Virus record (IMG/VR): IMGVR_UViG_3300012936_000001 | Location: 62,001-126,000 of that record | Origin: a virus | Direction: 5' to 3' (one strand) | Length of the DNA stretch: 64,000 bases | Shown here: positions 1 to 64,000 of the stretch, piece by piece | How positions within the stretch are numbered: the first letter of the stretch is position 1 | Layout: every line of letters starts with the position of its first letter | Notes under the pieces: model-generated | Told to the model about the DNA's origin: nothing | The model's input: only the letters and a program-made list of their open reading frames with translations | Databases searched by the model: none | Position numbers and translations under genes: made by a program

Positions 1-78
1 AAAAAAATATAAACGACGAAACTATAAAAAAAGTTTTATCTATAGTTCAATTAAGAAATGAACTTTTGGAGAATAACA

Positions 79-684
79 ATGAGTGATTTGAAATTATTAA
101 CTGAGTTTAATGCATGGGAATTTGACAAAGAAAAAATGTTGAACGAAAGAACCAGTTCAAACAGATACGTTATGAAAGGTATTCTTCAAAAGGCAGACAC
201 TCTAAACCAAAATGGAAGAATATATCCGCAGGATATCTTGGAAAGAGAGGTGCGAAATTATCAAAAATTTATTGCCGAAAATAGAGCGCTTGGCGAATTG
301 GATCACCCGGATTCTTCTGTAGTAGAGTTGAAAAATGCTTCCCATATTGTTCGAGAAGCTTATATGGACGGAAAGATATGTTATGGAACAGTAGAAATTC
401 TTGATACTCCTGCTGGCAAGATTCTTAAGTCTTTGGTTGACAACGGAGTGACATTAGGTATATCGTCCAGAGGCGTAGGGTCTACGAGATCTGAAGGAGA
501 TTATCAGGTTGTTCAAGACGATTTTCAACTTATCTGCTGGGATTTCGTGTCGGAACCATCAACCCCCGGCGCCTTCATGATGAAAGAAGCAAAAGAAATA
601 AAGCCATCCGATCTTAAGAAAGTATTTAATAAATCGGATAGAATTGATAGAATATTCAACAACATATTAGATTGGAGAAAGTAA
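79..684 (+). CDS. 21: Prohead core protease, T4 gp21 family
   Basis: Serine protease expected to act inside the prohead, degrading the scaffold and trimming capsid and internal proteins after [L/I]-x-E. The 201-residue product has the family pattern: NQNGRIYP near residue 43, LDHP giving the catalytic His76, and LGISSRGVGS giving the nucleophile Ser129 or Ser130. I chose ATG 79 because GGAG at 68-71 lies 7 nt before it; an in-frame ATG at 58 has no such site. Its own N-terminus contains LLTE, a possible self-cleavage site. It stands ahead of the scaffold and capsid genes as in T4, although here six small genes separate it from the scaffold. Assignment is by motif and synteny. Confidence 0.9.
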   Translation: MSDLKLLTEFNAWEFDKEKMLNERTSSNRYVMKGILQKADTLNQNGRIYPQDILEREVRNYQKFIAENRALGELDHPDSSVVELKNASHIVREAYMDGKICYGTVEILDTPAGKILKSLVDNGVTLGISSRGVGSTRSEGDYQVVQDDFQLICWDFVSEPSTPGAFMMKEAKEIKPSDLKKVFNKSDRIDRIFNNILDWRK

Positions 685-1167
685 ATGGCAAATTATTGGA
701 GAGACTACGATAGAAGAAATGGAGCCGGCTCTACTCAAACCGCCCAACAATCAGGCCTACAGTGGCAAGGACCAGGTCTTAATTTCGCAGCAGAATATCA
801 GGTTGCAGGAATTCCAGCCGTATATACTATAACAACTTCAACGGGCGCAAGCGATCCTATTGTTTTTCCAGGTGTTACACAATGGATCATGATATCTCAC
901 AAAGGAACTAGTGACTCTTTTATTTCTTTCACTGCAAATGCTTATGATGGCGATAAAAAGTCTGATGAAAACACAACAAATGGAAATGCGCTATCTGCTT
1001 GGATGCTTCCACGATCCGCAACTATAGAATCAACAGGAAGAATTCCTATCAAGTGCACAAAATTGTATGTCGAAGTAGGATCTTCTTGTACAGTATCTAT
1101 TATCGCTGGAATCACAAATATACAAACCCATCACATGCCGGTCCTCACGGGATCAGGAGTAGGATAA
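685..1167 (+). CDS. Putative virion/head protein, unknown
   Basis: A 160-residue protein I do not recognise at family level. The start codon directly follows the protease stop, and GGAG sits in the last codons of the protease gene, so the two are translationally coupled. From about residue 40 the sequence alternates hydrophobic and small polar residues (PGVTQWIMISHKG, KLYVEVGSSCTVSIIAG) with no long helices, which suggests a beta-sandwich. Position in the head block makes a capsid decoration or other structural protein plausible, but no diagnostic motif supports that. It has no basic leader ending in L-x-E, unlike its downstream neighbours. Confidence 0.55.
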   Translation: MANYWRDYDRRNGAGSTQTAQQSGLQWQGPGLNFAAEYQVAGIPAVYTITTSTGASDPIVFPGVTQWIMISHKGTSDSFISFTANAYDGDKKSDENTTNGNALSAWMLPRSATIESTGRIPIKCTKLYVEVGSSCTVSIIAGITNIQTHHMPVLTGSGVG

Positions 1168-1170
1168 AAA

Positions 1171-1587
1171 ATGAAATTAAAACGTTCAGTTCTAAAACAG
1201 CTAATAAAAGAATGCCTAGTAGAGATTCTCATAGAGGGAATAGATTCCGAAGGACAAGAAGACCGTTTGGTTGAAGCAGCTGTCTCTTCTAGAAAACAGC
1301 AATTCAAAAAACCTCAAAACGACTATGTACCAGCATCATCTAAGAGTCAAAGAAAACCTATGATTAATGAACATGCTGTCTCTGCCATGGCCGGCGGTGA
1401 CAGCATTATGGCAGATATATTTCGTGACACCGCCTCAACGACCCTGCGAAATCAAGGCATGAAGAACGAAAACGCAAGAATACCTGCCGACAATGCCGCC
1501 GCTGTCGTTGCAGATCACGATCCAACAGAACTTTTCGAAGGTGCAGGAAACTGGGCAAAATTAGCATTTATGGGATCAGAAAAATAA
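1171..1587 (+). CDS. Candidate prohead cargo protein with capsid-targeting-like leader
   Basis: Small protein of 138 residues with no recognised domain. The N-terminus MKLKRSVLKQLIKE is a basic amphipathic helix ending in LIKE, matching the [L/I]-x-E consensus cut by gp21-type proteases; the same kind of leader recurs in several other small genes of this window. The rest is low in hydrophobics, rich in Ala, Asn and Glu, and probably poorly structured in part. It lies 3 nt after the preceding gene with an AGGAT ribosome site and stays within the head block. Being an internal head protein trimmed during maturation is an inference from the leader and the location only. Confidence 0.55.
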   Translation: MKLKRSVLKQLIKECLVEILIEGIDSEGQEDRLVEAAVSSRKQQFKKPQNDYVPASSKSQRKPMINEHAVSAMAGGDSIMADIFRDTASTTLRNQGMKNENARIPADNAAAVVADHDPTELFEGAGNWAKLAFMGSEK

Positions 1588-1588
1588 A

Positions 1589-1616
1589 TTGCAATAATAT
1601 ATTTCTGTCTCATAAT
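1589..1616 (+). promoter_or_regulatory. Weak sigma70-like promoter, TTGCAA-16-CATAAT
   Basis: TTGCAA (1589-1594), 16-base spacer, CATAAT (1611-1616) in the gap before the gene at 1651. It is weaker than the TTGTAA set. Confidence 0.3.
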
Positions 1617-1650
1617 TAGATTTATAGTCAAAAATTGTTAGGAGAAAACA

Positions 1651-1947
1651 ATGAGAAGAAAAAGATCCATGAGTGCAAAAGCATTCCGAAATTTTGTTAT
1701 TAGAGAAGCCAGAAAACTTCAAAAAGAAGCGGTATCTGGAAAGATCGAAGACGTTTCAAAAGTTAAGGCAAAAGAAGTTGATGCAGATGGATATGCTGAT
1801 ACGTTAGAGCAAGATATAGATTATATTAAAGCACTGAAAATCAAAGAAAATAAGATACGTAGACAGCATGCAAGAATGAAGCGCCAATTGAAAATGATCC
1901 AAGAAAGAAAAAGAAGATTGCGTGCTAGAGTTCTTAAGAACATATAA
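1651..1947 (+). CDS. Basic coiled-coil candidate internal head protein
   Basis: A 98-residue, strongly basic protein. The N-terminal segment ends in FVIRE followed by Ala at about residue 20, a fit to the gp21 cleavage consensus. Residues 55-95 are a Lys/Arg-rich predicted helix with regular hydrophobic positions (IRRQHARMKRQLKMIQERK), consistent with a coiled coil or DNA-contacting helix. A clear ribosome site (TTAGGAG) precedes ATG 1651. Basic DNA-associated internal proteins and small core proteins (T4 gp67, gp68, IPs) occupy this region in T4-like phages, but no direct homology is visible to me. The function is therefore left open. Confidence 0.5.
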   Translation: MRRKRSMSAKAFRNFVIREARKLQKEAVSGKIEDVSKVKAKEVDADGYADTLEQDIDYIKALKIKENKIRRQHARMKRQLKMIQERKRRLRARVLKNI

Positions 1948-1958
1948 GGAGACTATAG

Positions 1959-2471
1959 ATGTCAAAAAATTTTAGCACAATAAATTACAGAGGTGAGCCG
2001 ACAGCAGCCGCTCTTGGCCCGGTAGGAGGTGTATCAACCTCTGGAACAGCGAGAGTAAAAGCTTGTTTTCCGCAAACGCCGGTAATTACAGACGAACAGT
2101 TGATTGATATTTTTAAAGCAAATGTTCTTCCTGTTGGAGAAACAAAAGGATTTATGTTTGACAGCGAAGTTTATCTAGATTATAATCATCCAGACGCTCC
2201 TGGTTTTACGCCAGATGCTGATAAAAATTTACAGGTAGGTGATGAAAATATAGGGTCACACTTTGTTCCTAATCCTACTTCTCCTGGTGAAGGTTCTATT
2301 AATGTAACTGATAAGCCTGCTGCCCCTGAAGGATTCGCAACACATTCTGAACAATTTGGTAATGGAGCCGGTTCAAAGATGGCACCTAATGAATTAGGCG
2401 CTGCTCTAAGAACACAGCGAGAAACTTTTGGAGAGGCTTTGGCAAAAGGTAGGGCAATTAGAGGTTCATGA
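1959..2471 (+). CDS. Hypothetical protein in head gene block
   Basis: A 170-residue protein without a family I recognise. It starts 11 nt after the previous gene with AGGAG at 1947-1951. The sequence is rich in Gly, Ala and Pro with long coil-like stretches; a central part around residues 48-75 looks more ordered (ITDEQLIDIFKANVLPVG, then an aromatic/acidic stretch). No signal peptide, membrane segment or metal-binding motif is visible. Its last codons overlap the next start (ATGA), so the two are expressed together. A minor capsid or head-completion role is possible from position only. Confidence 0.5.
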   Translation: MSKNFSTINYRGEPTAAALGPVGGVSTSGTARVKACFPQTPVITDEQLIDIFKANVLPVGETKGFMFDSEVYLDYNHPDAPGFTPDADKNLQVGDENIGSHFVPNPTSPGEGSINVTDKPAAPEGFATHSEQFGNGAGSKMAPNELGAALRTQRETFGEALAKGRAIRGS

Positions 2472-2941
2472 GTAGTAAATTTGCATCGGGCAATTTTCCA
2501 AAAGCTGATGGGAGAACTGGTCTTGGTTACGGCCAGCTTTCTCCCGTTCATCATTTACCATACCAGAAAGCAGGTACCTTTCCATACTCTGAAGATGAAT
2601 GGGAAGATGAGCTGGATGATGTAGAGATAGACGAAAAGACTATTTCGGCAGTACATCAAAAAACTGCAACACCAAGAGATTATGATCCCATGCCATACGG
2701 AAATCGTTTCTATAATATTTCAGGAAATAGAAAGATATACGAAATCAGATCTTTGTCGCCATACTATGATGGTTCACAAAGAGGTAAGATAAATCGCTAT
2801 GGAGATCAAAAAGGCTGGAATTATTTACCAGATATTTGGGATGAAGACTCTGAAGAGCCTATTTATTCTTTAGAGGACCTTTCCGATAAACAAGAAAACA
2901 ACTTAAGAGAATGGATTAATCTAATATTGAGGACACTATGA
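2468..2941 (+). CDS. Hypothetical protein in head gene block
   Basis: A 157-residue protein, start overlapping the upstream stop as ATGA and its own stop overlapping the next start the same way. It has an acidic patch around residues 42-57 (EDEWEDELDDVEIDEK) and many Tyr, Pro and Gly residues in the second half. No family, catalytic motif, signal peptide or membrane helix is evident. The tight four-base overlaps on both sides show that it is a genuine member of the operon between the protease and scaffold genes. No function is assigned. Confidence 0.5.
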   Translation: MSSKFASGNFPKADGRTGLGYGQLSPVHHLPYQKAGTFPYSEDEWEDELDDVEIDEKTISAVHQKTATPRDYDPMPYGNRFYNISGNRKIYEIRSLSPYYDGSQRGKINRYGDQKGWNYLPDIWDEDSEEPIYSLEDLSDKQENNLREWINLILRTL

Positions 2942-3159
2942 GCAAACCATGCAACTTTGCCGTAAAAGCAAGACATGATTCTAGAAAAACTACTGCCGAA
3001 CAAAATTCTATACTAATAAAAAAATTTATGAGTAAATGGAAAAAATCAGGACTTCTTAAAGAGCTTAGGGATAGAGAATATCCTACTACAAGAGGTCAAA
3101 AAAGAAGACAGAAAAAAAATATCGGCATGAGACGCCATAAACATCGTCAAAGTTCGTGA
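2938..3159 (+). CDS. bS21-like ribosomal protein
   Basis: A 73-residue, very basic protein resembling bacterial ribosomal protein bS21, which sits on the 30S subunit near the anti-Shine-Dalgarno region. The aligned core runs from about residue 26: a phenylalanine followed by a basic helix, then KKSGLLKELRDREY, which matches the E. coli S21 pattern KAGVLAEVRRREF, followed by a Lys/Arg tail as in S21. Length is close to the usual 70 residues. Phage-encoded bS21 is known, for example in a T4-like pelagiphage. Being inside the head operon, between small virion genes and the scaffold, suggests late expression; by analogy it might replace host S21 and bias initiation toward phage mRNA. Assignment is by pattern similarity. 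Confidence 0.6.
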   Translation: MSKPCNFAVKARHDSRKTTAEQNSILIKKFMSKWKKSGLLKELRDREYPTTRGQKRRQKKNIGMRRHKHRQSS

Positions 3160-3177
3160 AGATTTGTTTTCTATGGA

Positions 3178-3185
3178 ATACTTAT
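3178..3185 (+). promoter_or_regulatory. Candidate late promoter element ATACTTAT
   Basis: ATACTTAT ends 26 nt before the scaffold start at 3212, and would drive scaffold and capsid. Confidence 0.5.
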
Positions 3186-3211
3186 GAATAAAATGTTAAT
3201 TGGAGAAATCA

Positions 3212-4915
3212 ATGTCTAATATCTTTGATGAAGCGATTGCAGACGCAAAAAAACTAAAAGAAATTGCGGAACAAAATGCAAAAAATAGGATTATAGAGGC
3301 TGTTACACCTAAAATAAAAAGGCTTATCGAAGCTGAAATTGCTGGTGAAGACATGGACCTGGAAGATGCAGAAGAAGATTCTGATGATTATGAAGAGTTC
3401 ACAGCCGGCGATACTGCCATGGATGTGGATTCCTCTTCTGGGCTGGATCTAAGTTATAACGAACCTGTGGAACCAGAAATGCCAGCAGATATGGGGTCAC
3501 CTATGATGACCGACGACATAGATCTGGATGATGGCCTTGGCCTAGAAATAGAAGACGATAAACCAGAAAAGAACGTTGTCATCAACGTCACGGTAGAAAG
3601 TGCCAGAAAATCTGCGTTGTCAAAATTGAGAAAAAGAAAAGCAGTAAAATTACTTGAAAGTCTAAGAAGTGCTAAAAATGCAAGCAAAAAAAGAAAAATG
3701 CTTTCTGAATTGGCAAAACTACAAAGAGAGTGCATATCTAGTAGTAGTACTGTTGACAAAAAATTAGCAAGAAAATTATCAACTTTATTAAAGGAGACAA
3801 ATATGTCTAGAAGAACACGAAAAAACTGGTTTTTATTCGAAGGCGAAGGTGAAGGCGAAGACGAGGACTTGGATCTCGGCGGAGACGAAGATCTTGACCT
3901 TGAAGATGAAGACGAAGAAGTGGACGTCGATGCTATTAAGTCAGCAATCGAAGAATTAGCTGATGCAGTCGGTCTTGAAGTAATGGACGAGGACGAGGAC
4001 GAAGACGAAGACGTAGAGGGTGAAGAAGAGGAAGAGGAAGAAGATCTTGACCTTGGAGAAGCCGATATGGATGATGTCGATATGGCAGAGGGAATATACG
4101 AAGCTGACATGGATGAAGACGAGGATCTCAAAGAAGACGATGATAAAGTCGTTGAGATTAACGAGTCTGCTCTTCGTAGAGACCTTATGAGAATGAAGCG
4201 CAATGCTCGTAACCGTCGTTCTCGACGACTTGCAGAATCACGTCGTTCAAGAAGCGCAAGCAGAAGACGCCGCAGACTTTTTGAAGCAGAAGCAGTAGAT
4301 GCTGCTAGCCATTTTGGCGGCGGATCTGCCGAACAAGAAATGTTCATTGATGTCGACGAAAACACTCTTATTAATGCTCTCGCAGAAGAACTTGGAGACG
4401 CACACGATCTTGACATGAACATAGACGGATCTGGAGATGCTTCCAAAGCAGCCGGCCATTTTGGCGGCGGAAAAGCTCAGGCTATTCGTGAAGCAAGACG
4501 AAGAAGAGCAATCGCTCGTCGTGCAAAAATTACAGAGTCTCGCGCAAAGCGTGCAGTACTGGCTGAACGCAAGAAAGCTGCAGCTGCAAAGCGTGAACTC
4601 AAAGAATCAAATCTTTTTAATGCAAAATTGTTGTATGTAAACAAATTGATGCAACAGCATGTTCTAAACAAAAAGCAACAGCGTGCGATTGTTGAGGCTC
4701 TTGATAATGCCAAGACGTTACGTGAAGCAAAACTACTTTTCGAAGGGCTTTCTGATTCTCTTTCGAAAGCAAAAAGAAAATCAGGCAACAGCCTAAATGA
4801 ATCCAGAGTTATTTCCGGAAGATCATCAACTGCAACTCGTAGCTCTGCTCCTGCAACTACTCAAATGAGTTCGGACCTTTCTAGATGGCAAAAACTCGCT
4901 GGAATCAAAAAGTAA
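3212..4915 (+). CDS. 22: Prohead core scaffold, T4 gp22-like
   Basis: Internal scaffold on which the capsid shell assembles and which the protease later destroys. The 567-residue product is about twice the size of T4 gp22 and extremely charged: polyacidic blocks near residues 40-75 and 205-300 alternate with Arg-rich blocks near 330-360 and 430-470. The C-terminal region (LLYVNKLMQQHVLNKKQQ followed by VEALDNAKTLREAKLLFE) is the part typical of gp22-like scaffolds. Many L-x-E and I-x-E sites fit proteolytic destruction. ATG 3212 was chosen for GGAG at 3202-3205. A candidate late promoter lies at 3178-3185, and the capsid gene follows 46 nt downstream. Confidence 0.8.
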   Translation: MSNIFDEAIADAKKLKEIAEQNAKNRIIEAVTPKIKRLIEAEIAGEDMDLEDAEEDSDDYEEFTAGDTAMDVDSSSGLDLSYNEPVEPEMPADMGSPMMTDDIDLDDGLGLEIEDDKPEKNVVINVTVESARKSALSKLRKRKAVKLLESLRSAKNASKKRKMLSELAKLQRECISSSSTVDKKLARKLSTLLKETNMSRRTRKNWFLFEGEGEGEDEDLDLGGDEDLDLEDEDEEVDVDAIKSAIEELADAVGLEVMDEDEDEDEDVEGEEEEEEEDLDLGEADMDDVDMAEGIYEADMDEDEDLKEDDDKVVEINESALRRDLMRMKRNARNRRSRRLAESRRSRSASRRRRRLFEAEAVDAASHFGGGSAEQEMFIDVDENTLINALAEELGDAHDLDMNIDGSGDASKAAGHFGGGKAQAIREARRRRAIARRAKITESRAKRAVLAERKKAAAAKRELKESNLFNAKLLYVNKLMQQHVLNKKQQRAIVEALDNAKTLREAKLLFEGLSDSLSKAKRKSGNSLNESRVISGRSSTATRSSAPATTQMSSDLSRWQKLAGIKK

Positions 4916-4961
4916 GTTCAGCCCAAGTTAAAAACAAACACAACTTTTATTGGAGACAAAA

Positions 4962-6920
4962 ATGTCATTTACATTGCAAAAGTTGACAGAGGGCATTCGT
5001 CAACGTCACATGGGTGCCCAACATCAACGACTTACAGAAAAATGGAACCGCACAGGTCTTCTTCGTGGTCTTAACGGACAAAACAAAGAAAACATGGCAG
5101 TTCTTCTCGAAAACCAAGCCGCTCAACTTTTGAGAGAGGCAAACACTCTTGGAGCTACTAGTGCTAGTGGAACTGGTCCCTCTGCTTCCGGAGACATTCG
5201 CGGATTCCAGAACGTTGCATTCCCAATCGTTCGCCGAGTATTTGGTGGATTGGTTGCAAACGATCTCGTATCTATTCAGCCCATGAGCCTTCCAGCTGGA
5301 TTGCTCTTCTATCTTGATTACACTTACGGTTCAAGCGTCGGTGGAGCAGATGGAACAGTTGACTCTACTGTTTATCAACAAGGTCAGTCAATCTACAACA
5401 ACCCTGCTGGAAAAGGAATTCAGTCTGGTTCTTTGGCTGTAGGTGGACAATACGATCTTGCTGGTGCAGGATTCTCACGAAAGCATACAGCTGCTGTTCT
5501 GGCCGAATCAAATACACTCGGAACAAACATTGTAACAGGTGTTTGGAGTCCTAGCGACGCATTCCAAAATGGAGCTAGCGTTTCTGATGCTTACATCTCT
5601 GCAGTTGGACAGTTTACTGGTTCTAACGCTCGATTGATGCAATATGATCCTCAGATTCGTACTGCTCTTGATAATAACGAGCTCGGCGCTGTTCTTTTTG
5701 CTATGATCCCTACATCTTTGATGACTGGATCTAATTCAGAACAAGCTGATCTTACCATGATCAAGGACATTGCACTTACTGCTGAAAAGGCCGGAGAAGC
5801 TACAAACGCTGCATTGCTTACTCAGTGGGGAGAAAAATATCAAGGTGGAAACAACGTCAAGAACCTCCGACGTCTCAACCAATTGGTTACGTGGGACGGC
5901 TCTGGTCTTCCTGTGCATGCTCCTCTTGCTGAATACAATACTTCAAATGCTTATGTATTGATGGTTGTAAAAGCGACAAAGGGCGCAATCCCTACTCTTG
6001 CAACTTTGGCTGCCGAGCAAATTGGTGATCTTTCTTTCCCAATTAAGCCTACCAGAACTTCTGGCGACAGCGGCGATTCAATCTTGGTTCCAACTTTTGA
6101 ATCTAACATGCTTGCTGGTGCTTCAAACGCTCCTGTTATTCCTGAAATCGACATTAAGATCGAATCTATCTCTGTTACCGCGGTAACTAGAAAGCTTCGT
6201 GCTCGTTGGTCTCCAGAACTTGCTCAGGACTTGAATGCATACCACTCTATGGATGCAGAAGTTGAGTTGACTCAGATTCTTTCTGAGCAAATTGCTCTTG
6301 AACTTGACCGTGAGATTCTTAACGACCTTCTTACTCAGGCAAATGGTGCTAACCTTTACTGGTCACGCGCTCCTGGTAAATTCGTCAACAAAGAAACCGG
6401 TTCTCAGATTGCTGTCTCAACTTCTGTGGCAAGTCCTTCTTTCACTGGTACAGTTCGTGAATGGTACGAAACTCTTACAGAGACCATCATCGACGCTGCT
6501 AACACTATTCACCGTAAGACTCTTCGTGGATCTGCTAACTTCATCGTGGTTGGACCTGATGTTGCTACAATCCTTGAAAGCTCTGTTCTTTACAAGCCTG
6601 TATACAGCCTTGACGGTGACGGGCAAGTTGGTAACCCAATGACTATTGGCGCCGAGAAAGTTGGTAACTTGAGCAATCGTTTCACAGTCTACAAGGATCC
6701 TTACTTCCCACGTAACAAGATCTTGATCGGTTACAAAGGTGGTTCTTATCTTGAAACTGGTTATGTATATGCTCCTTACGTGCCTCTTATTGTTACCCCT
6801 ACGATCTTTGCTCCTGAGGACTTCACTCCTCGTAAGGGTGTAATGACTCGTTACGGTAAGAAGATGGTTCGTTCTGACTTCTACGGAACTGTTACATGCT
6901 TGGATATGCACATCATCTAA
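4962..6920 (+). CDS. 23: Major capsid protein, T4 gp23-like
   Basis: Forms the hexameric capsomers of the head. The 652-residue protein carries the gp23 signature VAFPIVRRVFGGLVANDLVS and QPMSLPAGLLFYLDYTY near residues 85-125, and a conserved pre-sequence (LLENQAAQLLRE). LLRE ends at Glu59, followed by Ala, an excellent [L/I]-x-E site for removal of an N-terminal delta peptide; T4 gp23 is cut after Glu65. Start 4962 is preceded by GGAG at 4952-4955. It is longer than T4 gp23 (521), with extra sequence in the middle. Codon choice differs visibly from neighbours (many CGT, GCT, CTT), as expected for the most abundant protein. A strong terminator follows. Confidence 0.93.
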   Translation: MSFTLQKLTEGIRQRHMGAQHQRLTEKWNRTGLLRGLNGQNKENMAVLLENQAAQLLREANTLGATSASGTGPSASGDIRGFQNVAFPIVRRVFGGLVANDLVSIQPMSLPAGLLFYLDYTYGSSVGGADGTVDSTVYQQGQSIYNNPAGKGIQSGSLAVGGQYDLAGAGFSRKHTAAVLAESNTLGTNIVTGVWSPSDAFQNGASVSDAYISAVGQFTGSNARLMQYDPQIRTALDNNELGAVLFAMIPTSLMTGSNSEQADLTMIKDIALTAEKAGEATNAALLTQWGEKYQGGNNVKNLRRLNQLVTWDGSGLPVHAPLAEYNTSNAYVLMVVKATKGAIPTLATLAAEQIGDLSFPIKPTRTSGDSGDSILVPTFESNMLAGASNAPVIPEIDIKIESISVTAVTRKLRARWSPELAQDLNAYHSMDAEVELTQILSEQIALELDREILNDLLTQANGANLYWSRAPGKFVNKETGSQIAVSTSVASPSFTGTVREWYETLTETIIDAANTIHRKTLRGSANFIVVGPDVATILESSVLYKPVYSLDGDGQVGNPMTIGAEKVGNLSNRFTVYKDPYFPRNKILIGYKGGSYLETGYVYAPYVPLIVTPTIFAPEDFTPRKGVMTRYGKKMVRSDFYGTVTCLDMHII

Positions 6921-6942
6921 TGACGGTGTAATCTATTCATCT

Positions 6943-6968
6943 AAGGCGGCTTTATGGCCGCCTTTTTT
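6943..6968 (+). terminator. Rho-independent terminator after the capsid gene
   Basis: The stem AAGGCGGC (6943-6950) pairs perfectly with GCCGCCTT (6957-6964) around a six-base loop and runs into a T tract ending at 6968. It begins 22 nt after the capsid stop and closes the head operon. Confidence 0.9.
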
Positions 6969-6978
6969 GTTTAACGGT

Positions 6979-6986
6979 ATATTTAT
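6979..6986 (+). promoter_or_regulatory. Candidate late promoter element ATATTTAT
   Basis: ATATTTAT ends 24 nt before the start at 7011 and lies just after the capsid terminator, where a new promoter would be needed. It matches the ATA[C/T]TTAT element seen before other structural genes here. Confidence 0.5.
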
Positions 6987-7010
6987 TAATGATATATGGG
7001 GGAAATCATT

Positions 7011-7706
7011 ATGTTTAATTTGTTATGGCCACTAGTGGCATTTTCTGGGGAACCAATTCAAGAGATAGAGGTTATCGCACATGAAGACATTGAGGTCTAT
7101 GTTGCGCCTACGATAGTAAAAAATGAATCTAAAAAAATAGAAGCTACGATCGGCAACTATTCTATATTCGGTTATACGTCTCAGTATAAAAATCTTGCAA
7201 AAGTAAAAGATGTGTATGGATGGACAACTATAGACTATTCAGACCAAAATGTCAATGTGATGAACGAAGATACAATAAAATATTATTGGGAAGATTGCGA
7301 CTATAAGAAAGAACCAAAAAATTGTTCCTATAAAAATTCTCATTATCTTCTCGAATCCTATATAACTGTGGATGAAAACCAAATAACACTAGAGATGTTT
7401 TTATATGATCCAGAATTACAAATAATATCTTCCTCTAGAGAAACATCCACAATAAAGATAAATTGGATAAAACAACAAGAAATGACCGTGCAAGATAACA
7501 CTATGGGATCGATCAACAGAGGGAATAATTGTACACAATCTTCTTGTCCTGTTCAATCTAATTCTGGAACTTACGTAAGGAATAGATCTGTTAGCAAGCC
7601 AAAAGAAGAACATCCGATAAGATGGGATATTCCTCCAATGTTATTAAACAAACATGTGCAACAGTGTACTATAAGACTATGGTCGTCTGTAAAATTTAAA
7701 TTGTAA
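7011..7706 (+). CDS. Hypothetical protein with short hydrophobic N-terminus
   Basis: A 231-residue protein of unknown role. ATG 7011 follows a strong GGGGGA ribosome site; an upstream in-frame start would lie on that site. The N-terminus (FNLLWPLVAFSG) is hydrophobic and short, so it could be a minimal export signal, although it lacks the usual basic residues. The body is rich in Ile, Tyr, Glu and Asn with four cysteines (two pairs, CDYKKEPKNC and CTQSSC) that could form disulfides if exported. It is expressed separately from the capsid gene. I see no enzyme motif. Whether it is a structural or a host-envelope protein cannot be told from the sequence. Confidence 0.55.
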   Translation: MFNLLWPLVAFSGEPIQEIEVIAHEDIEVYVAPTIVKNESKKIEATIGNYSIFGYTSQYKNLAKVKDVYGWTTIDYSDQNVNVMNEDTIKYYWEDCDYKKEPKNCSYKNSHYLLESYITVDENQITLEMFLYDPELQIISSSRETSTIKINWIKQQEMTVQDNTMGSINRGNNCTQSSCPVQSNSGTYVRNRSVSKPKEEHPIRWDIPPMLLNKHVQQCTIRLWSSVKFKL

Positions 7707-7722
7707 CAACAACAACACAAGC

Positions 7723-7730
7723 ATATTTAT
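7723..7730 (+). promoter_or_regulatory. Candidate late promoter element ATATTTAT
   Basis: ATATTTAT ends 32 nt before the start at 7763, in the gap between two genes. Same element class as at 6979 and 11216. Confidence 0.45.
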
Positions 7731-7762
7731 ATGCAAGCAATACAATCCATAGGAGAAATTAA

Positions 7763-8038
7763 ATGCCAGTTAAGAAAACAGAACCTGCAAAATCTACAGC
7801 AGGGCTTGAAAAAAAAGTAGCAGAACTTGAAAAGAAGCTAGCAGAGCTAGTTGCAAAATTGGAACTGCATGAAAAAGAATCAAAAAAAGGACAAGAAGAG
7901 CTTCATGCCAAGTGTGACGAATGCTGTAAACCAAAGTCTTCAGGAACAGAAGACAAAGAATGTCGTGAAGCTGTAAAAGCTATCGCAAAATCTTTACTTA
8001 GTCCAAGAGCATCTGTTCCAGACGTTTCTGGCCTGTAA
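7763..8038 (+). CDS. Small coiled-coil protein
   Basis: A 91-residue protein. Residues 14-47 form a clear heptad-repeat coiled coil (GLEKKVAELEKKLAELVAKL). It is followed by a cysteine cluster (CDECC) at about 51-55 and another Cys near 67, which might bind metal or stay reduced. No membrane segment or signal is present. It has a good AGGAG site and its own upstream promoter-like element, and a hairpin follows it, so it is probably a separate transcription unit before the neck genes. The function is unknown. Confidence 0.55.
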   Translation: MPVKKTEPAKSTAGLEKKVAELEKKLAELVAKLELHEKESKKGQEELHAKCDECCKPKSSGTEDKECREAVKAIAKSLLSPRASVPDVSGL

Positions 8039-8092
8039 AATTTACATACCAAATTCAAATAAGTCAACAAAAAAATTAATTCATTGATGACA

Positions 8093-8129
8093 AAAAATTG
8101 GCTGTATCTTATTGGTATTGCCAATTTTT
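8093..8129 (+). terminator. Candidate terminator hairpin
   Basis: AAAAATTGGC (8093-8102) is perfectly complementary to GCCAATTTTT (8120-8129) with a 17-base loop. The A-rich and T-rich arms would let it act in either direction. Low GC content makes it weaker than the capsid terminator. It sits in the 158-nt gap before the neck genes. Confidence 0.45.
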
Positions 8130-8166
8130 CATTTAGGGCGAAGAAGGAATCAGGCAAATTTGAAAG

Positions 8167-8174
8167 ATACTTAT
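8167..8174 (+). promoter_or_regulatory. Candidate late promoter element ATACTTAT
   Basis: ATACTTAT ends 22 nt before the neck gene start at 8197 and follows the hairpin at 8093-8129. Confidence 0.5.
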
Positions 8175-8196
8175 ATTTGGAACGCGGGAGAAAAGA

Positions 8197-9366
8197 ATGG
8201 CAACATTTTCGAATACATTAAATCCAACGCCATTTGGCGTATTTAATTCCGATACTCAGTTTATTGCTGAAGCTGATAACATGGTCACTTTCGTCAAAAG
8301 AAAACTGGGCGATGATATTCTTTCTGTAGAACTTACAAAAAAACAAATATGGGCATGCTTTGAAGAATCTGTATTCGAATATTCCAAATTTATTAACGAG
8401 TATCAAGCAAAATCACAGCTTGGAAATATGCTGGGGAATCCTACTGGCTCTAATGCAAATTCTGGACCTAAGGGCGCAGAAAACAAATTTCCAAAGGAAA
8501 CCCTTGAATTTCTTACAAGAAAAGCAGAACCATATTCTGCCCATGCTGGTCTTGGTGGTTCTTATAATACATATTCTGGATCTATTGATCTAAAAATAGG
8601 CCAACAAGATTACAATATCTATACTACACTTTCTAATTCTGCCGGCGGCGTTTTTGGAAACATGACAAACAAAGGGAAAATAAGAATATTTGAAGTATAT
8701 CATTTTTCACCCCAGGCCGCATATAGATTTTTTGATACGACTAGTGCGATAAACTACCTAAATAACGAATTCGCTTTCGAATCATTCACGCCAGAAACAG
8801 TTTTTTATGTTCTTCCAGTGTTCGAAGATGTGCTAAGAGCACAGCAAATGGATATCTCGAATAGAGTGAGAAGAAGCAATTATTCATATCAGATCATGGG
8901 ACAAAATATCAGAATATTTCCAAAACCATCTGTATCTGGATCCCTATGGATAAACTATGGGCTACCTATGGATCCGCTCACAGGGTCTTTTCAAGATGAT
9001 TCAATTCATGGAATTTCTGGTCTTAATAATATACCGTATGATAACTTAAGATATGAAACAATTAATTCAATGGGTCGACAGTGGATTAGACAGTATACTC
9101 TTGCTTTGTCAAAAGAAGTATTGGGATTAGTAAGAAGCAAATTCGGTTCAGTTCCGATACCCAATGGAGATCTTCAATTAAATGGATCTGATCTATTAAG
9201 TCAGGCACAGTCAGAAAAACAAGAATTAAAAACACAAATAAAAGAAATGTTAGAGTCCTTAACTTACGATAAGTTAATTGAAAGTCAGGCAACCGAAGCA
9301 GAAAATATGCAAAGACTGCTGAAAACAGTACCTATTCCGCTAGGAAAGGTAATAACCATAGGATAA
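8197..9366 (+). CDS. Neck protein, probably T4 gp13-like
   Basis: A 389-residue head-tail connector candidate. The N-terminal part (NMVTFVKRKLGDDILSVELT, then WACFEESVFEYSKFINEYQ) is the pattern of gp13-type neck proteins of T4-like phages, in which an N-terminal helical region carries the head-binding surface. It has a strong GGGAG ribosome site. Position fits: in T4, genes 13, 14 and 15 stand before the sheath gene 18, and the same order of three proteins before the sheath is seen here. It contains FIAE followed by Ala near residue 25, which resembles a gp21 site but is probably fortuitous in a neck protein. The gp13 identity is from memory of the family. Confidence 0.65.
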   Translation: MATFSNTLNPTPFGVFNSDTQFIAEADNMVTFVKRKLGDDILSVELTKKQIWACFEESVFEYSKFINEYQAKSQLGNMLGNPTGSNANSGPKGAENKFPKETLEFLTRKAEPYSAHAGLGGSYNTYSGSIDLKIGQQDYNIYTTLSNSAGGVFGNMTNKGKIRIFEVYHFSPQAAYRFFDTTSAINYLNNEFAFESFTPETVFYVLPVFEDVLRAQQMDISNRVRRSNYSYQIMGQNIRIFPKPSVSGSLWINYGLPMDPLTGSFQDDSIHGISGLNNIPYDNLRYETINSMGRQWIRQYTLALSKEVLGLVRSKFGSVPIPNGDLQLNGSDLLSQAQSEKQELKTQIKEMLESLTYDKLIESQATEAENMQRLLKTVPIPLGKVITIG

Positions 9367-9370
9367 TACA

Positions 9371-10024
9371 ATGGCAAGACTTTTTATAACGACAAGAGAA
9401 ATAGACTTTATATCTGACCTAACAAAGGAAATTACCAAAGACGTAATAGGTCAATCAATATATTATTACAGAGTAAGAGAAGATATATCGGAGGTACACG
9501 AGGTATATGAAGAATCTCTTGAAAAAATATTTGATCCTCCAATAGAGATAGAAACTCGAGTGATGTGGAACCCACAGGACATCAAGACTGACCGGTTTGG
9601 TCTCGAGGCCACAAGCCAGATAGAGGTGTATGTTCACTATCGAGACATGATAGACAAAGGAATATCGCTGCTTGAAGGCGATTATTTTTCATTCGGAGCA
9701 GATTTCTTTGAAATAACATCGATAAAATACGATAAGATTATCTTTGGTCAGGTTGAGCACATTTCTGGTTATACTATTATGGGCAAACAGGCAAGATTGG
9801 GTCAAATTAATATTAAGAATCCGCTTGGACCTACAGAAGAAATATATACTGATGCAAATTCTGTACAAAGATCTTTTGAACAACAAAGGGGACAACCTAA
9901 AAACTCAATCGGTGAAACAAATGATAAACGCGCACTGATAGATAACGGAACATTAGATAATCCAATTTCTCAGCCTCAGAAAATAATTTCTGGTTCAATA
10001 AATTCATATTTTTATGGTGAATAA
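9371..10024 (+). CDS. Neck/head completion protein, gp14-like by position
   Basis: A 217-residue protein 4 nt after the gp13-like gene. Its IYYYRVRED segment near residue 30 and the following ETRVMWNPQD resemble the N-terminal part of head completion proteins in marine T4-like phages, followed by a beta-rich middle and a polar C-terminal tail. The product would cap the filled head or join it to the tail. The order (gp13-like, this gene, gp15-like, sheath) is the main argument for gp14. Sequence similarity to T4 gp14 itself is not obvious, so the name is tentative. Confidence 0.5.
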   Translation: MARLFITTREIDFISDLTKEITKDVIGQSIYYYRVREDISEVHEVYEESLEKIFDPPIEIETRVMWNPQDIKTDRFGLEATSQIEVYVHYRDMIDKGISLLEGDYFSFGADFFEITSIKYDKIIFGQVEHISGYTIMGKQARLGQINIKNPLGPTEEIYTDANSVQRSFEQQRGQPKNSIGETNDKRALIDNGTLDNPISQPQKIISGSINSYFYGE

Positions 10025-10026
10025 AG

Positions 10027-11205
10027 ATGTCGACTAGATATAATATAAAAACACAAAGAGGCGAACACTCTAAGACTGTATATCAAGAATTAAACATTCC
10101 AGAGAATTATGTTGTTCCATCCTGCGGGGTAGAAGACGTAGACAAAGCAATTTTTAAATTGTTCAATGAAGAACTTCCTATGACGATTGAATTAGAAGGA
10201 GAAACAAAAAGAATACCGGTTATTTTCGCAACTGGAGAAAGAGCGTTTATATTAAGAAGACAACAACCCCTCAGGGATCGTCAAGGCGCGCTGATTTTAC
10301 CACTCATATCAATTCTTCGTAGTGGCATCGATCAAAATCCACAAATCCAGCCGGCTATTAGTCCCGGAGATGGACAGATCGTAATTAAGAGAAATATATC
10401 TAAGAATAACGATATTTACAGAAGACAGGAAAACATAGAAGGCTTGCAAAACCAAAAGGGTTTTGCCACAAACAACAAGCATAAAGGTCCATCTTCTAGA
10501 ATAACCTACAATAGAGGAAAAATATCTTTAGAGCCGGTAAAAAACAACATATACGAATTTATTACGATGCCTGTGCCTAGATTTTTTGTAGCCACATATG
10601 AAGTTTCATTTTGGTCTCAATATTTACAACAGATGAACAAAATACAAGAAGCACTAATGACAAGCTACAACATTAGCCAAACAAGGACATTCAGGATAGA
10701 ATCAGACAAAGGTTATTGGTTTGTGGCAACCGTAGACTCCGGAATAAGTATAGACCAGAATTTCGACTCTTTTCAGGACGAAGAAAGAATAATAAAATCT
10801 TCGATAACTATTAATGTAAACGGTTATGTTATAAATCCTGATTTTGACGGGGCAATAAGCCCGATCAGAAGATTTTCTTCTTCGCCCCGTGTATCATTTG
10901 AAGCTGTTTTTGCAGACTTAGATGTGCCGCCCACGTCTCCAATAAAATCAGGAGATCCAAAAGATTATACACTTCAAGACCTTTCTGGAATAGATGATGA
11001 ATACCCAGGTTCAGCAATAGGGTTTTTACATGATGATGGCGAAAATGTTATCACCGGGATTGGAGGAAAGACAGCTGGAACAGAAAATGTAGTTAGAACC
11101 ATTACAGATCCATTTAATCAACAGTCAAAAAGAGTAAAAGTTGCCGTAAAATCTAACAATAAAAAGAAAGGCGAAACCGTTTATAGAAAATTATGGACTT
11201 TGTGA
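10027..11205 (+). CDS. Tail sheath terminator/stabiliser, gp15-like
   Basis: A 392-residue protein starting 2 nt after the preceding stop. The central region (VATYEVSFWSQYLQQMNKIQ, then RTFRIESDKGYWFVATVDSG, residues about 180-240) is the conserved core of gp15-type tail terminators, which cap the last sheath and tube ring and dock to the neck. A flexible Gly/Asp-rich C-terminal part follows. T4 gp15 is shorter (272 residues), so this version is extended. The tail sheath gene follows directly, in keeping with tail assembly. Confidence is moderate because the call uses a remembered pattern and synteny. Confidence 0.6.
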   Translation: MSTRYNIKTQRGEHSKTVYQELNIPENYVVPSCGVEDVDKAIFKLFNEELPMTIELEGETKRIPVIFATGERAFILRRQQPLRDRQGALILPLISILRSGIDQNPQIQPAISPGDGQIVIKRNISKNNDIYRRQENIEGLQNQKGFATNNKHKGPSSRITYNRGKISLEPVKNNIYEFITMPVPRFFVATYEVSFWSQYLQQMNKIQEALMTSYNISQTRTFRIESDKGYWFVATVDSGISIDQNFDSFQDEERIIKSSITINVNGYVINPDFDGAISPIRRFSSSPRVSFEAVFADLDVPPTSPIKSGDPKDYTLQDLSGIDDEYPGSAIGFLHDDGENVITGIGGKTAGTENVVRTITDPFNQQSKRVKVAVKSNNKKKGETVYRKLWTL

Positions 11206-11215
11206 TATTGCCAAC

Positions 11216-11223
11216 ATATTTAT
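11216..11223 (+). promoter_or_regulatory. Candidate late promoter element ATATTTAT
   Basis: ATATTTAT ends 23 nt before the first sheath gene start at 11247. Confidence 0.5.
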
Positions 11224-11246
11224 AACTAAAAATAGGAGACATAAAA

Positions 11247-14200
11247 ATGGCAGAAAAATCTTTTAAATCACCAGGATTTTTTGAACAAGAAATAGAACTA
11301 ACTGTTCAGAGACAATCTCCCTCCGGAAATCCTGCAGGAATTATTGGAACGGCAGAAAGCGGACCGGCTTTTGTTCCAATAACAATCGGAACCTTTGAAG
11401 ACTTTCGAAATCGCTTCGGTGGTCTTCATCCCGACCGTTTTGGACCTTACGCTGTAAGGGAGTTCTTGAAAAATAGAAACGCCGTAACTTATATGAGGGT
11501 CCTAGGCGCTGGTTCAAATGATTCGCCGACAGATATTACGAATACAAAAGAGTATGGAATAGTAAAGAATGCCGGGTTTATTCTTAAAGGTTCTACTTCT
11601 GAAATCGATAGTAGAAAACCTGGAACTGTCCAATTCTTAGTGGCTCAGCATACAATACCAGCTGCTGCAGACATTGGATATCCTCTTTTTACAGACAATG
11701 AATCATTCCCTTCGGTACGGGAGTCTAGTAAAACTTTTACAGCTGACGCCGGAATATGCCTTGTTCGAGCGGTAATATTCACTCCGACCGGTTCTTTGAT
11801 GACGATACAAGACAACGACTATGATATACAAGCTGCGGCAAACGTGAATGCCGCAGATGATCTTGCAACTGCTGACAGTACAAATTATGCTGTGAAACTA
11901 GTCCTCAGAAATGGAGAATCATCGGAATTTGGCAATAGCGACGGAAAAGGAAGTAATTCTCAAGGCGTGAGAGTATATTCTGCTTCTTTAGATCCAGATA
12001 ATGTAAACTACATAGGAAAAGTATTGAACACAGATCCAAAGTTGTTCCAGCAAGAGCAACATTTGCTATACTTGGATTTTCCAATAGAAACTTCGGTTGC
12101 GACACCATCAACAACTGCAAACCATGTCGGCCTGTTAATGGGTGGAGCAAACACGGTTACTGAAGTTCCTACGTCTGTAATTTCGGATGTTTCGCATGCT
12201 TCAATATTCGGTAGATATGATACACGTTATAAGGCTCCGAAGACAACAAAATTTATTTCGCAACCATACGGAACCACAGAGTTTGATTTGTTTCATTTCG
12301 AACTTCTTTCAGACGGTTCAAACGCGAATTCTTTATATAAAATATCGATATCTAACATAAAGGCTTCTACAAATCCAAATTACAAATATGGAACATTCAA
12401 CGTAGAACTAAGAAAATTCAACGATATTGATCAGTCGCCAGAAATCCTAGAACAATATACCGCTTGTTCTTTAGATCCAAGAAACGAAAGGTTTATAGCA
12501 AAGGTCATTGGAGATAAAAAAGTTGTATATGATTTTGACTCAGAAAATGAAGATGAAAAAAGACTAGTAGTATCCGGAAGATATCCAAACAAATCTTTAC
12601 GTCTGAGGGTTGTAATGGAAGACGCAGTATATAAAGACCAGGTGCCAGAAGATGCTTTGCCTTTTGGTTTTAAGGGCATACCTGTTATAAAGACTTCGCC
12701 GAATACAAAACAAGCACCTGCTACTTTTGACCCAATCAACTCTTTTGGAACCGCGGTTGTGAGCGGAACAAAAAGATTGGCAGAGGAAGCTAGCACTGCG
12801 ACTGATCTTACCGGTTCAATCGTGCCTCCGCTTCCTTTCAGGTTCAAAGTAACAAAAGGCGCTTTGGAATCTACTTCCACCAGTGTTCATTATACTGGCT
12901 ACCCTGGAGCAAAAGAAAGAATCGATGGTCGTTTATACTGGGGTGTTCAATTTCAAAAGATTGGTTCTTCTATCTACGCTCCAAACGGTTCAAATAAGGC
13001 AAATGAATTTATAAAATCTTATACCAAATTTCAAGGAATTCAGAAAATAGGCGCGCTGTATTCAGACAGTGACGCAAATTCCTTTGGATCTAATAAATTT
13101 ACTCTGGCAAGAGTAGCCTTAGGTAATTCATTGTCCGGGGCCGGCCACATCTCGGACATTACAGGTTCGGCAAGTCAGCACATGTTGGAAGCAGCCTATA
13201 TAAGAAATGGAACGGTCAAAGCGTCAGATTACACAGTGAACGATGCTGTCTCCGGCGGCGATCGAATAACGTTGGCTACGCTTATAAATTCTTCTAGCGT
13301 GCATTTCAATCGATTCAGCTCTTTTGCAAAGTTCAACAATATATTTTTTGGTGGATTTGACGGACTAAATATACTGAACAGAGATATCAATAATATGACT
13401 GACAAAGCAGCGTCAACCGATTCTGCTGCTGGAGGACTTGGAGGAGATTCCATCACTGGAGGCCTGGGATTATCTGGAACAAACGATGGTAGCACAATGG
13501 GTAAAGGAAAATTGAATAACGTTATCGCTTCGTATAGACAAGCTATCAACATCATGACAGATCCTTTGTCTGTAAGGACTAATATTCTTGCAATTCCTGG
13601 AATAAGAGACGCTTATGTCACTGACCACGCTGCAGAAAAATCACGTGATTATGCAATGGGGTTCTACGTAATGGACATTCCATCTTATGATGAAGACGGA
13701 AATAGAATATTTATTGACGACGCATCAAAAGTTCCGGACGTTGATAAGACAGCCGAAGAACTAGAAGGAAGGGTTTTTGATAACAACTATGCTGCAACCT
13801 ATTTTCCAGATGTTTTTATTACAGATCCACAGAACAATAGAAGAGTATTGGTGCCTCCTTCGGTAGCTGCTATCGGCGCCCTTGGATTTTCTGATACTGT
13901 TGCTTATCCATGGTTTGCTCCCGCGGGATTCAACAGAGGGTCTCTTGGATTTGTACAAAATGTCAAAGTTAGATTATCAACACTAGATCGAGATACACTC
14001 TATGAAAGTAGAATTAATCCTATATCTACATTTCCTAATGGCGGATTTGTAATCTTTGGACAAAAGACACTTCAGTTGGCTCAGTCTGCTCTTGATAGAG
14101 TAAACGTAAGAAGGCTTATGCTTGAGGTCAAAAGACAAATTGTTAATGTTGCAAGAAATCTTGTCTTTGAACAAAACAATAACCAGACAAGACAAAGATT

Positions 14201-14408
14201 TATAAACTCTGCCGCCCCTAAGTTGGCGCTTATTCAGTCTCAGGCTGGAATAGAATCTTTCAAAATTATTATGGATGATTCGAATAACACTGAAGCAGAC
14301 AAAGAAGAAAACAGACTTAACGGAAAAATAATCGTCGTTCCAACCCGAGCAATTGAGTTTATTTCAATAGACTTTGTAATTACTAATTCGGGTGTTGCAT
14401 TTGAGTGA
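11247..14408 (+). CDS. 18: Contractile tail sheath protein A, gp18 family
   Basis: Subunit of the contractile sheath. The 1,053-residue protein begins with the conserved sheath N-terminus (KSPGFFEQEIEL, GNPAGIIGTAESGPAFVPIT), and its last 200 residues carry the conserved core (YPWFAPAGFNRG, INPISTFPNGGFVIFGQKT, SALDRVNVRRL, PTRAIEFISIDFVITNSG). T4 gp18 is 659 residues; the excess lies in the middle, from about residue 90 to 750, probably surface insertions. It has an AGGAG site and its own late-type element. A second, diverged sheath gene follows 35 nt downstream, and the two share a 36-nt identical block near their 3' ends. Confidence 0.92.
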   Translation: MAEKSFKSPGFFEQEIELTVQRQSPSGNPAGIIGTAESGPAFVPITIGTFEDFRNRFGGLHPDRFGPYAVREFLKNRNAVTYMRVLGAGSNDSPTDITNTKEYGIVKNAGFILKGSTSEIDSRKPGTVQFLVAQHTIPAAADIGYPLFTDNESFPSVRESSKTFTADAGICLVRAVIFTPTGSLMTIQDNDYDIQAAANVNAADDLATADSTNYAVKLVLRNGESSEFGNSDGKGSNSQGVRVYSASLDPDNVNYIGKVLNTDPKLFQQEQHLLYLDFPIETSVATPSTTANHVGLLMGGANTVTEVPTSVISDVSHASIFGRYDTRYKAPKTTKFISQPYGTTEFDLFHFELLSDGSNANSLYKISISNIKASTNPNYKYGTFNVELRKFNDIDQSPEILEQYTACSLDPRNERFIAKVIGDKKVVYDFDSENEDEKRLVVSGRYPNKSLRLRVVMEDAVYKDQVPEDALPFGFKGIPVIKTSPNTKQAPATFDPINSFGTAVVSGTKRLAEEASTATDLTGSIVPPLPFRFKVTKGALESTSTSVHYTGYPGAKERIDGRLYWGVQFQKIGSSIYAPNGSNKANEFIKSYTKFQGIQKIGALYSDSDANSFGSNKFTLARVALGNSLSGAGHISDITGSASQHMLEAAYIRNGTVKASDYTVNDAVSGGDRITLATLINSSSVHFNRFSSFAKFNNIFFGGFDGLNILNRDINNMTDKAASTDSAAGGLGGDSITGGLGLSGTNDGSTMGKGKLNNVIASYRQAINIMTDPLSVRTNILAIPGIRDAYVTDHAAEKSRDYAMGFYVMDIPSYDEDGNRIFIDDASKVPDVDKTAEELEGRVFDNNYAATYFPDVFITDPQNNRRVLVPPSVAAIGALGFSDTVAYPWFAPAGFNRGSLGFVQNVKVRLSTLDRDTLYESRINPISTFPNGGFVIFGQKTLQLAQSALDRVNVRRLMLEVKRQIVNVARNLVFEQNNNQTRQRFINSAAPKLALIQSQAGIESFKIIMDDSNNTEADKEENRLNGKIIVVPTRAIEFISIDFVITNSGVAFE
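14078..14113 (+). repeat. 36-nt block identical in the second sheath gene
   Basis: Identical to 17173-17208. It encodes AQSALDRVNVRR of the conserved sheath C-terminal core. Synonymous positions are identical too, whereas surrounding sequence has diverged. Confidence 0.9.
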
Positions 14409-14415
14409 TAGTTAT
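14408..14415 (+). promoter_or_regulatory. Variant late promoter element ATAGTTAT
   Basis: ATAGTTAT overlaps the end of the first sheath gene and ends 28 nt before the second sheath start at 14444. It deviates from ATA[C/T]TTAT at one base. Confidence 0.35.
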
Positions 14416-14443
14416 ATAAAAGAATCATGAAGGAGAGACATAA

Positions 14444-17400
14444 ATGTCAGAACAAATATTAAAAAGTCCAGGAGTTTCCGCAAGAGAAATAGATCTGTCT
14501 CAACCAGGCAGCACATCCCCTAGGGGAATACCTGCTTGCGTTATTGGAACAGCTCAGAAAGGTCCGGCTTTTGTGCCTATTACCTTTGCATCTTATGCTG
14601 ACTTTAAAACAAAATTCGGTGGAACCGATGGAAAATTATTCGGCCCAATTGCTGTCGCGGAATGGCTAAGAAATGCTCAGTCAGCAACTTATGTGAGAGT
14701 TCTTGGCGTCGGAAATGCAAAAAAAGCAAATACAAACGGAACTACAACTAATGCTGGTTTTGTCGTTGGTAATAAGCTTCCTCAAGCTGGAGGAAACATC
14801 GGAAGGAACATACACGCTACGGATCTCCGTCCCGCTGGCCGAACATTCTTTTTATCTGCCTTTATGAAAGACAAGTCTGATGCAAATGCTGATAAAATTG
14901 GATATTTGACAGACGCAGATTTGTCTGGATCTGTAGATAAAGCAGTGTTGAGAGGTTGTATTCTTGTCGCTTCTGGTGTACGTCCTGCATTGTCCGGATG
15001 GGACGCTTCTGAACTGGATGCCCCAAATACTACGACAACAATAACTAGTGATGCTGGCCATGAGGTTGGAGCCGTAAATTTGAATACTAATGGCGATGAA
15101 TCATTTGTAATGTTCCTTAACGGATTCACGAATACAAATGCTCAAACGGCTATAATCACCGCTTCGATGAATCCTTTGAGTAAAAATTATTTTTCTAAGG
15201 TCTTGAATACAGATCCAACAAAAATAGAAGAAAAAGGTCATTATCTTTATGCTCATTTCGACGTTCATCCAAATCAGGCAACGGTTACTGCGATGGAATA
15301 TCCGGAGAGAGATAAGCAACTCGAAAACGCAGTGGGTTATGCTCACCGCGTAATAATTCAATCAGGTTCACATACTAGAAATACTTTTCATGGTTCACAA
15401 TACAAGCCTAATTTTGAAAACTTTGAAGACAAATTTAAACATGCAGAGTCTCCGTGGATTATATCTCAGACACTAGGTTCCGGACCAAAAAATCTATTCA
15501 AGGTATATGCGCTAGACGCCGGAGAATATGCGAATACTCTTTTCAAAATATCTATTGCAAATATTAAAAAATCTTCTGATGTTAATTATGATTATGGCCA
15601 ATTTGATTTGTTGGTAAGAGCATTCGATGATACGGATGCAGAGCCACAAATCCTAGAAAAATTCACAGCTTGCTCTCTAGATCCTTCTTCCGATCGATAT
15701 ATAGCTAGGGTTGTAGGCGATCAGAATATATTCTTTGATTTTGAGAAACAAGACGCAAATCAAAAATTGGTTATAGAAGGTTTGTACCCAAATAGATCGC
15801 AATATATCAGAATTAAGGTTGTCGACGATGTTGAAAATGGCGTTATTAGCGCAACTGCTCTTCCGTTCGGATTCCGAGGAAAGAAACACTTGGTTCTTGA
15901 TGGTGTTTCTCTTGGTCCTCTAGACGCATCTGCTACCACCGGTCTTGATGAAGCAGAAATAGACGGAAATGTCTTTGAACCGCCTGTTCCACTTCGAAAA
16001 ACTCTACGCATAGGGCAAGGATCATTGTCAAGAATCGATTCTCGACTTTATTGGGGTGTTCAAAATACTATGCAAGGATCTGTTCTTGATCCAAATGCAT
16101 CCAGTGTTATTAATCCTCTGATAGCTAACTTTACAAAATATTTTCCAACCTTTGGAACCTATGCTCCTTTCGTCGGAGACAACGCCGGCGCAGCGAATGA
16201 TTCCAATGGAGCAAAGCTTGATAGCGATGCCTATAATAACAACATGTTTACCTTCGAAAGAATATGGGCAAAATGTAAATCCGGAGCTGTTGCAAACGCT
16301 GTCGATAATTTGCAATGGCACGAAGCCGTTTATATCAGATCAGGTTCTACGCCGGCCGCTAATTCTGGGCTTGGATATTTCCAAGAAGATGACGGTTCTA
16401 CGCCGAAGACGGCTGCGAATGGATATAGATTCTTGGATTACACAAAAGACTTTGGCGAACAAGCTTCGAAGAAATTCTTCAAGTTTACTACATTTTTGCA
16501 AGGCGGGTTTGACGGTTTGAATGTCTTCAAGAAAGATATGCATGAATTGGCCAACAATCAGGCACATCGAGAAGCTCTATATTCGACGTCAACCGGTTAC
16601 GGAACAACTGGGCCTACGATCGCGGCATATAGAAGAGCACTTGATATAGTAGCAGAAAAATCAGACGTCGATATTCAGTTGTTGGCAATTCCTGGTATTC
16701 GAGAGCCATCTATCACCGACTATGCCATCGATCAAGTAGAAAACAGATTTGATGCATTGTACATTATGGATGTAGAAGAAGAAGAAACTTCTGCTGGAAC
16801 AGTCGTAACTTCGTCTTTGCAAAATATCAACGTAACAAATACTTCTAATCGACTTTCAAACAGAGTGCTTGATTCTTCTTTTGCAGCGGCATATTTCCCA
16901 GATGTGATCATTGCAGATCCGGATTCAACAGCCAACATTCAGTCGCCACCTTCTTGTGCAGTATTAGGAGCAATGTCTCTTAACGACTCTGTCGCGCATC
17001 CTTGGTTTGCGCCTGCAGGATTTTCTCGCGGGGCTTTGTCGTCAACTATCGAAGCACAAGTAAAATTAAATCGTGCAAATATGGATTCTCTTTATGAAGC
17101 AGACATCAATCCTATAGTTGCTTTCCCAACTTCTTCTGGTGTTGTAATCTTCGGACAGAAAACTCTTCTGCAGGCTCAGTCTGCTCTTGATAGAGTAAAC
17201 GTAAGAAGATTGCTGATAGACATCAGAAGAAAAGTAAGATTGGTCGCAAACTCTGTGTTGTTCGAGCCAAACAGAGAGTCAACTCTTGCAAGATTCTCTG
17301 CTTCCGTTCAGCCGATTCTTACGGTTATTCAACAGCAACAAGGACTAGATAGATTCAAAGTCGTTATCGATACAACCACAACAACCCAGCAAGATGTTGA

Positions 17401-17500
17401 GAATAATACGATAAGAGGAAAAATCTTCTTGCAACCCACAAGAGCTGTAGAATTTATCTCTCTAGATTTTGTTGTTACAAATGCTGGTGCAGAGATTTAA
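14444..17500 (+). CDS. 18: Contractile tail sheath protein B, gp18 paralogue
   Basis: A second full-length sheath protein of 1,018 residues. N-terminal (SPGVSAREIDLS, RGIPACVIGTAQKGPAFVPI) and C-terminal (HPWFAPAGFSRGAL, INPIVAFPTSSGVVIFGQKT, PTRAVEFISLDFVVTNAG) sheath motifs are intact and align with the first copy, while the central insertions have diverged strongly. It has a strong AAGGAGAG site. Both copies have complete cores and their own ribosome sites, so neither looks like a pseudogene. They may co-assemble, form different parts of the sheath, or be used alternatively. Tail tube follows, as in T4. Confidence 0.92.
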   Translation: MSEQILKSPGVSAREIDLSQPGSTSPRGIPACVIGTAQKGPAFVPITFASYADFKTKFGGTDGKLFGPIAVAEWLRNAQSATYVRVLGVGNAKKANTNGTTTNAGFVVGNKLPQAGGNIGRNIHATDLRPAGRTFFLSAFMKDKSDANADKIGYLTDADLSGSVDKAVLRGCILVASGVRPALSGWDASELDAPNTTTTITSDAGHEVGAVNLNTNGDESFVMFLNGFTNTNAQTAIITASMNPLSKNYFSKVLNTDPTKIEEKGHYLYAHFDVHPNQATVTAMEYPERDKQLENAVGYAHRVIIQSGSHTRNTFHGSQYKPNFENFEDKFKHAESPWIISQTLGSGPKNLFKVYALDAGEYANTLFKISIANIKKSSDVNYDYGQFDLLVRAFDDTDAEPQILEKFTACSLDPSSDRYIARVVGDQNIFFDFEKQDANQKLVIEGLYPNRSQYIRIKVVDDVENGVISATALPFGFRGKKHLVLDGVSLGPLDASATTGLDEAEIDGNVFEPPVPLRKTLRIGQGSLSRIDSRLYWGVQNTMQGSVLDPNASSVINPLIANFTKYFPTFGTYAPFVGDNAGAANDSNGAKLDSDAYNNNMFTFERIWAKCKSGAVANAVDNLQWHEAVYIRSGSTPAANSGLGYFQEDDGSTPKTAANGYRFLDYTKDFGEQASKKFFKFTTFLQGGFDGLNVFKKDMHELANNQAHREALYSTSTGYGTTGPTIAAYRRALDIVAEKSDVDIQLLAIPGIREPSITDYAIDQVENRFDALYIMDVEEEETSAGTVVTSSLQNINVTNTSNRLSNRVLDSSFAAAYFPDVIIADPDSTANIQSPPSCAVLGAMSLNDSVAHPWFAPAGFSRGALSSTIEAQVKLNRANMDSLYEADINPIVAFPTSSGVVIFGQKTLLQAQSALDRVNVRRLLIDIRRKVRLVANSVLFEPNRESTLARFSASVQPILTVIQQQQGLDRFKVVIDTTTTTQQDVENNTIRGKIFLQPTRAVEFISLDFVVTNAGAEI
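17173..17208 (+). repeat. 36-nt block identical to first sheath gene
   Basis: Second copy of the block at 14078-14113, in the same reading frame and the same position of the sheath core. Confidence 0.9.
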
Positions 17501-17508
17501 AGAACGTT

Positions 17509-17516
17509 ATACTTAT
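17509..17516 (+). promoter_or_regulatory. Candidate late promoter element ATACTTAT
   Basis: ATACTTAT ends 27 nt before the tail tube start at 17544. Confidence 0.5.
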
Positions 17517-17543
17517 TAATATAAAACTTTTCAGGAGAAAAAA

Positions 17544-18032
17544 ATGGCAGAGACTTTATCCGTAGTGGACATGTTGCCCAATAAATTTGAACCAAAAAGA
17601 AAGAATAGGTGGATCTTTGCGCTTGAAGGTATCGATTCTTTCCTTATCAAGACTGCTGCTCGTCCCAGTATCACTATAGCGGAACACGAGATCAAGTTTA
17701 TGAATTCCAGAAGATATGTGGCTGGAGTTGGAAACTTTGACGCAATTTCTTTGACTCTTCACGATCCTATTGCTCCATCCGGTGCACAGCAAGTAATGGA
17801 ATGGGTACGTACTCATTTTGAATCTGTGTCTGGACGACAAGGATATGCAGATTTTTATAAGAGAGATGCACAGCTTAAGTTAGTTGATCCAATCGGTACA
17901 GTTATCGAACTTTGGGACATGAAAGGATGTTTTCTTACGAACGCAAACTTTAATGATGTTTCCTATGACGATGATGGCGGAATGGAAATATCTCTTACAA
18001 TGCGATTTGATAACTGCGTTTTACAATACTAG
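17544..18032 (+). CDS. 19: Tail tube protein, gp19
   Basis: Forms the inner tube through which DNA is ejected. The 162 residues match the size of T4 gp19 (163), and the fold pattern is typical: NKFEPKRKNRWIFALEGID near the start, SITIAEHEIKFMNSRRYVAG, TLHDPIAPSGAQQVMEWV, and a final beta strand (MEISLTMRFDNCVLQY). It has an AGGAG site and directly follows the sheath genes as in T4. A hairpin after the stop may terminate the transcript. There is nothing unusual about it. Confidence 0.92.
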   Translation: MAETLSVVDMLPNKFEPKRKNRWIFALEGIDSFLIKTAARPSITIAEHEIKFMNSRRYVAGVGNFDAISLTLHDPIAPSGAQQVMEWVRTHFESVSGRQGYADFYKRDAQLKLVDPIGTVIELWDMKGCFLTNANFNDVSYDDDGGMEISLTMRFDNCVLQY

Positions 18033-18058
18033 AACAATCGAACGCTTGTATTGATATT

Positions 18059-18095
18059 TGGTCAGCTTGTATAAGGGGGCTGGCCAGATATTTAT
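18059..18095 (+). terminator. Weak terminator-like hairpin after tail tube gene
   Basis: TGGTCAGC (18059-18066) pairs with GCTGGCCA (18079-18086), one pair being T-G, around a 12-base loop. The following bases are T-rich but not a pure T tract. Confidence 0.4.
18088..18095 (+). promoter_or_regulatory. Candidate late promoter element ATATTTAT
   Basis: ATATTTAT directly after the hairpin, 79 nt before the start at 18175, further than the other copies. Confidence 0.35.
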
Positions 18096-18117
18096 TTAGA
18101 AATAATTTACAAATTTT

Positions 18118-18146
18118 GTGTAAAGTCTTCTAAAAAATATTATATT
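18118..18146 (+). promoter_or_regulatory. Sigma70-like promoter, GTGTAA-17-TATATT
   Basis: GTGTAA at 18118-18123 and TATATT at 18141-18146 with a 17-base spacer, just upstream of the gene at 18175. The spacing equals that of the stronger TTGTAA-17-TATAAT set. Confidence 0.4.
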
Positions 18147-18174
18147 AATTAGGAATAACACCGCAGGAGAGAAA

Positions 18175-18819
18175 ATGTCAAAATCACTTAAAAAACTTTT
18201 GCTCGAGTCAATAGATGGTGCAACTGTTAATAATTTCCAAGAGATAGTCGACAACCATGGGTTCTTAGGAACCAAAGGCATTATAGTGACAGAAAAAGAT
18301 CTGATCGGATCTGATAAATATGTTCTCTTTGCATCTCCCTCCGGTCTCAAGCACATCGAAGAAAGGCACAAGGATCCTAATATGCCAGGTTCTGTTTTCG
18401 TACAGGGTATCAATCTTTATAACGTCATGCAAGACATAATTCAAGATAACCCTCCAAATGACATGCGACAATTTCCAAAAGTAAAATGGATAGAAGTAAA
18501 AATGAACGATGTTGTTGGCTATTCTGGAATATATCTAGACTCCCCAGAAAAAGTTGCAAAGATGAAAGATTTTGCAACCCCCGGAGGAAGAGGAGAGATT
18601 GTTAAAGTAGCTCCTGGAAAATTATATCCAACAAACGCCATGTCGCTGATTACGATAAAAATTGGAGACTTATCAGATGGAAGGGAGGCTCTATCTCTGA
18701 TTACTTTATTTCCTGGTGATGGGTCTATTGATGGAGTCGAGATTCCTTCTTCAAGGGATGAATTTGCAGCAAAAGGATTTTATTTTCAACTTCCTCCAGA
18801 ATCTCCAGCACTAAAATAG
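18175..18819 (+). CDS. Leader-bearing protein, possible nuclease-like cargo
   Basis: A 214-residue protein of unknown family. It begins MSKSLKKLLLE then Ser: a basic amphipathic segment ending in LLLE, a fit to the prohead protease consensus. The body has GLKHIEERHKD near residues 60-70; an H-I-x-x-R-H pattern occurs in some small phage RNase-like domains of the barnase/EndoU/RelE-like group, and a late ALSLITLFPGDG strand would be compatible. This is only a motif-level hint. It has a strong AGGAG site and its own promoter-like element, and sits between tail tube and baseplate genes. A head-packaged protein delivered to the host is my inference. Confidence 0.5.
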   Translation: MSKSLKKLLLESIDGATVNNFQEIVDNHGFLGTKGIIVTEKDLIGSDKYVLFASPSGLKHIEERHKDPNMPGSVFVQGINLYNVMQDIIQDNPPNDMRQFPKVKWIEVKMNDVVGYSGIYLDSPEKVAKMKDFATPGGRGEIVKVAPGKLYPTNAMSLITIKIGDLSDGREALSLITLFPGDGSIDGVEIPSSRDEFAAKGFYFQLPPESPALK

Positions 18820-18848
18820 TTTACAGAGCAAAAATTGAGCAATATAAT
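18820..18848 (+). promoter_or_regulatory. Sigma70-like promoter, TTTACA-17-TATAAT
   Basis: TTTACA (18820-18825), 17-base spacer, TATAAT (18843-18848). It overlaps the preceding stop codon and lies 50 nt before the gp26-like start at 18899. Confidence 0.6.
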
Positions 18849-18898
18849 TATCAGTGAGTTCTGTTCAGTTATTTTAATAAAGATTCATGGAGTTATAG

Positions 18899-19768
18899 AT
18901 GAGTACAAGACAAGGAAACGATGTCTTCAAAGACGATAAACCAGAAGGCGCTACAGGTTGGACTGGCCCGTCTTCTAATGTAATGAGAGACGAATTTGGT
19001 CTCGAGATCCCAGTGGAGTCAATTCCGCTTCCATCCAAAGGAGTTGTATATCCGCCAGATTCGCCACTGTATGGCAAAGAAACGATAGACATACGTCCTA
19101 TGACAGCCCGCGAAGAGGATATTCTTACAAGCCGCGCGCTAATTAAAAAAGGCACAGTTATCACAGAATTAATCAAGAGCTGTTTAATTGATAAAAGAAT
19201 CAACCCAGAAGATCTGTTGGTTGGAGACAGAAACGCAGTTATGACATCTCTCAGGATTACAGGCTACGGTTCTGATTATAACGTTGAGGTTGGTTGCCCT
19301 TCTTGTGGAGAGAAATCGAAACAATGTTTTGATCTGACAGAGCTTCCGATCAAGAGACTCGCACAGAATCCTATTGCTGAAGGATCAAATTGTTTTGAGT
19401 GCAAAATAGCAACTGGCGTTGAAGGAAAAGAACTGGTTATACGGTATCGTTTTATGACAGGTACAGACGAAAGAGAAATCCAAGTTTTGCAAGAAAGAAA
19501 AAAGAAAAAAGGATTTTCTGCAGATCAACTAATTACGACAAGATACCAAAGACAGATTGTTGCTGTAAATAACGTGACAGATAAGTCAAAAATTCAGATG
19601 TTCATTCAGAAAATGCCAACGAAATACTCTCGAACTCTTCGTAAACACATGGACGAAAACGAACCTGGCGTCGAAATGAAAGCGCATATGCAGTGTCCTC
19701 ATTGTTTCGAGGAGTCGGAGGTCTCCATGCCCATTGGGGCTAGCTTTTTTTGGCCTGACGCCGGATAA
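18899..19768 (+). CDS. 26: Baseplate protein, T4 gp26-like
   Basis: A 289-residue baseplate hub component or assembly factor. The pattern IPLPSKGVVYPPDS, then DIRPMTAREEDILTSRALIKKG, LIKSCLIDK, LLVGDRNAVMTSLRITGYG matches the T4 gp26 family as extended in marine T4-like phages. It carries two CxxC pairs, CPSCGEKSKQC near residue 138 and CPHC near 271, suggesting a zinc ribbon. It has a GGAG site and its own sigma70-like promoter. Its 3' end overlaps the next gene by 35 nt, implying coupled translation. Confidence 0.75.
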   Translation: MSTRQGNDVFKDDKPEGATGWTGPSSNVMRDEFGLEIPVESIPLPSKGVVYPPDSPLYGKETIDIRPMTAREEDILTSRALIKKGTVITELIKSCLIDKRINPEDLLVGDRNAVMTSLRITGYGSDYNVEVGCPSCGEKSKQCFDLTELPIKRLAQNPIAEGSNCFECKIATGVEGKELVIRYRFMTGTDEREIQVLQERKKKKGFSADQLITTRYQRQIVAVNNVTDKSKIQMFIQKMPTKYSRTLRKHMDENEPGVEMKAHMQCPHCFEESEVSMPIGASFFWPDAG

Positions 19769-20024
19769 CAAAGAAATATTTCTTGAACAGATTTTTAATT
19801 TAATGTACTACATTGGATTTACATATCACGAAGCTTACAATATTCCAGTCTGGCAAAGAAGATGGTTTATACAACGTCTTAATACCGAATTAGAGCGAGC
19901 AAAAAAAGCGAATGGAGGAGAGGCCCCTCCAACAAGAGCAATGCATCAGAACACCCCTGACGTACGCTCCATGATGGGGAGAATGAGATCGCAAGTTCCA
20001 GCTAATCTAAGAAGATTTACATAA
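19734..20024 (+). CDS. Small baseplate assembly protein (gp51/gp28-like position)
   Basis: A 96-residue protein overlapping the gp26-like gene. No ATG is available at the 5' end; the likely start is TTG at 19734, with GGAG about 12 nt upstream inside the preceding gene, so translation probably depends on coupling. The core (FLEQIFNLMYYIGFTYHEAY, then IPVWQRRWFIQRLNTELERA) is a compact helical protein of a type that commonly follows gp26-like genes in large T4-like phages. An unstructured C-terminal tail follows. A hub assembly role is inferred from this conserved neighbourhood. The exact T4 counterpart is uncertain. Confidence 0.55.
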   Translation: MGLAFFGLTPDNKEIFLEQIFNLMYYIGFTYHEAYNIPVWQRRWFIQRLNTELERAKKANGGEAPPTRAMHQNTPDVRSMMGRMRSQVPANLRRFT

Positions 20025-20027
20025 ATT

Positions 20028-20056
20028 TTGTAAAAAAGCGAAGAATAAGCTATAAT
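20028..20056 (+). promoter_or_regulatory. Sigma70-like promoter, TTGTAA-17-TATAAT
   Basis: TTGTAA (20028-20033), 17-base spacer and consensus TATAAT (20051-20056), right after the baseplate gene stop. The next start is 115 nt downstream, leaving an unusually long leader. Confidence 0.75.
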
Positions 20057-20062
20057 CAAAAA

Positions 20063-20134
20063 GACACCCTACTACAAATAAACATGAAGATGCATGTAAA
20101 TTACTAAGACGATAGGTGAAAACATACAAGGGTG
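20063..20134 (+). promoter_or_regulatory. Structured mRNA leader candidate
   Basis: The predicted transcript start is near 20063. CACCCT at 20065-20070 can pair with AGGGTG at 20129-20134, closing a domain that contains a smaller hairpin ACATG/CATGT (20082-20086 with 20093-20097). About 37 nt later the gene at 20172 begins. The closing stem at the extreme 5' end suggests RNA protection or regulation. It matches no riboswitch class that I know. Confidence 0.35.
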
Positions 20135-20171
20135 ACGAATATGCTAGTAACCAACCATAGGGAATAAGTCT

Positions 20172-20429
20172 ATGCAAAATAAAGAAACTCAACTTCTAAT
20201 AATAGAGTATCTAAATGCAGGGCTTGTTCCCTATGTTCCATTTTCAAATATACACTTTAACAAAAAGCCAACAAGAAAACAAAAAAGAAAGTTTCGAAAA
20301 TTATGGAGAAAACTTTCCGACGAAATAGCAAAATCAGATCATGGTACATATCCGTCGTTCAAGAAAAGAAGGTTAAGAAAGACCATTGTCTTAAATGAAA
20401 TGTTTTCAAGAATAGAAAGGCCAAAATGA
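20172..20429 (+). CDS. Small basic hypothetical protein
   Basis: An 85-residue protein, strongly basic from about residue 33 (KPTRKQKRKFRKLWRKLSDE) to 70, with a hydrophobic N-terminal third. It could bind nucleic acid, but there is no recognised motif. It is the first gene after a strong promoter and a structured leader, and its stop overlaps the next start (ATGA). No family recognised. Confidence 0.5.
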   Translation: MQNKETQLLIIEYLNAGLVPYVPFSNIHFNKKPTRKQKRKFRKLWRKLSDEIAKSDHGTYPSFKKRRLRKTIVLNEMFSRIERPK

Positions 20430-20863
20430 ATTTACAAGAAGTAAAGGTAGGCGATTGTTGTTTTTTTCTCGTGCGTGGTGTGAATACACCAAAATTTGGT
20501 GAGATTTACAAAATTAGCGAAAAAGAAGAAATCATTCATGTAATAGAAGTCAAGGACTCGAAGTACTATTCAGTACATTCTAGAAATTTTGCATGGAACA
20601 AAGAAGACTTAAAAGATAAAAAATGGGAAGATCCACATAATTATAATGACACAGTGGAGAATGCTAATGAAAAAGAAACTACTAAAAGAAGCAGTAATGT
20701 TCATAACAGGAAGAAGGCCTCAGATTCAAATAAAAGGAGAATCAAAAAAAGCAAAGGCACTTCTGAGAGTGATGGTAGCAAGCAAAAATTTATACGAAGC
20801 ACTGGAAAGCAAAAATCCAAAACTAAAAGAAATAGAAAAGCTAGTAGAAATAAAAAAGGTTAG
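20426..20863 (+). CDS. Hypothetical protein whose 3' part overlaps another gene
   Basis: An open frame of 145 codons. The first ~75 residues look like a genuine small domain (VKVGDCCFFLVRGVNTPKFG, then IIHVIEVKDSKYYSV), similar in feel to SH3-like phage proteins. After about residue 80 it becomes an unbroken Lys/Arg/Ser/Asn-rich tail, exactly where a second credible gene (20667-20909) runs in another frame. Either two functional proteins overlap for 197 nt or the true ancestral stop of this gene was lost. The tail composition is what out-of-frame reading of an AT-rich gene gives. The start is supported by the ATGA overlap. Confidence 0.45.
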   Translation: MNLQEVKVGDCCFFLVRGVNTPKFGEIYKISEKEEIIHVIEVKDSKYYSVHSRNFAWNKEDLKDKKWEDPHNYNDTVENANEKETTKRSSNVHNRKKASDSNKRRIKKSKGTSESDGSKQKFIRSTGKQKSKTKRNRKASRNKKG

Positions 20864-20909
20864 AGCCTTCCAGTTCAAAAAGATTACAGGAAACGATTGG
20901 CCGTTATAA
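20667..20909 (+). CDS. Small conserved-type phage protein in alternative frame
   Basis: An 80-residue protein starting at ATG 20667 with GGAG at 20655-20658. The sequence (ALLRVMVASKNLYEALES, then EKLVEIKKVRAFQFKKITG and a final WPL) resembles small helical proteins found next to tape measure genes in T4-like phages, and is far more protein-like than the overlapping frame. It begins MKKKLLKE, another basic segment ending in L-x-E, although nothing else indicates head packaging. It directly precedes the tape measure gene, so a tail chaperone role is possible but unproven. Confidence 0.55.
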   Translation: MKKKLLKEAVMFITGRRPQIQIKGESKKAKALLRVMVASKNLYEALESKNPKLKEIEKLVEIKKVRAFQFKKITGNDWPL

Positions 20910-20934
20910 TTTAAACTCAAAATTCAAGTCAAAC

Positions 20935-20942
20935 ATATTTAT
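20935..20942 (+). promoter_or_regulatory. Candidate late promoter element ATATTTAT
   Basis: ATATTTAT ends 30 nt before the tape measure GTG start at 20973. Confidence 0.5.
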
Positions 20943-20972
20943 CAATGCATGGCTTGAGTTTCGGAGATAAAT

Positions 20973-23900
20973 GTGGCTAATGACGATAGAAAAGAATTAG
21001 AAGAGACCGGCAAAGCCGCCGAAGAAGCCACGGCTTCATTGGGACGAATGGCTGCTCAAATGAACGAGTTTTTCAAGGTTTTGGCAGGTGTTTCTGAAAA
21101 AGCAGCTGAGGAAACAAAGTCTGTTTCCGAACAAATGGAAGAAGCCGCAAAAAAAGCAGGTCTCGCCGCCGGCGCAACCGACGATTATGAAAAGGTTCTA
21201 CAGGAATTAAACAAAACATCTAATAGGTCCAGGAAGGAATTGACCGGTTTTCAAAAAGGCCTTTCCGATGCATATGATAAGGCGCTAAAATTTAATCTTG
21301 GATTATCTCTTATCAACGGAACTCTTGCATCGGTCAAGTCTACATTTGGACTTATGCAATCGATGCTGTCCGGAGCAATGTCAGCAATAAAAGGATTTAT
21401 TGGATTGGTTGATGGGCTATGGACTGGTCTCCTGGACGCAGCGGTTGATTACATGAACGGATCATCAGCCCTAAGACAAGCAATAGAGAACGTTAGAAAA
21501 GAATTCGGTGACTTGGCAACAAACGAAGGTGCTCAAGTCATGACGATGTATAAAGAGCTCAACAAAACATCTTCAACCCTTCGTACCACCGGTAGATCTC
21601 TGTGGAATACTTTTGGCGATTTTGCAGAAAGATTGCAATTCGTTACCGAAATAGCAACAGCAGCCGGCGGAGCAATGACCCGTTTCGGCGATTCGCTAGT
21701 AAAAAATCTGCCGCAAGTTGCGCTACTAAATAAATCTTTAAACGTATCAAACGAAGCGTTGATACAAATGATTAAAAACTCCGAACGTGCAGGCCAGGAT
21801 CCAAAAGAGGCATTCGATGAATTGGCAGTCTCTGTAGCGCACCTTTCAAAACAATTTGGCGTGTCTGCCAAAATGATAGGAAAGAATTTTGACGAGTTAA
21901 TAAAAGACACGGATACATTTGGTCATATGGGTCCAAAAGCCCTAGCATCCGTGGCAACTTACGCAGCAAAATTAAATGTTGAAATATCTACATTAAAAGG
22001 CCTGATGACCACATTCGATACATTCGAAGGAGCCGCGACAGCCGCAGGAAAACTAAATGAAGTTCTAGGAATACAAGTCGACACAATGAAGATGATAAAT
22101 GCTGACAATCCAGCCGAAAGACTGGATATGATGCGCAAGGCTTTTGAAGATACTGGTAAATCCGTTAACGATCTATCTAGACATGAACTCAAAGCACTGT
22201 CAGGTGCGTTGGATGGCATGCCAATTGAAGATCTTAAAAATTCTTTATCAATGTCAACAGATGATGTAAACTTTGCAGAGATTGCGGATGAGGCAGCCGA
22301 GGCTCAGAAAAAGATGTCTCCTGTGGAGGCAATGAACGAGCTATCAAAAAATATTGAGAAGCTTATAAAAAGTGGCGAGTTAGTAAAGGGTGGATTCTTT
22401 GCAAACTTTGTAGAAGGTATCAGTCTAGGAATCGAAAGATCGAAAGGATTTCGAACCCTAATGAGATATATTGGCCGACAATTAAAAGCTGTTCTCAATG
22501 CCGGTAAAGCAGTTGGAAAGATATTAGGTCCAATCTTTTCAGAAAAAGGACCACTTGGCAAATTAATAAAGCAATACAAACAGCTTATTGACTTTTCAAC
22601 AAAAGGTTCTATCGGGGCAAACTTTCTTATTGATATAAAAAATGCATTTAAGGGACTAATGAAAGACCTAGAGACAGACCCAAAAAAGGCGTTAACAAAA
22701 TTCTTTGATAATCTCAAAAAAGCTTGGAAAACTTATACTTCAGCAAAGTCCCCAATGGTAACAAATATCGGAGAAGGATTCAAAAACTTATTTATCGGCG
22801 CCCTAGAATATATACGGGACGAAGTTCCAAAAATGATAAAGGATCTTGGCGAAACCGTCTCTGCGGTCACCGAAGGAATTGGTAATGCCTTTGCAGAAGA
22901 TGGCGCGGTTAAGAAAATACAAGATCCATTTTTGTTAGCGCTCAGTGAGGCATTCACGGCTGTGTTCAAAGCAGTTTGGCATCACTTAGTTGGACCGGTT
23001 ATAGATCTTGCAGTCACACTTGGCGGTATACTTTTTGATTACATGTATCCAATATTAGAAAAAGTTTTTCTTGCGCTCATGATCAAGGCAATCGTAACCG
23101 CAATGCTGCAGGCAGTTGTTGCTTCGGCGGTTAAAAGGGTAATAGGTGCGGCAATGATGAAACTTGGCATGCAGGTCGCCGTACAGAACACTGTTGTTAA
23201 CCAAACAATAATACAAGGAGCTGCACAGACTGGAGGTGTGGCAACAGCGATAAACACCACCGCAAAAAGTATTACTATGGCAACGCTAGGCAATGCTCTT
23301 AAGATTGCTGGGTTCATGACAGTGATGGCATTTACTTTCATCGCCGCGGCATTTGGGCTTTATAAAGCAGCCGAAGCTGCCGGCATAACAAGCGACTTCA
23401 CCGGTTATCTAAAAACTTTTGCTGCGATCGGCCTGATAGCAGGGGCAACTGCCGCATTGATCTTTACGGTAACTGCCGCTGGAGAAGCACTCAGCAAAAT
23501 GTCACCGATGGCAATATTAAAGGGCGTCGTCGCTGTTGGACTCGCACTTCTCGCGATAGGAGGTCTTACGCTGCCTCTAATGTTTATAAACTATATGGTC
23601 GAAGGACTTGACTTATCGAGAGTTCTTGCTGCAGTTGGAATTATGGGTGTGCTTGTGCTTGAAGCTGCAGTCCTTATTGGGCTTGCCATAGCCGCAGGGG
23701 CCGCCGTCTCGGGCCCTCAAGCTATCCTGTTGGGAACAGGTCTCGCCGCTGTTGCGGCTGTGTTAACAGTTTTGGCTATTGCTGTAGGACCGGTCATGGC
23801 GCTAATAGCTTTAATGATCGGTAACATGAAACTCGAACCAGTAAGTAAAGCGGTAAACATAATGGGTAAATTAGTCCTTATGGCTGCAGGTTTGACCCTA

Positions 23901-25352
23901 ACAGCTATCGCAGTTGGATTTGCAATCGGCGCAAGCTTTGGTGTTGGTGGAGTAGCTATTGGTGTTGGATTCGCTGCGATCGCATCAATACTTTACACAG
24001 TAGTTGACGTGCTAGCCGGTCCCGATGGTATATTAGCATCGGTCAACAAGATAAAAATCACCAACTTCGACAACCTAGCTAAGAAAATAGCCTTCCTAGA
24101 AAAGCTTATGAATCTTATAACCGGAGTTGGAAAGGTTGCTATTGATGCTGCAAAGATCGCTGGTAACGTTTCAACGGGATTCTTTACTTCGTCAACAACA
24201 GCGACAAAACAATTCAAACAAGTGATGGCATCCATAAAAAGCATAATAGTAGCAATGAAAGATTCGTTAGTCGATGTCATTACGAACGTCAAGACGTTAA
24301 TGGTTCGCATCGGAACGGTAGATGCCAAGAAACTAAAAGCAGCTTCTGTAATTGCGCAAGTTGTGGGCTCGCTAGCCCAATTAATGGGCTCGATGACCGA
24401 TCCAATGAAGGAAGTGGCACGACTGGCGAAGAATAGAGATGGCGAGGTTGATTCGGGTGCGCTCACGAGCATGTTAAACAGCATGTCATCCGTTATGGAT
24501 ATATTTATTGGTAGCGATGCAAACAAGGGAGCATTAGAAAGAATCATCGATAACGTTATTAAGATGTCCGAAATGTTCAAGGGTAAACCTATCAAGGGAA
24601 TTAAAGGAAGACTAAGACTAGTTGGTATAGCGTTTAAAGCTTTTTCAGATGTTTCGACTGGGCTTGCAGCTGTAATGACCGCAATGAAGAAAAGACGATC
24701 GACCATGATAACCGAGGCAGATGAAAGTCGTAGGGCTCGTTATGGAGATCAAAAAACAACCCAAACCCGGGCAGACGTAATTGACCCTGATGATTTGGAA
24801 AAGACTATTAACAAATTAACGGCAGTGTTCAGCGGCGGGTCGCTGTCAAAATTTGTAAATGCATTGAACTCAGAAGCAAAACTGACAAAAGCAGTTGATC
24901 AAAAAGCACTTGATAAACTCGAGGCTGCTATGGGGTCCGCAGATAGCGTCATAAGTATAATGGACAAAGTATTTAAGCCTGAAACATTAAGAGCCGTAAC
25001 GGCAACGATGAATCGAATAAGAAAACTCAACGATTTGATAAGAACAACGCCAAAAGGCGAAACAACTGTCAAGATGCTCTTGCAAGAGGGAGAGCAAATA
25101 ATGAAGCAAGTGGCTAAATTTTCAAAATCTGTAGATGTGAAAATGTTGAATAAAGCCGAAGCCTTGGTTGGTATTGCCGAAAAAGATGGTAAAATACAAA
25201 TAGTAACTGATAAAATAAGCGTTAATTTCCATTTAAATATCAAGATGGAAACAAAGGAAATAGCGTATGCTCTTCACAAAGGAAAAGATGGGCCTTACTT
25301 TGAACTCAATCACAAATACCAACAGGATCCGTTTTTCAAGAACAATAACTAG
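20973..25352 (+). CDS. Tail tape measure protein
   Basis: Determines tail length and is ejected ahead of DNA. The 1,459-residue protein has the expected architecture: Ala/Glu/Lys-rich helices at the N-terminus (to about 130), helical middle, a strongly hydrophobic stretch with several membrane-type segments (about 770-1010, for example VAVGLALLAIGGLTLPLMFI), and a polar C-terminal third. The start is GTG 20973 with GGAG at 20963-20966; an ATG two bases upstream is in another frame and soon stops. Its length is well above T4 gp29 (590), so the tail is probably long. It sits between small hub genes and large baseplate genes. Confidence 0.8.
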   Translation: MANDDRKELEETGKAAEEATASLGRMAAQMNEFFKVLAGVSEKAAEETKSVSEQMEEAAKKAGLAAGATDDYEKVLQELNKTSNRSRKELTGFQKGLSDAYDKALKFNLGLSLINGTLASVKSTFGLMQSMLSGAMSAIKGFIGLVDGLWTGLLDAAVDYMNGSSALRQAIENVRKEFGDLATNEGAQVMTMYKELNKTSSTLRTTGRSLWNTFGDFAERLQFVTEIATAAGGAMTRFGDSLVKNLPQVALLNKSLNVSNEALIQMIKNSERAGQDPKEAFDELAVSVAHLSKQFGVSAKMIGKNFDELIKDTDTFGHMGPKALASVATYAAKLNVEISTLKGLMTTFDTFEGAATAAGKLNEVLGIQVDTMKMINADNPAERLDMMRKAFEDTGKSVNDLSRHELKALSGALDGMPIEDLKNSLSMSTDDVNFAEIADEAAEAQKKMSPVEAMNELSKNIEKLIKSGELVKGGFFANFVEGISLGIERSKGFRTLMRYIGRQLKAVLNAGKAVGKILGPIFSEKGPLGKLIKQYKQLIDFSTKGSIGANFLIDIKNAFKGLMKDLETDPKKALTKFFDNLKKAWKTYTSAKSPMVTNIGEGFKNLFIGALEYIRDEVPKMIKDLGETVSAVTEGIGNAFAEDGAVKKIQDPFLLALSEAFTAVFKAVWHHLVGPVIDLAVTLGGILFDYMYPILEKVFLALMIKAIVTAMLQAVVASAVKRVIGAAMMKLGMQVAVQNTVVNQTIIQGAAQTGGVATAINTTAKSITMATLGNALKIAGFMTVMAFTFIAAAFGLYKAAEAAGITSDFTGYLKTFAAIGLIAGATAALIFTVTAAGEALSKMSPMAILKGVVAVGLALLAIGGLTLPLMFINYMVEGLDLSRVLAAVGIMGVLVLEAAVLIGLAIAAGAAVSGPQAILLGTGLAAVAAVLTVLAIAVGPVMALIALMIGNMKLEPVSKAVNIMGKLVLMAAGLTLTAIAVGFAIGASFGVGGVAIGVGFAAIASILYTVVDVLAGPDGILASVNKIKITNFDNLAKKIAFLEKLMNLITGVGKVAIDAAKIAGNVSTGFFTSSTTATKQFKQVMASIKSIIVAMKDSLVDVITNVKTLMVRIGTVDAKKLKAASVIAQVVGSLAQLMGSMTDPMKEVARLAKNRDGEVDSGALTSMLNSMSSVMDIFIGSDANKGALERIIDNVIKMSEMFKGKPIKGIKGRLRLVGIAFKAFSDVSTGLAAVMTAMKKRRSTMITEADESRRARYGDQKTTQTRADVIDPDDLEKTINKLTAVFSGGSLSKFVNALNSEAKLTKAVDQKALDKLEAAMGSADSVISIMDKVFKPETLRAVTATMNRIRKLNDLIRTTPKGETTVKMLLQEGEQIMKQVAKFSKSVDVKMLNKAEALVGIAEKDGKIQIVTDKISVNFHLNIKMETKEIAYALHKGKDGPYFELNHKYQQDPFFKNNN

Positions 25353-25361
25353 GATGCCAAA

Positions 25362-25577
25362 ATGAAAGAAAAAAAATTTATGATTAAAGAAGTACTTGAA
25401 TCCGAACAGTATAAAGAGTTTCTAGAAAATGTTCCTCAAGAACAGCGAAAGACCGTTATTGAATATACCTTGGGGTTATGTCAAAAGCGGCAAAAAATGC
25501 TTGACATGGTCCAAAATTTATCAGACGAAGAAAAGGTAAAACTAATGAAGGAGTTGACCGGTGTCAGAGATAGATGA
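25362..25577 (+). CDS. Small helical hypothetical protein
   Basis: A 71-residue charged helical protein 9 nt after the tape measure. It begins MKEKKFMIKE, loosely like the basic leaders seen elsewhere. No motif is recognised. Its 3' end overlaps the next gene by 17 nt, so its translation probably drives that of the following large baseplate protein, which has a GTG start inside it. Confidence 0.5.
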   Translation: MKEKKFMIKEVLESEQYKEFLENVPQEQRKTVIEYTLGLCQKRQKMLDMVQNLSDEEKVKLMKELTGVRDR

Positions 25578-28500
25578 GAAAAAAATAGTAAGTCCGAGGT
25601 CGGAAGACGGTGGGCCAGTCCAGACCTATCGCGACGATTTATATCAGGAAAGAAAAAAAACGCTTGGAGATTATTTAAAGTCGCAAACTTCTGGTGAGCA
25701 ATACAACTTACCTAATAGCGATGAGCAAATTCTTAGAAAAGAACACAAGAATGCTTTTAGTATTGGCGAAGGCGGTTCTGAATTTTCTGTAATGGATGAT
25801 GAAGGTAGACCGGCCGGAATACAAAATTCACCAGAGTCTCAACCTTCTTTCTCCAATCAGGAAGACTTGGAACAATCTTTTACTGAGGCATATAAATTTT
25901 TTGATAATCTGTCCAAAGGACGATTAGATGATTCTCTTGGAGGAGGCTCTTTTTCGAATGAAGATTTATCGACCTTAGAAATAGACAAGAACAATCAGGA
26001 ATCCGGACACTTTCTTCTTAATAATCCCAACAGGATTGCAGACAAAGTAGTATCTTCTGTTCTTAGAAGAAACCGGTGGACTCCATATCAAAATCCGGAC
26101 AACCCAGAAAGTGACAGAAGATACGAAAACATGAATCAGTCAGAGTATAATGTCGACCTAAGAAATCCGCGTCCGGAAATAGAAGAGTTTGAAGCAGATA
26201 CTCAGAAGCTTCGAAACATAGGACGATCCCTACTCCTGGCAGCATCTTCGGAAGACTCGGTTGCTTCTCCAGTAGACGTCCGAGAACAAGAATTTGACGT
26301 CGGAAGTTTTGACCTCTTATCTTTTTTGCAAAACTCAATTCCAGGTGACGTTGCCGGAGAGCCAAGCCCAAATTCGCTAAGTATTGACTTCGCAAACACA
26401 AAGATTCCCGTAGATAGATTCAGGCCAATAAACCATGACATTACTCTAGACAATCAATCTAACGACGGTCGAGAAAAAAATTATACCGCTTCATCTTATG
26501 GGGTATTGAACAACCATATTAGGCAATTTGAGGATCAGTCAGGAAGATCTGATATGGTTGTTCTTTCTTTTTTATCCTTGGTAGCGATGATAGTTAGTTC
26601 AATATTCACTCTTTTGATAGTCGAACTAATTTCCTCCGCCGCGACTGCGCTCACAGGACTTGCCTACAACAACTCTACAGGCAGAGGTTTAGGATCAAGA
26701 GTGCTTCCATCTGGAAATTCTATACAAAAACATTCTAGATCAATCGGAGGCTGGGAAGGACTCGGGGATGAGGCACTAAAAATAATTTTGAATTTGCCGC
26801 AGGCTTTTGTTGAGTATCTTGGCATTTATCAGCCAATGCATATCTCAGGCAAAAATGGATATGGTTCTTACTCTGCTGCTGTTGGAATGGGAATTATTTC
26901 CCTTGTTTACGCAATGGTCAAGGATTTCGGTTTCTCTTCAGGATTTTTTGCCAGTACGTTCAGAACTGTCATGCGAAGTGAGTTTACCGGTGACGAATTA
27001 TTAGATAATCCTACAGGTCTTGCAACGAATGGGTTCGACAGTCTAGTAGGATACTTTCGTAATCTAAGAGAATCAAGGGGACTCAAGGCTCTGAATTACC
27101 TTGCAAAGTTAGGAGACATATTTTATGTTTCTTACGATAGAGATTCTGCCTATGCGGTTAAGAATGTATCGCGACTAGGGTATGACGTAGTAAAAGGCCA
27201 GAAGGAGCACAATGAATTCTCCAAAATCGGAAGAACATTTAGATCACATCCTTCTAAGGTTGGCGGAAAATTGAACTGGAGAGTTGATTCTGCAGCTTCT
27301 TTCATCTTCGATTCCGAATATGAAGATAGAGCCTATCAATATGTCAGATCCGACCTAATTGGCGTGAGCATCGTTCAAGCCAGAGAAGAGGAATTAATGC
27401 AATCAAATTCTGAAATCGATGAAGATATTATCGGAAGAGCGGTAGATAAACCAACACGATTATCGGCCAAGATGGTTCGAATGATCGAAGAACAGTTAGA
27501 ATCAGAATATATGCCGTTCTATTTTCAAGATCTACGAACAAATGAAATTATAGCCTTTCATGCCTTTTTATCAAGTCTTACAGACGGATTTCAACCAAGC
27601 TACAATTCTACAAAGGGATTTGGTCGAATGGATCCTGTGATGACCTATGGAGACACTACTAGATCTATATCTTTTGCGTTCACTGTTTATGCAACCAGCA
27701 AAGAGGACTTCGATGTGATGTGGAAAAAAGTGAACAAGATGGTTACTCTAGTGTATCCGCAGTGGTCAGGAGGAACAAAAGTAAGATCTGCTGACGAACA
27801 ACATCTGTATACTATACCATATTCCCAAATTCCAACTGCTTCCCCGTTAATAAGAGTTCGAATTGGAGACCTAATTAAGTCAAATTATTCTCGCAAAGAC
27901 ATGACAAGATTATTTGGGACTTCTAATAATGATTTTACAGCCCATGGGGTGGCCTTTGGCTCACTATACCATTCCATTTGGCAACGGAAGCGAAGAAAAG
28001 AAGCCATGAAACAATTTAAAAAGTGGTCTGCTTCTCTCGTTGAACCGAATGGAAAACTATTCAAGGTCAGCAGCGTACCAAATCAGCCCCATACCACCCC
28101 TATAAAATTTCGTGTTGCTACAGGAGCAGATTTCTGGATAATAAACATGGACCCTGACGATAGAGCCAAGATTACCGAAGAAAGAAATAGTCTAAAAACG
28201 AAATCAAAAGTTATTAAGAAAACACCGCTTCAAAAGATAATTTACAAGGTTGGGTTTGCACCAACTTACCGAGAAGACGGAACCATAATTGGGCATAATT
28301 GGCAACTAGTAGACATGGACAAGAAAGTCGGAGAAGTACAGCAGACCGAAACGAGGAAGGGCTCCGATGGCCAATACAAAGAGGTACCGGTGGGAGAGCC
28401 AACAGATGTAAAACTAAACGATATGGACAACGGGCTCCAAGAGTCAAAATCTTTGCAGGGCTTCGTCTTCGATCTCGAGGTTGATTATCCGAAGTTCTGG

Positions 28501-29130
28501 AGCGCCATCGGGTGGCCTGATGAAAAGGCTTGGATTGCAGATCACTTTTTCTGTGAGCCAGTCGATGGTACTAAGGCAGAGCTATTGAAAGGATTTGATA
28601 ACTTAATTGAGGCACAAGCTTCAGCCCTCACAGCCGTAACAGCCAAGACTGGTATGGCCGCAGAAATAGCTGCTCAAATTGAAATGGCCCAAAACTGGAA
28701 AAAATTAATTAATAATGACAAGATTTTATTGGTGGTTACAAAAGAACTCGCGTTGGGTCAGGCTATTTGGGTTCAAGACGGATTCATAAGCCAAGAGTGG
28801 ATCAATCAAAACCCAGAACCAACAGACATTCCTTCAGTGGTTGAAAAAGTAGAAGCGTCACAAAAGTTTTTTGACCCAGAAAAAAACCCAATCATGAAAG
28901 CTTTCGAATCAACAGCGGGAACAGGACTGCCTGGAGTAATTACGCAATTAGGATTAGACTGGAAACTAAACGAATACCCATGGGAAATAGATCCCGGTAG
29001 TAAAGCCCCGATGGGCTGCGAAATCACTATTAACTTTCAACCAATGCACGAAATCGCTCCTGGGCTTGATAAGAACGGCATCAACAGAGCCCCTGTTTTC
29101 CGCGTTGGCTCAAGTGCAGATAAGGAATAA
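25561..29130 (+). CDS. Very large tail/baseplate structural protein
   Basis: A 1,189-residue protein, GTG start at 25561 with AAGGAG about 8 nt upstream inside the previous gene. The first ~300 residues are polar and low in order. A hydrophobic segment (MIVSSIFTLLIVELISSAA) occurs near 345. The region around residues 655-775 (PFYFQDLRTNEIIAFHAFLS, GFQPSYNSTKGFGRMDPVMT, FTVYATSKEDFDVMWKKVNK) is a conserved-looking block I associate with large structural proteins of marine T4-like phages. Location between tape measure and LysM-like protein indicates hub or central baseplate. No enzymatic motif seen. Confidence 0.6.
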   Translation: MSEIDEKKIVSPRSEDGGPVQTYRDDLYQERKKTLGDYLKSQTSGEQYNLPNSDEQILRKEHKNAFSIGEGGSEFSVMDDEGRPAGIQNSPESQPSFSNQEDLEQSFTEAYKFFDNLSKGRLDDSLGGGSFSNEDLSTLEIDKNNQESGHFLLNNPNRIADKVVSSVLRRNRWTPYQNPDNPESDRRYENMNQSEYNVDLRNPRPEIEEFEADTQKLRNIGRSLLLAASSEDSVASPVDVREQEFDVGSFDLLSFLQNSIPGDVAGEPSPNSLSIDFANTKIPVDRFRPINHDITLDNQSNDGREKNYTASSYGVLNNHIRQFEDQSGRSDMVVLSFLSLVAMIVSSIFTLLIVELISSAATALTGLAYNNSTGRGLGSRVLPSGNSIQKHSRSIGGWEGLGDEALKIILNLPQAFVEYLGIYQPMHISGKNGYGSYSAAVGMGIISLVYAMVKDFGFSSGFFASTFRTVMRSEFTGDELLDNPTGLATNGFDSLVGYFRNLRESRGLKALNYLAKLGDIFYVSYDRDSAYAVKNVSRLGYDVVKGQKEHNEFSKIGRTFRSHPSKVGGKLNWRVDSAASFIFDSEYEDRAYQYVRSDLIGVSIVQAREEELMQSNSEIDEDIIGRAVDKPTRLSAKMVRMIEEQLESEYMPFYFQDLRTNEIIAFHAFLSSLTDGFQPSYNSTKGFGRMDPVMTYGDTTRSISFAFTVYATSKEDFDVMWKKVNKMVTLVYPQWSGGTKVRSADEQHLYTIPYSQIPTASPLIRVRIGDLIKSNYSRKDMTRLFGTSNNDFTAHGVAFGSLYHSIWQRKRRKEAMKQFKKWSASLVEPNGKLFKVSSVPNQPHTTPIKFRVATGADFWIINMDPDDRAKITEERNSLKTKSKVIKKTPLQKIIYKVGFAPTYREDGTIIGHNWQLVDMDKKVGEVQQTETRKGSDGQYKEVPVGEPTDVKLNDMDNGLQESKSLQGFVFDLEVDYPKFWSAIGWPDEKAWIADHFFCEPVDGTKAELLKGFDNLIEAQASALTAVTAKTGMAAEIAAQIEMAQNWKKLINNDKILLVVTKELALGQAIWVQDGFISQEWINQNPEPTDIPSVVEKVEASQKFFDPEKNPIMKAFESTAGTGLPGVITQLGLDWKLNEYPWEIDPGSKAPMGCEITINFQPMHEIAPGLDKNGINRAPVFRVGSSADKE

Positions 29131-29135
29131 TCACC

Positions 29136-29429
29136 ATGAGAAGATATGCAAGATCATCAGTTTATGCTGCCGGCAGGGCACTTGGTACCTCCTTTGCAGT
29201 TCCAATTATTAGAGACGAAGTAAAAAGAGGTACTATACCGGTCGATGAATACATAACCAAAGAAGGTGATCGTCTAGATCACATTGCTGCAAGAAAGCTT
29301 GGTTCTGGAAAATATTGGTGGATTCTCGCAGCAACTTCAAATATCGGCTGGAGTATGCAGGTGCCTGTCGGTACACGTCTCTTAATTCCGGAAAATATGG
29401 ATCGAATTAAGTTAATAGTAGGTGGATGA
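29136..29429 (+). CDS. LysM-like baseplate protein, gp53 type
   Basis: A 97-residue protein with a LysM-like core from about residue 39: TKEGDRLDHIAARKLGSGKY, then WWILAATSNIGW and a final PVGTRLLIP strand. This is the layout of baseplate wedge protein gp53 of T4 and of P2 gpX-type tail proteins, which use a LysM-like fold for protein contacts or transient peptidoglycan binding. Its stop overlaps the next start (ATGATGA). It is flanked on both sides by large baseplate genes, supporting a structural role. Confidence 0.65.
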   Translation: MRRYARSSVYAAGRALGTSFAVPIIRDEVKRGTIPVDEYITKEGDRLDHIAARKLGSGKYWWILAATSNIGWSMQVPVGTRLLIPENMDRIKLIVGG

Positions 29430-32400
29430 TGAGCAGGGAAACAAATCTCGAGTTAGCAATTGCCGATCTTGGCAGATTATTAGGTGTTCGAACTCAACAC
29501 GATCTTATGAGAGTGCTTTTTAGGAAAGCTACAGATAAAAATTTTTCCGATGAACAGATTGCCTTAGAACAATTTGATTCAAAGTCAGAAGATACTGAAC
29601 TCACAAAAATTATATCTGCGTTAATAAATATAACTGACGGAGGCATGTTAATAAGTGATTTTCAAGAGGTGTGGTCGTCTTTTCTTAGTAAAGCAGAACC
29701 GGAAGATGCAGAAAAATACGTCGACTCACAAATGATCCCTTTTACAATTCTTTCAAATGGAAAAAACATCCAGAATGTTAGCGAAATTAGCCCAAAAGAA
29801 ATGTCCATATTTTCTAATTTGGAAGCATCGTCCACGCCCGAAAAGTGGAATCCATCATTTGGCTCTGTGCAGTTTCACAATGTTGCTCTTAATTTTTCAA
29901 ATAGGTATTCCTCCGCGGCTACTGTTTTTCTCAGCGCTATTCCAACGGTTGAATTATCTAGATGTGTTCCTTATCTAGACGTTAAGTTAATAACAAACAC
30001 GAAAACAGTAGATGCAAGGGCCCAACAGCCCCCAGATGCTAATGCAATATCGTTATTTAGGTTTCTATACGGAAAAGAACCATTCAGGAACGAAGACTCT
30101 AGCAGTTTGATTAACATAAAATTAATAAACGAAAGACTAGAAACAGACAAATACGGACCGGACGGCGATCTCGTTGGCGGCGAAGATTCTGTTAAGACAA
30201 CTGTTGAAAGTACGGCTGCCGGAATGGAAATTTTCACATCGCCTCAAACTTTAGTGAACGGAGATGAAGCTTTTTATGACTTAGAACCAATTGATAGCAC
30301 CAATGCTGATGTTCATCTTAATAGAAAAACTCCTATTATAGATAAATTTAGGCCATTTATGACACTTAACAATTTTAGTTTAACCGTACAACCTACATTT
30401 GGCACATTGTCAACCAAGCAAGGGTCTATGAACATTACACTTCATGATCGATCTAGATTGGCAGAAATTTCTCAACTGACTTCACCTGGCGAATTTCAAA
30501 ACGTTGAGTTTCTTATAGAGTATGGCTGGTCACACCCGGATTCGGATTCTCCGTATGGAAAAATACTTAATGCTTTTCGAACTAGACAAAAATTTATTTC
30601 TATTGGATCTTCTTATTCTTTTAATCCTCAAGGAGAGGTTGCTATTGATATCAAATTGCTGACAAAGGGCTCTAATCAATTCAATTATGCATTAGTTACA
30701 GATGCAAAGATTCAGCCGTTGCTGGAGAAAATGAAAAATATTATTCAGATTATGAACAAGTTAGAAAAAGGAGTAAAATCAGAATACGAATCAGAACTGA
30801 AAGATATTATGAACGGAGGGGAAATCCTGGGCAAACTAAATAGTATCGAAGGAATGGTTTCACTGTCCGCAAAACAAATAAGTAGTTTGGAAAAATCTAT
30901 TCTAAAACTAGACAAGGAAATTAATAATGCAAACCTAGATTCTCTGATAAAAGACCTCAAAGATTCAGTAGGGCTTGGGGATAAATCTGAACCATCAACC
31001 ATTAAGAGGTATAAATCAGAACTTGAGAGGTCTATATCGGAATTGATGAAAGATATTGAGAATCAACCTGATCCGTATTTAAAAGCCATTGATCCAAGTC
31101 TTGGTATCGTGAACACCAAAACTGTTAATAAGGTTGTTGGCTATGAGGAAGTTGAAAATCCAGAGTGGACAAAATCTCAAAAAGTCCCGGGCATGGAAGG
31201 AAAAAAACGTGTAGGTCCCAGGAAAATAGTGGACATACCCAAATATATAAAAAAAGCAAAAAGAGAAAAACAGACGATAGTCTTGTCGTCAAAATACGTT
31301 TCCCTTGGAAAATTGCTTTATCTCTTTGTTGCTTCACCACTAGCTTCGAAGCACCTTTATGACGAAATACAATTTTTATTTTATCCACTAAACGCTTATG
31401 CATCGTTTGCAAGAAATGCAGATGTTGCCTCATTTCCTATATTGAAATCAAAATTTCAGGAACTTTTTCGAAAAAGGCTGGAAAGGAACCCAACTATAAC
31501 CTTGGGTCAATTTGTCGGCTTTATTAACAAATACTTTTTTTCTAATTTAGCTTCAGAAGTATTCGGCTTTGGAAATATTTATGAAAGAGATCAAAAAACG
31601 GCCGCTGCCAAACTACGCGCAAAATTTAAATCGAAAAAAGCAAAAAGAAAGGCGATTGATACTAAAACAGATATTTTGACAAAAGCCTACGGAGGCACAG
31701 GGCAAAAACCAAAATTCAAGAAGCCGGCTCTTTCTCTTCATATGGAATGTGTTCCTGCTTCTGGAGATTCAGAACGAACAATCATGAGGATTCATTTCTT
31801 TGACAAAAGTACATCGTCCTTTGAATCTTATGCGGATCTTTGGAACTCGACAAAATCGAGTTACCTATCGGGAGTTCAGACTACAATCTCTAATTCAGTA
31901 AAAAACCTTAAAAATATAGTGGAATCGGAAGATAAAAAAAATGCCGGTAACGCATCAATGGCTATTTCTGGCCATGAGCAGTTGATGCAAAGCCAACTAT
32001 CTAAGTTAGACGCCCTAGGACTGTTTGTTCCTATCGACGACCAAGGTAAAGTCGCACAATCAGATAGTGACCTAATAGGTTCAACAACACTCACGACTTC
32101 AAAAGTTAAATACTATCGTCTTAGAGGAGGCCCACTGGGATTGAGGCATTATTTTGCAAGAAACATGCCTACTATAAAATACGGAACAGAGTATTCAGCA
32201 ATACTTAATGCAAGTGTATCGACCCAGTCCGATCCCGCGATGCAGATGGTTCATATGGAAAGGCAGGGAAGAAAAGAAAACCTCCCGGGTTCCGAAGTTA
32301 ATGACGGATTGCCTCTCGTTACTTTTCCTATAAGCCTTTCTTTGGAGATGTTTGGTTGTCCTCTGATAAACTTTGGCCAACAGTATTTTGTTGATTTCCA

Positions 32401-32590
32401 AACAGGAACGACTATCGACGATATATATCGAGTCAACGGCGTAGAACATTCGTTTTCCCCCAATGACTTTAAGACACAGGTTCAAATGATTCCTGTGAGT
32501 CGGTCAGGAGAGTTCGTGTCCACCCAGTCTCAAATTACGCAAGCTATTAAGGAACTCGAGGATATAAAGCAAAAGTATAGCGATGAATAA
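29426..32590 (+). CDS. Large baseplate hub-type protein
   Basis: A 1,054-residue protein; ATG at 29426 or 29429. The N-terminal half contains VPYLDVKLITN followed by an insertion, then LNNFSLTVQPTFGTLSTKQG, then SPGEFQNVEFLIEYGWSHPD and SIGSSYSFNPQGEVAIDIKL, a pattern of hub-like beta domains. Residues about 420-560 are coiled-coil-like, and a basic stretch occurs around 580-610. The final part (ISLSLEMFGCPLINFGQQYF followed by YRVNGVEHSF) resembles the carbohydrate-fold-like domains that form the hub ring. It would fill the gp27-like role, being the last structural gene here, but this is an inference. Confidence 0.55.
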   Translation: MMSRETNLELAIADLGRLLGVRTQHDLMRVLFRKATDKNFSDEQIALEQFDSKSEDTELTKIISALINITDGGMLISDFQEVWSSFLSKAEPEDAEKYVDSQMIPFTILSNGKNIQNVSEISPKEMSIFSNLEASSTPEKWNPSFGSVQFHNVALNFSNRYSSAATVFLSAIPTVELSRCVPYLDVKLITNTKTVDARAQQPPDANAISLFRFLYGKEPFRNEDSSSLINIKLINERLETDKYGPDGDLVGGEDSVKTTVESTAAGMEIFTSPQTLVNGDEAFYDLEPIDSTNADVHLNRKTPIIDKFRPFMTLNNFSLTVQPTFGTLSTKQGSMNITLHDRSRLAEISQLTSPGEFQNVEFLIEYGWSHPDSDSPYGKILNAFRTRQKFISIGSSYSFNPQGEVAIDIKLLTKGSNQFNYALVTDAKIQPLLEKMKNIIQIMNKLEKGVKSEYESELKDIMNGGEILGKLNSIEGMVSLSAKQISSLEKSILKLDKEINNANLDSLIKDLKDSVGLGDKSEPSTIKRYKSELERSISELMKDIENQPDPYLKAIDPSLGIVNTKTVNKVVGYEEVENPEWTKSQKVPGMEGKKRVGPRKIVDIPKYIKKAKREKQTIVLSSKYVSLGKLLYLFVASPLASKHLYDEIQFLFYPLNAYASFARNADVASFPILKSKFQELFRKRLERNPTITLGQFVGFINKYFFSNLASEVFGFGNIYERDQKTAAAKLRAKFKSKKAKRKAIDTKTDILTKAYGGTGQKPKFKKPALSLHMECVPASGDSERTIMRIHFFDKSTSSFESYADLWNSTKSSYLSGVQTTISNSVKNLKNIVESEDKKNAGNASMAISGHEQLMQSQLSKLDALGLFVPIDDQGKVAQSDSDLIGSTTLTTSKVKYYRLRGGPLGLRHYFARNMPTIKYGTEYSAILNASVSTQSDPAMQMVHMERQGRKENLPGSEVNDGLPLVTFPISLSLEMFGCPLINFGQQYFVDFQTGTTIDDIYRVNGVEHSFSPNDFKTQVQMIPVSRSGEFVSTQSQITQAIKELEDIKQKYSDE

Positions 32591-32626
32591 AATATAAAAT
32601 TGCGTTTTGCTTGTTACTATAGGTTC

Positions 32627-33667
32627 ATGATATCTATCTCAAAAAAAATTATTGGATCTGAACAGGACCTAGTATACGACAATGGCTTTAAATGGGGAAC
32701 CATCGAAGAGAATGATCTCTTAATTGGTCCCGGCAAATATTCTATTAGCCCGCTTCTAAGAATCTTTCAGGCTCCTGATTATTCTTTTATCGATAAAAAA
32801 TATATTACAATGGCCAAAGCTATGGGGCTATCCGATCCTAAATTTTACAAGATTATCGGTAAAAATCATATAAAAAATATAAGAAATACTTTAGAATTAC
32901 TTACTCCTACGATAAAAAAGATTCAAGAGTCTAGATATCTTAATGTGTATAAGAGAACCCAGGATTTTTTGTACTCTTTCGAAAAAGTAAAGGCTGACAG
33001 AACCAGATTCGCGTCACTTAAGGCAATGGGAACTAGATATGATGGCATTTCCTTTCGAGATGGCTACATTCATCCTCCACGATACCATCGTGATCGAACA
33101 AAGACAGGCAGATTGACAGTATCTTCAGGAATTCCTATACTTACGATGAAAAAAGAACACAGAAATGTAATGGAGGCTAAGCAGATAGACTACTCTTCTA
33201 TGGAACCTAGGTTCTTGTTGGCTTTGTCTGGCAAAAAAGTAGAAGGAGACCTTTACCAATGGGTCGCCGACCAATTAGACATAAAGAAAGATCGATCCTA
33301 TGCAAAGATAGCTGTTATATCGTCTATGTATGGCTCAAAAGTAGTGCCAGAAGTTACAGAACTATTTGGTCTTGATATATGGATACAGAAACTAGAAGAA
33401 TGCGTTACGGATGGAATTATAGAATCTTACTGGGGCAGACCTATAGTCGTTGGTGAATCAAAAGGGCATAAGCTTTTGGCACTATGGTTGCAGTCTACAG
33501 CTGCAGATGCAGCGCTTCTCGGATTCGCTAATTTATTTGAAGAAAGAAAAGATCTAATTCCTCATTGCGTTATTCATGATGCGTGCATATTTAATGGTAA
33601 CAATGTTCCAAAATATATTAATATAAATGAGAACATCAAGATGCCAATAGATTGCACGGAGCTATGA
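32627..33667 (+). CDS. Minimal family A DNA polymerase
   Basis: A polymerase domain of 346 residues, related to the Pol I catalytic core and lacking any 3'-5' exonuclease domain. Motif A is DYSSMEPRFLLALSG with Asp188 and Glu193 (E. coli Asp705, Glu710). Motif B is RSYAKIAVISSMYG with Arg223, Lys227, Tyr235 (E. coli Arg754, Lys758, Tyr766), but Ile stands where Pol I has Phe762. Motif C is VIHDACIF with Asp318 kept and Ala in place of Glu883. An RTKTGRLT segment precedes motif A. ATG 32627 is preferred over an upstream TTG. A separate flap nuclease is encoded at 38485. Since a DnaE-type replicase also exists, its job may be repair or Okazaki gap filling; activity needs proof. Confidence 0.75.
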   Translation: MISISKKIIGSEQDLVYDNGFKWGTIEENDLLIGPGKYSISPLLRIFQAPDYSFIDKKYITMAKAMGLSDPKFYKIIGKNHIKNIRNTLELLTPTIKKIQESRYLNVYKRTQDFLYSFEKVKADRTRFASLKAMGTRYDGISFRDGYIHPPRYHRDRTKTGRLTVSSGIPILTMKKEHRNVMEAKQIDYSSMEPRFLLALSGKKVEGDLYQWVADQLDIKKDRSYAKIAVISSMYGSKVVPEVTELFGLDIWIQKLEECVTDGIIESYWGRPIVVGESKGHKLLALWLQSTAADAALLGFANLFEERKDLIPHCVIHDACIFNGNNVPKYININENIKMPIDCTEL

Positions 33668-34270
33668 ATGAAATCATTGTGGGAACACATATTACTTGAA
33701 CAGGAAAAACAAGAAAAGACCTATCCGACGTATACAGCAAAGCCAGAATCGATTTGGCGAGGCATTAGATATAATTCTATAGACGGCGCCGTGGTTCAAA
33801 GAGAGCGATGTAACACTGATCCAGATGGGTTATTGAACGACCTTAAGGTTTCTGCAGGACAGAATAAAGAAGCGCTCAGCGAAACCGAAGTAATAGAGGA
33901 CTTGTACAAGATATATAATCAAGCAAATGAAAACAGCGTTTTATCAGACGTTGTTTTATCAACAGAACTTGTGCAAAATTCTTCTGGCACCAGAAAGGGA
34001 ATAAAAATTAGGTTTCAACCCCTTTGGAAAACACACTATCGAAGCGACAAAAAACCAAATGAAAAAAAATCAATGCAAGTTTGCTGTTTTTGGATGAAGT
34101 CCATCGCGGTTGCTTCTTTCAGATCTAAGAGAGTGCAAGCAAAGCGGTTTGTTGATAAAAAAACAGAAGCCGGAGTGTCCGAAGGTAACCTGAAGGTAGA
34201 AGTGGTCGAAGCGGACGATGTAATTATAGTGTACTTAGCGAGGAGAATCGAGCAGTGGGACGTCAGATAG
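33668..34270 (+). CDS. Hypothetical leader-bearing protein
   Basis: A 200-residue protein whose ATG directly follows the polymerase stop, with GGAG at 33658-33661. It begins MKSLWEHILLE then Gln, ending in LLE and fitting the [L/I]-x-E leader seen in other small genes, although less basic than most. The body has a mixed alpha/beta look without a recognised family; a Lys/Arg-rich patch lies around residues 120-165 (RSKRVQAKRF). The last 16 nt overlap the next gene. A virion cargo role is suggested only by the leader. Confidence 0.45.
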   Translation: MKSLWEHILLEQEKQEKTYPTYTAKPESIWRGIRYNSIDGAVVQRERCNTDPDGLLNDLKVSAGQNKEALSETEVIEDLYKIYNQANENSVLSDVVLSTELVQNSSGTRKGIKIRFQPLWKTHYRSDKKPNEKKSMQVCCFWMKSIAVASFRSKRVQAKRFVDKKTEAGVSEGNLKVEVVEADDVIIVYLARRIEQWDVR

Positions 34271-34500
34271 AAAAAATTAGAAAAATTATAAGGCATATAA
34301 TAATGGAAGAGGTAGAAAAAGAGAAAGAAATCTTAGCCGAACCGGATATGTCTGAAGAAGAAGAAAGAAATTCTTCGGAAGAAATAGATGAGATGAGCCT
34401 TGCTGGAAATATTTCCGGACCGATGGCTCCACTTGGACTCGGCAGAGGAACAACTGGCGTTCCAGACTCAAGAGCTACAAAGAAAAAGAAAAGGAAGTAA
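34255..34500 (+). CDS. Small leader-bearing acidic/basic protein
   Basis: An 81-residue protein, start GTG 34255 with AGGAG at 34241-34245. The N-terminal half is a basic amphipathic helix (QIEKIRKIIRHIIMEE) whose end matches the [L/I]-x-E pattern. It is followed by a very acidic linker, a Gly/Pro-rich segment (GPMAPLGLGRGTTG) and a Lys/Arg tail. The composition suggests an unstructured protein. The leader makes it a candidate internal head protein or scaffold component. No enzymatic function is likely. Confidence 0.5.
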   Translation: MGRQIEKIRKIIRHIIMEEVEKEKEILAEPDMSEEEERNSSEEIDEMSLAGNISGPMAPLGLGRGTTGVPDSRATKKKKRK

Positions 34501-34502
34501 AA

Positions 34503-35192
34503 ATGGCATATCTTAATCACAACATTCCTGTGTTGACCTGTTATATTAGAAATGAATATCTTTTTAATCACACCAAAGGTCACGGGGATTTTACTCTTTG
34601 CGACGTACATTCTGTCGCCAGTTTAGAAAAAAGGTCCCCATTGTTTGAGGCTTTTTTAGAAAATGGCGTTAATTGGACTAGAAGGCCAATTACTGCTTTT
34701 TGCTGGAAAAAAGACGCCCCAATTAGACCTTTATGGGAACATATGTATTGGGATTGCTTTTCTCCATACATTGACGTACAAATAAGGCAGAGAATGGCCG
34801 GTCTGAGAGCCGAGCTTATCTTACCCTTCGGAGAACGACAAGAAGGCACATATCTTTTTTCTTTAGACTGGGGCTGGGAATCAAAAGCGGGTTTTACAGA
34901 CGTGAATTTTTCCGAAACACCAGAACATAAATGCGCGCATGTTTTTAAGATGGACGAAGGAAACTATTTTGCATATCCTAATAATAGAATAATATGGTAT
35001 GACGATGCCTGGACAAAGGATCGGATTAAAGGAAATCCAGGATATATTATTGATATGAACGTATACACCGTAGAAGGCGTGAGAAAACTCGAGACTGATT
35101 ATCAGTTTATGACAGAGTTCAAAAAAGCTGACCAAAAAGATTTTAAGGACGATTTCAAAAAAGAAGACGCTGATGAGAAAAAAAATACTTAA
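34503..35192 (+). CDS. Conserved-type phage protein of unknown function
   Basis: A 229-residue protein with no family that I can name. Its first 180 residues look compact and well folded, rich in Trp, Tyr, Phe and Cys (LTCYIRNEYLFNHTKGHGDF, ENGVNWTRRPITAFCW, FSLDWGWESKAGF). The final 25 residues are a Lys/Asp/Glu tail that overlaps the next gene. An AGGAAG site precedes the ATG. There is no leader of the L-x-E kind. It lies among putative cargo proteins but could equally be an early function; nothing in the sequence decides. Confidence 0.45.
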   Translation: MAYLNHNIPVLTCYIRNEYLFNHTKGHGDFTLCDVHSVASLEKRSPLFEAFLENGVNWTRRPITAFCWKKDAPIRPLWEHMYWDCFSPYIDVQIRQRMAGLRAELILPFGERQEGTYLFSLDWGWESKAGFTDVNFSETPEHKCAHVFKMDEGNYFAYPNNRIIWYDDAWTKDRIKGNPGYIIDMNVYTVEGVRKLETDYQFMTEFKKADQKDFKDDFKKEDADEKKNT

Positions 35193-36009
35193 GGAATGTA
35201 TTGTCCTTGCAAAGAAAAACAAGAATGGATGTTATCTTGCAAAAAATAGAGATAGAACATATAGTCCTACAACACAGGTTGTCCATGGAAACTATCCCTA
35301 TTTGGAGTACATAGTTCTTTCCGATACAGATACAGGATATTTTGAGGGAGTCAACGCAACAACAGGAATTGCCGCCTTAAATTCTGCGCTGTTGAATGGC
35401 GTTGATTTTGGAAAGTCCAAGTCACCCGAAGGTTACAGAATGCTAAAATCTTTACTTCATTCATCGACAATTGAGGAAATGATAGAAAAAATAACAAAAG
35501 AAAACAAAGTCTTTGGATGTACCGTTATAACAGATGGGCATGATATTTGCGTAGTAGAATCAGATAAAGATAATCATAAACACAAAATATACACTAATCC
35601 GGAAGAATATATTGTGCGTGCAAACCATGGAAAACTTCTGGGAAATGCAGGATATGAACCAAGTGAAGCTGATGATTATCTTTCCTCAAAAACAAGAGAA
35701 GCTGTGGGAGAGATAATTGTGCATAACTCGGAATGCATTGATGACGTCATGTCTAATTTTCTATATCCTTTTTTTGACAATATGGGAGCAATTAATCCAA
35801 CACGAAGTACAGATTACATGAGCACAACCTGTCAGCTAGGTATTGATATGGAGAAAAAAAGATTCTTAATTACTGATATTCCCGGAAAGCAGAAGTTTCT
35901 TGGTGTCAAGAAAATCGGTCCGTGGGAAAACAAACCGACTTGGAAAATTGAAGTTGTAGACTACAACAAGCCACTGCGTCCGTCTTTTAAATTCTGGGGA
36001 ACTCGATGA
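35173..36009 (+). CDS. Ntn-hydrolase (choloylglycine hydrolase/C45-like) with removable propeptide
   Basis: A 278-residue protein with the start of an N-terminal-nucleophile cysteine hydrolase: Cys9, then NG at +9/+10 and KNRDR at +15 to +19, the same spacing as the C...DG...GRNMD pattern of bile salt hydrolases. NHG near residue 155 is compatible with the family. These enzymes need the Cys as the free N-terminus and usually act on amide bonds. Here eight residues, MRKKILKE, precede Cys9, and they end in L-K-E, the consensus of the phage prohead protease. No alternative start codon lies directly before Cys9. I infer that head maturation could activate it; self-cleavage is the alternative. The substrate is unknown. 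It overlaps the upstream gene by 20 nt. Confidence 0.65.
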   Translation: MRKKILKECIVLAKKNKNGCYLAKNRDRTYSPTTQVVHGNYPYLEYIVLSDTDTGYFEGVNATTGIAALNSALLNGVDFGKSKSPEGYRMLKSLLHSSTIEEMIEKITKENKVFGCTVITDGHDICVVESDKDNHKHKIYTNPEEYIVRANHGKLLGNAGYEPSEADDYLSSKTREAVGEIIVHNSECIDDVMSNFLYPFFDNMGAINPTRSTDYMSTTCQLGIDMEKKRFLITDIPGKQKFLGVKKIGPWENKPTWKIEVVDYNKPLRPSFKFWGTR

Positions 36010-36335
36010 AAAAATTTAGCTTACTGAAATATTTGAACCCATATAACGATTTTAACGATTTGTCTGGACTAGAATCTGATGAAGCAGAACGTCTGGATAA
36101 TACGAAAAATTCCAAGGTGTATAGACATGCTTCTGATTCTATAGAAGAAATGATAAGTTCTTTACAAGCTATCGAGGCTGCTCTTTTACGTGGCGATGTC
36201 GCGGCTACCTATGCTCTAGAAGACAAAGATCTTCATGATATAAAAAGAATACTAAAGAGATTGAAAAAAAGATACATGGGTTTGTTACAAATGAAAGTCG
36301 ATGTGTCTGCAAAAAATTATAAAAAAGATTTATAA
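36006..36335 (+). CDS. Small helical hypothetical protein
   Basis: A 109-residue protein joined to the Ntn-hydrolase gene by an ATGA overlap. The second half (residues 40-100) is mostly helical and charged (IKRILKRLKKRYMGLLQ), the first half acidic. No leader, membrane segment or motif is recognised. It is the last gene before the promoter of gp32, whose -35 hexamer overlaps its stop codon. Confidence 0.5.
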   Translation: MKKFSLLKYLNPYNDFNDLSGLESDEAERLDNTKNSKVYRHASDSIEEMISSLQAIEAALLRGDVAATYALEDKDLHDIKRILKRLKKRYMGLLQMKVDVSAKNYKKDL

Positions 36336-36358
36336 ATATTTGATTGCCATACTATAAT
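36330..36358 (+). promoter_or_regulatory. Sigma70-like promoter before gp32, TTATAA-17-TATAAT
   Basis: TTATAA (36330-36335), 17-base spacer, TATAAT (36353-36358). It embeds TATAAATA, identical to the T4 late promoter -10, at 36331-36338, which may be chance. The gp32 start is 62 nt further on. Confidence 0.6.
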
Positions 36359-36420
36359 GTTCTTGTTCCGATAAAGGAACGTTGCATAAAACTAAACATT
36401 TGAACATTTGGAGAAAAGAT
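36357..36420 (+). promoter_or_regulatory. Structured gp32 mRNA leader
   Basis: The hairpin GTTCC/GGAAC (36365-36369 with 36376-36380) lies inside an outer pairing ATGTTC/GAACAT (36357-36362 with 36402-36407) that ends just before the GGAG ribosome site (36410-36413). T4 gene 32 is autogenously repressed through a structured leader, so a similar control is plausible. Transcripts starting at the local promoter would contain only part of the outer stem. Confidence 0.35.
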
Positions 36421-37203
36421 ATGGCTATCGATTTTGATGCAATCCGTAAAAAACTCAACCAGCTATCTGGTGCTAACTCAAAACGTAACTTGATGTGGCG
36501 ACCACCAGAAGGGGAAACTACAACCGTTCGAATCCTTGGATTCACTGACAACGACGGCAACCCTTTCAAAGAGCGTTGGTTCTATTACAATATTGGTAAC
36601 AACCCTGGCCTTCTTTCTCCTCATCAATTTGGTAAACCTGATCCGATTCAAGAGTTGATTCAAAAACTCAAATCAGAAGGAACCAAAGAATCATACGAAA
36701 TGGCAAAGAAGTTGTATCCTAAGATGCGTACTTATGCTGCTGTTATCGTCCGCGGTGAGGAGACTGAAGGAGTAAAGTTGTGGGCCTTTGGGAAGACAGT
36801 GTACCAAGCACTTCTGAACGTTATGCTGGATCCTGATTATGGAGACATCACTGATGTATACGAAGGACACGATATCAAGGTTACTTGTACAAAGCAAGCA
36901 GGTCGACAATGGGCAATGACAGATGTTATGCCTCGACCAAAGTCAACTCCCCTAGGAACAAAAAGCGAGATCAAAAACTGGCAGGATAATATCCCTGAAC
37001 TAGATGATCTCTATCAGCTCAAGTCCTATGATCAACTAGAAAACATTATCAATGCCTGGTTGAATGGAGATGAAGAAGCAGACGATACAAGCACAGGTTA
37101 TCAAAATACAGCAGCAAAGCAACCTCAAAAAAAGTCCAAGACTGAGTCGTTCGGTGATATCGATGATGCTTTCAAGGATCTTGAGGGTGATCTAGGCTAC
37201 TAA
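36421..37203 (+). CDS. 32: Single-stranded DNA binding protein, gp32-like
   Basis: Coats single-stranded DNA during replication, recombination and repair. The 260-residue protein has a basic N-terminal region (FDAIRKKLNQLSG) for cooperative binding, an OB-type core (NLMWRPPEGETTTVRILGF, FKERWFYYNIG, LWAFGKTVYQALLNVMLDPD) and an acidic C-terminal tail (DIDDAFKDLEGDLGY) for partner binding. The zinc-binding Cys/His set of T4 gp32 is absent, as in other distant members. ATG 36421 follows GGAG at 36410-36413. It has its own promoter and terminator, so it can be expressed independently at high level. Confidence 0.88.
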   Translation: MAIDFDAIRKKLNQLSGANSKRNLMWRPPEGETTTVRILGFTDNDGNPFKERWFYYNIGNNPGLLSPHQFGKPDPIQELIQKLKSEGTKESYEMAKKLYPKMRTYAAVIVRGEETEGVKLWAFGKTVYQALLNVMLDPDYGDITDVYEGHDIKVTCTKQAGRQWAMTDVMPRPKSTPLGTKSEIKNWQDNIPELDDLYQLKSYDQLENIINAWLNGDEEADDTSTGYQNTAAKQPQKKSKTESFGDIDDAFKDLEGDLGY

Positions 37204-37212
37204 AAATTGCCG

Positions 37213-37220
37213 ATACTTAT
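37213..37220 (+). promoter_or_regulatory. ATACTTAT element before a terminator
   Basis: It matches the late-promoter-like element but is followed five bases later by the gp32 terminator, so a promoter role is doubtful here. It may be a processing or pausing site, or chance. Confidence 0.2.
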
Positions 37221-37224
37221 ATCT

Positions 37225-37255
37225 AAGGAGTTGAATTTTTCAACTCCTTTTTTTT
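37225..37255 (+). terminator. Rho-independent terminator after gp32
   Basis: AAGGAGTTG (37225-37233) pairs with CAACTCCTT (37241-37249), followed by a T tract to 37255. It begins 22 nt after the gp32 stop. Confidence 0.88.
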
Positions 37256-37282
37256 GTAAATAACAACGCATTCTAATATAAT
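37254..37282 (+). promoter_or_regulatory. Sigma70-like promoter of uvsX operon, TTGTAA-17-TATAAT
   Basis: TTGTAA (37254-37259) overlaps the T tract of the gp32 terminator; 17-base spacer; TATAAT (37277-37282). The AAGGAGG ribosome site is at 37294-37300 and the start at 37305, so the leader is very short. Confidence 0.75.
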
Positions 37283-37304
37283 AAAGCAGTACCAAGGAGG
37301 AAAT

Positions 37305-38495
37305 GTGCCAAAGAAAAAAGAAAGCGATTTTACCGCTGATTTAATAAAATCACTCAACAAAGACCATGGAGCAAGAATAGCATACAATCTTGCAGTCGAC
37401 GAATCTCCAACACATGTGAATCGTTGGATTAAAACAGGCTCTAAGCAATTAGACTGGATCGTAGCAGGAAAATCAGGTGGTGGATTACCTGAAGGAAGAA
37501 TAGTTGAAATCTTCGGGCCTCCTTCAATCGGAAAGTCACATATCGCCATACAGATTGCCAAGCATACGCAAGCGCTTGGAGGTATTGTTGTATATATTGA
37601 CACTGAAAACGCTACGTCTGTGGACAATCTTGGCCTACTGGGGGTTGACATCGAGAAGAGATTCGTCTATGTTGATACTCACTGCACGGAAGAGGTTCTC
37701 TCGATTGCGGAAAAGACAATCATCAAAGCAAAAGCAATGGAAAAAGACGTTCCTATTACAATCATTTGGGACTCTGTTGCTGCGACTTCTCCAAAGGCGG
37801 AATTACTTGGAGATTACGATAAAGAAACAATAGGACTTAATGCGAGGGTCATATCTAAGGGTATGCGCAAGATCACCGGCATTCTTGCCAACGAGAAGGT
37901 GTTGTTCATCTGTCTCAATCAAATTAGAACTAAAGTTGGAGTAATGTATGGCGATCCTACTACTACACCCGGGGGTAAGGCAATCCCTTTTCACTCATCT
38001 GTACGAATCAAATTGGGAGCAGGACAACAGATCAAAGACAAAAAAGGGAATATTGTCGGCATTAACGTTTCGGCGAAAACAATCAAAAACAAAGTAGCTC
38101 CTCCGTTTCGAACATGTCATTTCGAGATTCACTTTGGAAAAGGTATATTTGAACATGAACAATCATTTGATGTGCTTCGCAGATTCTGTAAAGAACATGG
38201 GCCTGTACAACACGATGGATTAGCTATGTCGATAGAAGGTACTGGAGCATGGAAGACGTTGACTGTCTGCAGCACAGAAACCGGAGAAGTTATTGAGGAA
38301 AAGAAGTTCTACAAGAATGATTTCAAAGATGTGTGGAACTCTCCCCAGTATAAACCTTATGTAGATAAAATATTTGACGCGGCTCATGCAGATTTGATGG
38401 GAAATCAAGAAGCTGTCGATATCAATTCTGAATCTTTTGAAGAAGTCAGAGCAGTAGCCATGATGATAGACGAGGACTCAATCGATGCAAAATGA
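37305..38495 (+). CDS. uvsX: RecA/UvsX recombinase
   Basis: ATP-dependent strand-exchange protein for recombination-dependent replication and repair. The 396-residue product has Walker A GPPSIGKS (residues 71-78), a VVYIDTENA strand, Walker B-like ITIIWDSVAA, and the DNA-binding loop region LNQIRTKVGVMYGDPTTTPG typical of RecA/UvsX. The start is GTG 37305 with a strong AAGGAGG; an ATG two bases upstream is out of frame. It heads an operon with the flap nuclease, helicase and ribonucleotide reductase; the next start overlaps its 3' end by 11 nt. The sequence looks as close to RecA as to T4 UvsX. Confidence 0.9.
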   Translation: MPKKKESDFTADLIKSLNKDHGARIAYNLAVDESPTHVNRWIKTGSKQLDWIVAGKSGGGLPEGRIVEIFGPPSIGKSHIAIQIAKHTQALGGIVVYIDTENATSVDNLGLLGVDIEKRFVYVDTHCTEEVLSIAEKTIIKAKAMEKDVPITIIWDSVAATSPKAELLGDYDKETIGLNARVISKGMRKITGILANEKVLFICLNQIRTKVGVMYGDPTTTPGGKAIPFHSSVRIKLGAGQQIKDKKGNIVGINVSAKTIKNKVAPPFRTCHFEIHFGKGIFEHEQSFDVLRRFCKEHGPVQHDGLAMSIEGTGAWKTLTVCSTETGEVIEEKKFYKNDFKDVWNSPQYKPYVDKIFDAAHADLMGNQEAVDINSESFEEVRAVAMMIDEDSIDAK

Positions 38496-39456
38496 AAATC
38501 CAATACTTTTGATAGATGCATATAATATATTTGCTCGAGCATACTGCGTAGTTCCTCTGATGTCATCTCATGGTTATCATCTAGGTGGAACTATCGGATT
38601 TATGAAATCCTTATCCAAATATATTGAAATGTTCAAGCCATCCCGCGTGATTGTCTGCTGGGAAGGTGGCGGATCCGCTAGGCGAAGACAAATTCTTCCG
38701 GAATATAAACTGAATAGAAAACCTATTAAGCTGAATAGATCCGACATATATGAAGACATACCGAATACACAAGAGAATTTTAACCATCAGGTTTCACTCT
38801 TGACTCAAATGCTAAAACATCTACCGGTTCAACAGGTCTATGTCGATCAATGTGAAGCAGACGATATCATTGGTTTCATATGCAGATATAAATTCAAGGG
38901 ACAGAAGAAAATGATAGTATCGATGGATCAAGATCTCCATCAGCTGATTTCTGCAGAGACTTTACAGTACTCTCCAGCATCGAAAAAAATTCTAGATGAA
39001 AATTATGTCCTGGGTAGATATGGAACATCTGTCGAAAATTTTATCACGGCAAGATGCTTTATTGGAGATGCATCTGATGGCATCTCAGGAATAAAAGGCT
39101 GCGGTTTCAAGTCACTTTTGAAACATTTTCCGGAATTAGGAAAATCGGATTTTATATCGGTAGACGACATAATTAGAATGAGCGAAGAGAGACAACGTCT
39201 AAAAAGGCCATTAAAAATTCTCTCGAGCATCATAGAAAACAAAGAAATACCAAAGAGAAACTGGCGGCTTATGTATCTTGATAATTCTAATCTTTCCTTT
39301 GAACATGTCAAAAACTTGGAATATAGTGTCAATGAATATAATCCAAAGAAAAATAAATTCGGTCTAGTAAAAGACCTGATACACGAAGGCATTGATATGC
39401 CTCGAGGCCTTGATGTTGATCGGCTCTTCATGAGAATGAACGCACATATAAAATAA
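38485..39456 (+). CDS. 5'-3' exonuclease / flap endonuclease
   Basis: A 323-residue FEN-family nuclease, equivalent to T4 RNase H or the Pol I 5' domain, removing RNA primers and flaps. Acidic metal ligands are visible: ILLIDAYNIFARAY, the basic arch region SARRRQILPEYKLNR, QCEADDIIGFI and VSMDQDLHQL. The helix-3-turn-helix reads GDASDGISGIKGCG near residue 195. It overlaps uvsX at its 5' end. Its separate existence complements the exonuclease-free family A polymerase at 32627. Confidence 0.88.
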   Translation: MQNENPILLIDAYNIFARAYCVVPLMSSHGYHLGGTIGFMKSLSKYIEMFKPSRVIVCWEGGGSARRRQILPEYKLNRKPIKLNRSDIYEDIPNTQENFNHQVSLLTQMLKHLPVQQVYVDQCEADDIIGFICRYKFKGQKKMIVSMDQDLHQLISAETLQYSPASKKILDENYVLGRYGTSVENFITARCFIGDASDGISGIKGCGFKSLLKHFPELGKSDFISVDDIIRMSEERQRLKRPLKILSSIIENKEIPKRNWRLMYLDNSNLSFEHVKNLEYSVNEYNPKKNKFGLVKDLIHEGIDMPRGLDVDRLFMRMNAHIK

Positions 39457-39467
39457 CAGGAGACTAC

Positions 39468-40871
39468 ATGGGACAACCAGCATTAAAGCCCATGGCTGCA
39501 CAACGCAACTTTAGCAGCTATGGCAAATTATTCCAAGAAAAAATATTTCAAGGTATGGCAACAGATAAAGATTGGGCACAACAAATGCACGAAGTAATGA
39601 GCCCCGACTATTTCGAACTCAAATACCTTCAGTATCTATGTCAGAAATATTTTGGCTACTATGATCAATACCGTTGTTTTCCCACTATGCAGCTCTTGAT
39701 TGGAATCGTGAGAGAAGATCTCAAGAAAGAAAAAAGCGATGAACTATTAAGAGATCAGATCGTTTCATTCTTGCAAAGAATGAGAATGAATCAAAATCCT
39801 GAAGATCTTCCTTATGTCAAAGATCAAGCGCTTCAGTTTTGTAAGAGACAAGCTTTCAAAGAAGCATTGGTCAAAGCAGTAGAATTAGTTCAAGGAGAAC
39901 AGTTCGAAGAAGTCGTCGATCTCATGAGAGGCGCAGTATCCGTAGGTATGCCACAATCTATTGGACACGAGTTTTTTGAAGACATGGAAGCAAGATTCCA
40001 AGACATACAGAGAATCACTACTCCAACTGGAATCCCAGAGCTTGATCACAAGGATGTTTTAGATGGCGGACTAGGCCGCGGAGAGCTTGGCGTTATAGTT
40101 GCGCCTACTGGTGTTGGTAAATCTCATTGGCTTGTGAACATGGGCGCTGAAGCAATTAAGCGTGGAAAGACAGTGGTTCATTATAGCTTTGAGTTATCAG
40201 AAACTCTTACTGGAAAAAGATACGATGCAAATATTACGGACATTCCAGTTTCAGACTTGATAGAAAGAAAAGAAGAGGTTATGAAACACTATGAAGATAA
40301 TGAGTACGGTAAATTAATTATCAAGTACTATCCGACAAGGACAGCTTCAGTAAATACTATTCGAAATCATTTGGAAAAATTAAAACTAAGAAATTATTGG
40401 CCATCTTTGGTGATAATAGATTATGCAGACGTTATGAGATCAACCAAGGCATACGACGCTTTACGACATGAGCTGCAATTGATATATGAAGAGCTGAGAC
40501 AAATGGCTGCAGACTTCAATGTGCCAGTCTGGACAGCGTCTCAATCGAATCGATCCGGAGCAAATGCAGACATGGTAGGTCTTGAAAACATGGGTGAATC
40601 ATACGGCAAGGCACAAGTGTCAGACTTTGTAATAGGTCTGAGTAGGAAACCAGAAGAAAAAGCGACAGGCTTTGGAAGACTATTTGTTGCAAAAAATAGA
40701 GCCGGCATGGACGGAATCAATATGCCGGTAAAAATTGATACTAGCAAATCTAAGTTCTCTGCCATACCGCAAGACGAATTAGAAACTTATGAAATGAACA
40801 CAAATCCAAAACAAAAAATGAAAGAACTATGGGAAAAAGTAAAACAATCAAAGGAAGATTTACATGACTAA
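39468..40871 (+). CDS. Replicative DNA helicase, DnaB/gp41 family
   Basis: Hexameric helicase of 467 residues that unwinds the fork. The N-terminal ~170 residues are helical (primase/loader binding). The RecA-like motor has Walker A APTGVGKSH with Lys218, a VVHYSFELSE segment, Walker B LVIIDYADVM, and VPVWTASQSNRSG with the sensor Gln. An arginine-rich late segment (RLFVAKNRAGMDG) supplies the finger. ATG 39468 has AGGAG upstream. It overlaps the ribonucleotide reductase gene by 8 nt. No separate primase is found in the window. Confidence 0.88.
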   Translation: MGQPALKPMAAQRNFSSYGKLFQEKIFQGMATDKDWAQQMHEVMSPDYFELKYLQYLCQKYFGYYDQYRCFPTMQLLIGIVREDLKKEKSDELLRDQIVSFLQRMRMNQNPEDLPYVKDQALQFCKRQAFKEALVKAVELVQGEQFEEVVDLMRGAVSVGMPQSIGHEFFEDMEARFQDIQRITTPTGIPELDHKDVLDGGLGRGELGVIVAPTGVGKSHWLVNMGAEAIKRGKTVVHYSFELSETLTGKRYDANITDIPVSDLIERKEEVMKHYEDNEYGKLIIKYYPTRTASVNTIRNHLEKLKLRNYWPSLVIIDYADVMRSTKAYDALRHELQLIYEELRQMAADFNVPVWTASQSNRSGANADMVGLENMGESYGKAQVSDFVIGLSRKPEEKATGFGRLFVAKNRAGMDGINMPVKIDTSKSKFSAIPQDELETYEMNTNPKQKMKELWEKVKQSKEDLHD

Positions 40872-43371
40872 GTACACCAACAAATTTACTCATGAACAAG
40901 CGATGGAGGCATCTCTCGAATATTTCAACGGAGATCAACTCGCGGCATCAGTATTCGTAAATAAATATGCTTTGCAGGACGGAGAAGGTAATTATCTCGA
41001 GTCTACACCTCACGATATGCACAAAAGACTTGCTGCAGAGTTCAGTAGGGTGGAAGGCAAATATCCAAACGGAATGAACCGTCATGAAATATATGGATTA
41101 CTAAAAGATTTTAAGTACATAGTTCCACAAGGCTCTCCTATGTCCGGAATAGGAAATGATACAAAGATTCAATCCTTATCAAATTGCTTTGTAATTGAAG
41201 CACCGGCAGATTCATACGCAGGGATTCTAAAGACAGATCAAGAACAAGTACAGATCATGAAACGCCGAGGTGGAGTTGGCTTTGATATTTCTACAATAAG
41301 GCCGAAAGGACTTCCTACTTCCAACGCTGCAAAAACAACTGATGGGATTGAAGTTTTTATGGACAGATTTTCTAATTCATGCCGAGAGGTAGCGCAAGGT
41401 GGCCGCCGAGGAGCATTGATGTTGACGATATCGGTTCATCACCCTCAAATCATGGATTTTATCAAAATCAAACAAGATCTCAAAAAAGTAACAGGCGCAA
41501 ATATATCTGTACGAGTAACGGATGAATTTATGCGAGCTGTGAAAGATGGAACAACATATCAACAACGATGGCCTGTTGATAAATCTGATATAGAAGTCCA
41601 GGCAATTGCAGATGCCAACGAGGTTTGGAACGCACTCATAGAAGGAGCTCATGGTTCAGCAGAACCAGGTATACTTTTCTGGGACACTGCTAAAAGCATG
41701 ACTCCAGCCGACATTTACGAAGAAGAAGGCTTCGGCTCAGTATCCACTAATCCCTGTGGTGAGATTATTCTTTCGCCGTATGATTCGTGTCGTCTTATGT
41801 TGGTCAACTTAACATCGTTTGTAAAAAACCCTTTTACTTCTAATGCTTCTTTCGATTTTGGAAAATTTCGAAACGTATCTCGAAAAGCTCAAAGGCTCAT
41901 GGATGATATGATCGATCTCGAGATTGAACAAATTGATAAGATTTTATTCAAGATTGGTATTGATCCTGAAGATGATGAAATAAAATTCTACGAAAAAAGT
42001 TTGTGGCGGAAAATAAGGCATGCCGCCCTCACAGGTAGGCGTACCGGCCTCGGAATAACAGGCCTCGGAGACGCGATCGCGATGCTAGGCCAAACCTATG
42101 GATCCGAGTCTTCGATCAAGACAACCGAAGAAATCTATAAATGGCTGTCTCTTGCATCATACGAGGAGTCAATTCAGTTAGCCAAAGAACGCGGGGCTTT
42201 CCCGATTTGGAATCTTCAAAGAGAAGAAGGGCATCCATTTCTTGATAGGGTTATTAATTCCTTAACTGATGAGTCACAAGAAGACTATAAAAAATACGGC
42301 AGAAGAAATATTGCGAACACAACAACAGCTCCAGCCGGCTCGGTTTCTTGCCTTACACAGACTACTTCTGGTATTGAACCTGCGTTTATGCTGTACTACA
42401 AGCGCAGAAAAAAAGTCCAAGGAGACGAGGAAGTCACCTTTGTCGATGAATTAGGAGATAAGTGGACAGAGTTCAACGTATATCATCATGGATTTAAACA
42501 GTGGCTTGACTCTACTGAACCAGACTGCGAATGGGAAAAAGACAACATTGATGTTGCAGTGTCACATTCTCCATACGCCGGCGCTACCGCAAACGAAATA
42601 GACTGGAGAGCAAAAGTAAAATTACAATCCGTTGCTCAAAAGTGGATTTGTCATGCAATCTCAAATACTACAAATCTCCCTTCAGAAATTGACGTTGAAA
42701 CAGTTAAGGATATCTACCGAATGGGATGGGAACTCGGGTGCAAGGGAGTGACCGTATACAGAGATGGCTCTCGATCCGGAGTTCTTGTCTCCACGGATGA
42801 CAAAAAGGAAGATAAAGACATTTTCAAAGAGAGGCATGCCCCAAAAAGACCCGACACCCTCAAGTGCGATATTATACATACTTCTGTCAAGGGAACAAAA
42901 TGGGTTGTGCTTGTTGGACTTATGGATGGAAAACCATATGAAGTCATAGGCGGCGAAGCCGAAATGATTGAGCTCCCGAGGAGATACAAGAGTGGAACAC
43001 TCAATAAAAGATCTTTCAAAACTACTAATTCGAAATACGACCTTACAATTGGGGAAGGTGATGATGCTCTTTGTGTCAAGGATGTCGTGTCGGTCTTTGA
43101 TAACCCGAACTATGCTGGCTACACTAGAACTATTTCTTTGGCTCTTCGCCATGGCGTACCTGTACAATATCTCGTAGAACAACTACAGAAAGATAAAGAA
43201 GCAGATCTATTCTCGTTCTCAAAGGTAATTTCTAGATGTATTAAGAACTATATTACAGATGGCACAAAGGCTAGTAAGCAGTCATGTTCAAACTGCGGTG
43301 CAGAAGGAACAATAATTTATCAGGAGGGATGCCAAACTTGTACTGCATGTGGGTTCGGTGCATGCGGATAG
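40864..43371 (+). CDS. nrdJ: Adenosylcobalamin-dependent (class II) ribonucleotide reductase
   Basis: Reduces ribonucleotides to deoxyribonucleotides using a B12 radical. The 835 residues include the N-terminal region (QGSPMSGIGN, then SNCFVIEAPADSY with the first active Cys), the finger-loop motif NPCGEIILSPYDSC, the phosphate-binding TTTAPAGSVS, and a C-terminal Cys-rich zinc ribbon (CSNCGAEGTIIYQEGCQTC, ending CGFGACG), as in NrdJ. No NrdB-type radical subunit or NrdD/G partner is nearby, in line with class II. It sits in the replication operon. Dependence on host B12 uptake or synthesis follows. Confidence 0.9.
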   Translation: MTKYTNKFTHEQAMEASLEYFNGDQLAASVFVNKYALQDGEGNYLESTPHDMHKRLAAEFSRVEGKYPNGMNRHEIYGLLKDFKYIVPQGSPMSGIGNDTKIQSLSNCFVIEAPADSYAGILKTDQEQVQIMKRRGGVGFDISTIRPKGLPTSNAAKTTDGIEVFMDRFSNSCREVAQGGRRGALMLTISVHHPQIMDFIKIKQDLKKVTGANISVRVTDEFMRAVKDGTTYQQRWPVDKSDIEVQAIADANEVWNALIEGAHGSAEPGILFWDTAKSMTPADIYEEEGFGSVSTNPCGEIILSPYDSCRLMLVNLTSFVKNPFTSNASFDFGKFRNVSRKAQRLMDDMIDLEIEQIDKILFKIGIDPEDDEIKFYEKSLWRKIRHAALTGRRTGLGITGLGDAIAMLGQTYGSESSIKTTEEIYKWLSLASYEESIQLAKERGAFPIWNLQREEGHPFLDRVINSLTDESQEDYKKYGRRNIANTTTAPAGSVSCLTQTTSGIEPAFMLYYKRRKKVQGDEEVTFVDELGDKWTEFNVYHHGFKQWLDSTEPDCEWEKDNIDVAVSHSPYAGATANEIDWRAKVKLQSVAQKWICHAISNTTNLPSEIDVETVKDIYRMGWELGCKGVTVYRDGSRSGVLVSTDDKKEDKDIFKERHAPKRPDTLKCDIIHTSVKGTKWVVLVGLMDGKPYEVIGGEAEMIELPRRYKSGTLNKRSFKTTNSKYDLTIGEGDDALCVKDVVSVFDNPNYAGYTRTISLALRHGVPVQYLVEQLQKDKEADLFSFSKVISRCIKNYITDGTKASKQSCSNCGAEGTIIYQEGCQTCTACGFGACG

Positions 43372-43433
43372 ATCATTTTGAACATCAGAAGAAAGATGAT
43401 TATAATATTCTTGAATCACTAAAGGGAGAAAAA

Positions 43434-44162
43434 TTGAACATATTTGCAAATGGCGACTGCCGAGAACTCATAAAGAAAATACCGGATGAATCAGTAGACC
43501 TAATTCACACTGATCCTCCATACGTGACCACTAAGTTTCACTGGGATCATCAAGAAATGGTTACGCCAGAATTAGTTGATGAATTTTTTCGTATTCTAAA
43601 GCCGGCCGGTTCGCTGTATTGCTGGTGCGGTATTGGCGAAAAAGGAAATTCACTCATGCGATGGCATCCAATTATTTCTACAAAGTTTTATTTCAAAGAT
43701 CTAATAACCTGGAAAAAAAGACGCGGGATCGGCATGCGAAAAGGTTGGTTATATACCAGAGAAGAATTGATGTGGTTTGTCAAGGATAACAAAAAATTTA
43801 TCTGGAACAAAGATTTTCAATATACCGATGAACCAAATCAATTCAAAAAAGGGTTTAAAGGCACAAAGGTACATCCTTTTAAGAGGATCACCAATGTCTG
43901 GATCGATGTCCCTGAAATACTAAGTAGAAGAGACAAAAAGACATCTCATGCGACTCCCAAACCAATGAAAGGGATCACAAGAGTTATACAATGTCATACG
44001 AAAGAAGGAGACGTAATATTTGATCCATTCGCTGGTTCTGGATCAACGCTAAAGGCAGCCGAACTGTTAAAAAGAAATTATATAGGATTTGAACTAGATA
44101 AAGAAATATTTGAAGAGACAAGACAAACATTAGGAGAACACAAGAATGAACTGGACGACTAG
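43434..44162 (+). CDS. DNA methyltransferase (N6-adenine/N4-cytosine, DPPY type)
   Basis: A 242-residue AdoMet-dependent DNA methyltransferase with catalytic DPPY near the N-terminus (SVDLIHTDPPY, residues 20-30) and the AdoMet site DPFAGSGSTLKAA near the C-terminus, the beta-class order. I chose TTG 43434 because GGGAG at 43424-43428 lies 5 nt upstream and the resulting N-terminus MNIFANGDCREL is typical; an in-frame ATG at 43362 inside nrdJ lacks a site. No restriction enzyme partner is present, so it likely protects phage DNA. Its end overlaps the ClpP-like gene by 17 nt. Target sequence is unknown. Confidence 0.85.
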   Translation: MNIFANGDCRELIKKIPDESVDLIHTDPPYVTTKFHWDHQEMVTPELVDEFFRILKPAGSLYCWCGIGEKGNSLMRWHPIISTKFYFKDLITWKKRRGIGMRKGWLYTREELMWFVKDNKKFIWNKDFQYTDEPNQFKKGFKGTKVHPFKRITNVWIDVPEILSRRDKKTSHATPKPMKGITRVIQCHTKEGDVIFDPFAGSGSTLKAAELLKRNYIGFELDKEIFEETRQTLGEHKNELDD

Positions 44163-44766
44163 AATAGACCCGAAGATAAAAGAACTGGAACTAAGACAGA
44201 ATCCTGTAATCATAAGAGTAAACAAGTTCAATGAGGATACTGCTGCAGAATTTGCCACCCAAATGTCGATGGCACATAACACAGGGCAGTCAGTTATTCC
44301 TATTGTCATAGATTCTTATGGAGGCCAAGTATATTCTCTTATGAGTATGATATCGGCAATTCGATCTGCGGAGCTTCCTGTTGCAACCATAGTAGAAGGA
44401 AAGGCAATGTCATGTGGAGCGATCTTGTTTTCTTGTGGCAACGAAGGATTGCGTTTTGTTGCGCCAGAATCGACAATCATGATTCACGATGTGTCTAGTG
44501 GGGCATTTGGCAAAAACGAAGAAATTCAATCAAACGCAAAAGAAACAAAACGCTTAAACAAATTGGTTTATGAAATTATGGCAGACAATTGTCGCAAGAA
44601 AAGAGACTACTTTACGAAGGAAGTGCAGAATCGAGGACGCGCAGATTGGTATATTACTCCCAAGAAAGCCAAGAAAATGGGTCTAGCAGATCATATTGGG
44701 CTACCGAAATTGGATATCTCAGTTAGCGTTGAAATTAATTTGGCGTTAAAGGAGGAGTCTGAATAA
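44146..44766 (+). CDS. ClpP-like serine protease
   Basis: A 206-residue member of the ClpP/S14 fold. Visible are IPIVIDSYGGQVYS (oxyanion-side strand), the nucleophile region GKAMSCGAILFS with Ser89, and MIHDVSSGAF with His114; the third acid is probably in the helix around residue 145. Phage ClpP-like proteases often mature capsids, but here a gp21-type prohead protease already exists and this gene lies in the replication/methylation block, so it may instead act on host or early phage proteins. No Clp ATPase gene is visible, so small peptides or host ClpX/A partners are possibilities. Confidence 0.82.
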   Translation: MNWTTRIDPKIKELELRQNPVIIRVNKFNEDTAAEFATQMSMAHNTGQSVIPIVIDSYGGQVYSLMSMISAIRSAELPVATIVEGKAMSCGAILFSCGNEGLRFVAPESTIMIHDVSSGAFGKNEEIQSNAKETKRLNKLVYEIMADNCRKKRDYFTKEVQNRGRADWYITPKKAKKMGLADHIGLPKLDISVSVEINLALKEESE

Positions 44767-44789
44767 TTATAGCCATATAGGAGCTATAT

Positions 44790-45239
44790 ATGGTTGAAAT
44801 ATTTTCACAGTGGATTGCGACCCATAAAGCAGTCACATCATGGTTCCATGCTGCTCACCACCTTACAAAAGGTGTTGGGTTCGGCGGGGACCATGTTAAC
44901 ATTTACGGAAAGATATATACAGAATTTCAAGAAGACTTTGATGCTATAGTTGAAAAAGGGCTTGGGTTATGTAACGATGAGACGCTAGCAGATCCTCTCA
45001 CCATATTGTCATCCGCATCCACAATGTTAGGCCAATACTTTCAGCCATCAAATTCTTGCCCAGATAAATTAGCCATCGCTGCATGTGAATTGTCAAAAAG
45101 ATATGTCGATTTATTACAGCAGTTTTATACGAGGTTTGAGTCCTGTGGGCATTTAACTATGGGTCTTGACGACATGATGGCAGCCATGGCAAATCGATAC
45201 GAAACGCATGTTTATCTACTACAACAGAGAGTAAAATAA
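44790..45239 (+). CDS. Dps/ferritin-like protein
   Basis: A 149-residue four-helix protein resembling Dps. The first helix region SWFHAAHHLTKGVGFGGDHV and IYTEFQEDFDAIVEKGLGL match the H-x(11-12)-D-x(3)-E type metal-binding layout of Dps, followed by two further long helices. Dps proteins oxidise and store iron and may bind DNA. The start ATG 44790 abuts a tiny hairpin ATATAG-GAG-CTATAT (44775-44789) whose loop holds the ribosome site, so translation may be modulated. It ends in a TAATG junction with a leader-bearing gene. Confidence 0.65.
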   Translation: MVEIFSQWIATHKAVTSWFHAAHHLTKGVGFGGDHVNIYGKIYTEFQEDFDAIVEKGLGLCNDETLADPLTILSSASTMLGQYFQPSNSCPDKLAIAACELSKRYVDLLQQFYTRFESCGHLTMGLDDMMAAMANRYETHVYLLQQRVK

Positions 45240-45652
45240 TGAAACTTACAAAAAGACAGCTTAAGAGAATTATAAAAGAAGAGTACACACGGTTGGTAAG
45301 CGAAGGTCTTATCGCAGAGTCTTATGGGCAAGATTATCGAAACCAAAAGAAAGCTATCGGCCGCAACACTGGCTACTTTGATATGCTTTCACAAAACAGA
45401 TACCGCCCCTCTCCTGACACAGTTTTTAACATGATAGACAAATTACATGGTAAGCCAGGCAAGACGATCGCTGCTAAGCTCGCATCTCATAGAGGAATAT
45501 CGCTCGATGATCTTGAGGCCGCTTATTCAGAAGCAAAACTTGACGGTGGACCTGACGCTGGAATTATTGAGGCTGCTATCGACTATAAGAAATATGGTCT
45601 TCCAAGAACAAAAGACACATATGTTCCATATCAGCAAGGTGGCCCAGAATGA
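45239..45652 (+). CDS. Candidate prohead cargo protein with basic leader
   Basis: A 137-residue protein whose N-terminus MKLTKRQLKRIIKE is the clearest example here of a basic amphipathic leader ending in [L/I]-x-E; further sites LVSE and LIAE follow within 15 residues. The remaining ~110 residues form a small helical domain (TVFNMIDKLHGKPGKTIAAK, GISLDDLEAAYSEAK) that could be DNA-binding by its helix-turn-helix look, but I do not recognise it. It is joined to its neighbours by TAATG and ATGA overlaps. Packaging into the head and trimming is my inference. Confidence 0.55.
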   Translation: MKLTKRQLKRIIKEEYTRLVSEGLIAESYGQDYRNQKKAIGRNTGYFDMLSQNRYRPSPDTVFNMIDKLHGKPGKTIAAKLASHRGISLDDLEAAYSEAKLDGGPDAGIIEAAIDYKKYGLPRTKDTYVPYQQGGPE

Positions 45653-45909
45653 GAATAACCGAAGCAAATCTCCGAAAAGCCATTAGGAATCTGATCAAGG
45701 AATATGATGATGGCTTTGGTAACTATTATGACGGAGAAGACGCGGAGGAAGCGTCTTATGATGCTTTGTATCACAACCTAGACGGTTGGGCGAACAACAG
45801 TATGGATAAAAATTATCTGATATCTGGTTTACAATCCGGCTTTCAAAATGCAGACTATGAAACAATTGTAATGGTTGTTGAAGACTGGATTGCAGAAAAC
45901 GCAGAGTAA
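45649..45909 (+). CDS. Small acidic protein with leader
   Basis: An 86-residue protein. The leader MRITEANLRKAIRNLIKE ends in LIKE, then a Tyr/Asp/Glu-rich region (YYDGEDAEEASYDAL) and a helical acidic domain ending in WIAENAE. Removal of the leader would leave a very acidic ~68-residue protein, a possible DNA mimic. That idea rests on charge only. ATGA overlap with the upstream gene. Confidence 0.5.
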   Translation: MRITEANLRKAIRNLIKEYDDGFGNYYDGEDAEEASYDALYHNLDGWANNSMDKNYLISGLQSGFQNADYETIVMVVEDWIAENAE

Positions 45910-45929
45910 ATATACCAAGGATGAAAACA

Positions 45930-46745
45930 ATGGGTTTGCGGCAACAGATATTATCTCGTAGCGATTATCACAGAGGATTATTGATTTTTATCGAATCAAA
46001 TCCTGGCTGTACCGAAGAAGATATTTTTAATTCGCCGATAGCTAATGCACTAATTCCTATCGCGATCCGCAAGCAAGCCATAAATCTGTGGGTAGACAAA
46101 TTAATTGTTGACGGTTACATACAAGAAAAAAATGGAAAATTGTATTCATCAAATTCCGCAGAATGGGAAGGGCATAATATAAAAACAGAAAGTAAGTTAC
46201 GTCGATCGATCATTGAATCAATTGAAAATAACACGCTTTCCCGCGACGAAGAGTTAGATCTTCTGTTCTTGATACACGACAAAAAACACGCAGCTTCGTT
46301 TGGAGAAATAATCCCGGGACTAGAAAAGGCAATCAAACTATTTTCCAAACGTTGTAACAGTTATCTCCACCGTGGAGTGACAGGTGAAGAAGCAAGATAT
46401 ATAGCATCATCAGATGTTGGAGACATTATAGAGAATCCTGGATACTCATCTTTTTCCAGAAGACCAGACATCGCAAGAAAATTTGCGAAATCATACCAGA
46501 CAGAAGAAATGCCAATTGTTTTAGAATTAGATAGAGGGGCGATGGCGTTTGATTATAATAGCTGGATATGGAATTTTTGGTACGGCAAAATGGGAACACA
46601 GCTTTTCTGGGACAATGACGCCCCAGATATTATGGAGCTTGCTGAAGAAGAGCAAGAATGGATCTTACCAAGAAATTCAAAGTTTGAAATAACCAAAATA
46701 AGAAAAGCTTTCAAATGTTTAAATTTCGAGGTTAAACTTAAGTGA
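45930..46745 (+). CDS. ADP-ribosyltransferase with N-terminal winged-helix-like domain
   Basis: A 271-residue protein. The C-terminal half is an R-S-E clade mono-ADP-ribosyltransferase: YLHRGV with Arg148, the Ser motif GYSSFSRRPDIARKFA (residues 171-186), and EEQEWILP with Glu241-x-Glu243, the ExE pattern of arginine-specific enzymes. T4 Alt, ModA and ModB modify host RNA polymerase and ribosomal proteins, and this enzyme may do likewise. Residues 1-80 look like a winged helix (IRKQAINLWVDKLIVDGYIQ). Between the domains, LRRSIIE then Ser97 is a possible prohead protease site. I prefer ATG 45930, 8 nt after AAGGA, to ATG 45921. Confidence 0.8.
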   Translation: MGLRQQILSRSDYHRGLLIFIESNPGCTEEDIFNSPIANALIPIAIRKQAINLWVDKLIVDGYIQEKNGKLYSSNSAEWEGHNIKTESKLRRSIIESIENNTLSRDEELDLLFLIHDKKHAASFGEIIPGLEKAIKLFSKRCNSYLHRGVTGEEARYIASSDVGDIIENPGYSSFSRRPDIARKFAKSYQTEEMPIVLELDRGAMAFDYNSWIWNFWYGKMGTQLFWDNDAPDIMELAEEEQEWILPRNSKFEITKIRKAFKCLNFEVKLK

Positions 46746-46752
46746 GAATAAA

Positions 46753-47649
46753 ATGGCAGTAGACAAAGAATTTTACAATGAAGCTAGCGCAGCAAAACTA
46801 GGATGGGAACCGGATTGGTTCATATCTGGACATAAATACTTTGATAAAAAATTAACAAGTGCAATAAGAAAATGGCAGAAGCAGAATGGACTCTATGCGG
46901 ATGGAATGTGCGGACCTTCTACTTTTCGAAGAATCAACGCAGAGAGAGAATCTCAAGTTGATCTAGAGGAGTTAGGTTGGATAACCGACACATCTGATGT
47001 TATCTGGTGGCAGAACAAACCTATCAAGATTGATTGGCCGGCTGATAAGGTCCACACTTTCAAGGATCCTGGATTCCCATATCCTATCAGTAAAGGAGTA
47101 AGAAAAAATTCAAGGAAAAGAGATATTCGGTCTTTTGTAACACACTGGGATGTCTGCTTAAGCGCAATGAGTTGTGCAAAAGTTCTCGTAAAGAAAAACA
47201 TATCGATTCACTTCTGTATCGACAATGATGGCACAATCATACAGTTGCACGATCTCAACGATTGGTGTTGGCACGCCGGCAACGGCCCTGTAAATAAGCA
47301 TGGTGTAGGTGTCGAGATCTCAAACGTCTATTATCCGAAATATCAGAATTGGTATGTAAAGAACGGATTTGGGAAGAGGCCAATTATGTCTGGTGCTTTA
47401 GCTCAGAATAAACCACTAGACGACTTCCTATGGTTCTATGATGTACAACTTGATGCATTAAAAGCTCTTTACAAAGCGATTCATGAAGGATGCGGCGTCC
47501 CCCTTGAGGCCCCAAAAACAAAATGGGCGTACGATAAAGAAGCCGCTTCGGGAAGGTGGAAAGGATTCATGAATCATTATCACTGTTCAAAAAAGAAAAT
47601 AGATTGCGGCGGCTTAGACATCGAAAAAATACTGGAAGAACTAAAATAG
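46753..47649 (+). CDS. Endolysin: N-acetylmuramoyl-L-alanine amidase
   Basis: Peptidoglycan amidase of 298 residues for host lysis. An N-terminal peptidoglycan-binding repeat (SAIRKWQKQNGLYADGMCGP, about 36-56) precedes an amidase_2/T7 lysozyme-like domain: VTHWDV with a zinc His, ISIHFCIDNDGTIIQLHD, WCWHAGNGPVNKHGVGVEIS and a late HYHCSKKKIDCGG with the remaining zinc ligands. No signal peptide, so export needs a holin; a small coiled-coil/membrane protein at 49464 is one candidate. A perfect terminator follows. Confidence 0.85.
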   Translation: MAVDKEFYNEASAAKLGWEPDWFISGHKYFDKKLTSAIRKWQKQNGLYADGMCGPSTFRRINAERESQVDLEELGWITDTSDVIWWQNKPIKIDWPADKVHTFKDPGFPYPISKGVRKNSRKRDIRSFVTHWDVCLSAMSCAKVLVKKNISIHFCIDNDGTIIQLHDLNDWCWHAGNGPVNKHGVGVEISNVYYPKYQNWYVKNGFGKRPIMSGALAQNKPLDDFLWFYDVQLDALKALYKAIHEGCGVPLEAPKTKWAYDKEAASGRWKGFMNHYHCSKKKIDCGGLDIEKILEELK

Positions 47650-47675
47650 CTTTTCATCTAGGTATATCTTTTTGT

Positions 47676-47714
47676 AAATCCCTCTATAATAGAAAAATTA
47701 TAGAGGGATTTTTT
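47676..47714 (+). terminator. Strong terminator hairpin abutting the dam start
   Basis: A perfect 15-bp stem, 47676-47690 with 47697-47711, six-base loop AGAAAA, T tract to 47714, and ATG of the next gene at 47715. The only ribosome-site-like sequence for that gene, GAGGG at 47703-47707, lies in the 3' arm, so the hairpin would also hide it. Confidence 0.85.
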
Positions 47715-48677
47715 ATGTTAGATTACAGTCAAAACAAAAGTTTATATAAAGACAAGTCCAAAACAGTTTCGACAGATCTTCGTGCTCCATTCAAGTGGGC
47801 AGGATCGAAAAATAGAATGTTCAAAAGATATATGGCTTCTGGATTTTTTACTTCCGAAGAACCAAAATATTTTGTTGATTTATTCGCGGGTACGGGGATT
47901 GTTTCTCAATGGGTTATGAAAAATTATCCGGGTATAGAAATTATAATCAACGAATCATGCGAAGAGCTTATTAACATGTATCGGTCAATGCAAAATTTTT
48001 ATTCTGATTTCGAAAAAGAATACAAGAAGCATGTTGCTTCGTATGCTTCCTATTATACTCCGGACGACAGAAAGAAACATTACTATAGCCTAAGGGACAA
48101 GTACGCCCTAAATTACCAAGGGATGACACCTGCTGAAGAAGGTGCCACCCTGTTTTATCTTTTGCAGACAGGGTTTAACGGTATATGGCAAACCTCAAAG
48201 AATTTTAATTGGAGATATGCTACAGCCGCCGGAGTTATGACCTGGAAACCAAACGGAGATCTTTTTGATTTGGCCAAAATCAAGAGATACGCAGAATTTA
48301 TCCGAAAATGTAAGTTGAACACGGGGGATTTTGAAAAACTAAAGTCACACGCTGGAAAAGACACGTGGTTTTATGCAGATCCTCCATATCGAGTATCTCG
48401 CGCTAAGTATGAATCATCTGGCGTCTTTGGGTCAGAAGACCATCAGCGACTTATAGACTTTGCAAATCTTGCTCATTCGAAAGGTTCGTTGATTGCTATG
48501 AGCAATAGAGAAGATGTCTGTTTTGGATTAGGAGAGGAACCAAAGACAATCACTAGAGGATTTTTCGCAGATAAATTTAATAATGATTGGAACGTTAATT
48601 ATTTTGATGTAAAATATACTGCCGGCAGACACAATAAAGGAGCGAAAGGCAAAGAAGTATTGATAAAAAATTATTAG
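47715..48677 (+). CDS. dam: Dam-type adenine-N6 DNA methyltransferase (D12 class)
   Basis: A 320-residue methyltransferase of the alpha (Dam) group, probably GATC-specific. Motifs in order: PFKWAGSKNRMF (AdoMet region, near residue 26), FVDLFAGTGIVSQW, INESCEELINMY, FNGIW in the target recognition part, and WFYADPPYRVS (catalytic DPPY) followed by a late ISMSNRED-like strand (LIAMSNRED). ATG 47715 comes directly after a terminator hairpin containing its ribosome site, so expression may require the hairpin to open. It is one of three DNA methyltransferases in the window; no cognate nuclease is seen. Confidence 0.88.
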   Translation: MLDYSQNKSLYKDKSKTVSTDLRAPFKWAGSKNRMFKRYMASGFFTSEEPKYFVDLFAGTGIVSQWVMKNYPGIEIIINESCEELINMYRSMQNFYSDFEKEYKKHVASYASYYTPDDRKKHYYSLRDKYALNYQGMTPAEEGATLFYLLQTGFNGIWQTSKNFNWRYATAAGVMTWKPNGDLFDLAKIKRYAEFIRKCKLNTGDFEKLKSHAGKDTWFYADPPYRVSRAKYESSGVFGSEDHQRLIDFANLAHSKGSLIAMSNREDVCFGLGEEPKTITRGFFADKFNNDWNVNYFDVKYTAGRHNKGAKGKEVLIKNY

Positions 48678-48686
48678 GAGAAAATT

Positions 48687-49400
48687 ATGAAAATAGATCT
48701 TTATGACGATGGTATTGGCTCCGTAGAATATGTACAACATATGGGAGAAGATATCACAGTGGTAAATTCTGCCCGAGTATCTTTTGGAAAACATAAGGAA
48801 ACGATGGATGGCAAAGACAAAAAACTCATCAAGTATCTCTTACGTCATCGTCATACTTCTACACTCGAGCATAATATTGTCACTTTTCGTTTTGTTGTTC
48901 CTCTTTATATTCGTTCGCAGCATCATCGTCATCGTACTTGGTCTTACAATGAAATTTCTAGAAGATATACGGAAGAGAATATAAGATTTTATGAACCAAA
49001 AGAATTCCGAACTCAGCACAAATCCAATCGCCAGGCATCAAACATAGATAAAGTAAATCCAATCATGGGTTATTATGAAGACGGCGGACCCTCGTACGCT
49101 GACTCCCTAATAAGGCGGCATCACCTAGACTCTCTACATCTCTATAACGACTTAATGTCAAAAGGTGTTTGCAGAGAACAAGCTCGAGGAGTTTTGCCTC
49201 AAAATATGTATACGGAATATTACGGAACGTGCAATCTGAATAATCTCATAAAATTCTATGAACTCAGGACTCACGAAGGCGCACAATGGGAGATTCAAAA
49301 ATTAGCACACGCTTGCATGGATATAGCAAAAACTCTCTGGCCGATCACAATAGACTCCTATATTAGTCTAAAAAATAAAAGATTGGATTCAAAAAAATAG
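48687..49400 (+). CDS. thyX: FAD-dependent thymidylate synthase
   Basis: Makes dTMP from dUMP with FAD, NADPH and methylene-tetrahydrofolate. The 237-residue protein carries the ThyX signature RHRTWSYNEISRRY (pattern RHRxxSxNExSxR), preceded by SARVSFGKHKET and HTSTLEHNIVTF, and followed by REQARGVLPQNMYTEYYGT with the conserved Arg for substrate binding. AGGAG site. Its presence means the ThyA-family enzyme at 56245 need not be the phage thymidylate synthase. Confidence 0.93.
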   Translation: MKIDLYDDGIGSVEYVQHMGEDITVVNSARVSFGKHKETMDGKDKKLIKYLLRHRHTSTLEHNIVTFRFVVPLYIRSQHHRHRTWSYNEISRRYTEENIRFYEPKEFRTQHKSNRQASNIDKVNPIMGYYEDGGPSYADSLIRRHHLDSLHLYNDLMSKGVCREQARGVLPQNMYTEYYGTCNLNNLIKFYELRTHEGAQWEIQKLAHACMDIAKTLWPITIDSYISLKNKRLDSKK

Positions 49401-49408
49401 ATACTTAT
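49401..49408 (+). promoter_or_regulatory. Candidate late promoter element ATACTTAT
   Basis: ATACTTAT directly after the thyX stop and 55 nt before the start at 49464, outside the structural block. Confidence 0.35.
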
Positions 49409-49463
49409 ATCTGTTAGTTCTCTGTTCTTGTCAGGAAAATTATATTTAAAAAAGGGGAAAGAA

Positions 49464-49781
49464 ATGAGCGAGAACGGATGGGAAATACACTCGAAATTAG
49501 TATTAAAAGAATTAGAAACATTGGCAGCCTCGATAAGACAGTTGCAGGCACAGATAGTCGACCTAAAAAGTGAGATAGCAGAAATAAAAGCCAGAGAAGA
49601 CAAGGTGCAAATGTTGACTCAGTGGAAAGAAAGAGTTGATGAAGTGGCTTCGCCATCTCAAATGAGAGATCTTCAAAAACAAGTACAGCAACTTCAGGAC
49701 TTTAAAGTAAAAGCCACAACCGCATTTATTGCTGTACAGATGGTGGTTGCCGGCGCCTTTGCATTAATAAAAATGTTTTAA
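49464..49781 (+). CDS. Coiled-coil protein with C-terminal membrane segment
   Basis: A 105-residue protein. Residues 12-80 are a heptad-type coiled coil (LAASIRQLQAQIVDLKSEIA, MRDLQKQVQQLQDF), and the last 22 residues form one hydrophobic segment (TAFIAVQMVVAGAFALIKMF). This layout resembles XhlA-type and other phage membrane-anchored coiled-coil proteins, some linked to lysis. Two genes separate it from the endolysin. ATG 49464 has a GGGGA site. A role as holin partner or membrane anchor is possible; the sequence does not decide. Confidence 0.55.
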   Translation: MSENGWEIHSKLVLKELETLAASIRQLQAQIVDLKSEIAEIKAREDKVQMLTQWKERVDEVASPSQMRDLQKQVQQLQDFKVKATTAFIAVQMVVAGAFALIKMF

Positions 49782-49810
49782 TTGTAAAATAAAAGTTTCT
49801 TCTATATAAT
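49782..49810 (+). promoter_or_regulatory. Sigma70-like promoter, TTGTAA-17-TATAAT
   Basis: TTGTAA (49782-49787), 17-base spacer, TATAAT (49805-49810); the Fpg start is at 49842 with AGGAG at 49830-49834. Confidence 0.75.
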
Positions 49811-49841
49811 CTTTTTGAACTTATTGTGTAGGAGAAACTTT

Positions 49842-50645
49842 ATGCCTGAAGCACCAGAAGTACGATCAATGGCCCAATCGCTTGCAAAACTGTGGAGTGG
49901 AAAGACACTGACTAATGTAGAAGTAGTTTCTGGACGCTACATCAAGAACGAACTGACCGGACTAGATACGATAAAATCCTTGCTTCCTCTCAAGGTCGTT
50001 GGTGTCGGCGTTCATGGAAAGTTCTCTTATGCCATACTTGAAAACGAGACTTTTGCTTGGTTTACCATGGGCATGACTGGCTGTTGGAGAAAGGAAAATA
50101 ACAAACATGCCCGTGTCAAATTTTCTTTTGGTGGCTTTGACACTTATTTTACGGACATGAGAAATTTTGGTACTGTGAAATTTGTGCGAGGCAAACACAA
50201 AATGATAGAAAAACTAGAGTCGCTAGGTCACGATCTCATTGCAGAAGACATGGATAATGAAGAGTTTGTTATCAGAATGCAAGCAAAATCAAAGTGGCAA
50301 CTATGCAAGGCATTGATGGACCAGACAATCATAGCTGGAGTTGGAAACTATATCAAAGCTGATTCTCTGTGGCTCGCAAAGCTTAGTCCAAAGAAGTTGG
50401 TCGGAGACTGTACTGACGAAGAACTAATAAATCTTAAAGATTGTGTTCGACGAGTTATGCTTGAGTCCTTCAATTCAGGAGGTGCAACCATTCGAACATA
50501 CAAAAACATTGATGGCGAAGAGGGTGAGTATGGCTCAAGGTTCCTTGTGTATGGCAGAAAAGAAGACCCGGACGGAAATCCAGTCATTCGTGACACGTTC
50601 GCAGATGGGAGAACAACTCATTGGTGTCCGAAAGTCCAGAGCTAG
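49842..50645 (+). CDS. Fpg/Nei-family DNA glycosylase with degenerate zinc finger
   Basis: Base-excision repair enzyme of 267 residues removing oxidised bases. N-terminal MPEAPEV supplies the catalytic Pro and Glu (usual MPELPEV). The H2TH region reads DQTIIAGVGNYIKADSLWLA near residue 165. The C-terminal finger is changed: the first CxxC pair is missing (YGRKEDPDGNPVIRD), while the DNA-contacting part DGRTTHWCPKVQ keeps the Arg and one Cys; this resembles zincless-finger members. ATG 49842 has AGGAG; an ATG further upstream lies in the leader. It heads a small operon after its own promoter. Confidence 0.87.
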   Translation: MPEAPEVRSMAQSLAKLWSGKTLTNVEVVSGRYIKNELTGLDTIKSLLPLKVVGVGVHGKFSYAILENETFAWFTMGMTGCWRKENNKHARVKFSFGGFDTYFTDMRNFGTVKFVRGKHKMIEKLESLGHDLIAEDMDNEEFVIRMQAKSKWQLCKALMDQTIIAGVGNYIKADSLWLAKLSPKKLVGDCTDEELINLKDCVRRVMLESFNSGGATIRTYKNIDGEEGEYGSRFLVYGRKEDPDGNPVIRDTFADGRTTHWCPKVQS

Positions 50646-50662
50646 CCATAGGTGATTATGTT

Positions 50663-50800
50663 ATGAAAATTATGGGATACGGAGCCGGAAAACTAACCGG
50701 CGTTGTTGTTGGCATCGAAAAAGAAAAGGTCGTTGTCTTTACGGAAAATGAAATAGACAGGTGGCATTTAAGATTTGTAAGGGTGATGTATGAAATATAA
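50663..50800 (+). CDS. 45-residue small protein
   Basis: Short gene between Fpg and the MT-A70 methyltransferase, ATG 50663 with a GGTGA site. The sequence (GAGKLTGVVVGIEKEKVVVF, then ENEIDRWHLRFVRV) alternates like a small beta-barrel/SH3-type protein and is more protein-like than chance. Its last 11 nt overlap the methyltransferase start. No function assigned. Confidence 0.45.
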   Translation: MKIMGYGAGKLTGVVVGIEKEKVVVFTENEIDRWHLRFVRVMYEI

Positions 50801-51401
50801 AACAATTCTAGCAGACCCTCCATGGAAATTATGCACCGGCGGCCAAAAATCTCTGGCGGTACATACACATTATCCTGTACAGACAAAAGACCAGATTATA
50901 TCAACGATGACCAATTGGTTATCACAATACGAGGTAGCAGATGAGGCTCATTTATATTTGTGGACAGTTAATTCTTATTCCGCCGGCTATTCAAGAGGCA
51001 TTCTTGATGCCGTTGACGTTTGTAACGCTCTTGGCTTTCGACCTGTAACGAACATCGTCTGGACAAAGCCCCAATCAAATCCAACTCCGTATGGTCAAAG
51101 AGCAGTTGAGCTTTGTCTTTTTGGCGCAAAATGGAGAAAGGGAAACCATAGAGAGGTCATGTATAAAGGAACCAATAATCAAGAATGCGTAGCACAGGCC
51201 GGTCTTGTAAGAAGCACGGATTGGTTCACTTCAGACAGGAGAGAACACTCAAGAAAGCCAGATGAATTTTATGAATACATAATGAATAGATCCAAGGGCC
51301 CATATCTTGAACTATACAGCAGAACAGCTCATCCAAAATGGGACTCTGTCGGAAATCAAACTGGAAAATTTAATATTAACACAAACCAAAAAGATAATTA
51401 A
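50790..51401 (+). CDS. MT-A70 family adenine methyltransferase
   Basis: A 203-residue adenine-N6 methyltransferase of the MT-A70 group. Motifs: TILADPPWKL (residues 5-14, catalytic DPPW), HLYLWTVNSY, NIVWTKPQSNPT, and the C-terminal RREHSRKPDEFYEYI and GPYLELYSRTAHPKWDSVGN typical of phage members. Shorter than eukaryotic METTL3-type proteins but normal for phage. It could modify phage DNA or RNA. Third methyltransferase in this window. Confidence 0.85.
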   Translation: MKYKTILADPPWKLCTGGQKSLAVHTHYPVQTKDQIISTMTNWLSQYEVADEAHLYLWTVNSYSAGYSRGILDAVDVCNALGFRPVTNIVWTKPQSNPTPYGQRAVELCLFGAKWRKGNHREVMYKGTNNQECVAQAGLVRSTDWFTSDRREHSRKPDEFYEYIMNRSKGPYLELYSRTAHPKWDSVGNQTGKFNINTNQKDN

Positions 51402-51415
51402 CAACAGGAGAAAAC

Positions 51416-51649
51416 ATGAAATTATCCGATAACACAATCGCACAAATCGCAAAATGCCTTCAGGTAGCAATTCTATCAGGGACGGATGTCGTTGATAATT
51501 TGCGACAACTCCGGCTCGTAGCAAATGGAGAGATGCTCGAAGTTGATCCCAAGTACATGTCAGACTTTGAACACGCACTCGCAAAGATGGTGGAAGAACT
51601 AGAAGAGAAAAGCGACCCGAATCAACTAGGACTTTTTGACGAGACGTGA
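51416..51649 (+). CDS. Small hypothetical protein
   Basis: A 77-residue, acidic, mostly helical protein with a strong AGGAG site. It reads like a small regulatory or accessory factor (IAQIAKCLQVAILSGTDVVD, then YMSDFEHALAKMVEELEEK) and ends in a short NQLGLFDE motif, which resembles a beta-clamp-binding peptide (QLxLF). If real, it would tie this protein to the sliding clamp of the host or phage. No family is recognised. Confidence 0.5.
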   Translation: MKLSDNTIAQIAKCLQVAILSGTDVVDNLRQLRLVANGEMLEVDPKYMSDFEHALAKMVEELEEKSDPNQLGLFDET

Positions 51650-52371
51650 AAAACAAAAAATCAAAACTAAGAATAGATAATGCCGCAGCAATGATAAAAA
51701 ATTCATATCAGATGCACCGCGGCATGATCTCTATTCATGGGGAGTATACTCGAGACTTAAATGAAATATTGGAAAAATTTGATCAAGAAGCTTCTAGTGA
51801 GAAAAAGAACGGTGAAAAAATGTCAGATTCTACAGAGGTTACAGTAGGCATAGGAGATTCGCAATCAAGTAATCAGGCACCAAAAAAAGAAAAAACAAAA
51901 AGATATAAAAAGCTTGACAAAAAAAGAAAAATAATTCCCGCGAAAGAAGTTCATCCACCTTGGGCAAAGGAATTATACAGAAAAATAATGAGAAAATGCC
52001 ACCCGGACATTTTGCAAAATTCTACTATATCGGCCGTAGAAAAACAATACAGGGCCGAAGTCGTACTTCAGGTTACAGAAGCAATAAAAAACAGAGAATA
52101 TGCCGAGATTCTCTTCCTTGGGATAACTGTCGAATCCTACACGGAAAAATTAAAAGCTTCTGACCAATTAAAGATGTTGAATAACATGTTTGCAGGCCTT
52201 GCCGATAAGATAGACAAAATTCAAAATTCTGTCTCTTGGCTATGGGGAATAAATTGGGACAATATTGAGTCTCGCGTTCATATAATACAAGTTGTAATGA
52301 GATCAAAGGGTTTTCCGTTACCTTCCCGGCAAGAAATAATTGCAAAAATTGTAGAACACGAATTAGAATAA
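51646..52371 (+). CDS. J-domain-like protein
   Basis: A 241-residue protein, start GTG 51646 overlapping the upstream TGA. After a polar, low-complexity first third, the region PWAKELYRKIMRKCHPDILQ near residues 105-125 carries the HPD tripeptide between two helices as in J-domains, and the next helix (TEAIKNREYAEILFLGITVE) fits helix III/IV. J-domains stimulate Hsp70 ATPase, so it may recruit host DnaK. The C-terminal part (WLWGINWDNIESRVHIIQVV) is unknown. No Gly/Phe or zinc region of full DnaJ is present. Confidence 0.62.
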   Translation: MKNKKSKLRIDNAAAMIKNSYQMHRGMISIHGEYTRDLNEILEKFDQEASSEKKNGEKMSDSTEVTVGIGDSQSSNQAPKKEKTKRYKKLDKKRKIIPAKEVHPPWAKELYRKIMRKCHPDILQNSTISAVEKQYRAEVVLQVTEAIKNREYAEILFLGITVESYTEKLKASDQLKMLNNMFAGLADKIDKIQNSVSWLWGINWDNIESRVHIIQVVMRSKGFPLPSRQEIIAKIVEHELE

Positions 52372-52425
52372 ATTCTGTGTAGCCAGGCCACAAATGTGCT
52401 AAATTATCATATGGCAGGAGGAACT

Positions 52426-52578
52426 ATGTCAAATCCATGGGACTATGAATATCATCACCCAAATAAATCAATACGCAAAAAATCAAAAGAAGCAATAAAG
52501 ACTTTTGTATTTGCTACTGCAATCGTTGTAGGAATTTATTACCACTTTCTAAAAAGCAATGTAAAACCAATCAATTAA
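52426..52578 (+). CDS. Small single-pass membrane protein
   Basis: A 50-residue protein, ATG 52426 with AGGAGG at 52416-52421. A polar His/Lys-rich N-terminus is followed by one hydrophobic helix (TFVFATAIVVGIYYHFL, residues 26-42) and a short polar tail. It stands just before the DNA polymerase III gene. No function is assigned; a role in the host membrane is likely. Confidence 0.55.
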   Translation: MSNPWDYEYHHPNKSIRKKSKEAIKTFVFATAIVVGIYYHFLKSNVKPIN

Positions 52579-52610
52579 AATTACAATAGTAATGAACTAT
52601 AGGAGAATAA

Positions 52611-55600
52611 ATGAAACCAACAAAATTTGTCGGATTGCATGCTCACGATGGCTTTTCGACTTTCGATGGCCTTGACTATCCACAGGATCACATTGACTTT
52701 GTAAGATCCAACGGCATGAATGCAATGGCCATTACGAATCACGGGCACATGAATTCGTATGCACACGCGCAGCTTCACGTTGAAAAGATTAATAAAGCCG
52801 GAGCTAATTTCAAGTTCATTCCAGGCTGTGAGATGTATGTTCATCCCGACTTGAATCTTTGGCAACTAGAATACGACATTCGCAAAGCGAAGAAGAAGGG
52901 CAACCTAGAAGAGGCGGCCCGCCTAGAAGAACTACGTAAAGAGATAGATCCCACCATTCAATCGTCTGGTGATGATGTCGAAGAAGTTGCAACAGAAGAC
53001 GCCGGTCTAACGATCGAGAATGAAGACGAAACAAAGTCTGGAAAGTTCTTTGATCCAATCAAAAGACGTCACCACTTGGTAGTTCTTCCTCGAACCTCAA
53101 CAGGGCTGCAGCGGCTTTTTCATCTAGTGTCTCGTGGATACAAGGAAGGATTTTATCGCTTTCCTCGAGTTGATTATAAGATGTTGAAAGAGGCTGCCAA
53201 AGGTGGACATATAATGGTGTCGACAGCCTGCCTAGGTGGTCCGTTGAGCTATGAAGTCTTCAAGCAGTTGGATGGAATAGAGTTCGATGACATACGCCCT
53301 GAACTTCTTGATAATCCAGAATTACGCAAAAAGATTATGCAGAACGTATCCATTGCATATAATCAGCTGGTCAATGCAATCGGAGAAGAGGGAGTAATGC
53401 TCGAACTTCAGTTCAATCGACTCGGCGCACAACATCTTGTGAATCGCGTTCTTATTGAGTTCGCTCGAGATAATGGCCTTACAGATAAACTCATCGTAAC
53501 ATGTGATTCACATTATTCAAAGCCTTCGCATTGGAAAGAGCGTGAGCTTTACAAAAAACTTGGATGGATGAATCACCGTGAATTCTCACCGGATTCTTTG
53601 CCGAAGTCTATCGAAGAACTCAAGTGTGAACTGTATCCAAAGAATGCAGATCAGGTGTGGCAGTCATACAAAGATACAACGCAGGGAATGCCGTTCTATT
53701 CAGACAAGGAAGTATTCGATGCTGTCGAACGCACTCACTATATTGCCTATGAGATGATTGGAGATATTCAGCCGGATCGCTCTCAAAAGCTTCCGTCGTA
53801 TGTAATCCCAAAAGACAAGACAGCTGATCAGGCACTTATTCTTTCATGTAAAAAAGGGCTTGTTGAAAGAGGTCTGCATAAAAGTAAAGAATACATCGAT
53901 CGACTTAAGTATGAACTTACGGTCATCAAATCAAAGAACTTTTCAGAATACTTCTTGACCACCAAGGCAATTATCGACTTGGCAAGAAAGCATATGTTCG
54001 TCGGCCCCGGCCGCGGCTCTGGAGCCGGTTCACTTGTGAATTATGTACTCGGTATCACAGATGTTGATCCTATCAAGTATGGTCTTCTCTTTGAAAGATT
54101 CTTGTCTCCTGACCGAAAAGACATGCCAGACATCGATACAGACATCGGCGACCGAGATCAATTGATTACCTTGATGCGTGAAGAGTTCGGAACAGAGAAC
54201 ATTGTTCCTATCTCAAACTACAATACTTTCAAACTCAAGTCATTGGTAAAAGACATATCTAGATTCTATGGCATTGAGTTCTCAAAGGTAAACAAGGTTC
54301 TATCAAGTCTAGACCGAGATGTTCGCCAAGGGCTTCGATCGGACGGTGTAGAAGTGAATGGCCCTGTCGAAGCAAAGCTAGAGTGGGCAATAAAGTATTC
54401 TCCGGCTTTCTCAAAATTCATCGAAGATCATCCGGAGATTGCAGAACCTATTGATGTATTGTTCAAACAGAACAAGGCGCTTGGCCGACATGCAGGTGGA
54501 GTTATTGTATCAGAAAATATTGCAGAACGAATGCCTCTCATTCTTGCTCGTGGAGAACTACAGACTCCGTGGGTAGAAGGAGCTTCGTACAAACATCTAG
54601 AACATTTTGGTTGGGTAAAGTTTGATCTTCTCGGCCTAGAAACTCTTCGGATCATAGAAAGAACAATCGAGCTTATTCTCAAGAGAAAGAAAGGAATCAA
54701 GGATCCATCGTTCGATCAGATCAAGGATTGGTTCAATGAGAATATGGCAACGGACACTATCGACTTTGATGATCAACGAGTGTATAAAAACGTGTATCAT
54801 AAAGGCAAGTGGGCTGGTATATTTCAGTGTACTCAGGCAGGTGCCCAACAATTGTTCAAGAAGGCTCAACCGTGTTCGATTGTAGATATAGCAACGCTAA
54901 CTTCTATCTATCGTCCAGGACCGCTTGGAGCAAACGTAGATAGATTGTATCTTCGCAACAAGAAGGAGTACAGTGCAACATACGGCCATCCTCTCATCGA
55001 AAAGATTCTTGAAGAGACATTCGGTTGCATTATCTTTCAAGAGCAGGTGATGGAGCTTGCGAACAAGGTTGCTGGTATTCCAAAAGAGGAATGTAATTCT
55101 GTACGTAAAATGATGAAGCCGCAAGGCTCATCCAAAGATGCTTTGTCAAAAGCAAAAGCACTGGAAGATAGATTCGTCGGCGGCTGTATCGAGAATGGCA
55201 TCTCTAGAAAGATTGCTCAAAAGTTGTTCGATGACATTATGTTGTTCGCATCGTATGGGTTCAATAAGTCACACGCGGTTGCTTATGCGATTGATTCGTA
55301 CTATTGTGCTTGGCTGATGACATACCATGAAGAAGAATGGCTCTGTGCGTATCTCGAATCCATGGAAGGCAATCCGGACAAACGAGGAAAAGCTTTCTCC
55401 GAAGTCCAAGCTCTGGGATATGAGATTGTTCCAATCGATATCAACTACGCTGAAAAGAACTGGACTATTCTTCCAGGAAAGAAGTTCATGCCATCGTTCC
55501 GTTCCTGCAAAGGGATTGGCGATACGGCGATCGATGAGATAATAGAGAATAGACCTTATCATTCTTTCAATGAGATGTTCTGGACCGATGAAGGAAAGTG

Positions 55601-56192
55601 GAAACTCAGCAAGTTCAACAAGCGTGCCATAGAAAGCCTTATTCGGATCAAGGCTCTCGAGTCGATGGGCGAGATAGGCGATGGCAAACTGTTTGAGTCC
55701 TACAAACACGCGTATGAGTCGATTATACCAAATTGGAATAATATCCGAAAGTCTCTCAAGAAGAATCCACTTCAAGGCAAAGATAATTTCTACGAAGCAG
55801 TCGAGACAAATGCCGGCTGCGGTGAGTGGACTCGGATGGAAATCATCAAGAATGATATGGACCTTCTAGGATCAGTGTCCGTAGAGAAGATCGTGCCGCC
55901 TCGATACTTGAAGAGGTTCAGCCAAGAAGGATTTTTACCGGTTGATGAATATGCCGGCAGATATTTTTACTGGTTCATTGTCGTTCAAATGACTCCGAAG
56001 AAAACAAAAAACGGGAAGTCTTATCTCCGACTAAAGATTATGGGACAAAACGGCCGGCAGGAATGGATGAACGTCTGGTCCTGGAATGGAATAGACCAGA
56101 TCGACCCTTATACGGTCTGTGTTGCTGAAGTCTCAGAGAATGCGTTCGGAAAGTCTTCTCGCTGGTCACGATTCGAAATATTCACAGAATAA
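52611..56192 (+). CDS. dnaE: DNA polymerase III alpha subunit (DnaE-type)
   Basis: C-family replicative polymerase of 1,193 residues, close to the bacterial length. The N-terminal PHP domain looks intact for metal binding: GLHAHDGFSTFDG, AITNHGHMNSY, GCEMYVHPD, RRHHLVVLPRT, CDSHYSKP, so a proofreading role is conceivable. The palm has GPGRGSGAGSLVNY and MPDIDTDIGDRD with Asp507 and Asp509 (E. coli Asp401, Asp403). The thumb/finger region includes GIFQCTQAGAQQLF, IFQEQVMELA and SYGFNKSHAVAYA. An OB-like part follows near the C-terminus. It replaces the family B gp43 expected in a T4-like phage. AGGAG site. Confidence 0.93.
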   Translation: MKPTKFVGLHAHDGFSTFDGLDYPQDHIDFVRSNGMNAMAITNHGHMNSYAHAQLHVEKINKAGANFKFIPGCEMYVHPDLNLWQLEYDIRKAKKKGNLEEAARLEELRKEIDPTIQSSGDDVEEVATEDAGLTIENEDETKSGKFFDPIKRRHHLVVLPRTSTGLQRLFHLVSRGYKEGFYRFPRVDYKMLKEAAKGGHIMVSTACLGGPLSYEVFKQLDGIEFDDIRPELLDNPELRKKIMQNVSIAYNQLVNAIGEEGVMLELQFNRLGAQHLVNRVLIEFARDNGLTDKLIVTCDSHYSKPSHWKERELYKKLGWMNHREFSPDSLPKSIEELKCELYPKNADQVWQSYKDTTQGMPFYSDKEVFDAVERTHYIAYEMIGDIQPDRSQKLPSYVIPKDKTADQALILSCKKGLVERGLHKSKEYIDRLKYELTVIKSKNFSEYFLTTKAIIDLARKHMFVGPGRGSGAGSLVNYVLGITDVDPIKYGLLFERFLSPDRKDMPDIDTDIGDRDQLITLMREEFGTENIVPISNYNTFKLKSLVKDISRFYGIEFSKVNKVLSSLDRDVRQGLRSDGVEVNGPVEAKLEWAIKYSPAFSKFIEDHPEIAEPIDVLFKQNKALGRHAGGVIVSENIAERMPLILARGELQTPWVEGASYKHLEHFGWVKFDLLGLETLRIIERTIELILKRKKGIKDPSFDQIKDWFNENMATDTIDFDDQRVYKNVYHKGKWAGIFQCTQAGAQQLFKKAQPCSIVDIATLTSIYRPGPLGANVDRLYLRNKKEYSATYGHPLIEKILEETFGCIIFQEQVMELANKVAGIPKEECNSVRKMMKPQGSSKDALSKAKALEDRFVGGCIENGISRKIAQKLFDDIMLFASYGFNKSHAVAYAIDSYYCAWLMTYHEEEWLCAYLESMEGNPDKRGKAFSEVQALGYEIVPIDINYAEKNWTILPGKKFMPSFRSCKGIGDTAIDEIIENRPYHSFNEMFWTDEGKWKLSKFNKRAIESLIRIKALESMGEIGDGKLFESYKHAYESIIPNWNNIRKSLKKNPLQGKDNFYEAVETNAGCGEWTRMEIIKNDMDLLGSVSVEKIVPPRYLKRFSQEGFLPVDEYAGRYFYWFIVVQMTPKKTKNGKSYLRLKIMGQNGRQEWMNVWSWNGIDQIDPYTVCVAEVSENAFGKSSRWSRFEIFTE

Positions 56193-56194
56193 TC

Positions 56195-56223
56195 ATGTAA
56201 ATACAAATAACCATTAGTATAAT
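56195..56223 (+). promoter_or_regulatory. Sigma70-like promoter, ATGTAA-17-TATAAT
   Basis: ATGTAA (56195-56200), 17-base spacer, TATAAT (56218-56223), 21 nt before the start at 56245. Confidence 0.65.
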
Positions 56224-56244
56224 ATAACAGCACACGGAGTAAAA

Positions 56245-57108
56245 ATGAAAACTGTATTCAGAGATCTCAATAAAGCCTTTGTGTTTTCGCTCGCAGCTCT
56301 CCAGAGGGATGGTAAGCTTGTGAACTCGCGAGGCACAAAACAAAAAGAAATAATCAATTATAACATCTGTATTCTAGATCCGACCGCACTGTCTATCGAA
56401 CCAAGGGCACGTAAGTTCAATCCAAGCTATGCAACAACAGAATGGTTATGGTATTTGAGCCAATCTCGTTCGGCAAAAAATATTGGCAAAATGGCAGGAA
56501 TATGGAAAAAGATAGCAGACGGAAGAGATGAGGTAGAAAGCAACTACGGCACATATATTTTTGAACAGTGGAACTGGGCAGTACAAGAACTGTTACTTGA
56601 TAAAGATACCCGCCGTGCAACGATTGCAATCAACCAGCCATTTCACAAGTATGCCAATCCATGCGACTATCCATGTACACAGTATCTTCAGTTCTTGATA
56701 AGGGACAACAAACTTCATCTAATCGTCAACATGAGATCAAATGATGCAGTATTCGGTTTTTGCAATGATGTTTTTGCCTTCTCATTATTTCAACAGATGA
56801 TGCTTAACGAACTTAACTACAATGACCGGGAAGGAGGCAAAGCACTTGAACTAGGGCATTATTATCACCACGCTGGATCGTTCCATATATATGAATCTCA
56901 TTGGCCAATGATGGATAAGATACTCAGCAACTACTATCCGTTATACTTGCAAAAAGAGGGTTCTGGTGAACTTCCAAAACTCAAGAAATACAAACTGCGA
57001 GAAACTGTCCATGGCTTCGTCGGTAGGTATATGTTGCCAGAAGATGACATGACGAAAGAACAAATAAAAGAATTCACCCAAAAGATAGCAAAGGAAATCT
57101 ATGTCTAA
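56245..57108 (+). CDS. 42: ThyA-family pyrimidine methylase, probably dCMP hydroxymethylase (gp42-like)
   Basis: A 287-residue thymidylate synthase-family enzyme. The catalytic Cys is in DYPCTQYLQF (Cys144, followed by Thr instead of the His of dTMP synthases). The pyrimidine-recognition segment MRSNDAVFGFCNDVFAFS aligns with E. coli QRSCDVFLGLPFNIASYA so that Asp175 stands at the place of Asn177. Asn selects dUMP, and Asp at this site is the hallmark of dCMP-directed T4 gp42. Since ThyX is encoded too, I predict 5-hydroxymethyl-dCMP production and modified cytosine in phage DNA. A dNMP kinase and dCTPase would be needed and are not seen here. Its own promoter precedes it. Confidence 0.8.
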   Translation: MKTVFRDLNKAFVFSLAALQRDGKLVNSRGTKQKEIINYNICILDPTALSIEPRARKFNPSYATTEWLWYLSQSRSAKNIGKMAGIWKKIADGRDEVESNYGTYIFEQWNWAVQELLLDKDTRRATIAINQPFHKYANPCDYPCTQYLQFLIRDNKLHLIVNMRSNDAVFGFCNDVFAFSLFQQMMLNELNYNDREGGKALELGHYYHHAGSFHIYESHWPMMDKILSNYYPLYLQKEGSGELPKLKKYKLRETVHGFVGRYMLPEDDMTKEQIKEFTQKIAKEIYV

Positions 57109-57613
57109 TATATTAGAACAAGCAAACAACATTATCAACAATCGATCGGAAGAAAAAGAACGCCAATACGGCCCAATGGGAGAAGGCTTTGAAAGAGCCG
57201 CAATGATTGCGTCAGGTATGTCTGGAAAAGAATGGACCGCTCATGACATGTTTATTGCAATGGTAGCACTCAAATTCTCGAGACAGTCTTATAATTTCAA
57301 AGAAGACAATCTTCTCGACGCTGTCGCATACCTTGGAGCGTGGCAAAATTACATCGATGAACAAGAGAAAAAGAAAGATGAACAAGAGAAAAAGAAAGAT
57401 GAAGAACAAAAACACGAAGGAAAAATTATTAAGAATGATTTCCTCTCGGCGGTTGGAAATCAGACGCATGAGGATCTTAAAAAGGAGTCGATTCAAAAAA
57501 AATCAGATTCGCACAACCCCTATTCTCTTAAGAAAGCTTTAGTTGAACAAATGGGAAATCATGGTTATACTATGCTTGTTCCCCCATCATTTCAACACGA
57601 GGATGAAAAATGA
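57101..57613 (+). CDS. MazG/MazZ-like protein (putative nucleotide pyrophosphohydrolase)
   Basis: A 170-residue protein overlapping the dCMP hydroxymethylase gene by 8 nt. Residues 15-85 (EKERQYGPMGEGFERAAMI, HDMFIAMVALKFSRQS, EDNLLDAVAYLGAW) match the all-alpha phage family related to MazG-type nucleotide pyrophosphohydrolases, with Glu and Asp positions suited to Mg binding. In this nucleotide-metabolism operon, dNTP pool cleaning is plausible. A low-complexity Glu/Lys/Gln region near residues 86-105 is a recent 21-nt tandem duplication. The C-terminal 60 residues are unknown. Family assignment is tentative. Confidence 0.55.
   Translation: MSNILEQANNIINNRSEEKERQYGPMGEGFERAAMIASGMSGKEWTAHDMFIAMVALKFSRQSYNFKEDNLLDAVAYLGAWQNYIDEQEKKKDEQEKKKDEEQKHEGKIIKNDFLSAVGNQTHEDLKKESIQKKSDSHNPYSLKKALVEQMGNHGYTMLVPPSFQHEDEK
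57356..57402 (+). repeat. 21-nt tandem repeat inside a coding region
   Basis: Two exact copies (57356-57376 and 57377-57397) and a partial third encode DEQEKKK repeats. Copy number could vary without frameshift. Confidence 0.9.
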
Positions 57614-58056
57614 AAATTTGGAAAATGAGAGAAGTAAAAACACCTACAAGAGGCACGCCAGGATCTGCTGGAATTGATTTCTATGTTCCTGAAGATTATC
57701 CGGATAGTCTTTGTACCATAGCCCCGGGAGAAAGATTCTTTATTCCATCTGGAATTAAAGCGAATGTACCTGATGGTTTTGCGCTTATAGCCATGAACAA
57801 ATCTGGCGTTTCAATGAAGAAAGGCCTAATGGTTGGTGCATGCGTTGTCGATTCTGACTATCAAGGTGAAATTCATCTACATCTAATCAATACTTCAAAT
57901 AAGAAAGTTACTATATCGCCAGGAGAGAAGCTGATTCAATTTCTATTAGTGCCAGTAAGCCACTGTGAAGTAGAAGTAGTTAAGTGGCCGGATGAGTTGT
58001 TCGATCAAGAGACAATAAGAGGCTCAGGTGGATTCGGCTCAACGGGAACAAAATAG
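57610..58056 (+). CDS. dut: dUTPase
   Basis: Trimeric dUTP pyrophosphatase of 148 residues, which keeps uracil out of DNA and supplies dUMP to ThyX. Conserved motifs in order: TPGSAGIDFY (1), MNKSGVSMKKGLMVGA (2), GVVDSDYQGE-type segment reading ACVVDSDYQGEI (3), GEKLIQFLLVPV (4) and the C-terminal RGSGGFGSTG (5). Complete and of normal length. ATGA overlap with the MazG-like gene. Confidence 0.93.
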   Translation: MKIWKMREVKTPTRGTPGSAGIDFYVPEDYPDSLCTIAPGERFFIPSGIKANVPDGFALIAMNKSGVSMKKGLMVGACVVDSDYQGEIHLHLINTSNKKVTISPGEKLIQFLLVPVSHCEVEVVKWPDELFDQETIRGSGGFGSTGTK

Positions 58057-58106
58057 CTGAAGCGCATAAATATAAATTGCAATCTTCTAGAAATTGGAGA
58101 TAAGAA

Positions 58107-58997
58107 ATGATAGAACCTTCTTCCGTAAACATGGTGATATACCACGCAAACTGTAACGATGGATTTGGCGCAGCATACGCTGCTTGGAAACTGTTAGGAA
58201 ACAGAGCTGAGTACTATGCTGCCAATCACGGTACGCCGCCTCCTGACGTAAAGGGAAAGAAAGTAGTGATACTTGATTTTTCATATGGTAACACAACGAC
58301 AAAGCTTTTGATTGAAGACGCCGAATCTTTGTTTATTATCGATCATCATAAATCAAACATGGTTGAGCTCCATGACATTACAAATACACATTTTGATATG
58401 ACAAAAAGCGGTGCCATGCTATCATGGGAGTTCTTTCACCCAGGCAAAGAGGCGCCAAAATTTATTCAATATATACAGGACCGAGATCTCTGGAAGTGGG
58501 AACTACCGTATTCGAAAGAGTTCAGCGCTGCCTTTGACATGGTCCCATGGGAGTTTGACGAATATGAAAAATTTGAAGATGATTCTGTGTTCGACGATGC
58601 TGTTAAACGTGGATCATATATACTTGCATATTCAAAGACAGTGGTCAAGAAAGTATGCGATAAAGCGACAAAAAGAAATTTTGGAGAACATGATGTGATG
58701 GTCGTAAATTCTTCTCATTGGATGTCTGAAATTGGAGCTACTCTCGCAAAAGACTGCGACTTCGCGATGATATGGTACTACGATCACGATGAACAAATAT
58801 ACAAATGTTCGCTCAGAGCATTTCATGACACCGTCGACGTGTCTGAGATAGCAAAGAGATTCAAGGGAGGTGGTCATCGAAAGGCTGCGGGGTTTGTCCT
58901 GCCGAGGCAAAAACATCCGGATTCTATCTTCTTTCCGGAAAAAGAAATTAAGAATTGTGAATGGATGGAAGAAAGAGGAGAGTTCGGTGCCGACTAG
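58107..58997 (+). CDS. DHH/DHHA1 family phosphoesterase
   Basis: A 296-residue metal-dependent phosphoesterase related to NrnA-type nanoRNases and bacterial DHH proteins. The N-terminal domain has VIYHANCNDGFGAAYAAW, VVILDFSYG and the DHH motif in FIIDHHKSN near residue 73; the C-terminal DHHA1 domain ends in FKGGGHRKAAGFVLP. Likely substrates are short oligonucleotides or cyclic dinucleotides; the latter would be an anti-defence activity, but nothing in the sequence discriminates. GGAG site. Last codons overlap the dCMP deaminase. Confidence 0.82.
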   Translation: MIEPSSVNMVIYHANCNDGFGAAYAAWKLLGNRAEYYAANHGTPPPDVKGKKVVILDFSYGNTTTKLLIEDAESLFIIDHHKSNMVELHDITNTHFDMTKSGAMLSWEFFHPGKEAPKFIQYIQDRDLWKWELPYSKEFSAAFDMVPWEFDEYEKFEDDSVFDDAVKRGSYILAYSKTVVKKVCDKATKRNFGEHDVMVVNSSHWMSEIGATLAKDCDFAMIWYYDHDEQIYKCSLRAFHDTVDVSEIAKRFKGGGHRKAAGFVLPRQKHPDSIFFPEKEIKNCEWMEERGEFGAD

Positions 58998-59403
58998 ACC
59001 AGAATGGGATAAGATATGGACGGACTTCGCAAAGTTGATCTCTACTCGTTCAACAGATCCGACTTTCCAGGTAGGGTGTTGTATCGTGACACAAGACAAT
59101 ACTCAGGTACTCGCTATCGGATATAACGGAGACCACAAAGGTGGACCGAACGAGAGAGAATCAATGGAGCCTGGCCATTCGGGATTTATTCATGCAGAGA
59201 TTAACGCTCTTATTAAGATGGATTATAATAATCCAAAGAAGAAAACAATATATCTCACCTTATCTCCATGCAAATCCTGCTGTAAGGCCATAATTAATGG
59301 TGGTATAGATAGAGTAGTGTACACAACCGAGTACCGGGAAACATCTGGAATAGAATTATTACAAAAGGCAGGAATTGAGGTCGTATACTATTCTGCCGAA
59401 TAA
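58987..59403 (+). CDS. dCMP deaminase
   Basis: A zinc deaminase of 138 residues converting dCMP to dUMP. The zinc site is clear: FIHAEINAL (His69, Glu71) and SPCKSCCKAI (Cys95, Cys98). The substrate region VGCCIVTQDN and IGYNGDHKGG also fits. I chose GTG 58987, with GGAG about 5 nt upstream, which overlaps the DHH gene by 11 nt; a longer upstream extension in the same frame lies inside that gene and has no domain. Together with dUTPase and ThyX it forms a dTMP supply route. Confidence 0.9.
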   Translation: MPTRPEWDKIWTDFAKLISTRSTDPTFQVGCCIVTQDNTQVLAIGYNGDHKGGPNERESMEPGHSGFIHAEINALIKMDYNNPKKKTIYLTLSPCKSCCKAIINGGIDRVVYTTEYRETSGIELLQKAGIEVVYYSAE

Positions 59404-59432
59404 TTATTTGAAAGAATAGGAGAAATCAAGCG

Positions 59433-62400
59433 ATGTTACTAGATGAACTTTTAGAAAGCGTAATAATGGCAGCGCATGCATTGAACGAAAAAGATGCATC
59501 AAAAAGTCTAGACGAAGTAGAAGGAGATGAGGAGAAAGACGACTTTGGTGAATTTAATAAGTACATTGACAGAATAACAAAGAATTCAAAAAGTTTGGAA
59601 GATTTGCTCAAAAAGGAACTCGGCGACAATGAAGGTGCTAAAAGTATCCTTTTGCCTTTTGAAACTACGCGAACACTCTTGTTAGGGACACAGGAAACGA
59701 TAGCGAATCCAAAAACAGATTTTCAAGATCCAAAAAATGAAAATGCGAAACAAATAAATAGCACTTTGCAAAATTTTATGATCAATCTTGTATCACTGCG
59801 AAGAGGGCTGGAAAGTCTAGCGGAATGGTCAAAAGGCTTAGATAAGATAGGAATTAAGGACGCACAATTTAATAAGTTGTTTGGTGTTGTTCAAAAAGAA
59901 TCAATGATTCATAAATCTAGTCTTTCTTCTCTGCTATTAGAAATGAAATCACCAGAAGACTATCCTGCTGGATCTATTGCAAAAGCGATTGCAAACCTTG
60001 CCAATTTCAACGTTAATCTAAAAGACGTTTTTGACCCAGACGGAAGAGAACATAAATTAGTAATCAATTATTTTAAGAAGCTGGATGACAACATTGGCAA
60101 ATTAGAAAAGACGCTAGGAAACAAAAAAGCACTTGAAAGCGAAATTGATAAATTTTTCAAAACAAGACCAGGCCAAGGTGTCATTGCAGCTGCCTGGTCC
60201 TTTGCTAAGTCAATGGTGGCATCCTTTTTTAAGCCGGCACCTATTGGCGATGGAACAATTCTTAATGCTAGGCAAGCCATGGGATCAATAGAAGAACCAT
60301 CAGGCCTCTTGTTTCTTAGTCCAAAGCAGATCATAGATATAAACGAGAAGGTCAACACTGGTCTCAAGGACATGAAGAAGAATGTCTCTATCGTGCGGGA
60401 CATGCTCGCATTCGGCGGAAAAGACGCAGACAGAATCCAGGCATACATCAAGGATAACGAAATAGAGGCCGACGATTATCTAGAAGATCTAGATGCAAAT
60501 ATAGACTGGGACAAAGAAAAAGACTACAAGAAGCTAAAAGCGGCAATGATATCGTCAGACTATTATGGAGAATCCTATCAGGTTCAAAAAAATCTAATAC
60601 ACAAGAACACGATGCAAAATCTTTTGTTCGAAGACGCAGAAGAATTTGTCGATCTTTGGAATCAATTTCTCTCAAAAGGTAACAACATAACCCAGAAGAC
60701 AAAGGAAGCCGGGACCCTCCTGTTTCCGAAATTATCAGATGATTATGACTGGAGTGGTGAAACCCTAAATTGGGAAAAGAAAAAAGAGCCCGACATGGCT
60801 TTTCCGCAAGGTAGCCTTTATCCCTCCTCTGACGACCCAGAATTTCGAGCGATATTGAAAAAGGTTGAGAAGAAAGAACCTCTCTCAGACGAAGACCAAA
60901 ATAAATTAAAGGAATTAGTGAAGGAAGAACCATATAAAAAAGCAGATCTCGCACAGGCCTTCATCGAAGACAAAGGTAATGATATCAATAACGCAGATTT
61001 GGCCAATCAGATTGCTGACATTATTACGTTAGGTAACGATGAAGTATTGCTGTCTGCGGTTGACGATGACAGAGAGCAGATCAACAAAACCTTAGAAGAA
61101 AAAGGAATCCCGTATGCAATCAACGCAGAAAAGGATGATGACGGCAAACCCATTGCAATTAGATTGATAAGGGTTGAAGATAAGCCAGAGCGCGGAATAA
61201 ATCTGCCCGCCGGTAAGACAAAGGTCTCAAGGGCTGCGATGAAGGCTTTATTTCCCGATAAAGATGAGATAATCACCCAAGCACTCGCCGCGTTAGGAAA
61301 TTACGAATTGATCGAATCTAATAAATTGCTGCACAGAAATTCACTAGCCCAGTTATTATCCGAAGAAAAACAATCGCTATTAAAGTACATTGTTTCTTAT
61401 TATAGCAAGAACGCTATTGATCAAACCCAAAAACACTGGGAAAATACCCCGGGAGCCAAAGACGCGGCACTGAAAAGACTGAACAATATGCTAATACAAA
61501 AGAAAGATGTGCTCAAGGAAAAAGGAATTGATCTTGATGAAGAAATAGAGATTGCCGAAGAAGAGCCAGGTGAAACAACGATTACACTAGAGCCTGGTAA
61601 ATACCCTGATCCAAAAAGCGCCGAGGAGGAACTTGACAGCTCACCTGTGACTGATGATCTACCAACCGCGGAAAAGAAGAAAGTAGCGTCAGTCATGGTT
61701 GGTGTATCACAGAAAGAAACAACGCCTCAAGAAGCTAACGCTGAATTGTTTGGCACTGGCTTGGGAGTAATGACCCCCACAGGTAAACCCTTGGAGTTGG
61801 TCGAAGAGGAACCTCCTCCACCCAAGCCGAAGAAGGAAGAAGGGCAGCCGGTACCCGATGAGAAAGAAACATTTTATTATTCTTTTACACCGCTGAACAC
61901 ATTTAGGCCTACCAAGACCAAAATCGCTACAGTTGAAGAAATCATAGCCAATATGAAGAACGATAGCATCGCGTCGCATATGGTTTATTTATCTGCAAAA
62001 GATGGTTGGTCTATGAACACTTTTGGCTCCTTTGACAACGACTGGCCTCAGGTCCTAGGAGGATCCTCGGATGCTGCCTCTGAGAAAAAAGGCGTCTCAA
62101 AACAAAAAATCAAATCCCTATTCAGCAACACTACTTCGAAATTCTACGACGACCTTGAATATAAATATACCGGCAAAGACGGCAGCAACAGCAAACGTGA
62201 TATGGGCAGTTCGTTGATGATGCATATTCCAAAAGCTATTGCTTCAGCAACCGGCCTGGAGCTGACAGAATCTCGCCTTATTCACAAGTCAAGTCTATCA
62301 TCTCTTCTCAGAGAGGCTTCTGTTTTTGATAAAATATTTGATGAGTTTCATTCTAGTTTTGCTAAGAAAGCGCAAGATAAAGATGGAGGAATATTCAAAA

Positions 62401-63371
62401 AAGAACCATTGAAAAAATTCCTAAGAGGCATTTTTGAGAAGGAAGAATTAAAATCCGTCATGAAAGACTTAGGGGTCGACGATGTTTTCTCCGGTGGAAC
62501 AGATGATGAAGAACCGGAAGCAGACGTTCAACCAGTGAGTGTGCCAAAAACTGGCAGCCCAAAGGAGGATGTGGAGAAAGACCTCAACAAAGCCGGGATC
62601 CAAAATTCGAAAGAAGTTGCTAATGACCTTGATGCGGATGGAGATGGCAATATAACGTCCAAAGAAGCTGAGGATCTTGCAAAGAAAAAGGAGGACATAA
62701 CCGCCAAACCTGGGGAAGACGATTCAACTAATCTTATTGTGGAACCTTCCGCCGAACAGAAAGATTCGGGCACAAAGATAAGCAGAAAAACAGACTTGAG
62801 AGATTTCACCGAAGATGAACAAGATACCATCGAACTGGCGCTTGCCGACATATTAGATGGAGATATTGTAACAGAATCCAGCCTACACAAACTTGGACTA
62901 GGCATTTTACTTGAAAACAAAGCAAACGATTTTGTAGAGCTGTTATTTGATTCTGGCCTAGAAGCTGAGCAGGTTCAAACCATTATCAAGAAGATAAAAG
63001 ACAACAAGGATCTTAGCGACAAATTAAAGAAGCTCGGCATAGATATGGAAGAGACATCAGAAAAATCTATTCCAGGCGTAACTATTCGACCGAAATTTAT
63101 GGACCTCATTAATAAAAAGAAAAAACAACTAGCAACCCAAGCATTCACGCGAGATCCAGAAGAGGGTGGTATAAAAGGTCTTCCTGGGGTCAATGTATTG
63201 AAGAAAATGTTCGGGGACCCGACACAAGTTGCTAATATCGAAAAGACTTATAACTATATTGCCAAGAAAACAGTAAAGGCTCCAATCTTTCCAGAAGGAA
63301 AGCGCAGCCCCAAATCAAAACTTATTCACAAACGTAGTCTTACCGAAGCATTATTTAGTGACGATGACTAG
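59433..63371 (+). CDS. Giant repeat protein, candidate prohead-cleaved polyprotein
   Basis: A 1,312-residue acidic, helix-rich protein of no recognised family. Six copies of a motif of the form [S/N]-x-L-[I/L]-H-[K/R]-x-[S/T]-L-x-x-L-L-x-E end at about residues 170, 400, 644, 961, 1161 and near 1304; four end exactly in L-x-E, matching the prohead protease consensus, as does MLLDELLE at the N-terminus. They divide the chain into segments of about 140-320 residues. One segment holds a perfect EF-hand loop (DADGDGNITSKE, 1067-1078). Each motif looks like the N-terminal leaders of small proteins here. I infer a cargo polyprotein or a multivalent scaffold; a plain repeat protein is the alternative. 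AGGAG lies 10 nt upstream. Confidence 0.6.
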   Translation: MLLDELLESVIMAAHALNEKDASKSLDEVEGDEEKDDFGEFNKYIDRITKNSKSLEDLLKKELGDNEGAKSILLPFETTRTLLLGTQETIANPKTDFQDPKNENAKQINSTLQNFMINLVSLRRGLESLAEWSKGLDKIGIKDAQFNKLFGVVQKESMIHKSSLSSLLLEMKSPEDYPAGSIAKAIANLANFNVNLKDVFDPDGREHKLVINYFKKLDDNIGKLEKTLGNKKALESEIDKFFKTRPGQGVIAAAWSFAKSMVASFFKPAPIGDGTILNARQAMGSIEEPSGLLFLSPKQIIDINEKVNTGLKDMKKNVSIVRDMLAFGGKDADRIQAYIKDNEIEADDYLEDLDANIDWDKEKDYKKLKAAMISSDYYGESYQVQKNLIHKNTMQNLLFEDAEEFVDLWNQFLSKGNNITQKTKEAGTLLFPKLSDDYDWSGETLNWEKKKEPDMAFPQGSLYPSSDDPEFRAILKKVEKKEPLSDEDQNKLKELVKEEPYKKADLAQAFIEDKGNDINNADLANQIADIITLGNDEVLLSAVDDDREQINKTLEEKGIPYAINAEKDDDGKPIAIRLIRVEDKPERGINLPAGKTKVSRAAMKALFPDKDEIITQALAALGNYELIESNKLLHRNSLAQLLSEEKQSLLKYIVSYYSKNAIDQTQKHWENTPGAKDAALKRLNNMLIQKKDVLKEKGIDLDEEIEIAEEEPGETTITLEPGKYPDPKSAEEELDSSPVTDDLPTAEKKKVASVMVGVSQKETTPQEANAELFGTGLGVMTPTGKPLELVEEEPPPPKPKKEEGQPVPDEKETFYYSFTPLNTFRPTKTKIATVEEIIANMKNDSIASHMVYLSAKDGWSMNTFGSFDNDWPQVLGGSSDAASEKKGVSKQKIKSLFSNTTSKFYDDLEYKYTGKDGSNSKRDMGSSLMMHIPKAIASATGLELTESRLIHKSSLSSLLREASVFDKIFDEFHSSFAKKAQDKDGGIFKKEPLKKFLRGIFEKEELKSVMKDLGVDDVFSGGTDDEEPEADVQPVSVPKTGSPKEDVEKDLNKAGIQNSKEVANDLDADGDGNITSKEAEDLAKKKEDITAKPGEDDSTNLIVEPSAEQKDSGTKISRKTDLRDFTEDEQDTIELALADILDGDIVTESSLHKLGLGILLENKANDFVELLFDSGLEAEQVQTIIKKIKDNKDLSDKLKKLGIDMEETSEKSIPGVTIRPKFMDLINKKKKQLATQAFTRDPEEGGIKGLPGVNVLKKMFGDPTQVANIEKTYNYIAKKTVKAPIFPEGKRSPKSKLIHKRSLTEALFSDDD
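59901..63356 (+). repeat. Six dispersed leader-like motifs within one protein
   Basis: Copies are encoded at 59901-59942 (SMIHKSSLSSLLLE), 60591-60632 (NLIHKNTMQNLLFE), 61320-61364 (NKLLHRNSLAQLLSE), 62271-62315 (SRLIHKSSLSSLLRE), 62877-62915 (SSLHKLGLGILLE) and 63315-63356 (SKLIHKRSLTEALF). Spacing is irregular, 140-320 residues, and the DNA sequences differ, so the repeat is conserved at the protein level. Confidence 0.85.
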
Positions 63372-63380
63372 GAGAAATAA

Positions 63381-63839
63381 ATGAAAAAGAAACTCACAGA
63401 AAAAAGAATCATCAACGCTATACGTAAAGTGTATCGCCAAAGACTGGCAGAAGTCGCCATAGCAGCCGGGCTAGAAGAAGCAGACATGTATGACAAAAGA
63501 GGCAACATGATTCTCTCTCAAGGATTGAAAGTTCGACACAAGGCTTCCGGATATGAATATACTGTAGACCATGTAGAGGGCGACGGAGACGGCGCAGTTA
63601 TATATCTTCGGCACCCAGACCAACCAAGATTCGAAGCAAGCGATTCAAACATGACAATATCAGAATCCGGAGTTTCCGTCGATCTATCCGGTGTAGATTT
63701 ACAGAGAGTCGCTGGCAAAAAGAAAATGCCAAAGGTTCAGCTGAAAAAGAAACCAGATGCCGGAGAGTTGAAAATACCAAAGTCTTCTCTTTTGGCGGTA
63801 AGTAAAGAAGAATTCGACAAAGCATATGAGGTAGAATAA
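63381..63839 (+). CDS. Leader-bearing hypothetical protein
   Basis: A 152-residue protein starting 9 nt after the giant repeat gene with AGGAG. The leader (KRIINAIRKVYRQRLAE, then Val) is basic, amphipathic and ends in LAE. The middle (residues 35-80) is a small beta-type domain (LKVRHKASGYEYTVDHVEGD, GAVIYLRHPDQPRF), like an SH3/KOW-type fold, and the C-terminal third is Lys-rich. It joins the next gene by a TAATG overlap. A packaged DNA- or protein-binding cargo is my inference. Confidence 0.5.
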   Translation: MKKKLTEKRIINAIRKVYRQRLAEVAIAAGLEEADMYDKRGNMILSQGLKVRHKASGYEYTVDHVEGDGDGAVIYLRHPDQPRFEASDSNMTISESGVSVDLSGVDLQRVAGKKKMPKVQLKKKPDAGELKIPKSSLLAVSKEEFDKAYEVE

Positions 63840-64000
63840 TGGATAGAACAATTAAAAAAATTATCAAAGAGACGTTAGCCGTGAAAGAAAAAGGCCCGAT
63901 AAACGAGTCTTATGTTACTCGAGCAAAGAAATATGATTTACCTACAGAACTATTGTCCGAAAAGAATAAGAAGGCACACCAGGAGCTCTTAGCCAACTAT
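63839..64000 (+). CDS. Leader-bearing protein, 3' end outside window
   Basis: An open frame of 54 codons from ATG 63839 (TAATG overlap) to the window edge. The N-terminus MDRTIKKIIKE is the same basic segment ending in [L/I]-x-E, followed by polar sequence (ETLAVKEKGPINESYVTRAK) and another site LLSE near residue 40. The product is incomplete and unassigned; it extends the run of leader-bearing genes beyond the window. Confidence 0.5.
   Translation, partial: MDRTIKKIIKETLAVKEKGPINESYVTRAKKYDLPTELLSEKNKKAHQELLANY

Follow-up and report, generated by a model that had tools for sequence, protein, structure and literature searches.

Prohead proteases trim leaders and destroy scaffolds. The internal proteins IPII and IPIII of phage T4 start with MKTYQEFIAE/A (slashes mark cleavage positions, which are predicted for the proteins described here), and the T4 protein Alt is trimmed at its C terminus too. 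Ten N-terminal residues of the T4 tag are enough for packaging; targeting needs residues 4 and 7, whereas processing needs residues 8 and 10, and Asp at residue 10 blocks the cutting but preserves targeting (PMC9026906). Counted back from the cut, residues 4, 7, 8, and 10 occupy positions P7, P4, P3, and P1. The capsid protein gp23 of T4 loses its first 65 residues (PMC9958956). In the giant phages SPN3US and phiKZ, many head proteins are cleaved past a short motif ending in Glu, long propeptides are trimmed stepwise with several cuts per substrate, and the internal cargo is probably ejected (PMC5694885, PMC10052503). Polyvalent proteins, which occur in phages and conjugative elements, combine rapidly shuffled modules, thought to be delivered together, in one chain, and were compared by their authors to the polyproteins of RNA viruses (PMC5512222). 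A full-text literature search on phage polyproteins together with prohead proteases, judged mainly by titles and abstracts, gave no paper that resembled the case described below, an absence that is not proof of novelty.

The stretch of DNA analysed here (the window) has a length of 64,000 nucleotides and corresponds to bases 62001–126000 of a 167,118-base virus record. The phage is T4-like, uncultured, and marine, and it encodes an S77 prohead protease and a gp23 capsid protein. The relevant genes of the window are:

58–684 (+), prohead protease of the gp21/Peptidase_S77 type (Pfam 2.2e-26, PHROG 207 2.3e-50, stretches GELDHP and GISSRG)
3200–4915 (+), gp22-like scaffold with the C-terminal tail RWQKLAGIKK and many [LI]xE/A or [LI]xE/S sites, preceding the capsid gene
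4950–6920 (+), major capsid protein of the gp23 type with an invariant LLRE63 site (Pfam Gp23 4.2e-76, 81-sequence alignment)
45239–45652 (+), small protein with the leader MKLTKRQLKRIIKEE
59433–63371 (+), putative modular precursor of 1,312 residues, the slot protein, in one open frame; the slots of relatives hold large variable ORFs
63381–63839 (+), downstream neighbour of 152 residues starting with MKKKLTEKRIINAIRKVY, a syntenic marker of the slot

In the protease, GELDHP and GISSRG correspond to GELNHP and GVSSRG in the catalytic region of T4 gp21. The gp22-like scaffold was assigned by gene position, sequence conservation, and the density of L/I-x-E sites. The slot gene starts with ATG preceded by AGGAG, and its full-length product belongs to the 147-kDa class. 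Decay or truncation of the gene is ruled out by the open frame and by the next gene starting 10 bases on. Upstream of it lie genes of nucleotide metabolism (dCMP deaminase, dUTPase) and not head genes, and the 152-residue downstream neighbour carries a leader of the same kind as those of the small proteins described below.

No homologue of the slot protein was detected by sequence in PHROGs, INPHARED, IMG/VR (direct protein scan), or 30 related records, and a degenerate DNA pattern for LIHKxSLxxLLxE, in which serine was represented by only one of its two codon families, had no match in viral contigs. Polyvalent proteins are characterised by effector domains and an embedded metallopeptidase domain, to which their release is ascribed. 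In contrast, the slot protein has no Pfam domain above the cut-off and no peptidase domain was found in it; the prohead protease is proposed to act instead. A sequence search of the PDB returned a single match with an E-value of 0.1, which we take as chance.

Repeated units of the slot protein

The initial annotation described the 1,312-residue protein as containing six copies of a leader-like motif, and this description holds: a relaxed repeat pattern matches the single open frame six times, against a mean of 0.012 in shuffled sequences. The stricter H[KR]x[ST][LM]xxLLxE has four matches, and 4,000 shuffled versions of the protein contain none. Copies of the form H-[K/R]-x-[S/T/N]-[L/M]-x-x-L-L-x-E end at E170, E400, E644, and E961, and the motif is absent from the other ORFs in a six-frame translation of the whole record. 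The copies and the N-terminal site are arranged along the chain as follows:

59433–59456 (+), N-terminal MLLDELLE8/S, leader-like, with an L-x-E site; the N termini of orthologues have fuller leader units
59898–59942 (+), unit 1, ESMIHKSSLSSLLLE170, with KE/S at its start
60591–60632 (+), unit 2, NLIHKNTMQNLLFE400, without an upstream E/S site
61317–61364 (+), unit 3, LIE628/SNKLLHRNSLAQLLSE644
62271–62315 (+), unit 4, LTE946/SRLIHKSSLSSLLRE961/A, the nearest to a double site
62877–62915 (+), unit 5, degenerate, VTE1148/SSLHKLGLGILLE1161, with spacing off by one relative to the other copies
63318–63368 (+), C-terminal copy KLIHKRSLTEALFSDDD, with Ser at the place of the P1 Glu

Five copies end in L-x-E rather than the four counted originally, the fifth being the degenerate SSLHKLGLGILLE1161. 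The conserved element is longer than the motif given originally: it often starts with E-S, at times itself part of an [LIV]xE/S site, and LLxE ends it 12–16 residues later. In the sixth copy, at the C terminus, Ser replaces the Glu of the cleavage site; in the light of the T4 position-10 data (PMC9026906), it is probably not cut and is predicted to serve in docking only. As had been claimed, the segments between the copies differ, with no detectable mutual similarity.

The copies ending at residues 170 and 961 are identical in 11 of 13 residues, and 8 of the 11 are encoded by different codons, which indicates that selection acts at the peptide level. The differing synonymous codons rule out a recent DNA duplication as the source of the repeat. 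A general enrichment of L-x-E sites was likewise rejected: the slot protein contains 23 [LI]xE sites against 20.1 expected, and only the structured unit is enriched.

Correspondence to leaders and protease sites

The hydrophobic residues and Glu of the repeat K-S-S-L-S-S-L-L-R-E lie at the P7, P4, P3, and P1 places of the T4 tag, and the L-x-x-L-L-x-E spacing of the repeat is that of the capsid-targeting sequence MKTYQEFIAE. When the copies are tested for hydrophobic P7 and P4, Leu or Ile at P3, and Glu at P1, units 1–4 pass, unit 5 is off by one, and the C-terminal copy lacks the Glu. The N-terminal MLLDELLE8 has the L-x-E, but its P4 is not hydrophobic.

Leaders of the form MKITKRQLKRIIRE are present on 46 small ORFs from three genomes (9, 21, and 16 ORFs), comprising the present record and two relatives, and a leader is also present on a superoxide-dismutase-like protein. 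In the leader K-R-Q-L-K-R-I-I-R-E, the hydrophobics and the Glu fall on the four positions that they occupy in the repeat and the T4 tag, and leader and repeat have the spacing K-x-x-L-x-x-[IL]-[IL]-x-E in common. The claim that the copies resemble the leaders of the small proteins is therefore right, residue by residue. Past residue 30, the 46 leader-bearing proteins are unrelated, except for two linked pairs. Two Pfam matches of leader-bearing small proteins, to DUF2193 and IBD, did not reach the cut-off and were dropped. A search of INPHARED with the leader peptide gave no match, a weak result since the low-complexity filter of BLAST was on. A 231-residue ORF of the relative G001 carries the leader twice, in tandem and in a single reading frame, as would be seen if two tagged cargoes had been joined; the second leader starts with GTG, so a separate start is possible there.

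The capsid proteins of the relatives contain [LVI]L[RK]E63, in which L61 and E63 are invariant (81 of 81 sequences), followed by a variable stretch of Gly, Ser, and Ala and then by the conserved core. FLTE65/A of T4 gp23 is at the corresponding place, and we read the site as a putative maturation site.

The slot family in related phages

The slot is delimited by the dCMP deaminase on one side and by the 152-residue protein followed by the superoxide-dismutase-like protein on the other. The slot ORFs of the relatives G001, G002, and G004 encode 872, 822, and 656 residues, respectively. Although the neighbouring genes of G001 and G002 are approximately 48–81% identical, the slot protein is below blastp detection. 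Orthologues could thus be reached by synteny only, and scans with the superoxide-dismutase-like and DHH neighbours gave a set of 36 slot proteins of 299–1,376 residues. Several of the more distantly related phages have an empty slot.

Internal units recur in the orthologues: FNFIHKSSLASLLLE and ESIHLNSLNSLLVE in G001, ESYRSSLSFLLLE and NYFRKSLSGLLFE in L137, ESFYRKELTNLLFE in L199, and HESSLSSLLFE in L200. A strict pattern has 34 internal matches across the slot proteins, against 15.2 in shuffles. An internal unit is present in 19 of the 20 proteins longer than 550 residues, compared with 3 of the 16 shorter ones, and the copy number tracks protein length (Spearman 0.80), a trend that is partly trivial because chance matches are commoner in longer proteins. 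Many slot proteins also have a unit near the N terminus, and LLFE recurs in several orthologue groups. Some copies in L136 and L143 lack the Glu and retain the SLSxLL core. Since many orthologues have a single internal unit and the short ones mostly have none, a precursor of many pieces is the extreme of the family.

In the slot proteins whose identification relied solely on synteny, the chain ends in RWxxLAG or in a variant still recognisable as such, usually just past [LIVMFY]xE. Most of the slot orthologues have this tail; those added later were partly selected by it and are not independent for the count. The gp22-like scaffold carries the RWxxLAG tail in four of four genomes, and the scaffold of the cultured Flavobacterium phage immuto ends in SRWQKLAGIIK. 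The tail, which is absent from T4 gp22, links the slot family to the putative core at the level of sequence. The slot protein of the window lacks it and has the Glu-less copy at its C terminus instead.

Comparison of the relatives shows gain, loss, and duplication of modules while the unit recurs. L140 (703 residues) and L146 (478 residues) match at 9–290/2–287 and 516–702/292–477, respectively, and the additional approximately 225 residues of L140 between the matched parts contain the unit; a portion of them matches L149 at 53%. The C-terminal module is present twice in L149. The edges of the L140 insertion do not coincide with the position of the unit, and modules are therefore not simply exchanged at cut sites. 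The homologue comparison bears out a recurring unit amid changing module content.

The AlphaFold2 model of L140, calculated from six sequences, has a mean pLDDT of 61.1. Residues 1–44 (leader) and 399–412 (unit) are below 50, helical parts with values near 80 flank the unit, and residues 471–514 form a small barrel that Foldseek relates to SH3/Tudor-like folds with weak E-values. No Foldseek match of the L140 model reached E ≤ 0.001. The unit of L140 is accordingly modelled as a low-confidence linker between folded parts, which agrees with cleavage between segments. The single-sequence model of residues 1–1200 of the window protein has a mean pLDDT of 39.5 and is uninformative on burial of the copies. 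Of the features that a polyprotein would show, repeated candidate sites and the gain and loss of modules were seen in the sequences, and a linker position was modelled for the relative L140 only.

Proposed function and alternatives

We propose, with a probability of roughly 0.57, that the slot protein is a head-packaged modular precursor of several cargo proteins, cut at its tags by the gp21-type protease. Each unit would dock the chain on the growing prohead core through the P7 and P4 hydrophobics. After closure of the shell, the protease would cleave after LLxE, and a second cleavage at E/S just before the unit may often remove a tag of 12–16 residues. The termini predicted by the initial annotation as single cuts match the units, and the cuts may often be double. 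The products would be about six chains of 17–35 kDa, comprising residues 9–170, 171–400, 401–644, 645–961, 962–1161, and 1162–1312. They are most likely fast-evolving internal cargo, which would be ejected with the DNA like the internal proteins of T4, and synthesis as a single chain would deliver the pieces in equal numbers. The sequence part of the polyprotein reading, consisting of the tag, leaders, protease, capsid site, and modular relatives, is supported; packaging and cutting are what we infer from it.

Both tag and protease are components of an already known system, that of the T4 internal proteins. IPI, IPII, IPIII, and Alt resemble the slot protein in the hydrophobic P7, P4, and P3 and the P1 Glu of the tag, in cutting at L/I-x-E, in the S77-type protease (gp21 in T4), and in having a shared tag on differing, fast-evolving mature parts. 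However, T4 has one N-terminal tag per small protein, whereas the 1,312-residue chain contains five or six internal copies. Processing in the giant phages strips a propeptide from a single mature protein, whereas several large segments of the slot protein are each proposed to be released.

The T4 core-associated proteins gp22, gp67, and gp68 have several protease sites per chain, as proposed for the slot protein, which could be a second scaffold or core protein that builds the core and is then destroyed, its fragments leaving the head and no mature cargo remaining. The C-terminal tail of the orthologues is also that of the gp22-like scaffold within their clade, there is one slot copy per genome at a fixed place, and the slot protein is largely helical and acidic. 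We nevertheless consider this unlikely. The scaffold of the window has 24 [LI]xE sites against 10.2 expected (2.4 times) and 14 E/A or E/S sites, whereas the slot protein shows no general excess and its sites lie in discrete repeated units. Furthermore, the scaffold is 45–49% identical in the two closest relatives, in which blastp does not detect the slot protein. Cargo is favoured over scaffold because of both this absence of excess and the much faster divergence. The wide variation of the slot protein in sequence and length, unlike that of the T4 core proteins, and the slots left empty also speak against a scaffold.

Slightly less probable is that the repeats are docking motifs only, so that the uncut chain tethers or organises other cargo in the core or head. 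The targeting residues of the T4 tag are distinct from its processing residues (PMC9026906), and the C-terminal copy and those of L136 and L143 keep the core of the motif in the absence of Glu. However, five of the six copies in the slot protein have the P1 Glu, LLFE recurs across orthologue groups, and a site of matching form is present in the capsid protein. The upstream nucleotide-metabolism genes would suit a cytoplasmic multi-domain protein that is not packaged, its likeness to the leaders being coincidence or reflecting another shared partner, but the leader match, the scaffold tail of the orthologues, the protease-site match, and the leader-bearing downstream neighbour make this very improbable. 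Counted against the cleaved cargo precursor itself are the missing RWxxLAG tail of the window protein, the Glu-less copies, unit 2 without an upstream site, and the degenerate unit 5.

If the cargo precursor is real, a DNA phage uses polyprotein logic for loading and releasing a set of cargo proteins. Its extension to a widespread group of uncultured marine T4-like phages is tentative, and we give it somewhat less than even odds: copies of the tag would act as docking and protease sites in a head polyprotein, equal amounts of cargo would be released in the closed head and injected, and singly tagged small cargoes would be packaged alongside. The tag rule h-x-x-h-[LI]-x-E, in which the P1 Glu is optional for docking, lists likely head cargo from sequence alone. 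It applies across a large group of marine, uncultured phages, and three of their genomes each encode 9–21 leader-bearing small proteins.

Small ORFs with a shared leader

The leader MKITKRQLKRIIREE is common to 9, 21 and 16 small ORFs in the record and the related phage genomes G001 and G002, respectively, and is often followed by YSRLKRRGLIRE[SM]. There is almost no kinship among the mature parts of these ORFs, which are predicted from their sequences to form a battery of head cargo.

Leader-bearing and leader-like genes
Window 45239-45652; record 52540-53795, 134906-135280, 162177-164918; also G001 and G002: small ORFs with leader MKITKRQLKRIIREE
G001:C1:52332-53027 (stretch L091), (-) strand: 231-residue ORF with two leader copies
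L006:340-1023 (record bases 125839-126525), (+) strand: Fe/Mn superoxide-dismutase-like protein (Pfam Sod_Fe_C, 1.2e-22)

The 231-residue ORF is apparently a one-frame fusion of two tagged small cargoes. Its second leader copy begins with GTG and may therefore have a separate start. The superoxide-dismutase-like gene spans the right end of the window and runs past it, and its synteny is kept in relatives. The leader-like N terminus of its product is MDRTIKKIIKE, and the protein is a possible candidate for a head-packaged superoxide dismutase, judging by sequence.

C-terminal tail

The C-tail RWxKLAG[IL] is found on the gp22-like scaffold and on two proteins that bear the leader. Most slot proteins (the 1,312-residue protein with repeated internal units and its orthologues) also have this tail, as does the scaffold of Flavobacterium phage immuto. 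It is possibly a core-docking tail.

Loci with the C-tail
Window 3200-4915: gp22-like scaffold
Record 132448-134889: C-tail locus
NC_055915: scaffold

Segment 5 and a large ORF pair

Slot-protein segment 5 has a stretch, DLDADGDGNITSKEAED, that resembles the calcium-binding loop of an EF-hand. It lies at window 62700-62760, around residues 1090-1110 going back from the acidic linker; the Pfam search reported no EF-hand there.

Two large neighbouring ORFs have similar starts and look like tail-sheath paralogues.

Window 11247-14408: large ORF starting KSPGFFEQEIEL
Window 14444-17500: large ORF starting KSPGVSAREIDL
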